A stretch of 54,131 nucleotides of DNA from Gemmatimonadota bacterium (GTDB taxonomy: Bacteria > JAAXHH01), in assembly GCA_026706345.1 (NCBI GenBank), contig JAPOYX010000198.1:125575-179705 (forward strand). Reading direction: 5' to 3'. How positions within the stretch are numbered: the first letter of the stretch is position 1; every line of letters begins with the position of its first letter. Position numbers and translations under genes: made by a program. Of the stretch, positions 1-54,131 are shown in pieces. The notes below the pieces were generated by a model that did not search any database, was not told the origin of the DNA, and worked only from the letters and a program-made list of their open reading frames with translations.

Positions 1-1
1 G

Positions 2-901
2 GTGGGGAAGGGCGCGATGATCCCCTTCGACGAACCCGTCTCGGCAGGCATCCCCCAATGCGTGCTGGACACCATCGAAGTCATCCCGGCGGATCTCGAC
101 CGGGTCGCCGGCCTGCTGGAAAAAGACCGGGACATTGCCGCGGTCATGCTGGAGCCCTCCGGCGCCTCCTGGGGCACGGAACCCCTGACGGTGGCGTTCA
201 ACGAAGGGCTTCGAGCGTTGACGGAAACCCATGGCGTACTCCTGGTCTACGATGAAGTCATTACCGGTTTCCGCTACGCCCCCGGGGGCTACCAGGAGTA
301 CTCGGGGATCACGCCGGACATGAGTTTCCACGGCAAGATCGTGGCCGGCGGCATGCCGGGCGGCGTGGTCGCGGGCCGTGCCGACATCATGGAAGTCTTC
401 GACTACACCGGGGACGCGCAACGGGACCGGTACGAACGGGTGCATCACCTGGGGACTTTCAACGCCAACCCGGTCTCCACCGCGGCCGGGATCGCCACCC
501 TGAAACGAGTAGCCACCGATCTTCCCCACGAACGGGCAAACCAGCTGGCCGACCGCCTTCGTCAGGGCATGGATGACATCCTCCGCGAGGAACGCGTGGC
601 GGGTTACGTCTACGGGGACGTGTCCATCTTCCACGTATACCTGGAGGCCTTCCCCGGAAGCGGCGCCTCCGACCGCGATCAACTGATTACCCGTGACGTG
701 AACGTCCTGAAGGGGATCCCGGCTCCGCTCGTCGCCGCCTTCCAGAAGATGCTGCTCGCCCGGGGCATCGACCTGGTCTCCTACACGGGCGGGGTCACGT
801 CCTCCGCCCATACCGACGAGGATATCGCCTTGACCCTCGATGCTTTCGGAGAAGTCATACGCGCCCTGGCGCGGGAGCACATGATCGCGACGCTGAAGTG
901 A
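2..901 (+). CDS. Class-III aminotransferase, glutamate-1-semialdehyde aminomutase-like (5' partial)
   Basis: The reading frame is open from the first bases of the window, so the N-terminal part lies outside it. The visible 299 residues are the C-terminal two thirds of a fold-type I, class-III PLP enzyme. The PLP-binding aspartate lies in LLVYDEVITGFR (about residues 79-90). The catalytic lysine is the one in FHGKIVAGGMPGG, and the HHLGTFNANPVS stretch is the usual phosphate-contacting segment. The arrangement resembles glutamate-1-semialdehyde 2,1-aminomutase and its relatives. No other tetrapyrrole gene is visible nearby, so a catabolic aminotransferase is equally possible. The next gene starts 89 bases downstream on the same strand. 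Confidence 0.85.
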   Translation: MGKGAMIPFDEPVSAGIPQCVLDTIEVIPADLDRVAGLLEKDRDIAAVMLEPSGASWGTEPLTVAFNEGLRALTETHGVLLVYDEVITGFRYAPGGYQEYSGITPDMSFHGKIVAGGMPGGVVAGRADIMEVFDYTGDAQRDRYERVHHLGTFNANPVSTAAGIATLKRVATDLPHERANQLADRLRQGMDDILREERVAGYVYGDVSIFHVYLEAFPGSGASDRDQLITRDVNVLKGIPAPLVAAFQKMLLARGIDLVSYTGGVTSSAHTDEDIALTLDAFGEVIRALAREHMIATLK

Positions 902-990
902 AGACACGCCGGACTGAGAACGTATCGCGCGACGCGGACGCGACGCAAACCGAACGACAACCTGATTTGAAGTAGGGAGAGCAAAGATCC

Positions 991-2082
991 ATGAAATTGA
1001 CCCTGACCTCGCCACGATCCAGAGCAGCCCAACTGGCCTCCATCCCGGCGCCCGGGGACTGTAACGCGCCGATCCTCCGCCTTTCCTCCCGAGAGGGCGC
1101 AATCCTTCTGGCCGAGCGGGACCCCCTGTCGCCGTTATATCATGCCATCCTGCCTGCCATGGAAGCGGGTGAGGAAGGGACCTGGGAAGCTGCCGAGATA
1201 GACGATGCGGAGACCGCCTGCGGGATAGGCTACGAACGCCGGGAAGACCAGGTGGAGGTGTCGCTGGAAGGAGCACCGTTCATGACCTTCCACCACGGCG
1301 CCGGCTACCCCAAGCCCTTCATCAATCCCATCCTGACACCCGGCGGGGTCAACATGCTCAGGGAGCCTATGCCGGCTTACAGCGACGGAGAGCATCCCTG
1401 GCAGCGGGGACTTACCCTCATGCAGGGCGCCATCAACGGGGTGGACTGCTGGGGGGAGTTTGACCGGCCCGGGTTCGGGCGGACCGTCCAGGACGAGATG
1501 TCCATCCGGCAAGGTCCCCTTTCGCTCACCATCGCCACGGGCAACACGTGGTACGAAGGAGACCGGCCCCTCATGTCCGACCGCCGGTGGTACCGCCTGT
1601 TCGACACCGGCCGCAACGCCGTTGTGCTGGACGTCCTCTTTACCCTGATCGCCGATCACGGCCCCGTTACGATCGGCTCCACGAAGGAAGGCGGATTCCT
1701 GAGCATCCGCGTCAACCCCTCCATGAACGCCTCGGGCGACGGCAAAATGCGCAACGCCTACGGCGCGGGCGATGAGACCGGGTGCTGGTCCCGGCGGGCC
1801 CACTGGATGGACTACTGTGGTCCGGTCGGTAATGAAACCGCCGGGTTCGCCGTGTTCGACCACCCGGACAATCTGCGATACCCCACGGCCTGGCACGTGC
1901 GGGGGTACGGACTGTTCGCCGCGAACTGCTGGATGGTCTGGGACGACTGCCACTGCGCCGCAGACACAGAAACCACATTCCGGTGGCGCGTCGTCATACA
2001 CGAGGGCGATACGCGGGAGGCGGCCATAGCGGACCGCTTCCTGGATTACGTGGACGGACCGAGGGCGAACTGGGATTATTGA
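991..2082 (+). CDS. PmoA-like family protein (DUF6807-type)
   Basis: A 363-residue soluble protein without a signal peptide. The central segment with YPKPFINPILTPGG, followed by a short loop and HPWQRGLTLM, is characteristic of the PmoA-like family (PF14100). That family is named for a methane-monooxygenase association but is widespread as a probable carbohydrate-active beta-sandwich in Planctomycetes- and Latescibacteria-type genomes. The histidine, tryptophan and aspartate residues in the C-terminal half (RRAHWMDYCGPV, FAVFDHPDN) are typical of the family. The ATG is preceded by GGGAGAGCAAAG. It follows the aminotransferase in the same orientation and may share its transcript. The molecular function is not known. 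Confidence 0.72.
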   Translation: MKLTLTSPRSRAAQLASIPAPGDCNAPILRLSSREGAILLAERDPLSPLYHAILPAMEAGEEGTWEAAEIDDAETACGIGYERREDQVEVSLEGAPFMTFHHGAGYPKPFINPILTPGGVNMLREPMPAYSDGEHPWQRGLTLMQGAINGVDCWGEFDRPGFGRTVQDEMSIRQGPLSLTIATGNTWYEGDRPLMSDRRWYRLFDTGRNAVVLDVLFTLIADHGPVTIGSTKEGGFLSIRVNPSMNASGDGKMRNAYGAGDETGCWSRRAHWMDYCGPVGNETAGFAVFDHPDNLRYPTAWHVRGYGLFAANCWMVWDDCHCAADTETTFRWRVVIHEGDTREAAIADRFLDYVDGPRANWDY

Positions 2083-2179
2083 AAAACCCTCATTGTTCGA
2101 GAAAATCACAAGTACGTCGACTAACGGTGAGAGTGGGCACGTTCGGGGCCTGGAAGAATATCTCTCATAGGAGGCGTAT

Positions 2180-2632
2180 ATGTCGACCAACGAAGATCTG
2201 GCCAAGAGGTCCGATGTCCTTGAGAAAAACCTGACCGACAGGTTTGAGGTCTTAGAGAAAAATCTGGCCAAGGGGTTCGATGTCCTTGAGAAAAACCTGA
2301 CCGACAGGTTCGGTGTCTTGGAGAAAAACCTGACCAAGAGGTTGAATGTGTCTGAGGAAGGTATGATCAACAGATTCAATGTCTTTGGAAGGGAAGTTAC
2401 TCGAAAGATCAGCGCACTGCACGGGTGCGTGGACCGGCGGTTTGATACCGTAGACCAACGGTTCGAGGCTGTTGACCAGCGATTTGAGGTTGTAGACCGG
2501 CGGCTCGATGTCATAGAACAGCGGCTCGGCACCGTAGACCGGCGGCTCGACGCCGTGGAACAGCGATTGGATCGGATAGAAACCGACGTGGTGGAGATCA
2601 AGGATATACTGATCAGAAGACTGGGAAAGTAG
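2180..2632 (+). CDS. Coiled-coil protein built of 11-residue then 7-residue repeats
   Basis: A 150-residue protein with a clear AGGAGG ribosome-binding site. Residues 7-83 are seven consecutive 11-residue units of the type LTDRFEVLEKN. Residues 84-146 are nine consecutive 7-residue units of the type VDQRFEA. Only the first six and last four residues lie outside the repeats. Hendecads favour a straight or slightly right-handed coil and heptads a left-handed one, so the protein should be one long helix that changes handedness near residue 83. There is no signal peptide, membrane segment or known domain. It sits about 220 bases upstream of the MoxR/DUF58 pair on the same strand. Function unknown. 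Confidence 0.75.
   Translation: MSTNEDLAKRSDVLEKNLTDRFEVLEKNLAKGFDVLEKNLTDRFGVLEKNLTKRLNVSEEGMINRFNVFGREVTRKISALHGCVDRRFDTVDQRFEAVDQRFEVVDRRLDVIEQRLGTVDRRLDAVEQRLDRIETDVVEIKDILIRRLGK
2198..2617 (+). repeat. In-frame 33-bp tandem repeats followed by 21-bp tandem repeats
   Basis: Seven 33-base units (2198-2428), best conserved in the first four, are followed without interruption by nine 21-base units (2429-2617). All are in frame and match the 11- and 7-residue protein repeats. Near-identical copies such as gagaaaaacctgaccgac recur, which suggests recent slippage or duplication. Confidence 0.8.
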
Positions 2633-2686
2633 CCTTCCAGAAGATCAAAAAGCGATAGAGGAGATCTCACCTTCCGTTTAAACTCC

Positions 2687-2716
2687 TTGATAGCCTTTCC
2701 AATCATCCTGTATCTT
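2687..2716 (+). promoter_or_regulatory. Candidate sigma-70 promoter for the MoxR/DUF58 pair
   Basis: TTGATA and TATCTT hexamers are separated by 18 bases, about 140 bases before the moxR start. They fall in the gap between the coiled-coil gene and the ATPase. This is a sequence match only. Confidence 0.3.
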
Positions 2717-2855
2717 GTCAGGCCGTATCTTGCCGGCATTGACGCGCTGACGGGGCCGGAACTCCGAAGGCCACAGGATCGCACCAAGTATCAGGTATCG
2801 GGTACCGGCGTTGCGCGGCAGCGAAAACGGATTCTCATCTTCGCAGGAAGTGCAA

Positions 2856-3863
<1,008 letters not shown>

Positions 3864-3888
3864 CCTTCCTCACGCGTTGCGGCAATCC

Positions 3889-4788
3889 ATGAACACGCCC
3901 GACTATCGCAAGTACCTCGATCCGATGACCGTGTCCCGGCTCGCCCGGCTGGACCTCAAGGCGCGGCTGGTCGTGGAAGGGTTCATCGCCGGACTGCACA
4001 GCAGTCCCTACCATGGGTTCAGCGTCGAGTACGCGGAACACCGGCAATACATGCCCGGCGATCCCATCAAGCATATCGACTGGAAGGTCTTCGCCAAATC
4101 CGACCGGTTCTACATCAAGGAATACGAAGAAGAGACCAATCTGAAGTCCTATATCTTCCTGGACGTCAGCGCGTCGATGGAATACGCGTCCAACGGCATA
4201 AGCAAGCTGGAATACGGCAGGTACCTGGCGGCCGCCCTCACCTACCTCATGCTGAGCCAGCAGGACTCCGTCGGCCTGGTGCTGTACGACGAGCGCATAC
4301 GGCAATACGTTCCCCCGCGGTCGATCCGCAACCACCTGCACGCCATTCTACAGCGGCTGCACGCCGCGGAACCCGGGTCCGGAACGCGAAGCCGGGCGAC
4401 GTTTCACTCGCTGGCGGAGCGGATTAAGCGTCGCGGGCTGATCATTATTATTTCCGACCTGTTCGACGACCCGGGAGACATCGTCGACAGCATCCGGCAT
4501 TTCCGCCATCGAAAACATGAAGTGATCGTATTTCGCCTGCTCGATCCCGCCGAGAAGGACTTTTCCTTTCGGCACCCCGCCCGTTTCCGCGACATGGAGA
4601 CCGGGGAGGAGGTATACACCCACCCGCACGTTATCCGTGAAGCCTACCTGGGCGACCTGAAGGAACAGGACGCGTTGTATACCCGCGTCTGCCGGGAGAA
4701 CGCGGCGGACTACCTCAGCCTGGACACCGGCACGCCCTTCGATCTCGCACTCTTGACCTTCCTCGCCAAACGCGCCCACCTGGGTTGA
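3889..4788 (+). CDS. DUF58 / von Willebrand A-like domain protein
   Basis: A 299-residue DUF58 protein. The signature HRQYMPGDPIKHIDWKVF lies near residues 51-68 and is followed by the vWA-type metal site DVSASM (DxSxS). Such proteins partner MoxR ATPases and probably bind a divalent metal. The track frame opens at a TTG at 3877, but the ATG at 3889 is the better start. There is no signal peptide or membrane helix, so the protein appears cytosolic. It lies 25 bases after the MoxR gene and is almost certainly co-transcribed. It is convergent with the ABC ATPase gene that follows. Confidence 0.88.
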   Translation: MNTPDYRKYLDPMTVSRLARLDLKARLVVEGFIAGLHSSPYHGFSVEYAEHRQYMPGDPIKHIDWKVFAKSDRFYIKEYEEETNLKSYIFLDVSASMEYASNGISKLEYGRYLAAALTYLMLSQQDSVGLVLYDERIRQYVPPRSIRNHLHAILQRLHAAEPGSGTRSRATFHSLAERIKRRGLIIIISDLFDDPGDIVDSIRHFRHRKHEVIVFRLLDPAEKDFSFRHPARFRDMETGEEVYTHPHVIREAYLGDLKEQDALYTRVCRENAADYLSLDTGTPFDLALLTFLAKRAHLG

Positions 4789-4899
4789 CGCTCGGCTCCT
4801 CAACCGGTCACAGAGATCCGGGCCGTTGGAAAGAAATGTTCCGGAGCAAAGACAGGCAGGAGGACAGGCGTGAACGGGGCGGCATGCGGCACCCGGCTG

Positions 4900-6000
4900 T
4901 CAAACGATCGCCGCCTCGTCGTCCCTGGAGAAGAAGTGGGCCTTGGCCATGTTCACGAGGAGCGGCATTTCCGTATTTAAACCGGGATCCACGAAGGCGT
5001 CCACCCTGGCGATGAACGGATACCGGCCGGTGGTCATGTACAGGAAGGTCTCGCTTCCCATGGGTTCCACCACCTCGACGGTCGCCGTGATCTGACGGGC
5101 TTCTTTCCAGTCCTTGTTCGCATCCACGGAAGTGATGTCCTCCGGCCGGATGCCGAACGTGACTTCCTTGTCCCGCCAGGGTGCCAGGGCTTCCCGCATA
5201 CCGTCCGGTATCGGCAACCGGAGGCTGCCTTCGTCGAACTCCGCATGCCCGTTGTCGAATACGACCCGGCCTTCCAGGAAGTTCATGCCCGGACTGCCGA
5301 TGAAACCCGCGACGAACCGGTTCGCCGGATTCTCGTAAAGCTCGAGGGGCGCGGCGACCTGCTGCACCTCGCCGTCTTTCATCACGGCGATCCGGTCGCC
5401 CATGGTCATGGCTTCGACCTGGTCATGGGTGACGTAGACGATGGTCGCTTCCAGGCTGTTGTGCAGCTTGCTGATCTCCGTCCGCATCTGCACGCGCAGC
5501 TTGGCGTCCAGGTTGGAAAGGGGTTCGTCGAAGAGAAACACCTTGGGCTTGCGTACGATGGCGCGGCCCACCGCCACGCGCTGTCGTTCGCCGCCCGAGA
5601 GCGCCTTCGGCTTGCGCGCGAGAAGATGGCCGATGCCCAGGATGCCGGCGGTCTCGTTGACCCGCGCCTCGATCTCGGAGCGGGGGTACTTGCGCAGCTT
5701 CAGCCCGAAGGCCATGTTCTCGTATACCGTCATGTGGGGATACAGCGCGTAGTTCTGGAATACCATGGCGATGTCCCGGTCCTTCGGCGGGACGTCGTTC
5801 ACGCGCTTCCCGTCGATGTGGATTTCGCCGGAAGTCACCTCTTCCAGGCCGGCGATCATGCGCAGCGTGGTGGACTTGCCGCACCCTGAGGGTCCTACGA
5901 GCACGACGAACTCGCGGTCCCTGATTTCCAGGTTGACGTTTCGGACCACCGTATTCTTGTCGAACCGCTTCTCGACGTCCTTCAGGACCACGTCCGCCAT
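4900..6000 (-). CDS. ABC transporter ATP-binding protein, MalK/UgpC type
   Basis: A 366-residue ATPase of the carbohydrate-uptake family. Walker A is GPSGCGKS (36-43), the Q-loop Q is at 82, the signature LSGGE is at 134-138, Walker B ends in DE at 158-159 and the H-loop histidine is at 192. The C-terminal third is the TOBE/MalK regulatory extension (GMNFLEG, FGIRPEDI). The start at 6000 is supported by GGAGGAATAACCGC directly upstream; the longer frame adds 25 unconserved residues. No permease or binding protein is encoded beside it. It may be a shared ATPase serving several sugar transporters, as MsmK-like proteins do. Confidence 0.92.
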   Translation of the reverse strand: MADVVLKDVEKRFDKNTVVRNVNLEIRDREFVVLVGPSGCGKSTTLRMIAGLEEVTSGEIHIDGKRVNDVPPKDRDIAMVFQNYALYPHMTVYENMAFGLKLRKYPRSEIEARVNETAGILGIGHLLARKPKALSGGERQRVAVGRAIVRKPKVFLFDEPLSNLDAKLRVQMRTEISKLHNSLEATIVYVTHDQVEAMTMGDRIAVMKDGEVQQVAAPLELYENPANRFVAGFIGSPGMNFLEGRVVFDNGHAEFDEGSLRLPIPDGMREALAPWRDKEVTFGIRPEDITSVDANKDWKEARQITATVEVVEPMGSETFLYMTTGRYPFIARVDAFVDPGLNTEMPLLVNMAKAHFFSRDDEAAIV

Positions 6001-6046
6001 GCGGTTATTCCTCCGGGAAGCTGCAGGTTGCCTGTGAGACTCCCGT

Positions 6047-6075
6047 ATTTTGCGGCATGGGGCCGGTTTTGTCAA
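6047..6075 (-). promoter_or_regulatory. Candidate sigma-70 promoter of the ABC ATPase gene
   Basis: On the minus strand TTGACA is followed after 17 bases by CAAAAT. The implied start site gives a leader of about 40 bases ahead of the gene at 6000. The -35 matches consensus fully and the -10 in four of six positions. Confidence 0.45.
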
Positions 6076-6329
6076 TACAATATACCTGACTGACCGGGGT
6101 GCCTCTATCCCGCCGGATCGGCGTGCCTCAGATAGTCGCCCAGACGCACTCAGGCGCAGTCGTCCAAGCGCGGCCTCGGCCTGCTTTTCTGACGCAATAT
6201 CATCGCGGTTTTGGTTGACTTCGACCCGCGTATTCGTTAACTTGTCTGCTCGTTTTTGTTAAACATACCAGATGCCCACCGCACCGGGTATATGCCCAGA
6301 TCAACCAGACTGCCGGGAGGATTCATACC
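6076..6329. other. Divergent intergenic region between the ABC ATPase and the cyclodeaminase homologue
   Basis: No gene or RNA is recognised here. A plus-strand TTGACT at 6215-6220 is the only -35-like element and lacks a convincing -10. GGGAGGATTCATACC just before 6330 is the ribosome-binding site of the next gene. Confidence 0.4.
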
Positions 6330-7277
6330 ATGCCACTCATCGTCGAACTGGACCGCATCAAGGAAGCCGTTGCCGGCATTGACGTCATTCAGGACATCGA
6401 AGACGGTTTCGTGGCCTATTCGCAGGGGAAGGTGCAGGTTCCTCCCGTCGGCGAAATGCACTTCGAGGATCCCCCGGGGAACGTCCACATAAAGTACGGC
6501 GCCATCAACGAAGACGACTATTACGTCATCAAACTGGCCTCCGGATTCAGCGATAATCCGAACGTCGGCCTCCCGCGCGTCCAGGGCATGATGCTGATCT
6601 TCAACCAGAAAACGGGACAGCCGGTGGCGTTCCTGCTCGACCAGGGCTACCTCACCAACGTGCGCACGGCGGCCATGGGGCCCGTCGTGGCCAAGGTGCT
6701 CGCGCCGAAAAGTGTGAGCCGCATCGGTGTATTCGGCACAGGGCTGCAGGCGCGCATGCAGGTCGAGTATCTCAAGGGCGTCGTCGACTGTACCGACGTG
6801 ATCGCCTGGGGCCGTTCCGCCGAGAGCAAGGCGTCCTACAAGCAAGAAATGGAAGCCCAGGGATATACCGTCGAGATAACGGACGACGCCGGCGCGGTGG
6901 CGGCGACAAGCAATCTCATCATCATGTCCACCCCGTCCCTGTCGCCGCTGCTGACCGCCGGCCAGGTCCGACCCGGCACCCATATCACGGCCATGGGATC
7001 CGACACGCCGGACAAGATCGAACTCGATCCCGGCGTACTCGTAAAAGCCGACGTGGTCGTGGCGGACAGCATCCCCCAGTGCAGGTTGCGGGGAGAGATC
7101 GCGCAGGCGATGAAGGCAGGCGCCATTACCGAGGATAAGGTGGTCGAACTCGGGAACGTGATCCAGAATCCTTCCCTGGGCCGCACTTCCGACGACCAGA
7201 TCACGATCGCCGATTCGACGGGCGTCGCCGTGCAGGACATCCAGATATCCAAGGCCGTCTACCACGCCGTAAAGTAA
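6330..7277 (+). CDS. Ornithine cyclodeaminase / mu-crystallin family protein
   Basis: A 315-residue member of the ornithine cyclodeaminase/mu-crystallin family (PF02423). The Rossmann loop GVFGTGLQA is at 133-141, the active-site lysine is in VIKLASGF (around 68) and the substrate arginine is in NVRTAA (around 112). Family members use NAD(P) as cyclodeaminases, ketimine reductases or alanine/lysine dehydrogenases, and the exact substrate cannot be read from sequence. A strong GGGAGGA site precedes the start. Three PLP enzymes follow on the same strand, so it probably belongs to an amino-acid or imino-acid catabolic group. Confidence 0.88.
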   Translation: MPLIVELDRIKEAVAGIDVIQDIEDGFVAYSQGKVQVPPVGEMHFEDPPGNVHIKYGAINEDDYYVIKLASGFSDNPNVGLPRVQGMMLIFNQKTGQPVAFLLDQGYLTNVRTAAMGPVVAKVLAPKSVSRIGVFGTGLQARMQVEYLKGVVDCTDVIAWGRSAESKASYKQEMEAQGYTVEITDDAGAVAATSNLIIMSTPSLSPLLTAGQVRPGTHITAMGSDTPDKIELDPGVLVKADVVVADSIPQCRLRGEIAQAMKAGAITEDKVVELGNVIQNPSLGRTSDDQITIADSTGVAVQDIQISKAVYHAVK

Positions 7278-7423
7278 GGCGGCGAGCGCGGGTCGGCCTG
7301 GTCCGTCCCCATCATAAGCGGGCCGGACACGAAGAAACCCGGGCCGGCCAAGCCCGCCAAGCTGATCGGTATGACCGGCTGGCCGAGTTGACAGGCGGCG
7401 CATTAAAACCAAGGAGCAAGCAC

Positions 7424-8602
7424 ATGGCAGCGGCCTTCCAGACTTTCGAATTGGAACGGATCATGTCGGACTGGGAACAGGTCGTCGAGTACAATCTGTC
7501 CGAGAGCGGCGCGCACCCGGTTAAAGTAAGGGAACTGATAGAACACGATCCGGACGTCCTGGACCGCATGCTGGAGACCGAACTGGGCTACGGATACGCC
7601 AACGGGTCGCCGGAACTGCGGGAGGCCATCGCCCAGTACTACCCCGGCGCGACAGCGGATAACGTCCTGGTGACCATCGGGTGCATCGAGGCCAATTTCA
7701 TCACGTTCCAGACCCTGCTGGAAAGCGGCAATGAGGTGGCCGTCCAGGTGCCCTGCTACCTCCAGAGCTGGGGACTCGCGCACAACATGGGCGCCGTGCG
7801 CAGGACGTTCACCCTCGATCCCGACCGCGGGTGGGCGCTCGATACCGACAGCCTAGAAGCCGCGGTGACGGACCAGACGAAACTGATCTCCATCTGCAAC
7901 CCGAACAACCCCACGGGACAGATCCTGACGGAGTCCGAAATGGATGCCGTCGTCCGCGCGGCCGAACGCAGCGGCGCCTACCTGCTCGCGGACGAGATCT
8001 ACGCCGGGTCCGAACGAGAACGCGACGAGGTTTCGCCTTCCTTCTACGGACGGTACGACCGGGTTATCGCGGCGGGCAGCATGTCCAAGTCCTTTGGTAT
8101 GCCCGGCCTGCGGATCGGGTGGCTCGTGGGCCCCGAAGACCTTATCAGGGAGCTCTGGAAGCGGCACGAATACCTGACGCTGAGCACGGCCAAGCTGTCC
8201 AACCACTACCTCGCGCCGCTCGCCCTGCGCCCGGACGTGCGGAAGGCCATCTTCGACAGGACGCGGGGCTACATACGGCGCGGATGGGACAACTACCAGA
8301 CCTGGATCAGCGACAACGCGGACATCCTGAGTCTCGTGCCGCCCCAGGCGACCGCCGTGTCCTTCGTCCGGTATGATCTGAAGACGGATTCCGCGACGCT
8401 GGCGAACCGGCTGATCCAGGAGAAGTCGGTGCTCATCGGCCCCGGCGACTACTTCGGCGTCCCCAACCATCTCCGCATCAGTTACGGGCTGCCCGCGGAC
8501 TTCCTGAACGAGGGCCTGCGCCGCATCGCCGATCTGCTCCGCCAGGTAGCCGAGGAAGAGGCCGCGGGGTCGGAAAACGAGCGCGGCGCGGCCGCTGGCT
8601 GA
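7424..8602 (+). CDS. Class I/II aminotransferase
   Basis: A 392-residue fold-type I aminotransferase. NPNNPTG is at 159-165, the PLP-pyridine aspartate is D190 in LLADEIYAG, and the Schiff-base lysine is K222 in GSMSKSFGMPGLR. The start at 7424 has AAGGAG upstream; the longer frame begins at a TTG with no such site. The substrate cannot be assigned. It lies between the cyclodeaminase homologue and a class-V enzyme, with an 18-base gap to the latter, suggesting one transcript. A capreomycidine-synthase-like or aspartate-type activity are both possible. Confidence 0.88.
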   Translation: MAAAFQTFELERIMSDWEQVVEYNLSESGAHPVKVRELIEHDPDVLDRMLETELGYGYANGSPELREAIAQYYPGATADNVLVTIGCIEANFITFQTLLESGNEVAVQVPCYLQSWGLAHNMGAVRRTFTLDPDRGWALDTDSLEAAVTDQTKLISICNPNNPTGQILTESEMDAVVRAAERSGAYLLADEIYAGSERERDEVSPSFYGRYDRVIAAGSMSKSFGMPGLRIGWLVGPEDLIRELWKRHEYLTLSTAKLSNHYLAPLALRPDVRKAIFDRTRGYIRRGWDNYQTWISDNADILSLVPPQATAVSFVRYDLKTDSATLANRLIQEKSVLIGPGDYFGVPNHLRISYGLPADFLNEGLRRIADLLRQVAEEEAAGSENERGAAAG

Positions 8603-8620
8603 TCACGGGAAGGGCCTGCC

Positions 8621-9772
8621 ATGCCACCGTCCCTCGATCCGCTGGTGCCGGTAGATGAATTCCCCGTAGCGCACACCTGCACCTACATCAACGCGGCCAA
8701 CGTGACGCCCATGTACCGTCCAGCGGCCGCGGCGATCGCCGAATGGTACCGGGACGTTGCCGAGCACGGCAGCAACCACTTCGACGAAGAAGCCGAAGCC
8801 ACGGTCTTCGATGAACTCCACCGGCAGGCGGCCCGGCTCTTTAACGCGTCCCCGGCGGACATCGCCGCCGGTTCCAGCACCACGGAACTCCTGAGTTCCC
8901 TCGCCTGGGCGGTCATGCCCGGCGCGGAGACCAACGTCGTCAGCACCGACGTTTCCTTCCCCGCCTCGGTCTATCCCTGGAGACGCGTCGCCAACCACAC
9001 GGGCTGCGAGGTCCGGCTGGCACACGCCCGGGGCGACACCGTCGATCCCGACCGCGTCAGGGACCTCGTGGACGACAATACGGCGGTGGTGGCCCTGTCC
9101 CACGTGGAATTCCGCAGCGGCCAGCGCTGGGACCTCGCCGCCTTTGCGGAGATCGCGCACCGCCACGGCGCCCTGCTCGTCGTGGACGCCACGCAGTCGG
9201 CCGGCGCGGTGCCCATCGACGCGCCCGGCATGGGCGTGGACGCCGTGGCCACGGGGGCGTACAAGTGGCTGTGCGGGCCCTTCGGTATCGCGGTCATGTA
9301 CCTCGCGCCGCACCTCGCCACGAGCCTCGAACCCGGCCTGGTGGGCTTTCGGAGCCAGAAGGACATCTGGGACATCCGGACCGATCCGCCGGACTACCCG
9401 GAGGACGCGTCCCGGTTCGAGTTCAGCACCATGGCCTATGGGTTGTCCGGCGGGTTCGCGAAGTCGATCGAGTTTCTCGTGGACACGGGTATTGACCGGA
9501 TCTTCGCCCATAACCAGGTCCTGGCCGACCATCTGATCGACGGCCTGGCCGCGATCGGCGCCGAAGTCACTTCCCCCCGGGACGCCGCCGAACGATCGGC
9601 CATCGTCACCGCCCGCTTTCCGGGACGCCGGGTTGCCGACGTGGCGCAACACCTGAAGCAGGCCGGCGTCATGGTCGCCCTGCGCGGCGACGTGATCCGG
9701 TTCTCACCCCACCTGTATAACCGGATGAACGACGTAGAACGGGCACTCGAAGTAATATCCGGCATGCCCTGA
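8621..9772 (+). CDS. Class-V aminotransferase (cysteine desulfurase/isopenicillin-N epimerase-like)
   Basis: A 383-residue class-V PLP enzyme. The PLP aspartate is in VVDATQSAGAVP (D189) and the catalytic lysine is in TGAYKWLCGP (K215). GAYKWL is typical of epimerase-, kynureninase- and desulfurase-like proteins. There is no conserved C-terminal cysteine loop of the IscS type, so desulfurase activity is doubtful. It begins 18 bases after the class I/II aminotransferase, which suggests a common transcript. Substrate unknown. Confidence 0.85.
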   Translation: MPPSLDPLVPVDEFPVAHTCTYINAANVTPMYRPAAAAIAEWYRDVAEHGSNHFDEEAEATVFDELHRQAARLFNASPADIAAGSSTTELLSSLAWAVMPGAETNVVSTDVSFPASVYPWRRVANHTGCEVRLAHARGDTVDPDRVRDLVDDNTAVVALSHVEFRSGQRWDLAAFAEIAHRHGALLVVDATQSAGAVPIDAPGMGVDAVATGAYKWLCGPFGIAVMYLAPHLATSLEPGLVGFRSQKDIWDIRTDPPDYPEDASRFEFSTMAYGLSGGFAKSIEFLVDTGIDRIFAHNQVLADHLIDGLAAIGAEVTSPRDAAERSAIVTARFPGRRVADVAQHLKQAGVMVALRGDVIRFSPHLYNRMNDVERALEVISGMP

Positions 9773-9933
9773 TTCCTCCGCCAGGCCGGAGCGAGTGAAC
9801 CGCCCGACGTCGTCCTACCCGGCCTGTTCGACACGGCGGCCGGCGTGGGTACGTTCTGAAACCTCTCGGAGGCGTCCTTACAGGTCTATCCGACGCGGCG
9901 CAGAGCATACCGCCGGTTCGAAACGGAACAACC

Positions 9934-11394
9934 ATGTACAAGTACCAGTGGTACCAGTCGATCTACGACAACTTTCCAAAAATCGTCGAAGAAGCCCGGC
10001 GGTACGGCGAAGAGATCGGCACGCTGAAGCTGAAGCAGGACATCGGCCTGTACGCCGGCAGCTCGGCCAGACCGGGCAACCTGCCCGATTACGTACTCGA
10101 CGCGATCGTGGAGGCCAACCGGGGCGGAAAGACCTACACGGTACGGGTGATCGAAGACGAACTCCGCGAAGTCGTCAAGGACGTCTACGGCGACGCATAC
10201 GACGCGGTGGCCGCCAATACCTGCGAAGCACTGCTGCGCCTCACGCTCGAGACCCTGTGCGCGCCGCCCTCCATGCGCCACGGCGACATCTACCGCGGCC
10301 GCCTGCTGATGCCCTACGGCGAGGACTACGAATGGCTGGGCGGGTATGGTCGGGCGTTTCCGCCGCGTTACAAGAACCTCCTCGTGGATCGGACCATCGC
10401 GGGCGGCGAACTGGGTATCGAGAACAAGAGCCTGGCGAACCTGGAGACCCTTTACGTCCGCATGGACGGGGCGAAGTACGATCCCCATGGGATCCGGTAC
10501 AATCCCACTTCGCTGCTCACCGCGGTCGACGTGGACGGCACCATCGAAAACGTGAAGAAAGCCGCCGAGCGAAACGCATCGCTGCTCACGGGCGTCGCCA
10601 CGGTGGGATACGACACGCCCAGCTACGGACTCGGCGAACAGGACGAAAGCGGCGCGCCCATACTCCTGAAGAAACTCGCCGCCGTGGCCCGGGACTACGA
10701 CGTCCCATACATCGTCGACACGGGAGGCTCGATTCCCATCGTCGGAATGGACCCCCGGGACATCGACTGCGATATCATCACCTACAGCATGGACAAACCG
10801 GGCCGCGCGCCCGCGTCGGGACTCCTGATCGGCAGGGAAGAGGCCATAAACCCGATCCGCAAGGGCATGGGCCTCGGCGGACAGCGATACGGTGACCTGT
10901 CCTCCCACGGTAAGGCGGTCTATACCTTCAGCGATCCAGGGCGTGACACCCTGGTGGGACTGACCGCCTACCTGAAGGTCCTGCGCGACCGGCCTCACCT
11001 GGTCACCGATCCCGTGGACCGTTTCCACGAAATCATCGTGGAGGAGTTCGGGCAGATGAAGCCCGCGCGCTTCCGCGACGACCTGATCTTCACCAAGACC
11101 TACCAACTGGGCGGCACCGAGCTCAACTACGAGCGCACGTGGAAGGACGGCGTCTTCGGCATCCCGATCTTCAACCTCGAAGACCTGTGGGCCAACACCA
11201 ACCCCATCGTACTCGCCCAGGAGCACATGGGCGTCGAACCCGCCACGATCTACAGCGGGAAGATGTTCCTTGGGCCCGGCCTGGGCACGCTCGACCAGGA
11301 AGGCAACCTGATCGAGGAATACGCGGTGCTCGGCGCGAAGACGCTCGTCAAGGCCGTGGAGATCGTGTGCCGTTATGCGGGGCTTCGGGATTAA
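9934..11394 (+). CDS. PLP-dependent fold-type I enzyme, SelA/tyrosine-phenol-lyase-like
   Basis: A 486-residue protein with the layout of a fold-type I PLP enzyme. A probable PLP aspartate is D262 in YIVDTGGSIP and a probable Schiff-base lysine is K288 in ITYSMDKPGRAP, 26 residues later. The N-terminal half (YGDAYDAVAANTCEALL) would supply the phosphate-binding segment. It does not fit class I-V aminotransferases cleanly and looks closer to SelA-like or beta-eliminating families. It is the last of four consecutive genes around amino-acid chemistry. The role in the group is not known. Confidence 0.65.
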   Translation: MYKYQWYQSIYDNFPKIVEEARRYGEEIGTLKLKQDIGLYAGSSARPGNLPDYVLDAIVEANRGGKTYTVRVIEDELREVVKDVYGDAYDAVAANTCEALLRLTLETLCAPPSMRHGDIYRGRLLMPYGEDYEWLGGYGRAFPPRYKNLLVDRTIAGGELGIENKSLANLETLYVRMDGAKYDPHGIRYNPTSLLTAVDVDGTIENVKKAAERNASLLTGVATVGYDTPSYGLGEQDESGAPILLKKLAAVARDYDVPYIVDTGGSIPIVGMDPRDIDCDIITYSMDKPGRAPASGLLIGREEAINPIRKGMGLGGQRYGDLSSHGKAVYTFSDPGRDTLVGLTAYLKVLRDRPHLVTDPVDRFHEIIVEEFGQMKPARFRDDLIFTKTYQLGGTELNYERTWKDGVFGIPIFNLEDLWANTNPIVLAQEHMGVEPATIYSGKMFLGPGLGTLDQEGNLIEEYAVLGAKTLVKAVEIVCRYAGLRD

Positions 11395-11424
11395 GCTTAG
11401 CACTAGCAGTGACGATTAAAACAC

Positions 11425-11453
11425 TTGCCAATGATATTAATATTTGATATCAT
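11425..11453 (+). promoter_or_regulatory. hicAB promoter with overlapping palindromic operator
   Basis: TTGCCA and TATCAT are 17 bases apart. The -10 ends only five bases before the hicA ATG at 11459, so the transcript should start at or next to the start codon and be nearly leaderless. The palindrome TGATATCA (11445-11452) overlaps the -10, as expected for an autorepressed toxin-antitoxin pair. Confidence 0.5.
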
Positions 11454-11458
11454 ATAGC

Positions 11459-11713
11459 ATGAATAGTCGTCAGCGGAAGATCCTCGAAGCGATTTTCGCC
11501 GACCCAGTATCCTCGAACATAGAATGGCGACAAATCGAGACGCTTCTTGTTTCCGTGGGTTGTGAAGTGATTAAAGGCTGTGGATCCAGAATAGCTTTCA
11601 AATGCGGGACGCTTCGAGCCGATTTTCATCGACCTCATCCGGGCAAGGAGGCTAAACCCTATCAGGTACGCGCTGCACGCGAGTTTCTCAAACGGATGGG
11701 AGTAATACCATGA
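11459..11713 (+). CDS. hicA: HicA-family toxin (mRNA interferase)
   Basis: An 84-residue protein of the HicA family. HicA toxins have a double-stranded-RNA-binding-like fold and cleave mRNA in a ribosome-independent way. The family pattern is visible as IEWRQIETLL near the start and GCGSRIAFKCG in the middle. The usual catalytic GSH histidine is GSR here, as in a divergent HicA subgroup that keeps FHRPHP downstream. The ATG at 11459 is preferred to an upstream TTG because it matches the family N-terminus. Its stop overlaps the hicB start by four bases (ATGA), giving translational coupling. There is no clear ribosome-binding site. Confidence 0.85.
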   Translation: MNSRQRKILEAIFADPVSSNIEWRQIETLLVSVGCEVIKGCGSRIAFKCGTLRADFHRPHPGKEAKPYQVRAAREFLKRMGVIP

Positions 11714-12042
11714 AGCCGATGCGCCATAGAGGATATCCAGCACGAATCGAATACAGCGACGAGGACGGATGTTTCGTTGGCCGCGTGGCTGGTATACGCG
11801 ACATCATTACGTTTCACGGAGAAAGCGTAGGAGAAGTTCGAGAGGCCTTTGAAGAAGCCGTTGAATTCTACTTGGTCAGTTGTAAAGAACGTGGCGAGGC
11901 ACCAAACAGACCCTATTCAGGGAAGATTCTTTTACGTATTGATCCTGAAGTACATGCAGCGGTAGCTGAGGCGGCCGAGGTCAGCGGCGTGAGTATAAAT
12001 CAGTGGGCTAGAGATAAACTGTCCGAAGCTGCCAGCCGTTAG
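11710..12042 (+). CDS. hicB: HicB-family antitoxin
   Basis: A 110-residue antitoxin. The N-terminal HicB domain runs from the YPARIEYSDEDGCFVGRV segment through ITFHG. The C-terminal ribbon-helix-helix domain (about 75-108, LLRIDPEVHAAVAEAA and SINQWARDKL) binds DNA. It overlaps hicA by four bases. The protein should neutralise HicA and repress the promoter at 11425-11453 with it. This toxin-first order is usual for HicAB. Confidence 0.9.
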   Translation: MKPMRHRGYPARIEYSDEDGCFVGRVAGIRDIITFHGESVGEVREAFEEAVEFYLVSCKERGEAPNRPYSGKILLRIDPEVHAAVAEAAEVSGVSINQWARDKLSEAASR

Positions 12043-12105
12043 AACGCAGTGTCTGGCGTGATACGTAATTCGATTCCAACCAAAATCCCCAGAAGATATC
12101 TTCCG

Positions 12106-12867
12106 TTATCTGTCTATCGCGACCAGCCCCTCAAACCAATCCCCGCCGAACAACTTAACCCCCGCCTCGATACGCTCCTGGCTGCCGAAGTCTGCCCACC
12201 TGGCGTCTTCGGCCCGGAATGCACGGATCCGCTCGCCATCGCGCGCCAATTGCAGGAAGAAATCGATTATCGAAAAGGGACCGGCCTCTCGCATCCTCGT
12301 GAGCGCTTCCGGGGACATGGCGTAGACGCCCATGAATGGTACGGCTGTGACTTCGCCGTGCGACGGCCGGGCTGGCCGGACCATGCGGGTCTCGCCGGTA
12401 ACATCCGACTGCCATCCGCAGAGGATGTCTTCCCGGTCGAAAAGCAGGTGACGCGAACTCCTGCGTTCCTTCACGGCAACGGTGACCAGGGCGTTCGATG
12501 CCCGGTGGGCGTTCATCAGTCCGGATAGATCCAGGTCGGTCAGCACGTCCACGTTGTGCACCAGGAACGGCTCGTCGTCGAAGAAACCCGTGGCCTTCCG
12601 GACCCCGCCCCCGGTGCCCAGGATCTCCTCTTCCACGGATACGGTCAGCGAAATCCCGGGATGATCGAAGGCGTCCGCAAAGGCCTCGATCTGGTCGGCG
12701 AAATGGTGGGCGTTGATGATGAGGTCGGTGAATTCGTGCCGGGCCAGACGGGCGATCACCCAGGAGGCCATGGGCCGCCCGGCAACCTCTACCAGCGCCT
12801 TGGGCCGGTCGTCGGTGAGGGGCCGGAGCCGGGTGCCCAGTCCCGCGGCGAGGATCATGGCCTTCAC
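12106..12867 (-). CDS. MurU-like sugar-1-phosphate nucleotidyltransferase
   Basis: A 253-residue NTP transferase. The signature MILAAGLGTRLRPLTD is at the N-terminus, followed by KALVEVAG, LGTGGGVRKA and the metal aspartate in HNVDVLTDL. It resembles MurU, which makes UDP-MurNAc from MurNAc-1-phosphate in peptidoglycan recycling. The start is a GTG at 12867 overlapping the upstream stop as GTGA, with AGGAGG four bases before it; an ATG nine bases further in is the alternative. The upstream gene encodes an AmgK-like kinase, the enzyme that would supply its substrate. Coupled translation and the paired functions support the assignment. Confidence 0.85.
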   Translation of the reverse strand: MKAMILAAGLGTRLRPLTDDRPKALVEVAGRPMASWVIARLARHEFTDLIINAHHFADQIEAFADAFDHPGISLTVSVEEEILGTGGGVRKATGFFDDEPFLVHNVDVLTDLDLSGLMNAHRASNALVTVAVKERRSSRHLLFDREDILCGWQSDVTGETRMVRPARPSHGEVTAVPFMGVYAMSPEALTRMREAGPFSIIDFFLQLARDGERIRAFRAEDARWADFGSQERIEAGVKLFGGDWFEGLVAIDR

Positions 12868-14300
12868 GCATCCTCCTGTTCCCGGTGCCTGAGTTCCACC
12901 ACGACGCCCGGCCGGTCCGCCAGGTGTTGGGCGAGCCGCTCGGCGAAGTAGACCGACCGGTGCTGGCCGCCGGTGCAGCCGAAGGCGACGGTCAAGTCGG
13001 TGAACCCGCGACGCACGTGATGTGCCACCGCCTGGTCGATCATCGTTTTGACGTCCCGAAACAGGGACTGCGTCTCGTCCAGGGCGTCCAGAAAAGCCGC
13101 GACGGGCGCGTCCATGCCCGTCATGTGCTCGTATTCCGGGTATCGGCCCGGGTTTTTCACGATGCGGCAGTCGAAAACGAAACCGCCGCCGTTGCCGCTC
13201 GGGTCCAGTGGCAGCCCCTTGTGATACGAAAAACTCCACAGGCGGACGGTCAGGCGGCCCCGGGATGATTCGCCCATGCGCCGCAATTCGGAAGAATCCA
13301 CAATATCGGACCAGGCCCGCTTCAACGCCGGCAATTCATCCGGCAGATCCGCCCTTTCCATCAGGCCTTCCAGGTTCCTTACGCCATGGGAGATGCTCGT
13401 CAGAAAGTGGGACTTGCCTTCGTAGAGCCCCCGGTAACCATAGGCGCCCAGTGCCTGCATGAGGCGGACCAGGGCGTACCCGTAGTAGTGGGCGAGGAAA
13501 GACTCGCGTTGAACCGGCACGTAAGCACGCACCGCCTCGATGTAGTGTTCCAGGAGTTTGTCCCGGGTCTCCCAGGGGATTTCGGCCTTGGCGTCCTGCA
13601 GCAGGGAGGCGACGTCGTACTGGAGCGCGCCCTGGCGTCCGCCCTGGTAGTCGATGTAGTGCGGCCGGCCGTCGTGCCACATGATGTTGCGGGACTGGAA
13701 GTCGCGGTACAGGAAATATCCGGTTTCCGTTTCCAGGAGGAACTTCGTGAACCGCTCGAAATCGTCTTCCAGGGCCTGTTCGTCGAAGTCGATGGGCACG
13801 AGTTTGAGGAAATGGTACTTGAAGTAGTTCAGGTCCCACCGGATCGACTGCGCGTCGAAACGGCGGCGCGGATAACAGACCGAATAGTCCAGGTCGCTGC
13901 CGGCGGCGACCTGGAAGCGGGGCAGGTCGTTGATCACGCGTCTGTACATCGCGACCATTTGATCCGAGAAGGCGCCCTCCTCCGCTCGCGTGGCGGCCAC
14001 ACGATCGTACAGCGTCTCGTCTCCCAGGTCCTGCTGGAGGTAGATCCCCTGGTCCAGGTCCTCGGCGTAGATCTCGGGAACCGGCAGGCCGTGGCGATGG
14101 AAGTGCCGGGAAAGAGAAAGGAAAGCGACGTTCTCCCGGCGGTCGGCGTTTGCCGCGCCGACGACGGTCGTTTCATCGTCCGCCAGACGAAAGTAACGCC
14201 GCCTGGAGCCGTCGCCGCCCAGCGCGGCCGTACCCGTCGGCTCATGCCCGAACGTGCGGCGGAAGAACCGTACCAACCTGTCCCGGGCATCTCGCATCAT
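12864..14300 (-). CDS. AmgK-like sugar kinase fused to RapZ C-terminal domain
   Basis: A 478-residue two-domain protein. Residues 1-330 are an aminoglycoside-phosphotransferase fold: YFLYRDFQSRN has catalytic D200 and N205, and IDYQGG has metal aspartate D217. This matches AmgK, the anomeric MurNAc/GlcNAc kinase. Residues 345-470 match the RapZ C-terminal domain, with LWSFSYHKGLP, FDCRIVKNP and GCTGGQHRSVY (441-451). In enterobacteria that domain senses glucosamine-6-phosphate and binds small RNAs. The kinase feeds the MurU-like enzyme encoded just after it with a four-base overlap. The fusion suggests amino-sugar recycling with built-in sensing, which is inference. Confidence 0.87.
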   Translation of the reverse strand: MMRDARDRLVRFFRRTFGHEPTGTAALGGDGSRRRYFRLADDETTVVGAANADRRENVAFLSLSRHFHRHGLPVPEIYAEDLDQGIYLQQDLGDETLYDRVAATRAEEGAFSDQMVAMYRRVINDLPRFQVAAGSDLDYSVCYPRRRFDAQSIRWDLNYFKYHFLKLVPIDFDEQALEDDFERFTKFLLETETGYFLYRDFQSRNIMWHDGRPHYIDYQGGRQGALQYDVASLLQDAKAEIPWETRDKLLEHYIEAVRAYVPVQRESFLAHYYGYALVRLMQALGAYGYRGLYEGKSHFLTSISHGVRNLEGLMERADLPDELPALKRAWSDIVDSSELRRMGESSRGRLTVRLWSFSYHKGLPLDPSGNGGGFVFDCRIVKNPGRYPEYEHMTGMDAPVAAFLDALDETQSLFRDVKTMIDQAVAHHVRRGFTDLTVAFGCTGGQHRSVYFAERLAQHLADRPGVVVELRHREQEDA

Positions 14301-14411
14301 GGTCGGCCATCCTTTATCCAGGCGAAGACAACCTGTGCTTCATTCGGACCGTTTCGCGACCTGTCGTGACACGGTCGGATCGCAAATGACCCGGCCGACA
14401 GACCGCCGATT

Positions 14412-15404
14412 TCATCCGGGCCGCTTCATGATCAGGAGCAAGGGTCTGTGATCGGTGGGATACATCCTGCGCGCGTCGTTGTTGTTGTCGAGGATGACAT
14501 AGACCCGGTCGTGGTCCATGGCGAGCCCTTCCGCCGTTTTCGCGCCGAACTGCTCGTGCTGATAGAGGTACTCCGGGTCGTTGACGATATGGGCGAAGGA
14601 CCAGATCGTGGACGGCGCGTCGATATCCAGGTACCGGATGGTCCTCCGTATCGTCGCCGTGCTCCGCTGCAGGATGTATACGTTTTCGACCTCCCGGTGC
14701 AGACCCGTGTAACTGTCCGCCGATCCATGATTCGCGATCTCCACGATCCTTTGCACCGGGGCCATGTCGACTTCGATCAGGCCGCAGGGCTGCCGTTCGG
14801 CGGTGACCAGGAACCGGTCCCGGGCCATCAGCGTGATCCCCTCGAGATAACCGCCGCGCGTCTGGAAGAGCCCCGCCGAAGCACCCACTTTGCGGAGGCT
14901 CGTGGTGACCCAGGAGGCCTTCTTCCCATCCGCGTCGACCTTCAGAATAGCGAAGGCGCCCTCGCTGGCGAGGTAGAAGCTTCCGTCGTCATCGCGGGTG
15001 ATACCCTCCAGGTCCAGCCTGAACACGCCGAAGGGTCTGGGTGCGTCGAACCGGACGTGGGGTACGAATACCACTGCATCCTCCCGTAGCTCGATTCGGA
15101 AGATGGTATCGTCGTGCTTGTCGGAAACGGTATACAGGGTATCGCTGTGGACGAAGAGTCCCGATGGTTGGTTGGATTCGGGACCTTCCACGGGGAGGAC
15201 GCTGATCGCTTCCAGTTTAATCGGTTCGTTCTGCGCCAGAGAAGCTTCAGGAATCCAAAACAGGGCCGAAACGCATAGGGCGAGCGGCGCAATGAGAAAG
15301 CGATGGGCGGGCAATGCGAGCGGCGCGAGAAGGAGACGAAGCACGAGCGGCAGGCGAAGCGCGGCCGGGCCCCGCATACCCCCGGAAAGATCCCTACTCC
15401 CCAT
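14412..15404 (-). CDS. Secreted phytase-like / SdiA-regulated beta-propeller protein
   Basis: A 330-residue exported protein. After a long basic leader there is a hydrophobic stretch (FLIAPLALCVSALFWIP) followed by ASLAQ, a plausible signal-peptidase site near residue 58. The mature part has a beta-propeller pattern (SGLFVHSDTLYTVSDK, LDLEGITRDDDGSFYLASE, KTAEGLAMDHDRVYVILDNN) like esterase-like-phytase/SdiA-regulated domains (PF13449). Substrate unknown. The start at 15404 overlaps the preceding lipoprotein gene by 11 bases; an ATG at 15377 would shorten the leader. The overlap suggests co-transcription with the peptide-binding gene. Confidence 0.7.
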   Translation of the reverse strand: MGSRDLSGGMRGPAALRLPLVLRLLLAPLALPAHRFLIAPLALCVSALFWIPEASLAQNEPIKLEAISVLPVEGPESNQPSGLFVHSDTLYTVSDKHDDTIFRIELREDAVVFVPHVRFDAPRPFGVFRLDLEGITRDDDGSFYLASEGAFAILKVDADGKKASWVTTSLRKVGASAGLFQTRGGYLEGITLMARDRFLVTAERQPCGLIEVDMAPVQRIVEIANHGSADSYTGLHREVENVYILQRSTATIRRTIRYLDIDAPSTIWSFAHIVNDPEYLYQHEQFGAKTAEGLAMDHDRVYVILDNNNDARRMYPTDHRPLLLIMKRPG

Positions 15405-17076
15405 TGTCCACCTCGGCGATGTAAAGCTTGTGCCAGCGGAAGGAACCCACCGTGCCGTCGTCGTTTACGGCATAACCCTTCAGCCAGGGTTTCCGAAGCT
15501 GCAGGCCCATCTTGTGATAGAGGAAAGCGGCGGGATAGTCCGCCACCTGGACGGCCGAGGCTTCACGGTACAGACTTTCCCGGATCTCCGGATTCAGTTC
15601 GGCCGCGGCCGACTCCACGAGGCGGTCGAAGCCGGGATTGTGCCAGTCCTGCCGTCCGTGACCCCGGGGCTGGGAGTGCCAGATCATGTCCAGCATGTTG
15701 CGCGGGTCGAGGAAATCGGCGCCGAAAGCGATCAGGCCGAGGTTCATGTTCCACTTGTACAGGTGGTCCATGTAGGTATGCAGATCGGCCGTCCGGATGT
15801 CCACGTCGATACCGAGATGCTCTTTCAGCATGCTCTGTATCGCCACGCCGATCAGGCGGTCGGAGGGGGTTGGCGCCCTGAGCCACAGTTCCTGCCGCGG
15901 GAAACCCTGTCCCCCCGGATATCCGGCCTCGCGCATCAGTTGCCGCGCCCGTTCGGGATCGAATCCCTGCACGGCGGCGTGGGTGTCGCCTTCGAATTCC
16001 TTGAATCCGGGCGGGATCATGGAATAGGCCGGGACGGCCCCGCCCCGCAGGATGATGTTGCACAGGTTGTCGCGGTCCATCACCCGCGTGAAGGCTTCCC
16101 GGACGCGAATGTCGTTGAAAGGCGGCAACTGCGTCCTGAAGAAGAGATACCAGGTGTTCAGCCCGTGAAACCGCACGAGATCCTTCTTCAGGCCGGGATC
16201 CCGTTCGATGCGGGCCAAGTCGTTCACATCGACGTTCTCCATGTCGACCTCGTCGCTTTCATAGGGAAGAATGGTCGCCGCGGCCGCGTTGCGGAAGGGG
16301 TGTATGACCTTCTCCAGGAAGGGCTTGTGGGGGCCGTTGTAATAGGGATTCGGAACAAGCGTCATGTGGCTGCCGTTGACCCACTCCGTGACCATGAAGC
16401 CGGAATTCGTGATGATGTTCTGCGGTTCGGTCCACTTGCGGCCGTATTTGTCCACGAGCCGCTTCGGCACCGGCATGGCGTCACCGAAGGAAACGATATG
16501 GGGCAGGTAGGGCGCCCGCTTTTCCGTCTCGATGACCAGGGTCGAATCGTCCACGGCCCGGATGCCGAGGGACGTGAGATCCTTGTTCTCCCCCTTGACG
16601 ATCGCTTCGGCGTTCTTGATGTCGTAATAGAAGAAGGCGTAGATGTTGGTGGATTCGGGATCGAGCATCCGGCGGTAGGAATACACGAAGTCGTGGGCTG
16701 TCAGCGGCGACCCGTCGCTCCAGCGCATCCCGGACCTGAGGTTGAAGGTCCAGATTATCCCGTCATCCGAGCCCCAGCTGTGCGCGGCGCCCGGGATTGG
16801 GTTCCAGTGCTCGTCCTTGAACAGCAGGGCCTCGAAGGGCAGGATCGTCTGCTCGGTGTCGTAGGGCTCGATACTGGGGTCCAGGCTCTTCGGCTCGGGA
16901 CTCATGGACCGCAGCACCTGGCGGGAGGCGTCCACGGCGTCGTCGGGCAGCGTCACGCCGATCGAGTTTACGCGGCCGCCTTCCGTGGGCACTTCAGCAT
17001 CCTGTTCCCCGCCGCGTTCGCCTTCGCCGCAGGAGATCAGCAAGAGGATCGATATCAGAAGAATATATAAGCGCAT
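15394..17076 (-). CDS. Oligopeptide ABC transporter substrate-binding lipoprotein (OppA/DppA family)
   Basis: A 560-residue SBP_bac_5 protein. The start at 17076 is set by a clean lipoprotein signal MRLYILLISILLLISC with the lipidated cysteine at 16; the longer frame adds 38 residues that spoil it. Family hallmarks include SWGSDDGIIWTFNLRSGMRW, the segment after LTAHDFVYSYRRMLDP, and VREAFTRVMDRDNL. It should present peptides or similar ligands to an Opp-type permease at the cell surface. No permease or ATPase gene is adjacent, so it is an orphan binding protein. It lies just to the left of the defence island. Confidence 0.88.
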   Translation of the reverse strand: MRLYILLISILLLISCGEGERGGEQDAEVPTEGGRVNSIGVTLPDDAVDASRQVLRSMSPEPKSLDPSIEPYDTEQTILPFEALLFKDEHWNPIPGAAHSWGSDDGIIWTFNLRSGMRWSDGSPLTAHDFVYSYRRMLDPESTNIYAFFYYDIKNAEAIVKGENKDLTSLGIRAVDDSTLVIETEKRAPYLPHIVSFGDAMPVPKRLVDKYGRKWTEPQNIITNSGFMVTEWVNGSHMTLVPNPYYNGPHKPFLEKVIHPFRNAAAATILPYESDEVDMENVDVNDLARIERDPGLKKDLVRFHGLNTWYLFFRTQLPPFNDIRVREAFTRVMDRDNLCNIILRGGAVPAYSMIPPGFKEFEGDTHAAVQGFDPERARQLMREAGYPGGQGFPRQELWLRAPTPSDRLIGVAIQSMLKEHLGIDVDIRTADLHTYMDHLYKWNMNLGLIAFGADFLDPRNMLDMIWHSQPRGHGRQDWHNPGFDRLVESAAAELNPEIRESLYREASAVQVADYPAAFLYHKMGLQLRKPWLKGYAVNDDGTVGSFRWHKLYIAEVDNGE

Positions 17077-17214
17077 GGTGGATGATGATTTGACGCTTCT
17101 GTCTGGTTCTAAATAACCGGGAATGAGGATTGCTAACTTCCCAATGCAAACCAAAGAACTATTCATAGGTTCCGAAGACTGTCTACACAACCGAATGAGT
17201 AAGTCTTGAACCTA

Positions 17215-18780
17215 TTAACCTTTCCTCGCCGTTCTTCTTAACCACTCGGACTCATCAACCGCTGGGCGACTCAGTTTGGTCGCAAAACTCTGTGCTATGC
17301 GTTGAGCGTATTCAGCCTTTAGCTCTCCACGCCACGTATATCGCTTGTCGCTGGTATCTAAAAACTCGAATCCGCGATCGGTCTGCCTCCTAGTCGCAGT
17401 TACCGGACTCGGATTATTGCACTCCGATGGGTTGAATTGCAGAACAACCCAACCGGATGAATCAAATTCAATCCCCATTCGCTTAAACTCCTGATCGAGT
17501 TTGATAACGAGCTGCTCCTTATCCTTCGTCGGTTCAACCAGCGGAAGAAACAGGAACGAAGTCTCCTCCTCCAGCCTTACACAGTCACATCGTGGTCTCA
17601 TGCAAATCAGGTGATGTTCATCTCCATCCACCTCCGCCGTAACGATAGACCCAAGCCACAACTTCGGTGGAGGAGCATTGAACACAGTCCGAAAGCTCAT
17701 TATCCAAGCCAACCGCTCGTCAAGATCAATGACATTTCCGCCAGCAAAGCCACCGGAAAGATCCCCAAATGCCTTCTCCTTCAACACGCTCGTATTCTGC
17801 AAACCTTTCGTTGCCAATTTAATCGTCTTTCCCAGATCGATTTCTTTATTACCGAACCGAAATTCTTCACCATTGCGACGAATCCAGTGCTCCACCGCTT
17901 CCGTGCCAGCAGGGGACTCCTCGGCAACAGTATTGTCCATTAGACCGCGAAGTTCCTCGGCAACATGGTTCACGATCTGGCGTTCTGCATCTTCAGGATC
18001 GGAAAGACAGGTCCTGTGTGCCAGAAAAGCCGGATCCAAATCCGCACTGAATCGATCCAACACCTTATGCTCACCCTCACGAACTGCAGTTAGTGATGTA
18101 AGTGCTATGGTTGGAAGTAGTCCCTCTGTCATTGCCGCGAAATCATCAATTAGTAGTTCTGGAAGTTTTTCCTCCGCGACGCACCGGTCTTTCAACTGTG
18201 TTGCCAGATTGACTGCAGATTTCGCGTAAATGACTATACGACCGTGTCGATATGAAATCACCATACTACTTTCGTCCTCACAAGGATCAAGTCTCGCTTC
18301 CCTTAGTCTTGCGACGATTTGAGCGCGAATGTCCTCCAACCGGGACTCACCCGTATAAATGGCCACGAGTCGAAGGGAGTTTCTTTGATCTGCTTCCCCT
18401 GTCAGCAATTTGCAAAGCAAGCTTAGTGCATATTGAGGATCGTCATCCTGTAGTCGCCAATCCAGAACTACGATATCTGCCTGTCTCATCGCACTCATCT
18501 TGGATTGCGTAGGGCCAACAACACCGCAGATCACACCTAGCTTTGAAAACGAATCCATTATAGACGCAGCGTTCAGCGAGTGATCCCGACTTCTGGTTAC
18601 CAGGATTGGATCTTCCTGACTATCGACCGTAATACCCCGACCCGGATCCTCTACCTCGGCCTCGGGTCCAATGTCTTCGTCCGAGTCCATGTATGCCTTG
18701 TCATCCACTACTACAGCTGTACGAAGAAAACGCTGGACGAACCTGCGGCTACGACAACCGAGTTCTTCCTCAGATCCCAT
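17215..18780 (-). CDS. Receiver-domain protein with long unassigned C-terminus, partner of the GHKL ATPase
   Basis: A 521-residue protein. The N-terminal about 200 residues fit an enlarged response-regulator receiver: acidic pair D26-D27 (AVVVDDKAY), phospho-acceptor D107 at the end of a strand (ADIVVLDWRL), T143 (LVAIYTG) and K187 (RIVIYAKS). An insertion of about 40 residues follows the acidic pair. Residues 210-521 match nothing I recognise and have no membrane segment. It is the last gene of the island, nine bases after a protein with a histidine-kinase-like C-terminus. That spacing suggests a kinase-receiver pair. No DNA-binding output domain is evident, so the C-terminus may be a defence effector or a regulator of one. 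Confidence 0.62.
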   Translation of the reverse strand: MGSEEELGCRSRRFVQRFLRTAVVVDDKAYMDSDEDIGPEAEVEDPGRGITVDSQEDPILVTRSRDHSLNAASIMDSFSKLGVICGVVGPTQSKMSAMRQADIVVLDWRLQDDDPQYALSLLCKLLTGEADQRNSLRLVAIYTGESRLEDIRAQIVARLREARLDPCEDESSMVISYRHGRIVIYAKSAVNLATQLKDRCVAEEKLPELLIDDFAAMTEGLLPTIALTSLTAVREGEHKVLDRFSADLDPAFLAHRTCLSDPEDAERQIVNHVAEELRGLMDNTVAEESPAGTEAVEHWIRRNGEEFRFGNKEIDLGKTIKLATKGLQNTSVLKEKAFGDLSGGFAGGNVIDLDERLAWIMSFRTVFNAPPPKLWLGSIVTAEVDGDEHHLICMRPRCDCVRLEEETSFLFLPLVEPTKDKEQLVIKLDQEFKRMGIEFDSSGWVVLQFNPSECNNPSPVTATRRQTDRGFEFLDTSDKRYTWRGELKAEYAQRIAQSFATKLSRPAVDESEWLRRTARKG

Positions 18781-18789
18781 CCTTTTCTC

Positions 18790-21744
18790 CTATTCTTTCT
18801 CCACCGGCACGATTCCAAAAGTCGCGCCTTCGTCTCCTTCTATCAATTGTAGATCGAACCCTACTCGGCGCAATGTTTCACGGCCGATGTGTAGCCCCAT
18901 ACCACGACCACCTGGCTTTCTGCTGAAACCGTATTCGAAGATTGCCTCCCGGTCACGTACATTGACTCCAGGTCCGTTATCCGCGACGATCAGTGATCCG
19001 TCGCGTTCGTCGAGTTCGATGCGTCGTTCTTGTTGGGGATTCTGCTGTGATAACCAGAAGATCGCGTTGTCAACCAAGTTCACAAACACGGGGTAGAAAC
19101 TCGACGGAAAACCAACAACCCTAGCGTTCGCGAAAGTCTTCGTCGCTACTAACGTTACATTATGACGCCCCATACGGGCTCGGAACAACTCCTCTAGAAA
19201 GTCTCGCACCTCAGAACCACGGATTTCCACTTCCTTACGGTAGAGACGCCGCTGCAACGGCGTGAACAGTGTCAAGTAGCCGTCAAGATGGTCGAAACTT
19301 GCTCGGATGCTCTCATACAACTTCGCCAACCCTTCATTTGCATCCGCCCAAGCTCTCAGCTTTCTAAGTCCATGCCGCACTGACCTTATGGTACCGGCAA
19401 ACTCGTGGTTTATTATCTCGATAGCCATTCCCAACTGCGCCAACTGAGCATCGGCTTCCGCCTCCTCCTCCAATAAAAGATTGCGTTGTTCGATGGCCAT
19501 CAACTGGTCGGCTACCGTACTCTCTCCCGTGACATCTATGGACTGTAGTTGCTCCAGTATCGAGCGTAACAATTCGCTTTGCTCTTCTGCGGTTTTTTGG
19601 ATTCTTTTCTCCAGTTCATCTCTGGTTTCGACAAAAACCTCATCGGGCATATCCGCTACGTCGACCCGTTGAAATTCACTCAGTACTGCCCGTAATTCCA
19701 TTTCAACAGCCTTGAGTGACTGCCCGGCCGCACCCCTTGCAGCCGAGGCGACGTTCTCTGCTTCCGTCCTCACTGCGCGACTTGATTCACCAGTAGCCTT
19801 GCGGGCTTCTTTCCCTAGGATCTCTAAAGCTTCTTCCGTTCTTTCACGGCGATCGAGTGCCAATTCCGCCTTCCTGGCTTCATCACCTATTAGATCCTCG
19901 ATCAACTCTCGTGTTGGTCGAAACACATACTCTTGAAGTGAGGCGAACTCCGAGTTGTACACGTTCCAATCGCGAAGGATAGCTTTGCTCAAACCTATAC
20001 GGGGACGTGATACTCGATACTTTGACTCCAACTCCCTGATATCCGCGTGCACTCGACGTTCGAGATTGAGAACCTCGCGAGCCGCCAGGTGACTATCCGC
20101 GATGTTGCATGCGGACCTCAATTCCTCCTCCACACCGACCGTCAATGCCTCCACTTCCTTTTGAGGCACATTGTTCGCAATTTTGTCAAAAAACTCGTCG
20201 AGACTCTTCTGAAATACCTTCTTTCTCGCTAAAACCTGTCTTTCGCGTCGCTTCCTCGCTTCGTCCTGTTTTTGAAGTTCATCTTTTCTCGTATCGAACG
20301 TTTCGGAATGCAGACCTTCGGATCTGAAAAAATCCGCTGCGACCTGTAGAAAAAAGTTCTGAAGTATTGACCGAAACTGACGATAAGCTTTGTTTTCCTG
20401 GAATCCTTCTCGTCCCGCTTTTTCCCTTAGGTCACTATTCCTGTCAGCGTCGATCTCCACCGCGCCGAACATCTTTCGATGTGAAAAGTAATAGTAATAA
20501 GCGCTCTTTGTTCGTCTGAACTCGATGTCCAACCAATCATAATCGGTATCACCGTATGGCAGGACTCGAATTCCATTTCGGTAAATATACAATCCACCCA
20601 ATTCTTCAGTTTTCTTCGCCAAAACGGCGTGTTCCTCATTTGGGATTGTCGAATATCTGCTTTCCCCCTCGAATGCCGCAAAGTCGATCGAGAATTGGCC
20701 GCAGTTCGTACGTGCTCCTCGCCCACCGCTCCAAGGTATGACGTGATCTGCCGTCGTCTCGCCGTAGATCGAGATTTCTCCGATAAATTGCCCGAACTCG
20801 TCAAACGTTCCTCGGATGCGATGATCTGCATTCTGAAACTCCTCCGGGGTGAAGAACTCGTCCTCACCAATCAAATCATCGGCCACCTCGTCCGTCTTGT
20901 GATCGCGAAACGCAGTGTGTATCACACTGTGAGATTCAGGCGTCATGGTATTGCTGAATCCGAGCAACGCCTTTTTCAAAGGTGTCGCTTTCTTCAATGC
21001 GGCGGCCTTGGTCGTTGTCGGATCGCCGTCTATATCCTCCGCCAGTAATGTCGAGGTCGGTTTGATGATGAAATGCGTGCCAGACTTGTCACTTCGGAGG
21101 GACGGATCCCCGAGATAGGAGTCGATATCTTGTGGATCGACCTTGAATTGATCCAACTCGTCAACTAGCTTTTCCATCAGTGGACTCTCGACACGGAGAC
21201 CAACCTTTTCAGCATTTTCACGGAACTCTACAACCATCTCGTCCACGTCATTCGCCGATGGCAGTGTGCCCGGAGAGAATGACCGAAGCGGGATTTCGAT
21301 TTCGTCCAAGTCGATTCCGGGCCACTCGAATATGCCCCAATTCAGAAATGCCGCGGTGAGATCGGAAGCTTCGTCGTCAGTCTTCGGTCGAGTGAGCACC
21401 AGAAGTTGTGGCCCTATAGTCGCAATGGCAAGCCTCCCGATCCCCTTTTCACCGAGCATAGGACGAGGCTTCTTGTTGGGGTCACCTGGTGGGATTCCGG
21501 TGGGGTTGAGCTTGTACTCTGTGCCTATGGTTAACCATCTGGACACGAAGTCGTCGTAACTCATCCCAACCCCGTCGTCCCTCAAGACAAATAGGCCGTC
21601 CGAACGATAATAATCAATCTCGACACGATCGGCATATGCATCATGGGCGTTCTTAAACAACTCGCTGATTGCCGTTGGCATACCAGCAATCTGCTGTCTA
21701 CCGAGCATGTCGAGTGTTCGAGCACGTGTCTTGAATTTCGGCAT
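18790..21744 (-). CDS. Dual GHKL ATPase: MORC/MutL/Hsp90-like N-terminus, coiled coil, histidine-kinase-like C-terminus
   Basis: A 984-residue protein with two complete sets of GHKL motifs. N-terminal set: N-box with E28, N32 and D35 (SELFKNAHDAYADR), G1 DDGVG (56-60) and G2 GEKGIGRLA (98-106), closest in style to MutL/MORC/Hsp90. Residues of about 440-770 are largely charged helices. The C-terminal set begins with an H-box-like NHEF (H780), then N-box NLVDNA (889-894), G1 DNGPG (922-926) and G2 GGRGMGLHIG (945-954). The start overlaps the methyltransferase stop by one base (TGATG), and the receiver gene follows after nine bases. GHKL ATPases of the MutL/MORC type linked to restriction-modification genes are known; a second kinase-type domain in the same chain is unusual. 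Confidence 0.82.
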   Translation of the reverse strand: MPKFKTRARTLDMLGRQQIAGMPTAISELFKNAHDAYADRVEIDYYRSDGLFVLRDDGVGMSYDDFVSRWLTIGTEYKLNPTGIPPGDPNKKPRPMLGEKGIGRLAIATIGPQLLVLTRPKTDDEASDLTAAFLNWGIFEWPGIDLDEIEIPLRSFSPGTLPSANDVDEMVVEFRENAEKVGLRVESPLMEKLVDELDQFKVDPQDIDSYLGDPSLRSDKSGTHFIIKPTSTLLAEDIDGDPTTTKAAALKKATPLKKALLGFSNTMTPESHSVIHTAFRDHKTDEVADDLIGEDEFFTPEEFQNADHRIRGTFDEFGQFIGEISIYGETTADHVIPWSGGRGARTNCGQFSIDFAAFEGESRYSTIPNEEHAVLAKKTEELGGLYIYRNGIRVLPYGDTDYDWLDIEFRRTKSAYYYYFSHRKMFGAVEIDADRNSDLREKAGREGFQENKAYRQFRSILQNFFLQVAADFFRSEGLHSETFDTRKDELQKQDEARKRRERQVLARKKVFQKSLDEFFDKIANNVPQKEVEALTVGVEEELRSACNIADSHLAAREVLNLERRVHADIRELESKYRVSRPRIGLSKAILRDWNVYNSEFASLQEYVFRPTRELIEDLIGDEARKAELALDRRERTEEALEILGKEARKATGESSRAVRTEAENVASAARGAAGQSLKAVEMELRAVLSEFQRVDVADMPDEVFVETRDELEKRIQKTAEEQSELLRSILEQLQSIDVTGESTVADQLMAIEQRNLLLEEEAEADAQLAQLGMAIEIINHEFAGTIRSVRHGLRKLRAWADANEGLAKLYESIRASFDHLDGYLTLFTPLQRRLYRKEVEIRGSEVRDFLEELFRARMGRHNVTLVATKTFANARVVGFPSSFYPVFVNLVDNAIFWLSQQNPQQERRIELDERDGSLIVADNGPGVNVRDREAIFEYGFSRKPGGRGMGLHIGRETLRRVGFDLQLIEGDEGATFGIVPVEKE

Positions 21745-22805
21745 CAGGACAGCCTTCCTACATCCTTGAGATGCTCTATGAAATGTTTACCAATCAGCTT
21801 GGCCAAGTGGACCGGTACCGCATTTCCAATTTGCCTCGCCATCGACGCCATGCTTCCGTTGAACATGAAATCTTCTGGAAAAGTTTGCAGGCAAGCCGCT
21901 TCTCGTATACTGATCGCCCTATCCTGCTCAGGATGGCCAAAGCGACCATTAGAATAGCTGATACACCGAGTGGTCAGTCCTGATGCTGGAGAGTCCCAGG
22001 CCATTCGTCCATACACGTCGGAATATCCGGTAAAACCCTTGTGACATTCGAGCTTTAGGTACTCAGGCCAGTCTCGTTCGCCTCCACCTTCGGGTGTCGC
22101 TTTAATACGGTCGAGGTTTCGTTCCGAAAGTTTTGCCGCTTTGTGATTAAGCACCCCATTGTGTTCTTCGCCTGCGTGAATCGCCGGAAGATGTGATATC
22201 CAGTCCCGAACTGTGGTGTATCTAACGTTGGAGGTTCCTGGTCCATGTGTCTCGTCGGGTATACGAATAACCCCGTGCAGACTCGCTATGAGCAAAAGTC
22301 GTCGTCGGGTTTGCGGTATCCCGTACTTGGAAAGTCTAATGGGGCGACAATCAATTTCATATTCTGCCGCATCTAGCCGCTTTAAAAAGTCGCCAAAAGG
22401 CTGACTCTCGCTGTCCAACTTCTGCAATCCTGGAACATTCTCCACAAACACAAGATCCGGCTTACAACCTTCCACAAACCGGGCAAAGTGGGCCAACAGT
22501 GGAACACGTTCATCCTCGTCCAAACTCGGCCTCTTCGTCTTTTGTTTGCTAAAAGGCTGACACGGTGCACATCCGCTGAACAGCACCGGGCTCGGTCGTT
22601 CCGAATCTACTCGTTGGCGGACCAACTCAACGCTAACATCGCGGATATCTTCAGGCTCGAAGTGAACATCGGGAAAGTTGGCTTTGAAGCTCTTCCGAGC
22701 ATTCGCGTCGTGATCTAGCGCGAACGAAATCCCCATGCCTGCGGCACGAAAGCCACAACTGGCTCCACCACAACCCGCGAAGAAATCATAAACCTGAACA
22801 GTCAT
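21744..22805 (-). CDS. DNA (cytosine-5-)-methyltransferase
   Basis: A 353-residue C5 methyltransferase with the standard motif order. Motif I is FFAGCGGASCGF (8-19), motif IV is PCQPFS with catalytic C82, motif VI is ENV (122-124), motif VIII is QTRRR (165-169), motif IX is in REAACLQTFP and motif X is in GNAVP. The target-recognition region between VIII and IX is short, so the recognition sequence cannot be predicted. The ATG at 22805 is preferred over a GTG 21 bases upstream because GAGGTGG precedes it. It follows the Vsr-type nuclease and is translationally coupled to the dual-GHKL gene. Confidence 0.94.
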   Translation of the reverse strand: MTVQVYDFFAGCGGASCGFRAAGMGISFALDHDANARKSFKANFPDVHFEPEDIRDVSVELVRQRVDSERPSPVLFSGCAPCQPFSKQKTKRPSLDEDERVPLLAHFARFVEGCKPDLVFVENVPGLQKLDSESQPFGDFLKRLDAAEYEIDCRPIRLSKYGIPQTRRRLLLIASLHGVIRIPDETHGPGTSNVRYTTVRDWISHLPAIHAGEEHNGVLNHKAAKLSERNLDRIKATPEGGGERDWPEYLKLECHKGFTGYSDVYGRMAWDSPASGLTTRCISYSNGRFGHPEQDRAISIREAACLQTFPEDFMFNGSMASMARQIGNAVPVHLAKLIGKHFIEHLKDVGRLS

Positions 22806-22977
22806 CAGGCCACCTCGGAAGGTCACTATTACTTTCCGATGCCATGTGCCGAAACACAGGCTTCACACTGGACCGCTTTCATACCCCCGCTTCGGTATAG
22901 TGAGGAACCGTAGCGATACTACTATTGTTTCAGTCGAATTTAGGACGTATGAACTCGACAAGCAAGGAACTCGCCAC

Positions 22978-23403
22978 TCAATGATGCTCTACATTGCACT
23001 TTGTGAGTTCCGCTAACCTGTGCTCCACTTCCTCTTCGTCCTTAGTCTCGCATTGCCAAATTACAAGAACTCGCCATCCGAGATTCCGTAAGGCCCCTTT
23101 CTGATTTGCATCGCGAACCACGTTGGCTGTGAATTTCTCGGTCCAGAAGTCGGTCCGGGATTTCGGGGTGGACGCGTAACGGCATCCTTCGTGCCGATGC
23201 CAAAAGCATCCATGCACGAACACGGCCAGCCGATGTTTCGGAAGCACCAGATCGGGACGTCCAGGAAGATCCTTGCGGTGCAGGCGGAAACGCAGGCCCA
23301 TCCGATGAGCGATTCGACGGACGACCAGTTCGGGACCGGTGTCACGAGTACGAATCGCTGCCATCAATTCGCTACGCCGTTTGCGATCCATGATGTCGGT
23401 CAT
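22978..23403 (-). CDS. vsr: Vsr-type very-short-patch-repair endonuclease
   Basis: A 141-residue protein covering the Vsr family end to end. It has RTRDTGPELVVRR, the metal-binding aspartate in GRPDLVLPKHR, the zinc-site segment HGCFWHRHEGC, and WRVLVIWQCE. Vsr cuts 5' of T:G mismatches produced by deamination of 5-methylcytosine and is usually linked to a cytosine-5 methyltransferase, here 172 bases downstream. Since no other nuclease partners that methyltransferase, this protein could instead serve as the restriction nuclease. The start at 23403 is chosen from family alignment; another ATG lies 12 bases further in. Confidence 0.93.
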   Translation of the reverse strand: MTDIMDRKRRSELMAAIRTRDTGPELVVRRIAHRMGLRFRLHRKDLPGRPDLVLPKHRLAVFVHGCFWHRHEGCRYASTPKSRTDFWTEKFTANVVRDANQKGALRNLGWRVLVIWQCETKDEEEVEHRLAELTKCNVEHH

Positions 23404-23607
23404 GGGTGATCTCTCATAAGATGGGACAAGAGAACGGCGCTGAACGCCGAGGAAGCTTGAAAACAAGTCTTTTGCGTGCTGCGACTGTATGGTTCAGTAA
23501 AACGAATCATATATACCGCGATTGCAGGCCATTCGCTTGGGTGATCTGTTGCACTTCATGTGCAAGCCGTTCAGGCGTAGCGACCGAGGCGGATGCCTCC
23601 AGAAAGC

Positions 23608-24420
23608 TCATGCTTCAGACTCATTAGCCGAGAGATCGCGGAAACGACGGCGCAGGTCCGCTATAGCGTTACGCATCAGTCTCTGATCCTCGTCGGACAT
23701 GTGGAGAAACGCCCACTGGTCGTCAGCGATCTGATCGATGACGTCCAACATATCCAGAATGATCTCTTGGATTAATTGAATCTCGATACTCCAACCTTTA
23801 GGGCTGAAGTGTGTAAAGTCGTTGCGTAGGGCGTGCAGTCTTTTAAATGAATGCTTTTGTGCGTTTGTAATTTCGATGATTCGAACGCAACCAGATTCAG
23901 TGCGTGCCGATTCAGATCCGAGTCTCTCAAACAGTTTAGGGGCGCTTGCGACCTGGATGCTTGGCGGATAGTCCCGTGGATTACGAGGCCGACTGAAAGG
24001 CAGACTGAACTCATCGACATCATCGATGTAATCGATTTCCCCACGTCTGTCGCGCTCGTGCCATTCGATCCATTTGCTTGCACAGTCCCGGGACAGGGCT
24101 CCTAAGTTGGCCGTTCCAGATAGAAGACACACCATAGCCCCTTGAAGCGCACTGTGTAGAGATAGAATTACCCATTTCCAGGCGCCGGATGACCGCTCGG
24201 TTTCGGCGAGACACAGGAGGCAGTGCTGGAGGGATGCCAATACATCCTGCCTTTCATCTGTGCGTACATATTCACTCATACTGTATAGACGTCCGATCGG
24301 ATTTAGGCCGTTATTCTCCAATTGATCCTTCGGTATACGGCGGGAATTCATCTCAGCCAAGCGGGTCTCAGCCATTCTTGCCAGAATGACATCGATCTTT
24401 TCATTCCTTGGCGTATACAA
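23608..24420 (-). CDS. Uncharacterised island protein with HEPN-like RNDFTH motif
   Basis: A 270-residue, mainly helical protein that I do not recognise as a named family. Near the C-terminus, LHALRNDFTHFSPKGW contains R199-N-D-F-T-H204, which fits the R-x4-6-H signature of HEPN domains. HEPN proteins are common RNase effectors in toxin-antitoxin, abortive-infection and restriction loci. A hydrophobic helix near residues 83-101 (WVILSLHSALQGAMVCLL) would fit the core of such a fold. The start is uncertain: a TTG at 24420 or an ATG at 24375, neither with a strong ribosome-binding site. It lies 38 bases after hsdS and 204 bases before vsr, so it may belong to either module. Confidence 0.55.
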   Translation of the reverse strand: MYTPRNEKIDVILARMAETRLAEMNSRRIPKDQLENNGLNPIGRLYSMSEYVRTDERQDVLASLQHCLLCLAETERSSGAWKWVILSLHSALQGAMVCLLSGTANLGALSRDCASKWIEWHERDRRGEIDYIDDVDEFSLPFSRPRNPRDYPPSIQVASAPKLFERLGSESARTESGCVRIIEITNAQKHSFKRLHALRNDFTHFSPKGWSIEIQLIQEIILDMLDVIDQIADDQWAFLHMSDEDQRLMRNAIADLRRRFRDLSANESEA

Positions 24421-24458
24421 ACTGCATAAGGTCTGCGCGTTCGAGTTTCATAACAGCC

Positions 24459-25619
24459 CTACAACAACCGAGATACAAGAGCCTCACCTAACGTCGACGC
24501 AGCCATTGAACTTGTGTATGTCATTTCTGCGGCGGCTTGGGCGGCATTCACCATCTCTGCAAAATGAAGCTGTTGATCGAACGGGGGGACTAATACCGAA
24601 ATAGACTTGATACGGTGCAAGGCCAGCTTTCCTATCGTTACCCGTCCAGTCCGTATCAGGATTTGATCCTGTACGGATTCTGAGTTCAGCTGAGCACTCA
24701 AGAAAACGTTGTGTAGCGTGTTGCTCACAAGAGGTGTAAGGTAGGCTGCGTTCTCGGTAAGATTTGCGCCGGCTAAATGGCTTTCTGCTGGTGCAGTTAT
24801 GCCGATTTTCCCAGCGATTGTAATGAGCGTATCGGTGGAGTGAATAATGTAACGAGAGATGCCGGTTTGTAGGTCTTTGCTGATATACCTTGGGTCGTCT
24901 GCGATAACTTTACCTGCTGTAATGTCCGCAGCTCTGATGTATCGGTGCGGAGTCTTTCTGTCGGAATAACGACTTCCCTTCGGCAATCGCTTTCCACCGC
25001 GTATCCGAACTAGATCCTCAAGCCGCCGTTTATCCCAGCCCATAGGGTTTTCGGAGGGGTCGCCGAACATCTTGACGAAGAGGGCTGGTATAAACTCGCG
25101 CAGTCGTTCCTGCGTGCGCTTTCTTAGCCGCTCAATCTTTGCCGCCCGATTTAAAATGCCAACGATCCTCCGCTGATGGTCAAGCGGTGGCTGAGGCACG
25201 GGTAATGACATCAGTGCCCTCATGTCGGTCCGAGGCATCCGCGACCCTGTCACCGATGACATGACAAAGTTGACTGTTTCTTTTCGTCGCAACAGATAGG
25301 CAACAAACTCACGGTCAACTCCATCTCGCGGGAGGAGTGGAACCAACTCGGTCGAACACCTGCCTGCAAAACCTGGAGTAGCGACCTTGTTGAGATATGG
25401 CCGAAGCTTCGCATAGAGGATGTGACGCTCGTCGAAGCGATACGAAGTGCTTCTTTGGCTTCCGATACGTGAATCGTTTTTAAAGTTGAAATCACCGCTT
25501 TCGGATTCGACATGTTCGACGCCCACATATGGGAGGGCAAAAACTGTCGGATTGTCAGGTTGAAGTCCTTGGCGATCCATCTCGCAAAGTTGGCCGAGTG
25601 GGACTATCGGCGTGCTCAT
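24459..25619 (-). CDS. hsdS: Type I restriction-modification specificity subunit HsdS
   Basis: A 386-residue S subunit with two target-recognition domains and helical spacers. TRD1 is about residues 1-150. The first conserved helix carries LDHQRRIVGILNRAAKIERLRKR (written here only as a landmark near 148-170), and TRD2 begins at WDKRRLEDLVRIRGGKRLP. PQPPLDHQR and PPFDQQLHFAEMV mark the two repeat junctions. It should direct the HsdM/HsdR complex to a bipartite site that cannot be predicted. The start overlaps the hsdM stop by four bases (ATGA). It is somewhat shorter than enteric S subunits but looks complete. Confidence 0.93.
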   Translation of the reverse strand: MSTPIVPLGQLCEMDRQGLQPDNPTVFALPYVGVEHVESESGDFNFKNDSRIGSQRSTSYRFDERHILYAKLRPYLNKVATPGFAGRCSTELVPLLPRDGVDREFVAYLLRRKETVNFVMSSVTGSRMPRTDMRALMSLPVPQPPLDHQRRIVGILNRAAKIERLRKRTQERLREFIPALFVKMFGDPSENPMGWDKRRLEDLVRIRGGKRLPKGSRYSDRKTPHRYIRAADITAGKVIADDPRYISKDLQTGISRYIIHSTDTLITIAGKIGITAPAESHLAGANLTENAAYLTPLVSNTLHNVFLSAQLNSESVQDQILIRTGRVTIGKLALHRIKSISVLVPPFDQQLHFAEMVNAAQAAAEMTYTSSMAASTLGEALVSRLL

Positions 25620-27247
25620 TTTGTCACCGCCTTCCTCACGTCCTCGGTCAGCGAGTCTATTTCCCCAAGAATCTCCGTCTCGATGTCCCGAAGTTCATCT
25701 AGAATCTCCAACGGGTCGCGGTGCTCGACCAATGCGCGGTTACGAGGGCGGTGGCGGTTGGCGCTCAGATTGAAGTCGGCGGCTCGGATGGCGTCAGTTT
25801 CCGCAAACCACCATTTCTCCGTCCAGTCTGCCTCATAGTCCCGGTCTCGCCACGTGCGCCAGCACGCTTTCTGGTCATTGAACGCTTTAGTCAGACCAGG
25901 AAGGTCGTCATCGTCGATAGGCTGGTCGTGGTTCGCGTCGAGTTTAAAACCGTCGTTGTCGGCGTGTAGAAACATCACTCGTTCAGTCGCTCCTCCCTTG
26001 CGTAACACAAGCAACGAAGTCTTCACACCCGAATACGGACTGAACACGCCGCCGGGCAGTGACAGCACGGCTTCGACGGCGTTGTTCTCGATCATTCGGC
26101 GCCGCAGTTCTCTGTGCGCGTTTGTGGCACCAAACAACACGCCTTCGGGCACTACCACACCGCAGCGTCCACCATCTTTCAGGTGATAGAGCATGTATTG
26201 TAGGAATAGCAGTTCGGTCTGTGCCGTGCGACCCACCCTCACGTCCTCGACGATGCGGTCGCGGTCGAGTCGACCGGAAAACGGTGGATTCGCGAGGATG
26301 ACATCAAAGCCGTGTGACGGAAGACCGAGTTCGATCTTCTCGGTGCGGTCGAGTGATCTCGTTAGTGCGTCGCGCCTCAAGATTCGCACCCGATCCAGAC
26401 CACGGAGCGTCAGGTTCATCGTGGCTAGACGCACCATCTGCGGGTCCACATCGGCTCCGTAAAACGTCGCCTCCTGCAACTGGTGAACAGCGTCGCGGCT
26501 TAGCATATCTCCAAGACCGCGCCGAACTGTCTTTCCATCAAGATCCACTTCCTCAATGCCGTCCGGGGAGGAATTAGCAAGCCGGATATGATCCCAGGCA
26601 CCGACCAAGAACCCCGCCGTGCCTGCTGCCGGATCGTAGACGGTCTCGCCGATGCGTGGATCGACCAATCGTATTAAGGCTCGGATGACATGGCGCGGCG
26701 TGCGGAACTGGCCGAGTTCGCCAGCCTGGCGGATCTGACGTAATACGTGCTCGAATAGATCGCCCTTGGTGTCCGCGTCTACACGATCGAGCCGGAGGTC
26801 GTTCAACTGACTTACTACCTGGGTCAGTACCGTCGGCTCGTCAATTATCAGTCGGGCACCGTCCATGAAGTCGGTGACTCCGTTCGCAGCAAGTTCCGCA
26901 TGGAATGGAAAGACTTCCTCACGCACCCAATTCACCAACCGGTCGCCGTTTAGTACGTTCGCCCAAGACGACCATCGCAACGACTCACGCGGCACCGTGG
27001 ACACTCCTGGCTCACGGCCGTTGCGCGGATCACGCAGGTTCCACTTTCCCTCGTAGCTGCTTGTGTAAGGTTCGGCTCCTGGTCGTTGCGCCGTGCGCAC
27101 CCGCACTTCGTCTGCAGTCTCATACATGTAGAAGTAGATCAGAAAGCTGAGTTGCTCAGCATTCTGGGCCGGATTCGGATAGCCACCGCCAAATAGATAG
27201 TCGCGTATGCGATCTATACCGAGCCGGAGTTCTGGGGTCATGGGCAT
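25616..27247 (-). CDS. hsdM: Type I restriction-modification DNA methyltransferase HsdM
   Basis: A 543-residue N6-adenine methyltransferase. The N-terminal helical domain (HsdM_N) is followed by the SAM-binding motif VYDPAAGTAGFLVGA and the catalytic NPPF. GVVVPEGVLFG and VEAVLSLPGGVFSPYSGV are typical of type I M subunits. It methylates adenine at the site chosen by HsdS and forms the core of the M2S complex. It starts four bases after hsdR and overlaps hsdS by four bases, a classic hsdRMS transcript. A second ATG six bases in could be the start. Confidence 0.95.
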   Translation of the reverse strand: MPMTPELRLGIDRIRDYLFGGGYPNPAQNAEQLSFLIYFYMYETADEVRVRTAQRPGAEPYTSSYEGKWNLRDPRNGREPGVSTVPRESLRWSSWANVLNGDRLVNWVREEVFPFHAELAANGVTDFMDGARLIIDEPTVLTQVVSQLNDLRLDRVDADTKGDLFEHVLRQIRQAGELGQFRTPRHVIRALIRLVDPRIGETVYDPAAGTAGFLVGAWDHIRLANSSPDGIEEVDLDGKTVRRGLGDMLSRDAVHQLQEATFYGADVDPQMVRLATMNLTLRGLDRVRILRRDALTRSLDRTEKIELGLPSHGFDVILANPPFSGRLDRDRIVEDVRVGRTAQTELLFLQYMLYHLKDGGRCGVVVPEGVLFGATNAHRELRRRMIENNAVEAVLSLPGGVFSPYSGVKTSLLVLRKGGATERVMFLHADNDGFKLDANHDQPIDDDDLPGLTKAFNDQKACWRTWRDRDYEADWTEKWWFAETDAIRAADFNLSANRHRPRNRALVEHRDPLEILDELRDIETEILGEIDSLTEDVRKAVTK

Positions 27248-27251
27248 ACTT

Positions 27252-29393
27252 TCAGCAATTCCCAGCGAGAAAGCCCTTGGACTTAGCGTCAGGCCGATCT
27301 CGCTTCAACACCGCAGCATTGAAGCCCGTGATAAGGCGCTCAAGCGACTTTTCGCCTCCGAATACACGTCGCGCTTGTTCGTACCCGCCGAGAGCGGAAA
27401 ACGGATGTTCGTCTAGATCCCAGCCTCCAAAGGCGTCCATTGTCATGGCATCGGCCTTCGCCCGACTGCCGATGAGGCTCGCCCAGCGGGCTTGTTCTGC
27501 ATTAAATTCCTCATGCCTTCCCCTCCACAACTCAAACCGCACGCCGATCTCTGCGGCACGCGCCTCGTGAGCCGGCGTCCGAATGATCTGGCCTGTCTCA
27601 TCCAAAGTCAGCCACTCCCGGCTTTCCGGGTCGATGTGGTCGTCCACGTCAAGGGTGAGGAGTACGCGGTGGTCGCCGCTACGGCTTGAAGTTCGAGATT
27701 CACCCGCATACCCGCCCTCGTTGCTCGCGTCCTCGTCGTGGATATCGGTGACCCCTACGAAATCAAAAATTGTAAAGTCTGACTTCCCGATGTGCGGTGC
27801 CTTGCGTGTGCCTCGCCCCCGCATCTGTCGGTAGAGGATGGTGCTGCGCGTAAACCGCGCCATAACCAGATTCACGACTTCCAGACAATCGAATCCCGTA
27901 TCCAACATATTGACACTGACGAGTATTTTCGGGAATTCCTCCTCCTTGAAGCGTTTGATAATGGAACTCGTGTCGGGCGCCGGACCGCCGCCTATGTCAC
28001 TAACTACAAAGTCGGCGTAGCGCGTGGTTGGGTGGGGTTTCATGTCTGCAAAACACTCGTCGAACATCTCCGCCAGTGTCTCGGCGTGGCGGCGAGTAAC
28101 GGCGAACACGATGGTCTTACCCCAAGCAGGTCGGCGTCGTATGCCGTCGTGGCCAACAAAACCCTTTTCAAGCACGTCGCGAAACTCTCGCACCATGGCG
28201 CGATTACGTTCAGGAATGGTAAACTTTCGTTCCAGCACACGCGGATCAACAACGATCTCATCCGCAGTCGCGAAAAGCTCTTCGAACTCCGATCTTGTCT
28301 GCTCGTCCATCGCGCTCCAGTCGATCTCGTCGCGGCGTACATCAAACCCGTCCTCCGCCGCGGTCTTCACCGTCATCGCACGATAGACACGATAGGGCAC
28401 GAGATGGTTCTCCCGAATAGCTCGTTGCAATGTGTAGCGGTAGGTAGGTTTGGAAACCTCGAAGAAACGTAGCGTGTCGCGTACGAACAGTCCGTCCTCG
28501 AGGTCGGGAAACGCTTCTGCGTCTGCCGTGCAAGGCGTAGCCGTTAAGCCGAGTTGGATGCCGTCGAAATGCCGCAATACACCGCTCCACCTGCCGTAGA
28601 TTGAACGGTGGCATTCGTCGGTGATGACGAGATCGAAGTATCCCGGTGAAAGGGTCCTGTATTCTGCAATGATGGTCTGCAAGGTCCCGATAGTGATTAG
28701 TTTCGCACGATCGAAACCCCGACCCGGTCGCAGCACGTGGCAGGGATATTCCCGCAAATGATCGGTGAAGACGTCCTCGGCCTGCCGGGCCAGTGCGATA
28801 CGGTCGACCAGGAACAGGACGCGCGTAGCAATACCCGCCTCGAAAAGCCGCTTGATGAAGGCCGCCGCCGTGCGGGTCTTGCCGGTTCCTGTCGCCATCT
28901 CCACCAACAGTTTGCGACGGCCCCGCGAGAATTCTTCCGACAGCGCTCCAATACACTCGATCTGGTATTCGCGGTCTACGATTTTCCGGTCGATTTCCAC
29001 CGTCGCCAGATCAAGGCGAATCCCGCGAGCGGCGATCCTTCGCTCAAGGTCGTCCTGAGCGAAAAACCCCGAGATCCTGCGGGCGTGGGCGTCCGTGTCC
29101 CGATCTAGGAAACGCACTTCCTCGCCGTTCGACAGAAACACGTACGGCACGCCTAGTTGTTCTGCGTAGTGACGCCCCTGATCCTGTGCCGCTACTGGAT
29201 CTACACGTGCCCTTTTGGCTTCCAACGCCGCCATAGGCCGACCCCGCCGATCGCAAAGCACGTAGTCTGCCTGCGAACCGTCTGGCAACGTGTATTCGAA
29301 CAGGACACTTGAACCATCGGTCAGGTTCCAGCCCGCATCGTTAAGCAGGGCGTCGATCTTGACGCGTGCGAAGGCTTCGGTCGTGCCACTCAT
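27252..29393 (-). CDS. hsdR: Type I restriction endonuclease subunit HsdR (EcoEI-like)
   Basis: A 713-residue restriction and translocation subunit. The N-terminal nuclease has the (E/D)xK element EAKRA near residue 58 with QADYVLCD upstream. The superfamily 2 motor has Walker A ATGTGKT (around 167-173), box II DECH, motif III LTATP and motif VI QMRGRGTR. The chain is shorter than EcoKI-type subunits and of EcoEI-like size. It is the first gene of the island transcript; the 160 bases upstream separate it from htpG. No frameshift or missing motif was seen, so the system looks active. Confidence 0.95.
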   Translation of the reverse strand: MSGTTEAFARVKIDALLNDAGWNLTDGSSVLFEYTLPDGSQADYVLCDRRGRPMAALEAKRARVDPVAAQDQGRHYAEQLGVPYVFLSNGEEVRFLDRDTDAHARRISGFFAQDDLERRIAARGIRLDLATVEIDRKIVDREYQIECIGALSEEFSRGRRKLLVEMATGTGKTRTAAAFIKRLFEAGIATRVLFLVDRIALARQAEDVFTDHLREYPCHVLRPGRGFDRAKLITIGTLQTIIAEYRTLSPGYFDLVITDECHRSIYGRWSGVLRHFDGIQLGLTATPCTADAEAFPDLEDGLFVRDTLRFFEVSKPTYRYTLQRAIRENHLVPYRVYRAMTVKTAAEDGFDVRRDEIDWSAMDEQTRSEFEELFATADEIVVDPRVLERKFTIPERNRAMVREFRDVLEKGFVGHDGIRRRPAWGKTIVFAVTRRHAETLAEMFDECFADMKPHPTTRYADFVVSDIGGGPAPDTSSIIKRFKEEEFPKILVSVNMLDTGFDCLEVVNLVMARFTRSTILYRQMRGRGTRKAPHIGKSDFTIFDFVGVTDIHDEDASNEGGYAGESRTSSRSGDHRVLLTLDVDDHIDPESREWLTLDETGQIIRTPAHEARAAEIGVRFELWRGRHEEFNAEQARWASLIGSRAKADAMTMDAFGGWDLDEHPFSALGGYEQARRVFGGEKSLERLITGFNAAVLKRDRPDAKSKGFLAGNC

Positions 29394-29556
29394 GGCACTT
29401 TCCAGGCCTTGACCGTTTTAACAATGGCACTGGAGTACTTGTAAGTATAAAGTTTCAAAACCGCTGGACCGCGGTAACTCCTTTCTTCAGAACCAAATCG
29501 AAGGCAATGATCGCCTCTAACCAACGGCCATAACCATGAGGCGATCTGACAAAGCC

Positions 29557-31485
29557 CTAAATCCGGATCAGTTCCTTGACGAGCAGGTCGTTGATCCGGC
29601 TCGCGAAGCCCACGGGATCGTCGAGCTTGGACCCCTCGGCCACCACGGCCTGCTCGTACAGCAGGCGGCCGATGGATTCGACGCGCGCGTCTTCGCCGTC
29701 GCTGTCGTGGAGCTTCTGCAGGCCCTGGACCACGGGATGTCCGGCGTTGAGTTCCAGGATGCGCTTGGAGGCCTGGCCGCCGCCCTCGCCCATGCGCTGC
29801 ATGAGCCGTTCCATGTGGGCGCTCATGGCACCCTCGTCGGCCACCAGGCAGGAGGCGCTGTCCTTGAGGCGCGTGGACAGCCGGATATCCTGCACCTCCG
29901 GGATCTTGCCCTTCAGGGTTTCGATCAGCGCCTGGAAAGTCTTCTCGTCGTCCTCCGCCCTGGCCTTGTCGGATTCGTCCGCCGTGATGTCGCCCTTGTC
30001 GGCCGCCTTGTACTTCTTCTCGCGGTACTCGGTCACCGACGACATGACGAACTCGTCGATGGGGTCCGTCATGAAGAGGACGTTCCAGCCACGGTCCCGG
30101 AAGACCTCCAGGTACGGCGTTCGTTCGAGCATGCCGCGGTGCTCGCCGATCAGGTAGTAGATCTCCTCCTGGTCCGGCGGCATCTGGTCGACGTATTCAT
30201 CCATGGAAATGAACTTCCCGGCCTCGGTGTTCATGGATTCGTACACGGCGAGGGAGGTCAGGGTGTCGCGGTTCTCGAAGTCCTGCGCCATCCCCTCCTT
30301 GAGGATCAGTCCCAGTTCCCTGTAGAAATCCACATACTTGTCGAACTCGTCCTTCTTCATCTCCTCCAGTACGGTGAAGATCCGCTTGACGATGTTCTTC
30401 CGGATGCGGTCGAGTATGGGATTCTGCTGCAGGATCTCGCGGGAGACGTTGAGGGGCAGGTCGGCGCAGTCCACCACGCCCTTGATGAAGCGCAGGTAGG
30501 GCGGCAACAGCTCCTCGCAGTTTTCCATGATCTGAACCCGCTGCACGTACAGCCTCGGTCCGACCTTGGGGTCGCCGAACATCATGTCGAAGGGCCGCTT
30601 CGCCGGGATGAAGAGCAGCACCTTGAACTCCGTCAGCCCCTCGGCCGTGTAGTGGATCACCCTGGCCGGATCGCCGTAATCGTGGGAGATCTGGCGGTAG
30701 AAGGCGTTGTACTCGTCTGCTTCTATCTCGTCCTTCGATCGCAGCCAGAGGGCCTTCATGGAATTGAGCGTCTCTTCCCGGACCACCGCCTCCGTCTTGT
30801 CGTCCTCCCCCTCTACGGGTTCGTGCCGTTCCACGTCCATGACGACCGGATACTCGATGAAATCGGAGAACTCCTTGACCACCTGCCGGAGCCGCCATTC
30901 CTCCAGGAACTCCTTCTCTTCCTCCTTGAGATGGAGCGTGACGTCGGTCCCGTGCGCCTCCTTCTCCACGGTCTTGATGGTGTATTCGCCCTCTCCCGCG
31001 GAGACCCAACGGACGCCTTGGTCCTCCGGGTCGCCGGCCAGACGAGAAACCACCGTTACCCGGTCCGCCACCATGAAGGCGGAGTAAAATCCAACGCCGA
31101 ACTGGCCGATCAACTCGGGGCGGCTGGCTTCGTCCGCCTGCTGCAGGGTCTCGAGGAACGCCCTGGTGCCGGACTTCGCAATCGTTCCCAACTGGTCGAT
31201 GATGGTTTCGCGAGACATCCCCGTGCCGTTGTCGGAAACCGTCAGCGTGTTCTTGTCCTTGTCGACGATCAGCTTGATCTTCCACTCGGTGTCGCCGTCC
31301 ACCAGGTCGCTGTTGTTGATGGAATTGAAGCGGATCTTGTTGATCGCGTCGCTGGCGTTGCTGATCAACTCGCGGAGGAAGATCTCCTTGTTGGAGTAAA
31401 GCGAATGGGTGATCAGGTGAAGGATCTGCCGCAACTCGCTCTTGAATTCCAAGGTTTCGGTGGATGCGGTGGGGGCTTCGGACAT
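29557..31485 (-). CDS. htpG: Chaperone HtpG (bacterial Hsp90)
   Basis: A 642-residue Hsp90. The N-terminal ATPase has ELISNASDA, DNGTGM and GQFGVGFYSAFMVAD. The middle domain has the conserved VSREILQQNP, and the dimerisation domain is intact to the end. It is a cytosolic, ATP-driven chaperone of late-folding client proteins. The start at 31485 matches the family N-terminus (TLEFKSELRQILHL follows); the longer frame adds 17 residues. AGGAGG lies 12 bases upstream of the ATG. A full-consensus promoter and a folded leader precede it. It forms the right border of the defence island. Confidence 0.97.
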   Translation of the reverse strand: MSEAPTASTETLEFKSELRQILHLITHSLYSNKEIFLRELISNASDAINKIRFNSINNSDLVDGDTEWKIKLIVDKDKNTLTVSDNGTGMSRETIIDQLGTIAKSGTRAFLETLQQADEASRPELIGQFGVGFYSAFMVADRVTVVSRLAGDPEDQGVRWVSAGEGEYTIKTVEKEAHGTDVTLHLKEEEKEFLEEWRLRQVVKEFSDFIEYPVVMDVERHEPVEGEDDKTEAVVREETLNSMKALWLRSKDEIEADEYNAFYRQISHDYGDPARVIHYTAEGLTEFKVLLFIPAKRPFDMMFGDPKVGPRLYVQRVQIMENCEELLPPYLRFIKGVVDCADLPLNVSREILQQNPILDRIRKNIVKRIFTVLEEMKKDEFDKYVDFYRELGLILKEGMAQDFENRDTLTSLAVYESMNTEAGKFISMDEYVDQMPPDQEEIYYLIGEHRGMLERTPYLEVFRDRGWNVLFMTDPIDEFVMSSVTEYREKKYKAADKGDITADESDKARAEDDEKTFQALIETLKGKIPEVQDIRLSTRLKDSASCLVADEGAMSAHMERLMQRMGEGGGQASKRILELNAGHPVVQGLQKLHDSDGEDARVESIGRLLYEQAVVAEGSKLDDPVGFASRINDLLVKELIRI

Positions 31486-31654
31486 CGTCTGGCCTTTCCT
31501 CCTGGGCAGGGGAGCGGGCTGCTCCCGGTGTGACATGCTGTCCCGGGCCGTGATTTGCGCCCGGATACAGTGCGTTTGGTATGTCTATCCCATGTGAAAC
31601 TTGTTGCCTTTTGCCGGTCTGTCGCTCGCTCGCGCCGGGCCGGACAGCATGCGT
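31486..31654 (-). promoter_or_regulatory. Structured htpG leader
   Basis: The predicted transcript has about 160 untranslated bases. Arms at 31642-31651 and 31534-31543 are a perfect 10-base inverted repeat (CATGCTGTCC / GGACAGCATG), extendable by a GGCC:GGCC pair with a bulge. A second hairpin, GGGAGC-AGCCC-GCTCCC, at 31510-31526 lies six bases before the AGGAGG site. It could modulate translation, possibly with temperature. No ROSE or CIRCE element is present. Confidence 0.35.
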
Positions 31655-31683
31655 ATTATAGGGATTTCAGCCAGTTTTGTCAA
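31655..31683 (-). promoter_or_regulatory. Consensus sigma-70 promoter of htpG
   Basis: TTGACA, a 17-base spacer and TATAAT, all matching consensus, sit on the minus strand about 170 bases before the htpG start. The remaining bases to the next gene at 31835 hold nothing else recognisable apart from that gene's GGAGGCGCCGGG site. Confidence 0.85.
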
Positions 31684-31834
31684 CATGGGGCTTCCTTCAA
31701 AAAAGGCTTTGGCAGCGGGATAGACGGAGGTAGATTGTTAACCCGACCATACACGATTCAAAGGAGTCCAAAAATGCGTCGACAGCACGTAGTGTTCCTG
31801 TGCATCGTATGCGGACGAAACGGGAGGCGCCGGG

Positions 31835-32698
31835 ATGCTGACCAGTGAACAGGTAGCCGAATTCCATCGCAACGGGTTCCTCAACGGCGGCCGCGTCCTG
31901 GACGACGACGGGATCCGGGAACTGCGCGACGAACTGCAACGAGTGCTCGATACTGGTCCGGAAGGCTTTCCCGATGATGGACCGAGGCCGGTGCTGTTTC
32001 ACAACATGGTCCGCGAAAGGGAACCGGAGCGCTGCGTCTGGCAGATCGTGAACATCTGGGAAGTGTCCGGCGCCTACCAACGTCTGATTCACCATCCCTT
32101 CATCGTTGAAGCCATCAGCCGGCTCACGGAGGCGGACGAACTGATGGTCTGGCACGACCAGATCCAGTACAAGCCGCCGGGCTACGGCGGCGTCACAAGC
32201 TGGCACCAAGACGCGCCGCTGTGGCCCATCATACGACCCATGACGCCGGTATCCGCCTGGGTCGCACTGGACGACGCGACGGTCGAAAACGGGTGCATGT
32301 GGATGACGCCGGGCAGCCACCGGTGGGGCAACCAGATCGAGTTCCTGCGGACGCAGGCCCACCTGAAGCAGACCGAGGACTTCGGGCGGATCGAGGGCTT
32401 CACGCCGCCCGCCGGCGCAGAGACGACAACCGCGAAACCCCGGCCCTGGCCGGTGAAGGCCGGAGAGGTGTCGTTCCACCACTCGCTGACGTGGCACGGT
32501 TCGCCCTTCAACCGGTCCGGGCTGCCGAGGCGCGCGATCGCCATGCACTACATGACCGGCGAGTCCCGCTTCGTCGCCTCCGGCCAGCACGTCATGAAAG
32601 CCTTCGTCGACCTGCCGGACGGGGCGCCTATGAACCAGGCGGGCGAACACTTCCCCTTCGTAATGAGAAACGGCAAGCCGGCCGCCCTCGCCGGGTAA
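31835..32698 (+). CDS. Phytanoyl-CoA dioxygenase (PhyH) family protein
   Basis: A 287-residue Fe(II)/2-oxoglutarate dioxygenase. The metal ligands are H124 and D126 in SWHQDAPLW and H221 in SLTWHGSPFNRSG, with the 2-oxoglutarate arginine at 232-233 (PRRAIAMHYM). The N-terminal EQVAEFHRNGFL is the usual PhyH opening. A GGAGG site supports the start. The substrate is unknown; such proteins are highly expanded in this kind of genome. A Gfo/Idh dehydrogenase starts 38 bases downstream, suggesting a joint role in sugar, inositol or side-chain oxidation. Confidence 0.9.
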   Translation: MLTSEQVAEFHRNGFLNGGRVLDDDGIRELRDELQRVLDTGPEGFPDDGPRPVLFHNMVREREPERCVWQIVNIWEVSGAYQRLIHHPFIVEAISRLTEADELMVWHDQIQYKPPGYGGVTSWHQDAPLWPIIRPMTPVSAWVALDDATVENGCMWMTPGSHRWGNQIEFLRTQAHLKQTEDFGRIEGFTPPAGAETTTAKPRPWPVKAGEVSFHHSLTWHGSPFNRSGLPRRAIAMHYMTGESRFVASGQHVMKAFVDLPDGAPMNQAGEHFPFVMRNGKPAALAG

Positions 32699-32736
32699 AC
32701 GCATCCGGGCGGGCGGGGCGCCGGAAGGAGCGATCC

Positions 32737-33897
32737 ATGGACGCCGTTCGCATCGGCATCATCGGTACGGGAAACATGGGCAGCCACCATATCGAGTACC
32801 TGTCCGGGAACGAGATCCCGGGCGCGGTGCTGAAGGCTGTCTGCGACGTGAAGCCGGATCAGTTGGCGCGCGCGAAGTCGCTCGCCGGCGATGGTGTCGA
32901 GACTTTCGCGGACGCAGACGAACTATTGGAGTCAGCGGCGATCGACGCAGTGATCATCGCTACCCCCCACTACGACCATCCGCCGCTGGCGATCAAGGCC
33001 TTTGCCCGGGGGCTTCACGTCCTCTGCGAGAAACCGGCCGGTGTATACACGCGCCAGGTGCGGGAAATGAACGCGGCGGGCGAAAAGAGCGGGCTGGTGT
33101 TCGGTCTCATGTTCAACCAGCGGACCCTCGGCGAACACCAGAAACTCAAAGAACTCGTGGCGTCCGGCGAACTGGGCGAACTCCGCCGCACCAACTACAT
33201 CATCACGAACTGGTTCCGCGCGCAGAGCTACTACGACTCGGGCGGCTGGCGCGCCACGTGGTCCGGCGAAGGCGGCGGCGTGCTCGCCAACCAATGTCCC
33301 CACAACCTCGATCTCTGGCAGTGGATCTGCGGCATGCCCGTGCGCATCCGGGCGTTCTGCGGCTTCGGCAAGTACCACGATATCGAGGTGGAGGACGACG
33401 TGACGGCCTATGCCGAATACGAGAACGGCGCCACGGGCGTATTCATCACGACCACGGGCGAATCCCCGGGGACCAACCGCATGGAAATCACGGGGGACAA
33501 CGGCAAGGTGGTCATGGAAGAGGGCAGGATCACCTTCTGGCGCAACAGGACCCCGGCGGACGTCTTCAACCGCGAATGGAAGGGCGGTTTCGGAAGTCCG
33601 GAGACCTGGAAGTGCGCAATTACCTTCAAGGCCGGGGGCGAAGAGCACCGGGGCATCACCAGGGACTGGATACGTGCGATCCTGGAGGGCACGCCGCTCA
33701 TTGCACCGGGCGTGGAAGGCATCCGGGGCGTCGAGCTCGCCAACGCCATGCTGCTGTCCGCCTGGCTCGACGACTGGGTCGAAATACCGGTGGACGAAGC
33801 GCTCTACTACGAAAAACTTCAGGAACGGATCCAAGCATCCACGGTGCGCAAGGAGGATACCGGCGGCGCGACGCTGAGCGTCGAAGGCACGTTTTAG
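32737..33897 (+). CDS. Gfo/Idh/MocA-family oxidoreductase
   Basis: A 386-residue NAD(P)-dependent dehydrogenase. The Rossmann loop GIIGTGNMGSHH is at 7-18. The lysine of the EKP motif (LCEKPAGVY) is near residue 98, and the C-terminal Gfo/Idh domain has GGVLANQCPHNLDL with the catalytic-type histidine. AAGGAG at 32725 fixes the start at 32737; the frame upstream is an unrelated reading through the dioxygenase gene. It is probably co-transcribed with the PhyH gene. The last 16 bases are duplicated just past the stop codon. Confidence 0.92.
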   Translation: MDAVRIGIIGTGNMGSHHIEYLSGNEIPGAVLKAVCDVKPDQLARAKSLAGDGVETFADADELLESAAIDAVIIATPHYDHPPLAIKAFARGLHVLCEKPAGVYTRQVREMNAAGEKSGLVFGLMFNQRTLGEHQKLKELVASGELGELRRTNYIITNWFRAQSYYDSGGWRATWSGEGGGVLANQCPHNLDLWQWICGMPVRIRAFCGFGKYHDIEVEDDVTAYAEYENGATGVFITTTGESPGTNRMEITGDNGKVVMEEGRITFWRNRTPADVFNREWKGGFGSPETWKCAITFKAGGEEHRGITRDWIRAILEGTPLIAPGVEGIRGVELANAMLLSAWLDDWVEIPVDEALYYEKLQERIQASTVRKEDTGGATLSVEGTF

Positions 33898-34093
33898 CGC
33901 CCGAAGGCGCGTTTTAGAACGCTTTGAAGTCGGCAGGCGGGCCGTCAATCTCAGGACCGACGGTTACAGCAGCGGCACTTAGCGCCGCGCCGGCTACAAC
34001 AGCGCCGCGCAGTCCCAGTTGCTTGTAGCGGCCTTACAGGTTGCTTTAGCGCTCCTGCCGCCTCTTACAGAAGCGTCGCGCAGTCCCAGTCGC
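33882..34093. repeat. Decayed duplications of two convergent gene ends
   Basis: The end of the dehydrogenase gene (33882-33897) is repeated at 33902-33917 with one mismatch. The end of the facing kinase-like gene (34073-34093) is repeated at 34002-34022 with two mismatches, and a third partial copy starts near 33964. Together they fill most of the 167-base intergenic stretch. Confidence 0.6.
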
Positions 34094-35162
34094 GGTACGC
34101 GTCGACCAGGCATTGCATCTTCAGCCGCCAGTAGTCCCGCGTACTCCCGTTCTGCTGATCCCAGACGGGAAGTTCGACCCGCCAGATAAGCTGCAGGCGG
34201 TAATCCCCGCAGAGATCATCCCACGAATAATTTTTAACACCGCGCTTCACCAGCGACTCGTAGTATCGCGTCAAGCATCGTGTTTCCCGGTCGTTTTCCT
34301 GTCTCTGTTCACGCGTCCAGAACGTCGCGATCAGGTATACCAGATCTTCCGCGCCCAGGCAGACGCACACCTCCTCCATATCCGACAGGTAGGTGCCATG
34401 AACCTCCGGGTCGTCGGGACAGAGGAACTGGGTGAAGTAACAATCCGAGTGACACGCCGTGAACTGTGAGAAGCAGTCGAATCTGTGTTTCAGATACCGA
34501 TCCCACAGCGTGGGCAGCGCTTCTATCCGCCTTTCGTACAACTTGATCAGTTCGCGTGGCAGTTCGCCACCCGCCGTCTTTCTGAACCGCCTCCATTCCT
34601 CGGTCTGGCAACGCACCTCCGTCATATACCGTTCCTCATCCCTGAACGGCGGCGGGATCCTCACGGGGCCGTCCCTCAGAGCCGAATGCTCCCACCAGTA
34701 AGCATGGAGCCCGGCCAGGGCATCCACGCAACCGGCCAGTTCCTCTTCCTCCGGCACGCCGTCTCCAGCCAGGATGCGCTCGCGAGAGACGGGGGCATGG
34801 TGCGTCCCGGAGACGTCGAGCATCAGGCAATGCGAAACACCCGTTTCCTTGTCGTACGCGCCGTCTATAAGCGGAATCAACATGGACGGCGGCGGCTTCT
34901 GCCCCGTTACGAGGCGATAGAACGCGACTTCATCCCGCCCCCAGTGATTCTGCTTGATCTTGATGAACAAGCGCTCCGGAACATCCGCCGGTGCATCCTC
35001 GGAATACACCGGTTCCAAGTGCGCCGCGACCGAATTGAATGCGGGATTGGGATGGAACTTAACGTCCAGGATCCGTCCCTGTCCCAGCAGGCCATTTCGG
35101 CGGAATATGGAGGTCAGCAGTTCGGGGGTGACCGAATCCAGCGACGAGATAACGTCAGGCAT
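34065..35162 (-). CDS. Kinase-fold (APH/CHK-like) protein with altered catalytic loop
   Basis: A 365-residue protein resembling aminoglycoside/choline-type phosphotransferases. It has FIKIKQ as the probable nucleotide-binding lysine strand, CHSDCYFTQFL where HGDxxxxN is expected, and YLSDMEEV in place of the metal aspartate segment. The catalytic aspartate is kept, but the asparagine that binds the second metal is glutamine, so activity or specificity may differ. The start at 35162 gives an eight-base overlap with pyrD; the longer frame begins inside the pyrD tail. No strong ribosome-binding site is seen, so translation may depend on coupling. Substrate unknown. Confidence 0.6.
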   Translation of the reverse strand: MPDVISSLDSVTPELLTSIFRRNGLLGQGRILDVKFHPNPAFNSVAAHLEPVYSEDAPADVPERLFIKIKQNHWGRDEVAFYRLVTGQKPPPSMLIPLIDGAYDKETGVSHCLMLDVSGTHHAPVSRERILAGDGVPEEEELAGCVDALAGLHAYWWEHSALRDGPVRIPPPFRDEERYMTEVRCQTEEWRRFRKTAGGELPRELIKLYERRIEALPTLWDRYLKHRFDCFSQFTACHSDCYFTQFLCPDDPEVHGTYLSDMEEVCVCLGAEDLVYLIATFWTREQRQENDRETRCLTRYYESLVKRGVKNYSWDDLCGDYRLQLIWRVELPVWDQQNGSTRDYWRLKMQCLVDAYRDWDCATLL

Positions 35163-36330
35163 CGACGGCTCTCTGCGGATTTCGCGGATTACGCGGGTTT
35201 CGCGGATGCGGATTGTCCACGCCCACGGCATCGGAAATCCGGCTCAGGCCATCCCGCGCCAGCAGGCGGCACAGACCCCGGTTGATGCGCTTTACCAGAC
35301 CCGGACCATGATAAATCAGCGATGTGTACAATTGTACAATAGTAGCGCCCAGGCGGATCTTCTCGTAGACGTCCTCGGCGTTGAATATGCCGCCCGTACC
35401 CACGATCACGTGGCGGCTGTGATCCATCCGCGGATACCAGGCCCGGATTGACGCGTCGATCAGACCCCGGACAGGCCGTCCGCAGAGCGTCCCGGGCATG
35501 GCGTCGAGCAGGCGTTGCGGGGACTTCAGACCGGCATAGGGTTTTCCCGTCGGCAGCCCGAAAACGATCCCTTTTACGAAGGGGAATGGATCCATGGCCG
35601 CGAGCGTCCCTTCAATGGCGCCGGGATCGGTCGTAGGCACCACCTTGAGGAACGTGGGCGGCATGGCGTCGTACCGGGCGTATCCAGCGAGCAACGACCG
35701 CAAGGTGCCCGGATCGTCGAAGGGACTCCGACCAGACGCGGTATTGGGGCAGTTCAGATTGAGCGTCACGTAATCGGCGAGGCCGAGGAAGGGTTGCACC
35801 GCCGCGACCAGTTCTTCCACCACCTTGTCCGTGGCCGCCGGCCTCCCGGTGTTCGTTTCGACCAGGTTGATGCCGAGGGGGACGGGCAGCCTGGACGGTC
35901 CGGGCGGTCCGGGCGGTCCGGCGGATGCGAACCGCCGGGCCACCGCTTCCGCGCCGTCGTTGGGCACCCCGTAGTTGACCACGATCGCCTCGTCCTCCGG
36001 CACCCGGAACAGTCTCGGGCGTCCGGGATTGCCGGCCGACGGATACGCCGAGACCGAGCCGACCTCCACGAATCCGAATCCGGCCGCCGCGAGTCCCTCT
36101 ATGGCGACCCCGTTCTTGTCGAACCCGGCGGCCAGACCGACCGGATTGGGGAAGACGAGTCCTCCCGCTTCCATCCTGAGCCGCGGGTCATCCGAGGCGA
36201 ACAGGCTCCGGAGCAGACCGCGAACGGGCGGAATGCGTCCCGCCGCGCCGACCGCGGACAGCGTGGCGCGATGAATCCACTCGGGATCCACGCTGAAGAA
36301 TACGGGGCGAAGGAGGCGGTAGAGCGACAT
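35155..36330 (-). CDS. pyrD: Dihydroorotate dehydrogenase (quinone), class 2
   Basis: A 391-residue membrane-associated flavoenzyme of pyrimidine synthesis. It has PVGLAAGFDKNG (FMN site), GINLVETNTGRPA, TLNLNCPNTASGRSP and IVGTGGIFNAEDVYEKI (phosphate site). The N-terminal helix with FFSVDPEWIHR is the quinone-binding extension of class 2 enzymes. The C-terminal tail after about residue 372 is a low-complexity RNP-rich repeat not found in typical PyrD. A GPPGPPGP stretch near residue 145 is another slippage-type insert. The downstream kinase-like gene overlaps by eight bases. A structured leader precedes it. Confidence 0.95.
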   Translation of the reverse strand: MSLYRLLRPVFFSVDPEWIHRATLSAVGAAGRIPPVRGLLRSLFASDDPRLRMEAGGLVFPNPVGLAAGFDKNGVAIEGLAAAGFGFVEVGSVSAYPSAGNPGRPRLFRVPEDEAIVVNYGVPNDGAEAVARRFASAGPPGPPGPSRLPVPLGINLVETNTGRPAATDKVVEELVAAVQPFLGLADYVTLNLNCPNTASGRSPFDDPGTLRSLLAGYARYDAMPPTFLKVVPTTDPGAIEGTLAAMDPFPFVKGIVFGLPTGKPYAGLKSPQRLLDAMPGTLCGRPVRGLIDASIRAWYPRMDHSRHVIVGTGGIFNAEDVYEKIRLGATIVQLYTSLIYHGPGLVKRINRGLCRLLARDGLSRISDAVGVDNPHPRNPRNPRNPQRAVDA

Positions 36331-36411
36331 GGTACTGGCTTTTTAAATAAGATCCCGGACTCCCATTTCATTCCTTCACGATTACAGCGGCACGGCATGC
36401 GGCGCAAGCAC

Positions 36412-36450
36412 AAAAAAAACCGGGCGCCTCGCACAGGGCAAGGCACCCGG
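36412..36450 (-). terminator. Rho-independent terminator ahead of pyrD
   Basis: On the minus strand a nine-base-pair GC-rich stem (36442-36450 with 36420-36428, one G-U pair, 13-base loop) is followed by eight T residues. It lies about 80 bases before the pyrD start and downstream of a minicistron. It either ends the enolase-family transcript or acts as an attenuator for pyrD. Confidence 0.8.
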
Positions 36451-36481
36451 CTTGCGTCTGGAGGAATGTCAACTGATCAGA

Positions 36482-36514
36482 TCAGTCGTCACACCTCCGT
36501 TGTTTAGATATCAT
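36482..36514 (-). CDS. Ten-codon minicistron (possible leader peptide)
   Basis: An ATG with an excellent AAAGGAGG four bases upstream opens a frame reading MISKQRRCDD and then TGA. A 13-base palindrome (CTGATC-A-GATCAG, 36473-36485) overlaps its stop. The terminator begins about 30 bases later. The layout resembles a leader peptide of an attenuator, but the peptide shows no obvious regulatory codon run besides two arginines and two aspartates. Confidence 0.4.
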   Translation of the reverse strand: MISKQRRCDD

Positions 36515-36581
36515 ACTTCCTCCTTTCTTTTGCGCCGCCGTGCTGCAGTACGGGACGCGGTCCATGCCGATGCATCAACAT

Positions 36582-36625
36582 GCCGGACATGATCCGGCGT
36601 CAAATCCCCGCGACAGCCGGGGATT
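36582..36625 (-). promoter_or_regulatory. Two perfect hairpins in the pyrD-side leader
   Basis: GCCGGA-CATGA-TCCGGC (36582-36598) and AATCCCCG-7-CGGGGATT (36603-36625) are perfect stem-loops a few bases apart. With the minicistron and terminator they suggest a structured RNA on the minus strand. The rest of the 36331-36823 gap holds no supported gene; the region next to 36824 is repeats. Confidence 0.4.
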
Positions 36626-36770
36626 AAATCCGCAAGTCCTATTGTCTCATCAAGATACGGAAATCCGAAAGGCCTCCTGAGATTCCACGGGAGCGGATGC
36701 AGTTTTACGGGTTCGCCACCCAATTTCGGCACACAGGCCATCTACATATACGTGGGCTATCTACACGTAC

Positions 36771-36848
36771 GCCGGTTTCAATGCCGCGTGGCGCCGCGTG
36801 CCGGTCTCAATGCCGCGTCCAAGTCAAACGTACTCCGGTTTCAGCGCG
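36771..36848. repeat. Short direct repeats around the 3' end of the enolase-family gene
   Basis: GCCGGTTTCAATGCCGCGT at 36771-36789 recurs at 36800-36818 with one mismatch. A shorter copy (TCCGGTTTCAGCGCG) sits at 36834-36848 inside the last codons of the gene. An additional pair, ATCTACATATACGT / ATCTACACGTACG, lies just outside at about 36740-36772. Confidence 0.6.
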
Positions 36849-37873
36849 ACCCCGAAGCCGGGACGGTCAGGCGGTACGATCACGCCGCCGGATACCACGG
36901 GCTCGTCCGGCAGGATCATGTCCTCCGGGTCGTTCCACCGGTCGGGATGGGTCTCCGCGAGATCCATACAGTCGGTTGCGACGACCAGGTGCAGCCCCCA
37001 GATCTCGCCGCCCCGGTGAGGGCATACGGGCACGTCATGTGCTCTTGCCAGTTCCAGGATGCGCAGGCCCGCGGTAATGCCTCCGCACCAGGTGATATCG
37101 GGCTGCCACAGATCCAGGGCCCCGGCGCGGGCAATGGCGCCGAAGGCGTGGTGCGAGAAGTCGTGCTCGCCGCCGGCCAGGAGCACGGGCGCCAGCCGCG
37201 GCCGGAGTTCGGCCAGCTCGTCAAGATGATCGGGAGTCATGAGATCCTCGAACCAGTAGGGTTCGTATTCTCCCAGAAGTTCGCGCATCCGCAGGGCGAC
37301 TTCGGCGTCCCAGGACATGTAGCAGTCGAACATGAGCAGCGCATCCCGGCCGAACATCCCGCGACACCGGGCCGCCAGCGCCGCGGCCGTGTCGTAGTCG
37401 GCGTCTTCCCGCCACTGGTGGGAGCACTTTACGGCGGTGTATCCCAGGTCGCGGACCCGGGCCGGATCGCCCCCCGTCGCGTAGGCGCGCACCGTTTCCT
37501 TCCTCAACCCCCCGATCAGTTCATACACCGGCTTGTCTTCGGCCTTGCCCAGCAGGTCCCACAGGGCCAGGTCGATACCGCTCAGGGCCATGATCACGAT
37601 CCCGTTGCGGCCGTAAGGCAGGGATTTGAAATAGAGATGGTCCCAGATATCGCGGATATCGTCCACATGGCCGATCCGCCTGCCGACCAGGGCGTCGCGC
37701 AGGTGTCCGTTGACGATCAGCTTGCCCGGTTCCCCGCCGCCGCCGCATCCGTACCCCACCAAGCCGGCATCCGTCTCGACCCGGACCACGATCTGCCAGT
37801 AGTATTCCTGCCAGGCGCCCGTCCCTTTCTTTCTCCATTCCGGATAGACGGCCCTGATGTCCGTGATTTTCAT
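36824..37873 (-). CDS. Enolase-superfamily dehydratase, L-rhamnonate dehydratase-like
   Basis: A 349-residue mandelate-racemase/enolase-superfamily protein. Metal ligands are D183 (FDCYMSWD), E209 (WFEDLM) and E236 (GGEHD), with a catalytic histidine at 286 in CPHRGGEIWG. YTAVKCSHQW carries the lysine-type position around 149. The overall pattern is close to L-rhamnonate dehydratase, which removes water from sugar acids. A start at 37873 fits the family. It stands alone on the minus strand between the tRNA genes and the pyrD leader, with no rhamnose-pathway partner in the window, so the substrate is inferred only. Confidence 0.85.
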   Translation of the reverse strand: MKITDIRAVYPEWRKKGTGAWQEYYWQIVVRVETDAGLVGYGCGGGGEPGKLIVNGHLRDALVGRRIGHVDDIRDIWDHLYFKSLPYGRNGIVIMALSGIDLALWDLLGKAEDKPVYELIGGLRKETVRAYATGGDPARVRDLGYTAVKCSHQWREDADYDTAAALAARCRGMFGRDALLMFDCYMSWDAEVALRMRELLGEYEPYWFEDLMTPDHLDELAELRPRLAPVLLAGGEHDFSHHAFGAIARAGALDLWQPDITWCGGITAGLRILELARAHDVPVCPHRGGEIWGLHLVVATDCMDLAETHPDRWNDPEDMILPDEPVVSGGVIVPPDRPGFGVALKPEYV

Positions 37874-37975
37874 GTCAGATCGGAAAGCCAGGCGTGTTGC
37901 GCGTGAGCGAAACGAAGGCAGAACCGGACTCTACCCGAGGCAGGGGATGCGTGGGTGCGGTGTGGTATGATTGAA

Positions 37976-38049
37976 TGGGCGCTAGTGGGATCGAACCACT
38001 GACCTCCACGATGTCAACGTGGCACTCTAACCATCTGAGCTAAGCGCCC
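37976..38049 (-). tRNA. tRNA-Val (anticodon GAC)
   Basis: A full cloverleaf on the minus strand. The acceptor stem GGGCGCT pairs with AGCGCCC, D-stem GCTC/GAGT, anticodon stem CCACG/CGTGG with loop TTGACAT, and T-arm AGTGG-TTCGATC-CCACT. The anticodon GAC reads valine codons. The discriminator base is A and CCA is not encoded. Confidence 0.95.
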
Positions 38050-38088
38050 TGCATTTCGCGCATTCCAAAGTGTGCTCGCGACCCCGAA

Positions 38089-38175
38089 TGCCGAGGGCCG
38101 GACTCGAACCGGCACGGACTATTGAGGTCCGGGAGATTTTAAGTCTCCTGTGTCTACCAATTCCACCACCCCGGC
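38089..38175 (-). tRNA. tRNA-Leu (anticodon UAA)
   Basis: An 87-base class II tRNA on the minus strand. The acceptor stem is GCCGGGG/CCTCGGC, anticodon stem GGAGA/TCTCC with loop CTTAAAA (anticodon TAA), a long variable arm CGGAC-CTCAATA-GTCCG, and T-arm GCCGG-TTCGAGT-CCGGC. The discriminator base is A and CCA is not encoded. It lies 39 bases upstream of the valine tRNA and is probably co-transcribed. Confidence 0.95.
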
Positions 38176-38305
38176 ATACCCGTCCCGATATCTCCCAACA
38201 CAACGGCAACATGGTATGGTGAGCACCCCGGCAAGTCAAGGGAAATTGGTTCACGCCCAGCCTGCTCGAGGGCCGGATGCAACCAGTTGCAATCCGTTGG
38301 TTTTT

Positions 38306-38921
38306 TTATTTCCTCTTAAGTAATTGCACCCACTCAATATCGCCTGTTACGAGAAACTCATCGGCTCCTATCTTCGTAATGGTCCCATCATCACGTATCC
38401 AATGAGCATCCTGAAGAGACAGGCTGTGTTTTGTTTCACGGCTACTCATTCTTTTAGGCCATCCCACCAGTTTTTCTCCACTACCTAGTTTGACCAGAAC
38501 CCAATGGTGAGGTAGTCGGAACGCTCCATCCCATGGCTGAGCGTCGTGGGATTGTCGAGTCAGTCCGATCTTTCTGAGTATCCTCATCCAGTCTTTGTTT
38601 ATCGCAAGCGACCAGTACTACTGAAATAACCACGGATATTCCAGATAGTGCCACTATACTCCACATATCCACTGCAGGGAACATCGTCAGGCTCTCGCCG
38701 GATGTAGCCGGCTTTACGGCGATCTGAAGACCAGATAAGAAACCAGATTCGGCAAGAATTGAATAGACGACATATACTACAAAGCTCAATGCCAAGGCTT
38801 GGGCAGTTAGTCGAAGCGGGGCTTTTTCTCTAGTTCCTGTAAGAAGCTCAACGAGAGTTACTGTAAAGAAACCTGGCAGTAGAACGATCAATATGTAGAT
38901 CGCCTGAACGGAGCTGGGCAT
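38306..38921 (-). pseudogene. DUF6338-like membrane protein split by a frameshift
   Basis: The 5' frame (from 38921) encodes a membrane-anchored N-terminus: ATG after TAGG, AIYILIVLLPGFFTVTLVELL, then two further hydrophobic helices ending VISVVLVACDKQR. The 3' frame (to 38306) encodes NKDWMRILRKIGLTR and then a domain with WVLVKLGSGEKLVGWP, the usual C-terminal part of DUF6338 proteins. The two read as one protein if the frame shifts by +1 near 38600-38630. The second frame has its own ATG at 38587, so two polypeptides are possible. The upstream frame continues to 38481 with no family likeness. DUF6338 proteins are of unknown function and often found in accessory regions. Confidence 0.6.
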
Positions 38922-38922
38922 C

Positions 38923-39111
38923 CTAGTCACTTTCTACATTTACCGACCCAGATTGATCGCTTTGACTGTTCTCGCCATTGCTTGGGGGAGGATTTGGCGA
39001 GATCATCTCCGGAGTAATGTCAGGCATGGTTTCGATTCCTGGCGAATCTTCATTTACACTTCTTGTCTCCACATCATGTTGCTCCCCGGAAACTTGTCTT
39101 TCCTCAGACAT
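38923..39111 (-). CDS. Small acidic hypothetical protein upstream of the DUF6338-like gene
   Basis: A 62-residue, very acidic, serine- and proline-rich, probably disordered protein. The ATG at 39111 has a clear AAGGAGA site; the longer frame to 39231 has none. Its stop lies one base before the ATG of the DUF6338-like frame (TAGGATG), which points to coupled translation. No family is recognised. Confidence 0.55.
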   Translation of the reverse strand: MSEERQVSGEQHDVETRSVNEDSPGIETMPDITPEMISPNPPPSNGENSQSDQSGSVNVESD

Positions 39112-39601
39112 ATTAGTCTCCTTACGTCGACAGAATCTATTCGGGTTTGTTATGCCGAGAACATTATCAGCAATGCATCCTGACTTCAACTCAGTGTCAG
39201 ACTGCAATCTAGATATGCGGTTTGAGAGCAAACGCAGAAACTGCGGGTGCCATCAGACACTGTAGTTTAGTTATCATGATAGAAGATACTCAACATACCG
39301 CCATTGGGAAACTCTCTTCGACAATTCTGTTTCATGTAATCCATACCTGATGCCTTAAACGGGCGTAGTGAACATGATTTCACGACGAGACAAGACGATC
39401 CTCCATTTTCTCCGAAGTATGCGCGCGAAACCGTTGAACCAGAATATGAACACGTGTGCAGAACAGGTCAAAAAAACGAAAGCTTCAGAAAACCTGCGTC
39501 AGGCAGGGAGACAGATTGGCAGGAACCGGGACGGCCAATGCCGTCATACACTCCGGCTGTTCAACCGGTCCCGCCCGGTCCCGCCTTGTTACATCACTGT
39601 A
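39112..39601. other. Intergenic stretch without supported gene
   Basis: About 490 bases between the small acidic gene and the HU terminator. A short hairpin CGCAG-AAA-CTGCG is at 39233-39245, and a separated repeat pair CAGTGTC/GACACTG flanks it. A plus-strand frame at 39368-39643 lacks a ribosome-binding site and family features. No RNA gene was recognised. Confidence 0.4.
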
Positions 39602-39642
39602 CAGCAGGCCAGTCCGGCTTTGATAACCGGACTGGCCTGCTG
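39602..39642 (-). terminator. Strong hairpin downstream of the HU gene
   Basis: A perfect 16-base-pair stem (39602-39617 with 39627-39642) and a nine-base loop lie eight bases past the HU stop. No T-run follows on either strand, so it may be an mRNA-stabilising 3' end or a terminator without a U-tract. Confidence 0.6.
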
Positions 39643-39650
39643 AGCGTTCT

Positions 39651-39923
39651 TTAGCCTATGGCGTCTTTTAAAGCCTTGCCCGCCGTAAACTTGGCCACGT
39701 TTCTCGCCGCGATCGTAATGGACTCGCCCGTACCGGGATTTCGCCCCTGGCGAGCAGCACGCTTCGATACGCTGAACGTGCCGAAGCCGATCAGCGTGAC
39801 GGAATCGCCGTCACTGAGACTGCTTTTGATGGCGTCGAGTGCAGCGGCGACTGCGCTATCGGCCTGTGCCTTGGACAACCCGGTAGCATCAGCAACCTTA
39901 CCGGCCAATTCTGTGCGATTCAT
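39651..39923 (-). CDS. HU-family nucleoid DNA-binding protein
   Basis: A 90-residue histone-like protein. It begins MNRTELAGKVADATGLSK and has the conserved core VTLIGFGTFSV, the DNA-arm proline in GRNPGTGE and the C-terminal FTAGKALKDAI. It should bind and bend DNA as a dimer. GGAGGGTAATCA gives a strong ribosome-binding site. It is a single-gene unit between its own promoter and a perfect hairpin. It does not look horizontally acquired. Confidence 0.97.
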   Translation of the reverse strand: MNRTELAGKVADATGLSKAQADSAVAAALDAIKSSLSDGDSVTLIGFGTFSVSKRAARQGRNPGTGESITIAARNVAKFTAGKALKDAIG

Positions 39924-40040
39924 TGATTACCCTCCAGATAAAATAATGGGAGTAATGCACCCCGATAGAGTGCGAGAATTCCCGCGACAGACCGTAACAA
40001 GGTCCTGTACTAGCGGGCGAACTACGTGAATTGTACGTGC

Positions 40041-40071
40041 AATATATATCCGTACGCGATACCGTATGCAA
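40041..40071 (-). promoter_or_regulatory. Candidate promoter of the HU gene
   Basis: On the minus strand TTGCAT is followed by TATATATT; the spacer is 17 bases to TATATA or 19 to TATATT. The implied leader is about 110 bases. Confidence 0.45.
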
Positions 40072-40163
40072 GTTTTTTATTCACTGTACATCTGTGTGGC
40101 ACTGCGACGGGCCGGGCGATTTCATTGATTTCGACGGTCGAAATCTCTATTTTTTGTCTTAGC

Positions 40164-41459
40164 ATGCCTGATCAGCCTCCGCCTAAAACAGTCCTGCTCC
40201 TGATGCCGACGACGACCTACCGGGCCGGTCCCTTTCTGGACGCCGCCCGCCGGATGAACCTGGAAGTCGTCATGGGCTCAGACTTCTGCCACGTGCTGGC
40301 GGAAGAATGGGACATCCCGCTTTCGCTGCGATTCAGGCACGTGTCCCAGGCGGTGGAGGATATCGTGTCCTTCGCCCGCGGCCAGGCTCTCGACGCCATC
40401 ATACCGGTCGACGACTATACGACCGAGATCGCGGCCAGGGCGTGCCAGGCCCTCGGCATTCCGCACAACACGCCCGAAGCGGCCGTTGCGGCGCGTAACA
40501 AGCACCGCATGCGCGAAATGCTCTCCGCGGCCGGGGAATGGTGTCCGTATTTCGCTCGCTTCGACGTGACGGTCCCCGTCGAGGAAATCGCGCTGGAGCA
40601 GCCCTATCCGTGTGTGCTTAAGCCTGTCCTGCTTTCGGGCAGCCGGGGCGTCATCCGGGCCGATTCACCCGCGGAGTTCATAGAGGCCTTTAATCGAATA
40701 GGCCGCATGCTCGGCAGGGCGTCGGACAGACCGCCCGACCTGGACCCCGACGCCAACCGCATCATGGTGGAATCCTATATTCCGGGCGCAGAGGTGGCCC
40801 TGGAGGGCCTGTTGACCGGCGGCCGCCTGCGTGTGCTCGCGCTTTTCGATAAACCGGATCCGCTGGAAGGCCCCTTTTTCGAAGAGACGATTTACGTGAC
40901 GCCTTCGCGTTTGCCCGAAGCGACGCAACACATCGTGTCCGAAGCCGTTCAGCGGGCTTCCGCGGCCGTGGGTCTCTCGGAGGGACCCGTCCATGCCGAG
41001 CTGCGGGTCCGCCACGGCAGGGCCCGGATGATTGAAATCGCCGGCCGGTCCATCGGGGGCCTGTGCTCGCGGATCCTGGAATACGGACTCGGGGTAAGCC
41101 TGGAGGAACTCATCCTGCGTCACGCGCTGGGCGAAGACGTGGACGGTATCAACGGCGGGACGGTGGGTTTCGACAGGGCGGAAACCGGTACGAAGGCCGC
41201 GGGCGTGATGATGCTGCCCGTGCCGGAAGGCGGACTGTTCCAGGGATATGACGGCGTGGACGCGGCGAAGAAGGTCCGGGGCGTGGAGGACGTGGTCATC
41301 ACCGCCAGGGAAGGCGACATGCTGACCCCGTTGCCGGAAGGCGCCAGCTATCCTGGTTTCATCTTTGCGAAAGGGGACGAGCCCGGCCAGGTGGAGCAGG
41401 TGCTGCGAAAGGCCCATGGCCGGCTGCACATGCGCGTCAAAACGGTCCTGTCCACGTGA
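40164..41459 (+). CDS. ATP-grasp family ligase
   Basis: A 431-residue ATP-grasp enzyme. The N-terminal pre-ATP-grasp part (KTVLLLMPTTTYRAGPFLDAA) is followed by YPCVLKPVLLSGSRGV, the ATP-lysine and glycine-rich loop. MVESYIPGAEVALEG and the metal-binding segment HAELRVRHGRARMIEIAGRS follow (quoted in part). It resembles carboxylate-amine/dipeptide ligases of the BacD or CPS-large-subunit type. The ATG at 40164 is chosen because the longer frame adds an unconserved 46 residues. The substrates cannot be told, and no biosynthetic partner is adjacent. Confidence 0.85.
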   Translation: MPDQPPPKTVLLLMPTTTYRAGPFLDAARRMNLEVVMGSDFCHVLAEEWDIPLSLRFRHVSQAVEDIVSFARGQALDAIIPVDDYTTEIAARACQALGIPHNTPEAAVAARNKHRMREMLSAAGEWCPYFARFDVTVPVEEIALEQPYPCVLKPVLLSGSRGVIRADSPAEFIEAFNRIGRMLGRASDRPPDLDPDANRIMVESYIPGAEVALEGLLTGGRLRVLALFDKPDPLEGPFFEETIYVTPSRLPEATQHIVSEAVQRASAAVGLSEGPVHAELRVRHGRARMIEIAGRSIGGLCSRILEYGLGVSLEELILRHALGEDVDGINGGTVGFDRAETGTKAAGVMMLPVPEGGLFQGYDGVDAAKKVRGVEDVVITAREGDMLTPLPEGASYPGFIFAKGDEPGQVEQVLRKAHGRLHMRVKTVLST

Positions 41460-41637
41460 GAGAAAAGGCCTTCTCGGCTTGGCTTCACGGCAATCTGCAT
41501 GACTCTGGCGCGCGGCAACGGCGGAAGGACCAGGGAAGGCTTTTATGCGCCGTTTCGGGACTTGAGGATTTCAGGACCTGGACAAAACGGAAGGTGAACC
41601 ACCCGAACCAAAAGAACTAAAAAGGGAGATGAGCACC

Positions 41638-43131
41638 GTGTCAAAGCACTACGAGCGGGTTATGGAGATCTACCGGGAGGTAAGCGACCTGCGCGGGGCC
41701 GCGGCCCTGATGGGGTGGGACCAGGAGACCTATATGCCCCCCAGGGGCGCCGCCACGCGGGGCCGGCAGCTTGCCACCATTTCCGGCTTGATCCATGAGC
41801 GGATTACATCCGACGAAATGCGCGGAGCCCTGGGCGAGGCCCGTTCGGAATCCCTGGCACCCGACCAAGAGGTCAACATCCGCGAAATCGCGCGGGACAG
41901 CGACCGCGCGGTCAGGATCCCCGTCACCCTGGTCAAGGCGCTGGCGGAAACGAGTTCGGCCGCCATAGGCGTCTGGATCAAGGCCCGGCAGGAAGACGAT
42001 TTCAAGGCTTTTGCGCCGTGGGTCGCCAGGCTGGTCGACCTCCAGCGCCAGACCGCCGAGGCGGTCGGATACGAAGACGAACCCTACGACGCGCTGCTCG
42101 ACGAATACGAACCCGGCGCCACTACGAAAGAAACCGCTGCGGTCCTGGATTCGATCCGCGCTCCCCTCGTCGACCTGGTGCAACGCATCGGATCGTCGGG
42201 CGTCGAACCCCGTACCGACTTCCTGGAAAGAGACTACACCATCGACGATCAACGGCGCATGGGCGTCATGGCGGCCGAACGCATGGGCTTCGACTTCGAG
42301 TCGGGCCGTTTGGACATATCCCCCCATCCGTTCTGCACGCACCTGGGCGTGAACGACGTCCGGATGACGACGCGGTACGCCGAAAACCTGCCCATGCAGT
42401 CCTTCTACGGCGTGATCCACGAAGCGGGGCACGGTCTCTACGAACAGGGGCAGGACCCGGCGCACGAGGGCACGCCCCGGGGCGCGTCGGTATCCCTCGG
42501 CATCCACGAATCCCAGTCGCGCCTGTGGGAGAACATGGTCGGCCGGAGCCGGGCTTTCTGGCAGTACTTCTACCCCGAATTCGCCGCCGTCTTTCCCGAT
42601 CAGACCGCGGATGTGAGCGAAGCAGAAATCTATGCCGCGGTGAACGAAGTAAAACCTTCACTCATCCGGGTCGAAGCGGATGAAATCACCTACAACCTGC
42701 ACATCCTGCTCCGGTTCGAAATAGAGCGCGGCCTGTTCGCGGACGAATACGCGGCCGGCGATCTCCCCGCGGTCTGGAACGAGAAGATGAAAGCGTTCCT
42801 CGGTATCGAGCCGCCCGACGACAAGGACGGCGTGCTGCAGGATATCCACTGGTCGCACGGCAGCTTCGGATATTTCCCCACCTATACCCTGGGCAATCTA
42901 TACGCCGCCCAGTTCTACCGCGCCGCCGAACGCGACATGCCCGGCCTGTCGGACCAGGTCGCCCGCGGAGAGCTGCTGCCGCTGCGGGACTGGCTCAAGG
43001 AGAACATCCACCTGCCCGGGATGACCTACCGCGCCGGAGATCTTGTGCGGCACGTGACTGGAGAGCCGCTCACCGCGGACTGTTTCCTGACCTACATCCA
43101 CGACAAGTACAGCGCGCTCTACAGTCTATGA
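41638..43131 (+). CDS. Metallocarboxypeptidase M32 (Taq family)
   Basis: A 497-residue zinc carboxypeptidase. The HEAGH motif is encoded at 42418-42432, preceded by MQSFYGVI and followed by GIHESQSRLWENMVG with the glutamate ligand. GSFGYFPTYTLGNLYAAQ is the family signature near the C-terminus. The start is judged from the ribosome-binding site: GGGAG at 41624-41628 touches the ATG at 41629 directly but stands nine bases from the GTG at 41638, which is therefore preferred. The enzyme trims C-terminal residues from peptides in the cytosol. The next gene overlaps its stop by four bases. Confidence 0.92.
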   Translation: MSKHYERVMEIYREVSDLRGAAALMGWDQETYMPPRGAATRGRQLATISGLIHERITSDEMRGALGEARSESLAPDQEVNIREIARDSDRAVRIPVTLVKALAETSSAAIGVWIKARQEDDFKAFAPWVARLVDLQRQTAEAVGYEDEPYDALLDEYEPGATTKETAAVLDSIRAPLVDLVQRIGSSGVEPRTDFLERDYTIDDQRRMGVMAAERMGFDFESGRLDISPHPFCTHLGVNDVRMTTRYAENLPMQSFYGVIHEAGHGLYEQGQDPAHEGTPRGASVSLGIHESQSRLWENMVGRSRAFWQYFYPEFAAVFPDQTADVSEAEIYAAVNEVKPSLIRVEADEITYNLHILLRFEIERGLFADEYAAGDLPAVWNEKMKAFLGIEPPDDKDGVLQDIHWSHGSFGYFPTYTLGNLYAAQFYRAAERDMPGLSDQVARGELLPLRDWLKENIHLPGMTYRAGDLVRHVTGEPLTADCFLTYIHDKYSALYSL

Positions 43132-45083
43132 GAACCGTGGACGATTCCTCCACACCGAAGGTAGCGACACCGCGGGCCGTGGCGATCGGCCTGGCGCTGG
43201 CCGTGGTCGTCAACGTTTTTTCACTGACGAGCCACTACCTCCTGGGATATGCCCACCTTACCTTCGCCCACATCGACCTGGCCCTGCTGATTCCCTTCCT
43301 CCTGGGCGTCCTCGGCCCCAACATGCTGCTGAAAGCGTACCGCCCCGCATGGGGACTTCGCTCGCGGGAACTGCTGTTCGTCTTTGTCCTGGGCTGGGTC
43401 GGCTTCATGGTGCCGACCTGGGGGATGTCCAACTACGTGGTAGGCATCATGGCTACGGCGGAATACTACGCCTCCCCGGAGAACCAGTGGCGCGAACTGT
43501 TCTTCCCCTATCTCCCGGACTGGGTGGTCGTCACCAACGAACAGAACGCGAACCGGGACTACTACTGGGGGCTGCCCGAAAACAGGCCGATTCCGTGGGC
43601 CGCCTGGATCATCCCCAGTTTCTGGTGGCTGTCCTTCTTCGCCGGGCTCCTGGCGGTCGGGCTATGCTTCGTCATCCTGATGCGCAGGCAGTGGGTGGAG
43701 CACGAACGGCTTTCCTATCCCGTCGCGCAGGTACCGGTCGTCCTGACGGAAACGGACGATGCAAGAGAGGCGGTCGTGCCGACGATCATGCGTAACCGCC
43801 TGTTCCTCATAGGCGCCGTGGCCACCTTTTCCATCATGCTCTGGAACACCGCGGCTTACTGGACCCAGTGGCTGTCGTTTCCCGTCGACGCCAACACCTT
43901 GTTCAACGTCGAACTCGGCCGCGCCTTTCCGGCGCACCCCATCCGCATGAATGTCCTCACCTTCGCCTTCTCCTACTTCATCAACGTGGACATCCTGTTC
44001 AGCGTCTGGTTCTTCCAGATCATCAACACGCTGGAGCAGGGCATCCTGGCCCGTGTCGGGATTACCGCCGACTCGGGTACCGCCGTACCGGGCGGCCTGG
44101 TGGCGGTTCAGTTCATCGGCGGCATGGTGGCCTTTGCGCTCTGGGGATTCTGGATCGCCCGACGGCACCTGGGGAACGTGTGGCGGCACATCCTGGGAAA
44201 GGACACCAGCCTGCGCGACGATGATGAGTTCTTTTCTTACCGGGCCGCGCTGGTAACGGGCGCCTGCGGACTGGCATACATCGTCTGGTGGCTGCACGCG
44301 GTGGGCATGTCCTTCCCGGTTATCGTCGTTTTCCTCATCCTGCTGTTCCTCTTCTACTTCGCGCTGTGCCGCGTGATGGCGGAATCGGGCCTGGTCTTCC
44401 TGGACCTGCCCATCAACGCTCACCAGTTCACCGTCGCCATGCTGGGATCCGCCTCCCTTTCCCCGCAGAACCTGACGGGTCTCGGCCTGGGAAGCGCCTT
44501 CGCCCGCAACTGGAAGACCTTCACGATGATCACACCTTCCCACGTCGCGCGGCTGCAGTCCGTACTGGGCATGTCGGGGCGCATGCTCTTCTTCTGGTCC
44601 GCCGTCACTTTCGCCGTCAGCGCGGTCACGGCCATCGGTTACTCGGCCTATACCGGGTACCGGATGGGCGGCGCGGCGAACTACTACGCCAACGTCGCGG
44701 GCGACCCCGGTTTCTACGACCTGATCGTCACCTGGATGAAAAACAGCACCACGATTTCGGGGGCGGAAGTGTTCTTCCTGGTCGCCGGCATGCTGATGGT
44801 CACGGGGATGACCCTGGCCCGGTACTACTTCAGCTGGTGGCCCATATCGCCGATCGGCTTCGTCGTGGCCGCCGGAGGGCCGGCCCGTCACGCCTTCTTT
44901 CCCGTCTTCCTCGCCTGGCTGTTGAAGACGATCCTGATCCGGATCGGCGGCGTACGCCTCTATCACGCCGTTCAGCCCCTGATGATCGGCATCATGGTCG
45001 GTTACGTTCTCGGTGCGGCCATTGCGGTCCTGGCGGATTTCTGGTATTTTCGTGGGTCCATACATGAACTGCAATTCTTCTGA
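43128..45083 (+). CDS. Polytopic membrane protein, DUF6785/DUF6784-like
   Basis: A 651-residue integral membrane protein with roughly 12-14 hydrophobic helices and a distinctive HERLSYPVAQVPVVL segment after the fifth or so. The pattern fits DUF6785-type proteins, distantly similar to the oligopeptide transporter (OPT) superfamily. ATGA overlap with the carboxypeptidase gene indicates translational coupling, so a peptide-uptake role feeding the peptidase is plausible but unproven. The stop overlaps an ATG of the frame preceding alkD. No signal peptide beyond the first helix. Confidence 0.7.
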   Translation: MRTVDDSSTPKVATPRAVAIGLALAVVVNVFSLTSHYLLGYAHLTFAHIDLALLIPFLLGVLGPNMLLKAYRPAWGLRSRELLFVFVLGWVGFMVPTWGMSNYVVGIMATAEYYASPENQWRELFFPYLPDWVVVTNEQNANRDYYWGLPENRPIPWAAWIIPSFWWLSFFAGLLAVGLCFVILMRRQWVEHERLSYPVAQVPVVLTETDDAREAVVPTIMRNRLFLIGAVATFSIMLWNTAAYWTQWLSFPVDANTLFNVELGRAFPAHPIRMNVLTFAFSYFINVDILFSVWFFQIINTLEQGILARVGITADSGTAVPGGLVAVQFIGGMVAFALWGFWIARRHLGNVWRHILGKDTSLRDDDEFFSYRAALVTGACGLAYIVWWLHAVGMSFPVIVVFLILLFLFYFALCRVMAESGLVFLDLPINAHQFTVAMLGSASLSPQNLTGLGLGSAFARNWKTFTMITPSHVARLQSVLGMSGRMLFFWSAVTFAVSAVTAIGYSAYTGYRMGGAANYYANVAGDPGFYDLIVTWMKNSTTISGAEVFFLVAGMLMVTGMTLARYYFSWWPISPIGFVVAAGGPARHAFFPVFLAWLLKTILIRIGGVRLYHAVQPLMIGIMVGYVLGAAIAVLADFWYFRGSIHELQFF

Positions 45084-45223
45084 TGGATATCCGGGGATGT
45101 CCGTTGCTCCGGGGGTCATGTCGCGTTATGGACACCACGTTTAAGAAGACACGGCCTGATGTTTCGCGGCCGTTCGAGAGAAAGCCGTTTCCTCGTACAC
45201 CCCTTCTCCGACTGGAGGCCCGC

Positions 45224-45928
45224 GTGACTTCGAAAGAGATACACGGCGTCCTCGAGGCACTGGGCGATCCCGCTATCGCCGCACATTCGCAGCGATTCTT
45301 CAAGACCGGTCCGGGAGAATACGGCGAAGGAGACCGTTTCCTCGGAATCCGGATTCCCGTGATACGCGCGCAGGTGCGCAGATACCGCGATCTCTCCATG
45401 CGCGAGACCCTGCGCCTGCTCGCGTCTCCCTATCATGAAGCACGCATGTTTTCGCTTCTGTTGCTGGTCATGAAATTCGACAAATGCAAAGAGCGGGAGA
45501 GAAGGGCGGTCTACGAAGCGTATCTCGGCCATACGGCCTTCATCAACAACTGGGACCTCGTCGACTGCTCCGCCCATCCCATTCTGGGCGGCTATCTGGA
45601 CGCGCGGGACAGAACACCGCTCTACCTACTGGCGGACTCGGAGTCGATATGGGAACGCAGAATGGCCATCATGGCCTGTCTGCATTTCATCAGGCAGCAC
45701 GACTTTGCCGACGCGCTGAAACTGTCCGAGCGCCTGCTGAACGACGGGGAAGATCTGATCCAGAAAGCCGTGGGCTGGATGCTCAGAGAGATCGGAAAGC
45801 GGGACCTGCCCGTTGAACAGACGTTTCTGAAGACCCGTTACCGGCAGATGCCCCGCACGATGCTGCGCTACGCGATAGAGCGATTCCCGGAGGAGGAAAG
45901 AGGCAGATACCTGCGGGGCGAGGTATAG
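45224..45928 (+). CDS. DNA alkylation repair protein, AlkD-like
   Basis: A 234-residue HEAT-like repeat protein. LGIRIPVIRAQVRRY, FINNWDLVDCSAHPILGGYL and SIWERRMAIMACLHFI are hallmarks of AlkD/AlkC-type DNA glycosylases that remove bulky or positively charged alkyl bases. The GTG at 45224 has GGAGG five bases before it and gives the family's normal length. A frame reaching back to 45083 would add 47 unconserved residues overlapping the membrane-protein stop. The WDLVD segment holds the catalytic aspartate. The role is cytosolic base excision repair. Confidence 0.88.
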   Translation: MTSKEIHGVLEALGDPAIAAHSQRFFKTGPGEYGEGDRFLGIRIPVIRAQVRRYRDLSMRETLRLLASPYHEARMFSLLLLVMKFDKCKERERRAVYEAYLGHTAFINNWDLVDCSAHPILGGYLDARDRTPLYLLADSESIWERRMAIMACLHFIRQHDFADALKLSERLLNDGEDLIQKAVGWMLREIGKRDLPVEQTFLKTRYRQMPRTMLRYAIERFPEEERGRYLRGEV

Positions 45929-45943
45929 ACTTGCATACCCCGG

Positions 45944-46052
45944 AGATGCGTATGGACCGCGTGGAGCGGACCGCCTGGCCTCCGCGTTGGTCGCCGAGTG
46001 CGCAGATTCCAGCCCAGATGCGTATGGACCCGGCTGAGCAGGCCGCATGGCC
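45944..46052. repeat. 37-base imperfect direct repeat upstream of the phosphohexomutase gene
   Basis: Copies at 45944-45980 and 46016-46052 share AGATGCGTATGGACC and a similar tail ending in TGGCC, 72 bases apart. They fill the gap between alkD and the mutase gene. Confidence 0.6.
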
Positions 46053-46087
46053 GCCACGACGCCCGGGATTCCCGGTGGAGATCACGA

Positions 46088-47998
46088 ATGAGTGAGCAGG
46101 CCATCCAGAGAGTCAACGCGTGGGTCGGCGGCGGCGTCCTTTCCCGGACGGCAGGCGAGGCCATCGTGCGGTGGCTGACGGAGGCGGACTTCGCGGCGTT
46201 CGAAGCGGATATCCGAGCCCTGGTCGAAGCGGGGGACACCCATGAGCTGGAAGACGCCTTCGGTTCGAACATCACCTTCGGAACGGGCGGCCTCCGCGGC
46301 AGAATGGGTCCGGGACCGAACCGGTTCAACGCCCGGACCGTGGGCGTGGCCGCGCAGGGGCTGGCCCGGTACGTCTCCGGGGCGCAGGAGGGTGGTGATG
46401 GGCAAGGCAGCAAGGACAACGGGCATGGAGCGGCGGACCGACATGGCCTCGGCGATGGTCCCGACAGCAATGGGAAAGGTGGTGAGGACCAACGCGGCTT
46501 CGGCGACGCGGGCGGCGTCGTCGTGGCGTGGGATACCCGGTACAACTCGGAAGCGTTCGCGAAAGAGGCGGCCCGGGTGCTCGCCGCCAACGGCATACCG
46601 GTACTGATCTTCGACGGCTATCGCTCAACCCCCGGACTTTCTTTCGCCGTACGTGACCTTCGGGCGGCGGCGGGCGTGATGATCAGCGCCAGCCACAACC
46701 CGCCCGGCGATAACGGATTCAAGGTGTACGGTCCCGACGGCGGCCAGATCGTGGCGCCCCGCGACGCGCGAATCACCGCGGAAATGCGGCGTGTTGACAA
46801 GATTATGCGTATCGAATATGAAGATGGCGTGCGGCGAGGCCAGATCCGGACGATCGACCCGGCGATGGACGACCGATACATCCGCATCCTCGGGGACCTG
46901 TCCCTGTCCGGCGACCGGGACGTGCGCATCGTTTATACCCCCCTGCACGGCGTGGGCATGACCTCGGTGGCCGCTGCGCTGGAAAAACTGGGCTACCGGG
47001 ACGTGCACTACGTAGCCGAGCAGGTCGAGCCCGACGGTGCGTTTCCCACGCTCGCCGGCGGCATCGCGAATCCGGAAAGACCGGAGGCGTTCCTCCTCGG
47101 CATACGGAAGGCCGCGGAAACCGGCGCGGACCTCGTCCTGGCCAGCGACCCCGATGCCGACCGCGTGGGGTGCGCGCTTCCGCTGCCCGAGCGGGGATGG
47201 TCGGCCCCCCCGGACGCCCTTGCGCTCAACGGTCACCAGATCGGCGCCCTCCTTTGCCACTATATACTGAGCCGGAAACACGCGGCGGGCACGCTGCCCG
47301 GGCGGGGACTGTTCTGCAAGACCGCGGTAACGTCGGACCTGCCCGCGCTCATCGCCCGGTCCTACGGCCTGGAGGTCGTGGACAACCTCCCCGTCGGGTT
47401 CAAGCACGTCGGCGCGGCGATTGAAAACATGCCGCCGGACATGACCTACGTGTTCGGGACCGAGGAGAGCCACGGGTACCTGGCGGACGCGCGGATACGG
47501 GACAAGGAGGCCGCCACCGGCGTCCTGCTCGCCGAGTATGCCGCCCTGGTGAAAAAAGAAGATCGCACCCTGCGCGACGAACTGGACGACATCTACCGAA
47601 CGTACGGGTATTTCAGGGAAGCTCAGCAGTCGGTCGCCCTTCCGGGTGCGGAAGGCACGCGCAGGATCGAGGACATCATGGGAGAGCTGCGCGCGTCGCC
47701 GCCGAGGCGGATAGGCGGGCGCGCAGTATGCCGCGTGATCGACCGGCAGAGCGGCCAGGCGCTGGATCTTCGTCCGCGGACCACTGCCCGGGTCGGTGGC
47801 GATCGGGTGAACATCCTGATCTTCACACTCTCGGAGGCCGGCCACACGCGGGTCATCGTGCGCCCGTCGGGCACCGAACCCACGATGAAGTGCTACATTT
47901 CCGCTTCGACCGTCGACATGCCCGGAACCCGGGAGTCGATCGACAGCCTGGCGGAATCCATGCTCGCTGACATGATCGATCTGTGCGATAGAATGTAG
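46088..47998 (+). CDS. Phosphoglucomutase/phosphomannomutase (alpha-D-phosphohexomutase)
   Basis: A 636-residue phosphohexomutase. It has NITFGTGGLRGRMG near residue 61, phosphoserine S202 in MISASHNPPGDNGF, the metal site DPDADRVG, the sugar loop GTEESHGYLADA and the phosphate loop RPSGTEPTMKCY. Residues of about 98-141 are a glycine-, aspartate- and glutamate-rich low-complexity insertion in domain 1, between GLARYVSG and VVVAWDTRYNS, where relatives have only a few residues. The start at 46088 has GGAG upstream. It interconverts hexose-1- and hexose-6-phosphates. The sialidase gene starts 89 bases downstream. Confidence 0.92.
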   Translation: MSEQAIQRVNAWVGGGVLSRTAGEAIVRWLTEADFAAFEADIRALVEAGDTHELEDAFGSNITFGTGGLRGRMGPGPNRFNARTVGVAAQGLARYVSGAQEGGDGQGSKDNGHGAADRHGLGDGPDSNGKGGEDQRGFGDAGGVVVAWDTRYNSEAFAKEAARVLAANGIPVLIFDGYRSTPGLSFAVRDLRAAAGVMISASHNPPGDNGFKVYGPDGGQIVAPRDARITAEMRRVDKIMRIEYEDGVRRGQIRTIDPAMDDRYIRILGDLSLSGDRDVRIVYTPLHGVGMTSVAAALEKLGYRDVHYVAEQVEPDGAFPTLAGGIANPERPEAFLLGIRKAAETGADLVLASDPDADRVGCALPLPERGWSAPPDALALNGHQIGALLCHYILSRKHAAGTLPGRGLFCKTAVTSDLPALIARSYGLEVVDNLPVGFKHVGAAIENMPPDMTYVFGTEESHGYLADARIRDKEAATGVLLAEYAALVKKEDRTLRDELDDIYRTYGYFREAQQSVALPGAEGTRRIEDIMGELRASPPRRIGGRAVCRVIDRQSGQALDLRPRTTARVGGDRVNILIFTLSEAGHTRVIVRPSGTEPTMKCYISASTVDMPGTRESIDSLAESMLADMIDLCDRM

Positions 47999-48087
47999 GG
48001 TACTGCATACCGTATAGAGACCCGGGCAACCCGGTCAGAACCGATACAACAGGCGGGGCTACCAACCCTCCAGAGAGGACAATCCCC

Positions 48088-49194
48088 ATGCGCATCATCG
48101 ACTCCGGCATCATCAGCCGAAGCGTGCCCGGCACCGACCGCGCCACCCTCACCTTCCCCGCCGTGCTCTGCAAGGCCGACGGGACGCTGATCGCCACCTG
48201 GCACAGCGGTTTGACAAAGGACTGCGCGGACGAAGTGATAGAGGTCAGCCGTTCCTCCGATTTCGGCAGAACCTGGAGCACCCCCGGACGGCCCTTCGAA
48301 TCCCCGGCCCTCCACGGCGTTCGGGGATCGGTCAAGATCGTCTACCTCACGGAACGGTCTCCGGGAAGGCTCATGGCAGCGGCCATGTGGATCGACCGCG
48401 AGACCTACCCGGATGCCCCGGGGCTCTTCAACCCGGAGACCGAGGGATGCGTGCCCATGTACATCCTCCTGGCGGATTCGGAGGACAGCGGGGAGACCTG
48501 GTCGTCCTGGCGCGAAGTGCCCATGCCGGAGGTGATCGGGCCGGCGAGCCTGACCAATCCCGTCATGCAGTTGCCGGACGGCACCCTGGTCATGACCATC
48601 GAAAGCAACAAGCACTACCTCGACACGTCGAGATGGTACCAGCGGGTAGTCGCTTTTCACTCCACGGACGGGGGAAGGACCTGGGGCGAGCCGGCGATTA
48701 TCGGGTTCGACCCGACAGGCCGTATCTTCAACTGGGACCTGCGGTCGGCCGTGTCACCGGACGGCAGAATCGGCGCCTTCGCGTGGACGTACAACACCGA
48801 AACGGAATCCTACCTCAACATCCACCGCCGCGTAAGTTCCGACGGCGGACGGACCTGGTCGGATCCGGAGGACATCGGCGTTACCGACCAGGCGGCCCAT
48901 CCCGCCGTTCTGCCCGACGGGCGTGTCGTCCTGCCCTGGGTGGACCGCTTCCAGGACCAATCCATCAAGGCCCGCGTCGCGCCGTCCATCGACGGGACGT
49001 TCGATCCGGAATCCGAGGTGACCCTGTACGCCCACGAGGCGCCGGCAGACGATCCCAAAGGCGCACTGGGCTTCTCGGTGTGGTCCTTCGGCCTGCCCTA
49101 CTCGGAAGCCCTGTCCGACGGTTCGGTCATGGTGGTTTACTACGCGGGAACCGAGACCGCCATGGACGTCCACTGGACCAGGCTGGCGCCCTGA
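48088..49194 (+). CDS. BNR-repeat sialidase/neuraminidase-like protein
   Basis: A 368-residue six-bladed beta-propeller candidate. Asp-box motifs SSDFGRTWS, SEDSGETWS, STDGGRTWG and SSDGGRTWS appear at regular intervals. The N-terminal ATWHSGLTKDCAD and arginine residues in the first blade suggest a hydrolase site. No signal peptide is present, so it appears cytosolic. A strong GAGAGGA precedes the ATG. Substrate and true sialidase activity are uncertain; many such proteins in these genomes act on other glycans. Confidence 0.85.
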   Translation: MRIIDSGIISRSVPGTDRATLTFPAVLCKADGTLIATWHSGLTKDCADEVIEVSRSSDFGRTWSTPGRPFESPALHGVRGSVKIVYLTERSPGRLMAAAMWIDRETYPDAPGLFNPETEGCVPMYILLADSEDSGETWSSWREVPMPEVIGPASLTNPVMQLPDGTLVMTIESNKHYLDTSRWYQRVVAFHSTDGGRTWGEPAIIGFDPTGRIFNWDLRSAVSPDGRIGAFAWTYNTETESYLNIHRRVSSDGGRTWSDPEDIGVTDQAAHPAVLPDGRVVLPWVDRFQDQSIKARVAPSIDGTFDPESEVTLYAHEAPADDPKGALGFSVWSFGLPYSEALSDGSVMVVYYAGTETAMDVHWTRLAP

Positions 49195-49234
49195 GGCCTT
49201 TCTGATTCGTGGAGCTACGCGGAAGCACCGAACC

Positions 49235-51637
49235 ATGATCGGACACTACCTCCACACCGCCTGGCGGAACATCCTCAAGTCCCGGTCCCACGCCGCGATC
49301 AACGTCATCGGCTTCGCCATCGGCATGGCCTGCTGCCTGGTCATCCTGCTCCACATCCGCGACGAACTGAGCTACGACCGGCACAACGCGCGCGGGGACC
49401 GTATCTACCGGGTGGTGACGGATCGCACGGCGCGCACGCCCGGCGCGCTGGGCGGATTCATCAGGACTCAGCTGCCGGAAGCGGAGGAAGTGCTGCGCCT
49501 GAGGGCGACGATCGGCACCTGGTTGTTCACGACCGAGGACAAGCAGTTCTACGAGCAGGGGGTATACTGGGCCGACGGCAACCTTTTCGACGTGTTCGAC
49601 GTGACGCTCGTCCAGGGCAATCCCGCCACCGCGCTCACGGCGCCGAATACCATGGTCATCAGCGCGTCCATGGCCCGCAAGTATTTTGGGAACGCCGATC
49701 CGGTCGGCAAGGTGATCACCGGGGATCATCAGTTTGCCTTCACCATCACCGCTGTCATGGAAGATCCTCCGGTCTACGCCCATTATCATCCGGATTTCTA
49801 TATTTCCATCGCGACCACATCGGGGAGGGGCGATCCGCTCCGGCTACTGAGTAATTGGGCGAGCAGCGAGTACTACACCTACCTGCTGCTGGCGCCCGGA
49901 ACACCTCCGGACGAAGTGGGCGGCCTGCTGCGGCGACGTCTGGAGGAACGGCTGGACACCGACACCCGCATGGTCGCGTTCACTCATACCTATACGCTGC
50001 AACCCCTTTTCGACATCCACCTCTATTCCCACCTGGAATACGAGATGGAGACGAATGGAGACGTGTCCTTCATCCGGATGATGGTCGCGATCTCGGTCTT
50101 CATTCTCCTGATCGCCTGCATGAACTTCACCAACCTCGCCACCGTCCGTTCCATGGGCAGGGCCAGGGAAATCGGCATGCGCAAGGTCGCCGGTGCGACC
50201 AGGGGGCAGATCGTTCGTCAGTTCCTGGGCGAAACCATGCTCATCAGTCTCCTGGCCTTCCTGGCCGCCCTCGGTATCGTCTCGATCATCCTTCCCCTTT
50301 TTCGCACGCTGACGGACCACCTGCTGGCCATGCCATCACTGGAGCCGTGGTCCATACTCGGCGGCGCCGGCATTATAGTCGGGGTCGGCATTGTTGCCGG
50401 AAGCTGTCCGGCCCTGGTACTGTCCCGGATCAGTCCCGCCGCGATCTTCCGGACCGCGTCCGACACCGGCGCGTCCTTCCTTCGCAAAGCACTGGTGGCC
50501 GTCCAGTTTTCTATCGCCATTTTGATGATGATCGGAACCGCGGTCGTTTATCAGCAACTCGAGTTCATGCGGGACAAATACCTGGGATTCGAGAAGGAAC
50601 ACGTTGTGATCATGCCGCATCTCCAGGGCATGAACTTCGGTATGATCATGGGACGATTCCCCGAACATGCGGATGTGGTGAGCGTAACCGGGGCGAACTA
50701 CGTGCCCGGACGCACTACGGGACGAGGCACGCTGCCGATCTTTCCGGTGCGAAGCGTCGATCGGCCCGCGGAGCCTCCTGTAACCACGCAGATGCTGATC
50801 ACGACCGGTGGATACGTGCGCACCCTCGGCCTGAAGTTGCTTGCGGGGCGGGATGTTTCTTTCGAACGGGATTTCAAGGAGGTAGAACAGTCGGATGGCA
50901 GCACGACCTACACGTCGGTCGGATGTCTGCTCAACGCGGAGGCCGCCGGCCGCCTGGGATGGACGAATCCGGTGGAAGCACTGGACCGGTTCGTCCAGGT
51001 GGCGGACCGGCAGATGAGGGTCGTCGGCGTGGTCGAGGACTTCCACCTCAGAACATTGCACGACCAGATCGAACCGTTGCTAATTGCCTTTGGTGGCGCC
51101 GGTGTGTTCGCCATTCGGTTCGTTCCCGGCGATCCGCAGAACACCCTGCGGGACCTGGAAGCCATGTGGAAGGCATCCACTCCGCACATACCCTTCACCT
51201 ACTCATTCCTCGACGAAGACGTGGAACGGCTCTATCGCTCGGACCGGTTGCTGGGCCGGCTCGTTACCATGTTGGCCGGGCTGGCGGTCTTCACCGCGTG
51301 CCTCGGGCTGTTCGGGCTGGCGGTCTTTACGGCAAAACAGCGAACGAGAGAGGTCGGAATTCGAAAGACGCTGGGCGCATCGACACGTCAACTCGTCCTG
51401 CTGCTCTCCCGGGAGTACACCATCCTCGCGGTGATCGCCAATGCGATCGCCTGGCCGGTGGCCTACCTCGTCATGCAGCAGTGGCTGAGGGAGTACGCTT
51501 ACCACACTGAGATCTCGGCGCTGCTGTTCCCAGCGGCCGGCCTGCTCGGACTGCTGATCGCATGGATAACGGTGAGTTCCCAGACGCTTCGAGCCGCTGC
51601 CATGAATCCGGTCGATTCGCTCCGCCGCGAACAATAG
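49235..51637 (+). CDS. FtsX/MacB-like ABC transporter permease
   Basis: An 800-residue permease of the large MacB/FtsX type. One N-terminal membrane helix (near 21-42) is followed by a periplasmic MacB core domain (about 50-275) and a block of three helices (around 280-375). A second periplasmic domain and a last block of three helices after about 680 follow. The conserved AREIGMRKVAGATRGQIVRQF and TREVGIRKTLGAS segments are the FtsX couplings (the first quoted in part of a longer run). No ATPase gene is adjacent, so it is an orphan. Its stop is within a few bases of an IS remnant. Confidence 0.88.
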   Translation: MIGHYLHTAWRNILKSRSHAAINVIGFAIGMACCLVILLHIRDELSYDRHNARGDRIYRVVTDRTARTPGALGGFIRTQLPEAEEVLRLRATIGTWLFTTEDKQFYEQGVYWADGNLFDVFDVTLVQGNPATALTAPNTMVISASMARKYFGNADPVGKVITGDHQFAFTITAVMEDPPVYAHYHPDFYISIATTSGRGDPLRLLSNWASSEYYTYLLLAPGTPPDEVGGLLRRRLEERLDTDTRMVAFTHTYTLQPLFDIHLYSHLEYEMETNGDVSFIRMMVAISVFILLIACMNFTNLATVRSMGRAREIGMRKVAGATRGQIVRQFLGETMLISLLAFLAALGIVSIILPLFRTLTDHLLAMPSLEPWSILGGAGIIVGVGIVAGSCPALVLSRISPAAIFRTASDTGASFLRKALVAVQFSIAILMMIGTAVVYQQLEFMRDKYLGFEKEHVVIMPHLQGMNFGMIMGRFPEHADVVSVTGANYVPGRTTGRGTLPIFPVRSVDRPAEPPVTTQMLITTGGYVRTLGLKLLAGRDVSFERDFKEVEQSDGSTTYTSVGCLLNAEAAGRLGWTNPVEALDRFVQVADRQMRVVGVVEDFHLRTLHDQIEPLLIAFGGAGVFAIRFVPGDPQNTLRDLEAMWKASTPHIPFTYSFLDEDVERLYRSDRLLGRLVTMLAGLAVFTACLGLFGLAVFTAKQRTREVGIRKTLGASTRQLVLLLSREYTILAVIANAIAWPVAYLVMQQWLREYAYHTEISALLFPAAGLLGLLIAWITVSSQTLRAAAMNPVDSLRREQ

Positions 51638-51640
51638 ATG

Positions 51641-51840
51641 ATGTTACCCCGTTTTTGTGGACAGTTTATCATTGGGGTTCAGGCCGATTTCTTGAAGCTC
51701 CTTTCGAAGTTTAAGGGGGAGAGATACCCAAGGAAGCGTGTCTTCTCCGGGTGTTGTAGAAGCCCTCGATGTATTGGAACAGGGCGAGTCTGGCTTCGGC
51801 CTGTGTAGCAAAGCGCCTGCGAGAAGCGCATTCTCCCTAA
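51641..51840 (-). mobile_element. IS3-family transposase remnant (C-terminal end)
   Basis: One minus-strand frame reads RRRFATQAEARLALFQYIE followed by GFYNTRRRHASLG. A one-base shift then gives LGYLSPLNFERSFKKSA, the typical end of an IS3-family OrfB integrase. Only the last 60 or so residues survive, broken by a frameshift near 51735. A probable terminal inverted repeat (GTTTTTGTGGACAGTTTA) lies at about 51651-51670, just after the permease stop codon. Confidence 0.75.
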
Positions 51841-52437
51841 ATGGATCATGCGTCCGTAGGCGTCGTAGACGGTAGCGGTGTTTATACCCTTCTCGTCGTC
51901 GACGGTCATGTAGGATCGGCCGTGTCCGGACTCGGCGCCCCAGTATCCGTAGCGGGTGTCGACGGCGGTGGCGGCGGTGTGTCCGGGGGGTATGACGCGG
52001 GAGACCCGCAGGAGAGGATCGTCGTCGTAGGTGGTCGTGGTGATCCGGCTGCCCGCGGCGGCGTCCGTCAGACCGCTATAGGTGTATGAAGGCGGCTGGT
52101 ACACCGGTCCGAGCAGTTTTTCAGACTTGCCCGCCCGGTTGTACATCGTCTGGGTGACGACGTCGTTTGCGCCGGCCCGCGCGCGGGTCTGTATCGGGCG
52201 CGCCAGGCCGTCGAAGGAGCTGGAAAGAACCTCTGCCGGTCCTACGTAGAGGCCAGCCAGGTATCCGTTTCCGGTCTCGCCCTCGGCTTTGAACGTGGGC
52301 GTCCATCCTGAGGGCACGGCCACCGAGGCCGATGCTCCCTTGAACCGGGTATCCCGGTGGCCGTAGAGCCATGCGTTCACCTTGCCGGTGGGAACGAGCT
52401 CCATCTCGACGCGGGCCCAGGGCCGGTTCCGGTGCAG
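51841..52437 (-). pseudogene. RHS/YD-repeat protein fragment
   Basis: About 190 codons of RHS-type sequence with YD repeats such as TTTTYDDDPLLRVSR and ATVYDAYGRM. It lacks the hyperconserved DPxGR core and is truncated at both ends: an in-frame stop upstream near 52438 and the IS remnant downstream. One open frame fuses its end to part of the transposase remnant, an accident of insertion. It is probably a displaced part of the RHS locus at the right edge. Confidence 0.7.
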
Positions 52438-52520
52438 CCCTTAATCACGGCAGCGGAGGACGTCAGGACACAGGCCAGAACTGTAGATTGACTGGTTGTC
52501 CCCTTGGGGTGCGTTACACC

Positions 52521-52982
52521 CTACTTTGTTGACAAATACTTAGTTTGATACAAAGTTACACCTGGATCGCCAATGTCGTCAGAGTACCAGGCAAATTCTG
52601 TCACAAACGACTTCTGAGGAAAAAGATACTGTGCTCTTTGCTTCCAGGTTTCGCATAGAGTCTTCCCCAGAAACTCCCAAATCTCGTCCTCACAATCATG
52701 CTCGCCCGTACCCACCATATATTGCAGGTAACATAGGTTTATATGCCCTTCAACGTGTTTGGCTCCATAATTGGTTATAACCTCATCGAAATACTCTCGG
52801 TCGTAGTTCGTTGCAAGTAACACAAAACCGTCTACTTCTATCAGGTCTGGCCAGAACAACTTAGAGTACATCAAGGCCAGTTCCGGTCCTCTGTCATCGA
52901 AGTAAAGGAAGTCCACTGCATCCTCAATGTCATTCTTTGAATCTCGAAACAACTTCAAGATATTCGGATCAAAGCTTACCAT
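52521..52982 (-). CDS. Hypothetical protein, probable immunity protein of the RHS locus
   Basis: A 153-residue soluble acidic protein with many aromatic residues (FLYFDDRGPELALMY, HINLCYLQYMV). I do not recognise the family. Size, acidity, low GC and position behind an RHS toxin end and a DUF2750 gene fit a second immunity protein. Lysine, asparagine and tyrosine are frequent compared with the metabolic genes, suggesting transfer. GGGGG lies about ten bases upstream of the ATG. The frame runs open for about 33 codons upstream of that ATG, back to a stop near 53080, without an obvious start. Confidence 0.5.
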   Translation of the reverse strand: MVSFDPNILKLFRDSKNDIEDAVDFLYFDDRGPELALMYSKLFWPDLIEVDGFVLLATNYDREYFDEVITNYGAKHVEGHINLCYLQYMVGTGEHDCEDEIWEFLGKTLCETWKQRAQYLFPQKSFVTEFAWYSDDIGDPGVTLYQTKYLSTK

Positions 52983-53115
52983 CGCTAATACCCCCTTGGA
53001 ATGCCATCGGGCCTCGCTGGTCTTGAATATCTGGGCGACGGCCGGGGTGTCCCGGTCTGGTCTGGGTTCATATGTAAGCTCTCACCAGTTACACAAAATC
53101 CATCACATAACCCAA

Positions 53116-53508
53116 TTACTCAATTCTCCCGATTTCGGTTTTAAGATCCGATATTAGCTGTTGGACGGACGTGTTGACGCTTCCTACCTTAGGAACCCAA
53201 AAAACACCAGGGAGTATTCCATCTGAATCGAGTTTCGGAAGAAGATCATGAATAAACTCGTTCAACGATATCGACTCTGGATGGTAGTCTTCCCATTCTT
53301 CTCTCGCAACGACTCGAGCGAATTCCTTAGCTGGCCAAAGAGGGAAAACCGTTCTGCCCTGAGGAGTTTCCGTTAAGGCCCACCCTTTAAAATACAACCC
53401 CCATACAGTTTCCCAGTCGGCGACCTTTTTGACGAAGTAGGAATACCTCTTTGGTGGGTCTAACAGCATAACAGATCTTAGTTGTCTGTCATTTATAACG
53501 GGGTCCAT
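53116..53508 (-). CDS. DUF2750 domain protein, probable immunity protein
   Basis: A 130-residue protein matching the DUF2750 pattern over its whole length: YSYFVKKVADWETVWGLY, GWALTETPQG, FPLWPAKEFARVVA, SLNEFIHDLLPKLDSDGI. It begins two bases after the stop of the RHS toxin end, the usual place for a cognate immunity gene. The biochemical function of DUF2750 is not known to me. Base composition is poorer in GC than the chromosome core. Confidence 0.78.
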   Translation of the reverse strand: MDPVINDRQLRSVMLLDPPKRYSYFVKKVADWETVWGLYFKGWALTETPQGRTVFPLWPAKEFARVVAREEWEDYHPESISLNEFIHDLLPKLDSDGILPGVFWVPKVGSVNTSVQQLISDLKTEIGRIE

Positions 53509-53510
53509 GG

Positions 53511-54131
53511 TTATTCCTCCACAATAGGACGTTCTTTGTTCCTGCGTCCGTAATCGTCGTATCTGTGCTGAGTCCTGTGGTCGGCTTGATTTTGCAGGTT
53601 GGAATGTTCGTAGTTATACCCCTTTGCTGCCTCTCTTCCCCGTTCGTGAGCGAGTTCTTTTCCGGGAGGATTTCTTATAGTCTGTCGGTTACCTGTAGAA
53701 ATATGGCGTTGTTCGTTCCTGATCCATCCTCTGTCAGAACTTGAAGTCTTAAGATCCCCACCTATCTCCCTCAGTCGATTCTGTCTTCCGCTTCTTCCTT
53801 TGTTACTAAATCCCAGCGATTTGCTAACAGCTTTAGCCTGATCTCCTAACCCCGTTGCGAGATCGATTACTGCAAATACATCATTGGCATCCCAAACGCC
53901 GTCGGAAATGGTCGAGACGTTGTCCACGAAATCTACTATCTCATCTGTCCCAATATCCTTCCATGTATCCTTCTTGAATAGCGATTTGCCTCTCTTGGCA
54001 GCGTCGTACGCTCGGCTGGCAACCTTAAAACCTCTAGTGAGGATGTTCCAGGCAAGCCGCCCATCCGGATCCACATATTTCAGCGGATTATTGGCGGCAT
54101 AGACATAGGGACTGATCCCCGGATACTCGTC
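53511..54131 (-). CDS. RHS polymorphic toxin, C-terminal end (5' part outside window)
   Basis: The frame is open to the right edge of the window; 206 codons are visible. The first read YPGISPYVYAANNPLKYVDP, then DGR, the RHS hyperconserved end of the core barrel that marks the cleavage point before the toxin tip. The tip (about 180 residues) ends with IRNPPGKELAHERGREAAKG, then YNYEHSNLQNQADHRTQHRYD and RRNKERPIVEE (last two joined by two residues). That ending resembles polymorphic toxin type 8, a predicted RNase; the subtype is tentative. The toxin is presumably exported and delivered to neighbours. DUF2750 follows two bases later. Confidence 0.8.
   Translation of the reverse strand, partial: DEYPGISPYVYAANNPLKYVDPDGRLAWNILTRGFKVASRAYDAAKRGKSLFKKDTWKDIGTDEIVDFVDNVSTISDGVWDANDVFAVIDLATGLGDQAKAVSKSLGFSNKGRSGRQNRLREIGGDLKTSSSDRGWIRNEQRHISTGNRQTIRNPPGKELAHERGREAAKGYNYEHSNLQNQADHRTQHRYDDYGRRNKERPIVEE

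Follow-up and report, generated by a model that had tools for sequence, protein, structure and literature searches.

Two-component-like systems that pair a HEF_HK kinase with a Response_reg_2 receiver (PF19191/PF19192) were previously described by Bellieny-Rabelo et al. 2021 (PMC8011034). In that study, the succession HATPase_c_3, HEF_HK and HATPase_c is the main form of the kinase, found in 174 of 222 HEF_HK proteins, linkage of the kinase with a Response_reg_2 receiver is seen in 91.6% of regions, and HEF_HK neighbourhoods are enriched in restriction-modification genes, with C5 methyltransferases and Vsr among the linked genes. Iyer et al. 2008 (PMC2292703) describe MORC and paraMORC GHKL-S5 proteins encoded in restriction-modification operons together with Vsr and cytosine methylases. 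Neither of these papers, in the portions available, reports a functional test of a kinase of the double-GHKL kind, and a literature search for an experiment on any HEF_HK protein, or for an anti-phage role of HEF_HK/Response_reg_2, returned only the 2021 paper plus unrelated work. For VcSduA, in which a GHKL protein of the paraMORC3 type is joined to a nuclease, phage defence has been shown experimentally (PMC12137116).

Here we analyzed a locus in a 54,131-nucleotide stretch of DNA from a Gemmatimonadota bacterium (the window), in which an earlier note, made from the sequence alone, had claimed two full GHKL ATPase domains in one protein. The features of the locus, in window positions, are as follows.

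17060..29554, no strand assigned: ~12.5-kb island that five sister genomes lack (sister-genome comparison)
about 17060-23433, no strand assigned: Vsr-Dcm-kinase-receiver part of the island, present alone in genome G009
17215..18780, minus strand: partner receiver P0002, 521 aa, 9 bp downstream of the kinase gene (Response_reg_2, 1.5e-35, residues 18-190)
17320..17673, minus strand: C-terminal beta-barrel of P0002, about residues 370-487, with the motif C393-x2-P396-x-C398-D399-x2-R402 (model, conservation)
18790..21744, minus strand: double-GHKL histidine kinase P0001, 984 aa, ATG start (open reading frame, Pfam, model, PDB fold search)
18814..19098, minus strand: C-terminal kinase ATP-binding domain of P0001, HATPase_c, residues 883-977 (Pfam 9.5e-15; HK853-type fold)
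19237..19437, minus strand: HEF_HK dimerisation/phosphoacceptor helix pair, residues 770-836, with H780-E781 (Pfam PF19191, 3.9e-29)
19438..20325, minus strand: charged helical connector, residues 474-769 (helical in the model; 38% D/E/K/R)
20326..21324, minus strand: middle, S5-like transducer region, residues 141-473, with R445 in AGREGF (alpha/beta in the model, fold matches)
21361..21675, minus strand: N-terminal GHKL domain of MORC/Hsp90 type, HATPase_c_3, residues 24-128 (Pfam 7.4e-15, motifs)
21744..22826, minus strand: C5 cytosine DNA methyltransferase, its final base doubling as the first of the kinase gene (Pfam DNA_methylase, 8.4e-51)
22978..23466, minus strand: Vsr mismatch endonuclease (TIGR00632, 7.4e-42)
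23608-24420, minus strand: 270-aa protein between HsdS and Vsr (no match in Pfam, PADLOC or NCBIfam)
24459-29393, minus strand: HsdR, HsdM and HsdS, which together make up a complete type I restriction system within the island (Pfam)
29557-31536, minus strand: htpG, a true Hsp90, bordering the island (Pfam 8.2e-128)

Pfam, profile searches and the structural model agreed that 18790-21744 encodes two full GHKL domains in one protein. HATPase_c_3 scored 55.6 bits (cut-off 25) and HATPase_c 55.4 bits (cut-off 26.4), far above chance, and every motif listed in the earlier note was recovered at its position: E28/N32/D35, DDGVG (56-60) and GEKGIG (98-103) in the N-terminal domain, and NHEF (779-782), NLVDNA (889-894), DNGPG (922-926) and GGRGMGLHIG (945-954) in the C-terminal part. 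It is near certain that both GHKL sites of P0001 are intact. The helix pair carrying NHEF, which had been described as dimerisation-like, proved to be a HisKA-type DHp pair that matches HEF_HK over residues 770-836 with 3.9e-29 (101.4 bits against a curated cut-off of 24.1). The charged helix of about 330 residues proposed to separate the two domains held for residues from about 474 to 769 (296 aa, 38% D/E/K/R) but not for residues 141-473, which are mixed alpha/beta of the S5/transducer type.

Fold evidence was obtained for each half of P0001. In a phmmer search of the PDB, the C-terminal part matched sensor kinases and residues 19-67 matched MutL, weakly, while with a profile of 25 relatives residues 40-127 matched HtpG and endoplasmin/Hsp90 (best 1.2e-4) and residues 753-980 matched histidine kinases (best 4.8e-14). 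The top PDB fold matches of an AlphaFold2 model (mean pLDDT 79, pTM 0.55, its N-terminal strap, DHp helix and portions of the connector being of low confidence) included the SMCHD1 ATPase module (4.3e-9), the kinase of the HK853-RR468 complex (4.5e-9), GRP94/Hsp90 and the MORC3 ATPase-CW structure. The long matches to the SMCHD1, MORC3 and Hsp90 ATPase modules spanned residues 141-473, those to SMCHD1 and MORC3 running over more than 500 columns, and P0001 shows the arrangement that characterizes MORC/paraMORC proteins, in which an S5/transducer domain comes after GHKL motifs I-III, the S5 part being assigned at the fold level. Because the profile and fold matches hold for each half separately, both motif sets represent true GHKL folds, of different classes, and the proposed combination of a clamp with a kinase stands as a MORC/Hsp90-type clamp joined to a HisKA-type kinase.

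We aligned 33 kinase proteins, divergent plasmid copies and paralogous copies included. Residues E28, N32, D35, D56, G58, G60, G98, G101, G103 and R445 of the N-terminal and middle regions, and H780, N889, N893, G924, G948 and G950 of the C-terminal part, were invariant in all 33, position 781 was E or D, and E99 varied within the divergent group. R445 lies within an (S/G)REGF motif, which we take to resemble the NxSRE motif of the Hsp90 catalytic loop. The residue set for His-Asp signalling is complete, comprising the phosphoacceptor His and the N, G1 and G2 boxes of the kinase and the acidic pair, Asp, Thr and Lys of the receiver, and phosphotransfer from H780 to D107 of P0002 is likely.

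P0001 meets the description of group 1 of the HEF_HK family (PF19191), with HEF_HK, both ATPase domains and an adjoining Response_reg_2 gene. It shows no essential difference from this group, sharing its three domains and their order, the adjacent receiver, a C5 methyltransferase and Vsr nearby, and comes from a sparsely sampled lineage. Since the three-domain form and the linked genes described in PMC8011034 match P0001, it is an ordinary member of a published family, and its architecture is not new: the idea that the fusion is a novel pairing was not borne out, as this is the commonest form of the family (174/222) and the receiver partner is already known. P0001 shares an N-terminal GHKL domain, an S5-like module and linkage to a cytosine methylase and Vsr with the MORC/paraMORC GHKL-S5 ATPases (PMC2292703), but carries a DHp and HATPase_c kinase where those have nuclease or other C-terminal parts. 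The DHp-CA fold of its C-terminal half is shared with HisKA-type sensor kinases such as Thermotoga HK853; however, P0001 is soluble, and a MORC/Hsp90-type clamp replaces the membrane or PAS sensor. What is new here is the delimitation of the cassette from presence and absence among congeneric genomes, the occurrence of divergent pairs beside other modification genes, and the unclassified C-x2-P-x-C-D barrel of the receiver.

The receiver P0002 matched Response_reg_2 with 123.4 bits (cut-off 27), and D26/D27, D107, T143 and K187 are conserved in receivers of its type. Its model (pLDDT 80, pTM 0.75) consists of a receiver domain (residues 1-190), a helical middle part (194-362) and a barrel (about 370-487). 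Across 26 receiver sequences, D107, W108, K187, C393, C398 and R402 were invariant and P396 and D399 nearly so. The most divergent receiver partners gave direct matches to the canonical Response_reg model that lie below its cut-off (2.3e-5 for Campylobacter and 2.6e-6 for Enterobacter plasmids), and this supports a genuine receiver fold. P0002 showed no recognisable DNA-binding output domain, and its profile had no significant match among PDB sequences. A receiver profile found no relatives in viral contigs, though receiver homologues were seen beside the kinase in those contigs. The best PDB fold match of the barrel was MazF (Foldseek E 0.0094, probability 1.00, TM-score by target 0.63-0.66), short of an E value of 0.001. 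Homology to MazF/PemK was considered and rejected, and the match is kept as a lead, as hhalign against 19 PemK proteins from the same phylum gave a probability of 0.3% and there was no match to Pfam PF02452. The barrel with its C-x2-P-x-C-D motif, unclassified as it is, is the likely output domain.

The window carries an island of about 12.5 kb, because five sister genomes (L086, L087, L088, L089 and L091) are homologous up to position ~17060 and then, via a short intergenic stretch, directly from 29554 onward. The island is flanked by an extracellular solute-binding protein gene (SBP_bac_5) on one side and htpG on the other. HtpG, itself a clamp chaperone, happens to lie close to the clamp-kinase cassette. 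Genome G009 is homologous to positions 12123-23433 and then from 29513 onward; Vsr, Dcm, kinase and receiver are present there, but HsdS, HsdM, HsdR and the 270-aa gene are not, so the cassette and the type I system are separable. Vsr-Dcm-kinase-receiver is therefore a discrete inserted cassette, present or absent at one site between congeneric genomes. HEF_HK scored above the cut-off in 2 of the 16 genomes searched.

Clustering of neighbouring open reading frames around 36 related loci, drawn from genomes as well as viral contigs and plasmids, found the kinase in all 36, a C5 methyltransferase in at least 33, a receiver of the P0002 type in at least 28 and Vsr in at least 13, these counts being lower bounds as some loci end at contig edges. 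Additional loci carry divergent receivers, and any other gene was present in at most 7 of the 36. Methyltransferase, kinase and receiver are mostly adjacent on one strand, an arrangement that recurs in many phyla and also in contigs with a viral classification, with the methyltransferase following the receiver in two loci; intergenic gap values of about -4000 among the related loci are artefacts of start-codon choice. The pairwise distances of the three proteins correlated (Spearman 0.63-0.72, reached by 0 of 500 permutations), which shows co-inheritance of the trio, a pattern that could also arise from host phylogeny. Vsr mends the T:G mismatches that arise from deaminated 5-methylcytosine, and for this reason its presence fits a methyltransferase product of that kind. 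Hypervariability of the target recognition domain (TRD), which would be expected under specificity diversification as in many restriction systems, was not seen among close relatives: mean pairwise identity was about 0.67-0.82 in the TRD and 0.67-0.78 around the catalytic motifs. As the TRD is about as conserved as the catalytic region, the target of the methyltransferase may be stable within the group. The kinase-receiver pair fitted no defence-system model in PADLOC-DB 2.0.0, where the GHKL part gave only weak REase_II matches and the receiver none.

Divergent pairs of the same kind were found by sequence comparison at two further loci.

L034 (G000:C169:16000-32000), 9163-6659, minus strand: second double-GHKL kinase of the same genome, 834 aa
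L034, 6777-4867, minus strand: receiver-like partner of this kinase, 636 aa
L036 (G008:C9:2254000-2270000), 9317-6945 and 6948-5047, minus strand: double-GHKL/receiver pair of a sister genome

The L034 pair adjoins an N6/N4 methyltransferase and lies near an MmeI-type enzyme. The L036 pair adjoins PbeA-like and PbeC-like (SMC/DndD-related) genes, which suggests a connection to phosphorothioate-type systems. The HEF_HK model of Pfam misses the L034 kinase and places the L036 kinase just below its cut-off, and the Response_reg_2 model detects neither receiver. Plasmids bear shorter double-GHKL proteins annotated as sensor histidine kinases, together with receivers, beside methyltransferases, and a match to the kinase was present in at least 43 Campylobacter plasmid records. 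On the Campylobacter jejuni plasmid CP132133.1 (L050, 5986-9202), for instance, a shorter double-GHKL kinase precedes a receiver of the canonical type that has the same P-x-C-D barrel motif, and a dcm gene faces the pair. Common to all receivers of the divergent pairs is a motif centred on (P-x-)C-D that follows a strand and in most cases has a G-x-(I/V) strand ahead of it. As these pairs are missed or barely detected by the Pfam models, the published HEF_HK family looks like a single branch of a larger class, a reading drawn from comparing the pairs found here rather than from a systematic survey. Elsewhere in the same genome (L002/L035, G000:C23, about 116-118 kb), a C5 methyltransferase is followed by a BbrUII/HgiDII-related GHKL protein whose C-terminus is PD-(D/E)xK-like by eye, a nuclease-output counterpart of the kinase-output cassette.

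Altogether, the best explanation is that P0001 is a soluble HEF_HK-family histidine kinase with a MORC/Hsp90-type GHKL-S5 input clamp. We put at roughly 0.55 the probability that the kinase-receiver pair and the C5 methyltransferase form a mobile, methylation-linked two-component cassette, most likely for defence, working as a clamp-input phosphorelay with a barrel output. Within this explanation we infer the phosphotransfer, the clamp as input, a DNA signal, defence and the barrel as output. The clamp would close with ATP upon DNA that is foreign or wrongly modified, and the helical connector would relay this closure to the DHp helices; the C-terminal domain would then phosphorylate H780, D107 of the receiver would take over the phosphate, and the C-terminal barrel of that protein would deliver the response. 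That the clamp is the input module of the kinase is plausible and fits the anatomy of the protein and the conserved kinase-receiver pair. A defence role is likewise plausible, because of the association with modification genes, the mobility of the cassette and the demonstrated defence by the GHKL-nuclease relative VcSduA (PMC12137116), in which, as in P0001, a GHKL clamp is the proposed controller of an output domain; the output of VcSduA, a Shedu protein with a GHKL domain, is a fused PD-(D/E)xK nuclease, whereas that of P0001 would be a phosphorelay.

A different role for the pair, as a regulator that tunes expression or activity of the adjoining methyltransferase and restriction genes to cell state (e.g. 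NTP level) with no effector of its own, is possible but the less probable choice. Control of restriction-modification, with NTP sensing by the N-terminal domain, was proposed by the 2021 authors (PMC8011034), and a complete type I system does lie within the same island. However, G009 has the cassette but lacks the type I genes, and the trio of Pantoea and Pseudoalteromonas lies amid unrelated genes with no restriction enzyme annotated alongside (the plasmid gene table being incomplete); the receiver's lack of a recognised DNA-binding output domain also speaks against a regulator. We consider it unlikely that the locus is instead an unusual restriction system in which the kinase or receiver itself cuts DNA or RNA, the activity annotated for HgiDII/BbrUII-type GHKL restriction proteins, with the kinase half serving only for dimerisation or gating. 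BbrUII/HgiDII is indeed the best NCBIfam match of the N-terminal domain (3e-18, residues 9-128), an adjacent C5 methyltransferase is common to both, the same genome pairs a methyltransferase with a GHKL protein of that type that ends nuclease-like by eye, and the barrel weakly resembles MazF; yet P0001 scored 65.7 bits against an equivalog cut-off of 550 for the BbrUII/HgiDII restriction enzyme model NF050001, over residues 9-128 only, and the copy elsewhere in the genome is without the kinase part. Moreover, no nuclease was found in P0001 by Pfam or among the top 50 PDB fold matches of its model, the core histidine kinase residues kept in 33 of 33 relatives would be needless for mere dimerisation, and the PemK comparison of the barrel was negative.

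The suggestion that the tandem is a gene-fusion oddity or an annotation artefact of one genome is refuted: the majority of over 20 related loci, which come from several phyla and include viral contigs and plasmids, have open frames of the same length with both domain sets, and 174 of the 222 proteins counted in PMC8011034 share the form. Returning to the phosphorelay cassette, a more specific version of it is a long shot. Here the clamp would read DNA modification, and the phosphorylated receiver would free its SH3/MazF-like barrel, a new kind of effector acting by growth arrest or RNA cleavage, which would amount to a methylation-gated phosphorelay immunity. If this were true, the double-GHKL/receiver pairs missed by current models would represent a broad, largely unrecognised class of defence systems.

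If the clamp truly drives the kinase, the locus would be a rare case in which a DNA-handling ATPase machine is wired directly to phosphorelay signalling, and this would explain how a small cassette of methyltransferase, kinase and receiver could work with no restriction enzyme apart from it. With a small defined cassette, natural relatives that are free of it and a candidate output domain, functional testing is straightforward.

Follow-up and report, generated by a model that had tools for sequence, protein, structure and literature searches.

The window, that is, the whole 54,131-nucleotide stretch of Gemmatimonadota DNA analyzed here, carries on its minus strand, at 36640-36412, a structured element that is conserved as a unit, with covarying stems, a ten-codon reading frame whose start, length and stop are kept, and neighboring genes that change between lineages. 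It may be a separate conserved gene for a terminated, stand-alone small RNA that acts in trans and whose stop-codon hairpin is opened by ribosomes, a reading to which we give about an even chance.

Anatomy of the element

A sequence-only reading of the window had described two perfect hairpins, a strong Shine-Dalgarno sequence with a ten-codon frame, a 13-base palindrome across the stop codon, and a terminator stem with eight U residues ahead of pyrD. All of these features are present (Table 1), and two hairpins absent from that list, P4 and P5, can be added. The frame (36514-36482) reads ATG ATA TCT AAA CAA CGG AGG TGT GAC GAC TGA. The palindrome, CTGATC-T-GATCAG, overlaps the stop and forms the top of the longer stem P6, the arms of which are 79% complementary. 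A terminator scan places a 16-pair stem at 36417-36453, with eight T residues that end at 36412. The loop of P4 reads UGCA, with UUAA in genome G013 and UGAA in G015; hairpin 1 contains one pair with changes on both sides, found in six sequences. The possible closing stem P1 has slight compensatory support and is weak beyond the genus. The same-strand RNA of 36642-36410 folds at -104.3 kcal/mol compared with -79.8 +/- 4.7 kcal/mol for 200 dinucleotide shuffles, none of which reaches as low (z -5.26).

Table 1. Features of the element and its surroundings in window coordinates
Feature	Position	Strand	Basis or remark
Conserved upstream block TGCATCCGCTCCCGTGGAATCTCAGG	36676..36701	-	probable promoter or regulatory region
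Possible closing stem P1, 5' strand CUUGCG	36631..36636	-	minimum-energy fold
Hairpin 1 (AATCCCCG/CGGGGATT)	36603..36625	-	8-nt perfect arms, 36603-36610 and 36618-36625; RNA fold
Hairpin P3 (GCCGGA/TCCGGC)	36582..36598	-	folds and alignment; nearly invariant
Hairpin P4, 5-pair stem, UNNA loop	36566..36579	-	five positions all paired in 13/13 sequences
Hairpin P5	36532..36558	-	4 pairs with both-side changes
Shine-Dalgarno AAAGGAGG	36519..36526	-	in 14/14 copies of the window's phylum
Ten-codon frame MISKQRRCDD*, UGA stop	36482..36514	-	sequence read directly
Stem P6, from codon 6 (internal GGAGGUG), stop codon enclosed	36460..36498	-	
Possible P1, 3' strand CGCAAG	36451..36456	-	minimum-energy fold
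Intrinsic terminator and U run	36412..36453	-	terminator scan
pyrD (dihydroorotate dehydrogenase; DHO_dh, 4e-46)	35155..36330	-	outside the element; neighbor in this genus only

Elsewhere in the window, the minus strand carries genes for tRNA-Val (GAC; 37976-38049) and tRNA-Leu (TAA; 38089-38175), and a 90-codon frame at 39651-39923 that may encode an HU-type DNA-binding protein.

Conservation and covariation

The window's own genome holds a single copy of the element, and a repeat or mobile element was rejected on this count. A DNA search of 59 genomes recovers it in 13, comprising all 12 of genus g1 and G013, which belongs to another genus of the same family. A covariance model, R1, adds G015 from a different family (63.6 bits, E 4e-16), so that 14 of the 16 genomes of the window's phylum contain the element, in one copy each. 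The remaining two, G012 (99% complete) and G014 (83%), give no match by R1, R2 (E up to 10) or R3; both carry the gene for the sigma-region-4-like regulator discussed below despite the missing match.

Alignment A3 comprises 13 of the 14 copies (L009 was left out; G015 is off register by one in P3). Its structure has 47 pairs arranged in five helices, and 97.5% of the cells hold standard pairs; shifting the partners by one, two or three columns lowers this to 34-48%. Since the counted sequences are also those from which the structure was drawn, this percentage is biased upward, and more weight belongs to the double-sided changes: ten pairs vary on both sides where shuffling predicts 1.9, and none of 500 shuffles reaches ten. 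Nine of the ten lie in P5 and P6; P6 contributes 16 pairs, of which five have both-side changes, with 98% of cells paired, and the 11-pair terminator stem in A3 is paired in 100% of cells. The G015 copy differs in the letters of both P5 arms and of much of P6, and still folds alike (z -7.8). The element is kept in relatives, as a chance structure would not be. The covariation search proposed with the sequence-only reading thus finds stems and minicistron conserved, and because both are, the lack of conservation that it had named as counter-evidence is not what is seen.

The pattern of hairpin P3 also occurs in named records assigned to Candidatus Latescibacterota, Gemmatimonadetes, an uncultured bacterium and one member of the Pirellulales. 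The Pirellulales match (L021, pattern scan) was rejected as a chance hit of one hairpin only, at 12 bits. Matches to R2 in G101 and G035 were likewise set aside, being local and without P6.

Relatives in a second phylum

Over 384 genomes, R2 gives a weak match (E 8e-4) in G054, where the frame MLSNQRRCDT* has a Shine-Dalgarno sequence, its stop is covered by a stem, and a hairpin resembling a terminator is also present (fold z -8.25). We presume that the phylum of G054 is Poribacteria, from the sponge habitat and the adjoining PhyH-like genes. A pattern was defined as Shine-Dalgarno, AUG, 13 nt, GGAGGTGT, 6 nt and a stop-like codon; it occurs in 49 of 84 genomes of this phylum, once each and all within one family, while the reversed-pattern control finds 0 matches in the same 84. 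Over the 384 domain-wide genomes the pattern gives 14 matches: 11 in genus g1, one each in G015 and G054, and a false one in G073, rejected because it ends in TGG and has no stop.

Thirty of the 49 loci were read. They encode MLANQRRCDT or peptides close to it, and the stop is UAG or UAA. Alignment A4, made from 27 of the 30 (L074, L093 and L098 were left out), yields a fold with a like stem over the stop and 53 pairs, five of which have both-side changes, none of them in that stem. R3, built from A4 and run on 34 of the 35 pattern-negative genomes (G464 was left out), adds seven further members and a weak one in G394 (E 3e-4), which brings the phylum to at least 56 of 84 genomes, or 57 with G394. 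Frames of the R3 members have 9, 10 or 11 codons (e.g., MLANQRRCGTH, MLANQRWCDT, MKSPRRCDL and MKFLRWCDR). R3 recovers none of three known copies of the window's phylum (G000, G013 and G015), so that homology across the phyla rests on R2 (E 8e-4), the frame and synteny. In distant families of the second phylum, the 3' hairpin lacks a clear U run.

In G431, G444 and G450 (L164, L165 and L167, starting at about 1500), a 5' module, AAGTGCATCC..GTGTATAAGTGAATCATT or a variant of it, stands before other sequence and lacks the ten-codon frame.

The ten-codon frame

All 14 copies in the window's phylum contain AAAGGAGG, AUG, ten codons and UGA; the spacer between Shine-Dalgarno and AUG varies from 4 to 10 nt and the frame length is constant. 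Peptides in this phylum are MISKQRRCDD, MISEQRRCDD, MITKQRRCDG, MISKPRGRED (G005), MNHSQGGCVV (G013) and MKTTNWRCIV (G015). G010 has an additional upstream ATG that is out of frame, and its homologous ATG gives MISEQRRCDD*. In the second phylum the frame runs from 9 to 11 codons through in-frame length changes, ends in UGA, UAG or UAA, and keeps a core R-[R/W]-C-[D/G].

On one alternative, the element mainly encodes a functional peptide, 9-11 residues long and containing this core, and the RNA structure serves only to stabilize or regulate the message. Start, length and stop are kept across two phyla while stop type and in-frame length vary, and QRRC is held with different spellings of Gln and Arg (the window has CAA CGG AGG, the second phylum CAG AGG AGG), as is the Cys of G013, written UGC in place of UGU. 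Against this, codons 2-4 are free to vary, residues 5-10 differ in G013, G015 and G005 (with R for C in G005, and most positions changed in the other two), and the most conserved codons double as the 5' arm of P6, so that pairing could account for their conservation. On balance a peptide gene is unlikely, and because conservation of the peptide is not strict, the frame may matter for folding alone. It is among the shortest conserved reading frames, with its stop codon built into a conserved stem, and this placement makes a coupling between translation and RNA folding directly testable.

Genomic context and boundaries

All 12 loci of genus g1 have an enolase-family gene upstream, which in the window ends at 36824 (minus strand), and pyrD downstream, starting at 36330. 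In G013 an acetyltransferase gene precedes the element and a convergent gene follows, presumably for an M24-type peptidase, as judged from its sequence. In G015 it is preceded by two rsgA genes and two acetyltransferase-like genes, the second of which has no Pfam match; an acetyltransferase gene of G015, used as a synteny handle in a run without a positive control, gave 0 of 5 genomes of the window's phylum. In the second phylum, 13 of 30 loci have IF-1 immediately upstream, the same rsgA-acetyltransferase pair as in G015 stands before the element in 8 of 30, and a gene for a small regulator that contains a sigma-70 region 4 domain (Pfam 2.8e-13) lies downstream in 20 of 30 and in all eight further loci. 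Since neighbors differ in G013, G015 and the second phylum, pyrD is not a constant partner, and the changing neighbors imply that there is no fixed cis target. The adjacency to pyrD merely happens in this genus, an example of how a leader reading from one genome can mislead.

Sequence identity sets clear limits to the unit. Over the 66 pairs among the 12 genus copies, the element is 89.5% identical, the 62-63 nt preceding it 83.4% and the first 280 nt of pyrD 85%, compared with 36% for the gap behind the enolase-family gene and 46% for the gap before pyrD. Within the genus, 10-137 nt separate the upstream gene from the conserved block and 80-201 nt separate the U run from pyrD. With such sharp edges, the element looks like a gene of its own rather than a leader or a 3' end. 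Behind the enolase-family gene, positions 36736-36843 contain short imperfect direct repeats, including copies of its last codons.

These observations bear on a second alternative, a translation-dependent attenuator acting in cis on the regulator gene in the second phylum and recruited before pyrD in genus g1. The short frame, the stem over the stop and the terminator all resemble attenuator leaders, and the next gene is the regulator in 28 of the 38 second-phylum loci examined and pyrD in 12 of 12 genus loci. However, no antiterminator pairing is seen in single-sequence or consensus folds, in which the terminator is an independent hairpin in all sequences inspected; the regulator gene owns a second leader with a Shine-Dalgarno sequence and frame; the next gene in G013 is convergent; and the distance to pyrD is variable and its sequence poorly conserved. 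The frame shows no relation to pyrimidines, and there is no constant downstream biosynthetic gene for a sensed residue as in attenuators of the trp/his type. We therefore regard cis attenuation as improbable. The earlier proposal of attenuation or a small RNA ahead of pyrD is borne out for the anatomy and the minicistron; its small-RNA half is favored, and its link to pyrD, the next gene in genus g1 only, is not supported; a small RNA with a translated minicistron appears to fit the sequences better than a pyrD attenuator.

The possibility that the element is simply the 3' end or terminator of the upstream message, enolase-family here and acetyltransferase elsewhere, had also been raised as a counter-reading. 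A same-strand gene does lie upstream in the loci of the window's phylum that were read, and a terminator does close the element. A terminator, however, needs no 230 conserved nucleotides, Shine-Dalgarno sequence or frame; the gap behind the enolase-family gene is 36% identical against 90% for the element, the conserved block begins only after it, and the upstream gene differs by lineage, all of which makes this explanation very improbable. Least credible of all is that the element belongs, as a divergent member, to an RNA family already known. Bacterial families are often poorly modeled beyond their reference phyla, but Rfam at gathering thresholds gives no match to the element, whether in the window, in L013 or in L067, and the best sub-threshold scores, 19.5 bits of 50 needed and 21.2 of 86, are unconvincing. 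As the sequence-only reading had supposed, no known pyrimidine leader is matched; no pyr leader or PyrR-type attenuator is matched in Rfam at the gathering threshold, and no pyr family appears among the sub-threshold matches. A search of the literature on Latescibacter small RNAs and Poribacteria RNA motifs found no description of the element.

The upstream block and a sigma-region-4-like regulator

In all 12 genus loci, TGCATCCGCT forms the start of the unit at a constant 62-63 nt before the element, and the window has this one copy. TGCATCCG is common to the upstream block and to the leader of the sigma-region-4-like gene; the TGCATCCG block is absent from the stretches of G013 and G015 that were read. 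Each of the 16 genomes in the window's phylum has one orthologue of the regulator; in all 14 that also contain the element, the two are on separate contigs. TGCATC occurs 289-392 nt before this helix-turn-helix gene in 16 of 16. In this phylum a conserved leader belonging to the regulator gene comprises the TGCATC motif, a frame and an end resembling a terminator, a design that looks like translation-dependent attenuation. A scan for a regulon with motif AAGTGCATCCG found 1-5 sites per genome in 11 genomes, several of these counts being close to the reversed-pattern control, and no convincing set of sites beyond the regulator leader and the element.

Several further observations were made on these regions. 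In the window's own genome, the frame in the regulator leader (L106; G000 contig C265, about 41251-41978, minus strand) ends in FPSPECCWRSP*, and regulator leaders (L100-L115, including L106) contain repeated CTCCGGAG and an CGCGGTTTTTTT end. In the second phylum (L160-L163, L157 and L159), a second short frame precedes the regulator start codon, and a stem like GGTGCCTCTGCC/GGCATAGGTACC lies just before that codon. In G013 (L137, contig C55 at 11939), the motif AAAAAGTGCATCCG stands shortly before a frame that we assume to encode a branched-chain aminotransferase-like protein.

Proposed function

The preferred reading of the element as a stand-alone gene predicts a discrete transcript, about 230 nt long and closed by the element's own terminator. 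From the established footprint of the ribosome, one that starts at the AUG would halt just short of P6, and reaching the stop would require P6 to be melted. Because reading the frame must open P6, the RNA would report ribosome loading: where ribosomes are scarce, or stalled on the R-[R/W]-C codons, which may be a pause site, P6 and its neighbors could fold differently. Its most likely mode is that of a trans-acting small RNA, perhaps with the peptide taking part; the signal could be passed on by pairing with a target, by binding a protein or by the peptide itself. Several steps here are predicted: that the RNA is transcribed separately, that its frame is translated, that ribosomes open P6, that the RNA acts in trans and that it is linked to the regulator.

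The best candidate partner is the sigma-region-4-like regulator, which often adjoins the element in the second phylum and whose own leader resembles it in design. The recurring neighbors IF-1, RsgA and this regulator point to translation or ribosome control. It is conceivable, if rather doubtful, that a ribosome-loading sensor RNA and the regulator form a previously undescribed two-part circuit in two phyla, as the similar leaders and a TGCATCC motif common to both units near their starts might suggest. If so, the RNA would control the regulator in trans, or the reverse, and expression would be tuned to translation capacity. As a new RNA element it is unusually well supported by comparison across two phyla, which in the named records are represented by metagenome assemblies alone.

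Comparison with known systems

In Sinorhizobium meliloti, the attenuator RNA rnTrpL acts away from its own operon, as is predicted for the element. Unlike the element, it is an attenuator of trp genes with Trp codons and alternative hairpins; the element has no constant biosynthetic operon after it, and no antiterminator was seen. Both rnTrpL and the predicted RNA of the element are short and terminated and contain a tiny frame. The leader peptide of rnTrpL, peTrpL, is reported to act in trans (PMC7298713). A uORF attenuator of a DUF1127 gene in S. meliloti has been proposed to monitor ribosome availability, with translation of the small frame and pairing of the ribosome-binding site sensing ribosome loading (PMC12218461). 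In a similar manner, the Shine-Dalgarno sequence of the element can pair with a downstream CCUCC in some folds of genus g1; the DUF1127 uORF acts in cis on the DUF1127 gene, unlike the role suggested for the element. A Shine-Dalgarno/anti-Shine-Dalgarno switch, in which the 3' arm AUUCCUCC pairs with GGAGGAAU in several genus copies, was considered and rejected, as the pairing is not kept in G013, G015 or the second phylum.

The whiB7 leader of actinobacteria has a frame and a terminator and lies close to a sigma-region-4-linked regulator. Its likeness to the element is one of design, and in the window's phylum the element has no adjacent regulator. SgrS/SgrT and Spot 42/SpfP are small RNAs that also encode a peptide, and they share with the element, whose transcript is predicted, the layout of a discrete terminated RNA with an internal Shine-Dalgarno sequence and frame. 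Compared with both, the frame of the element is shorter and its stop lies within a conserved stem.
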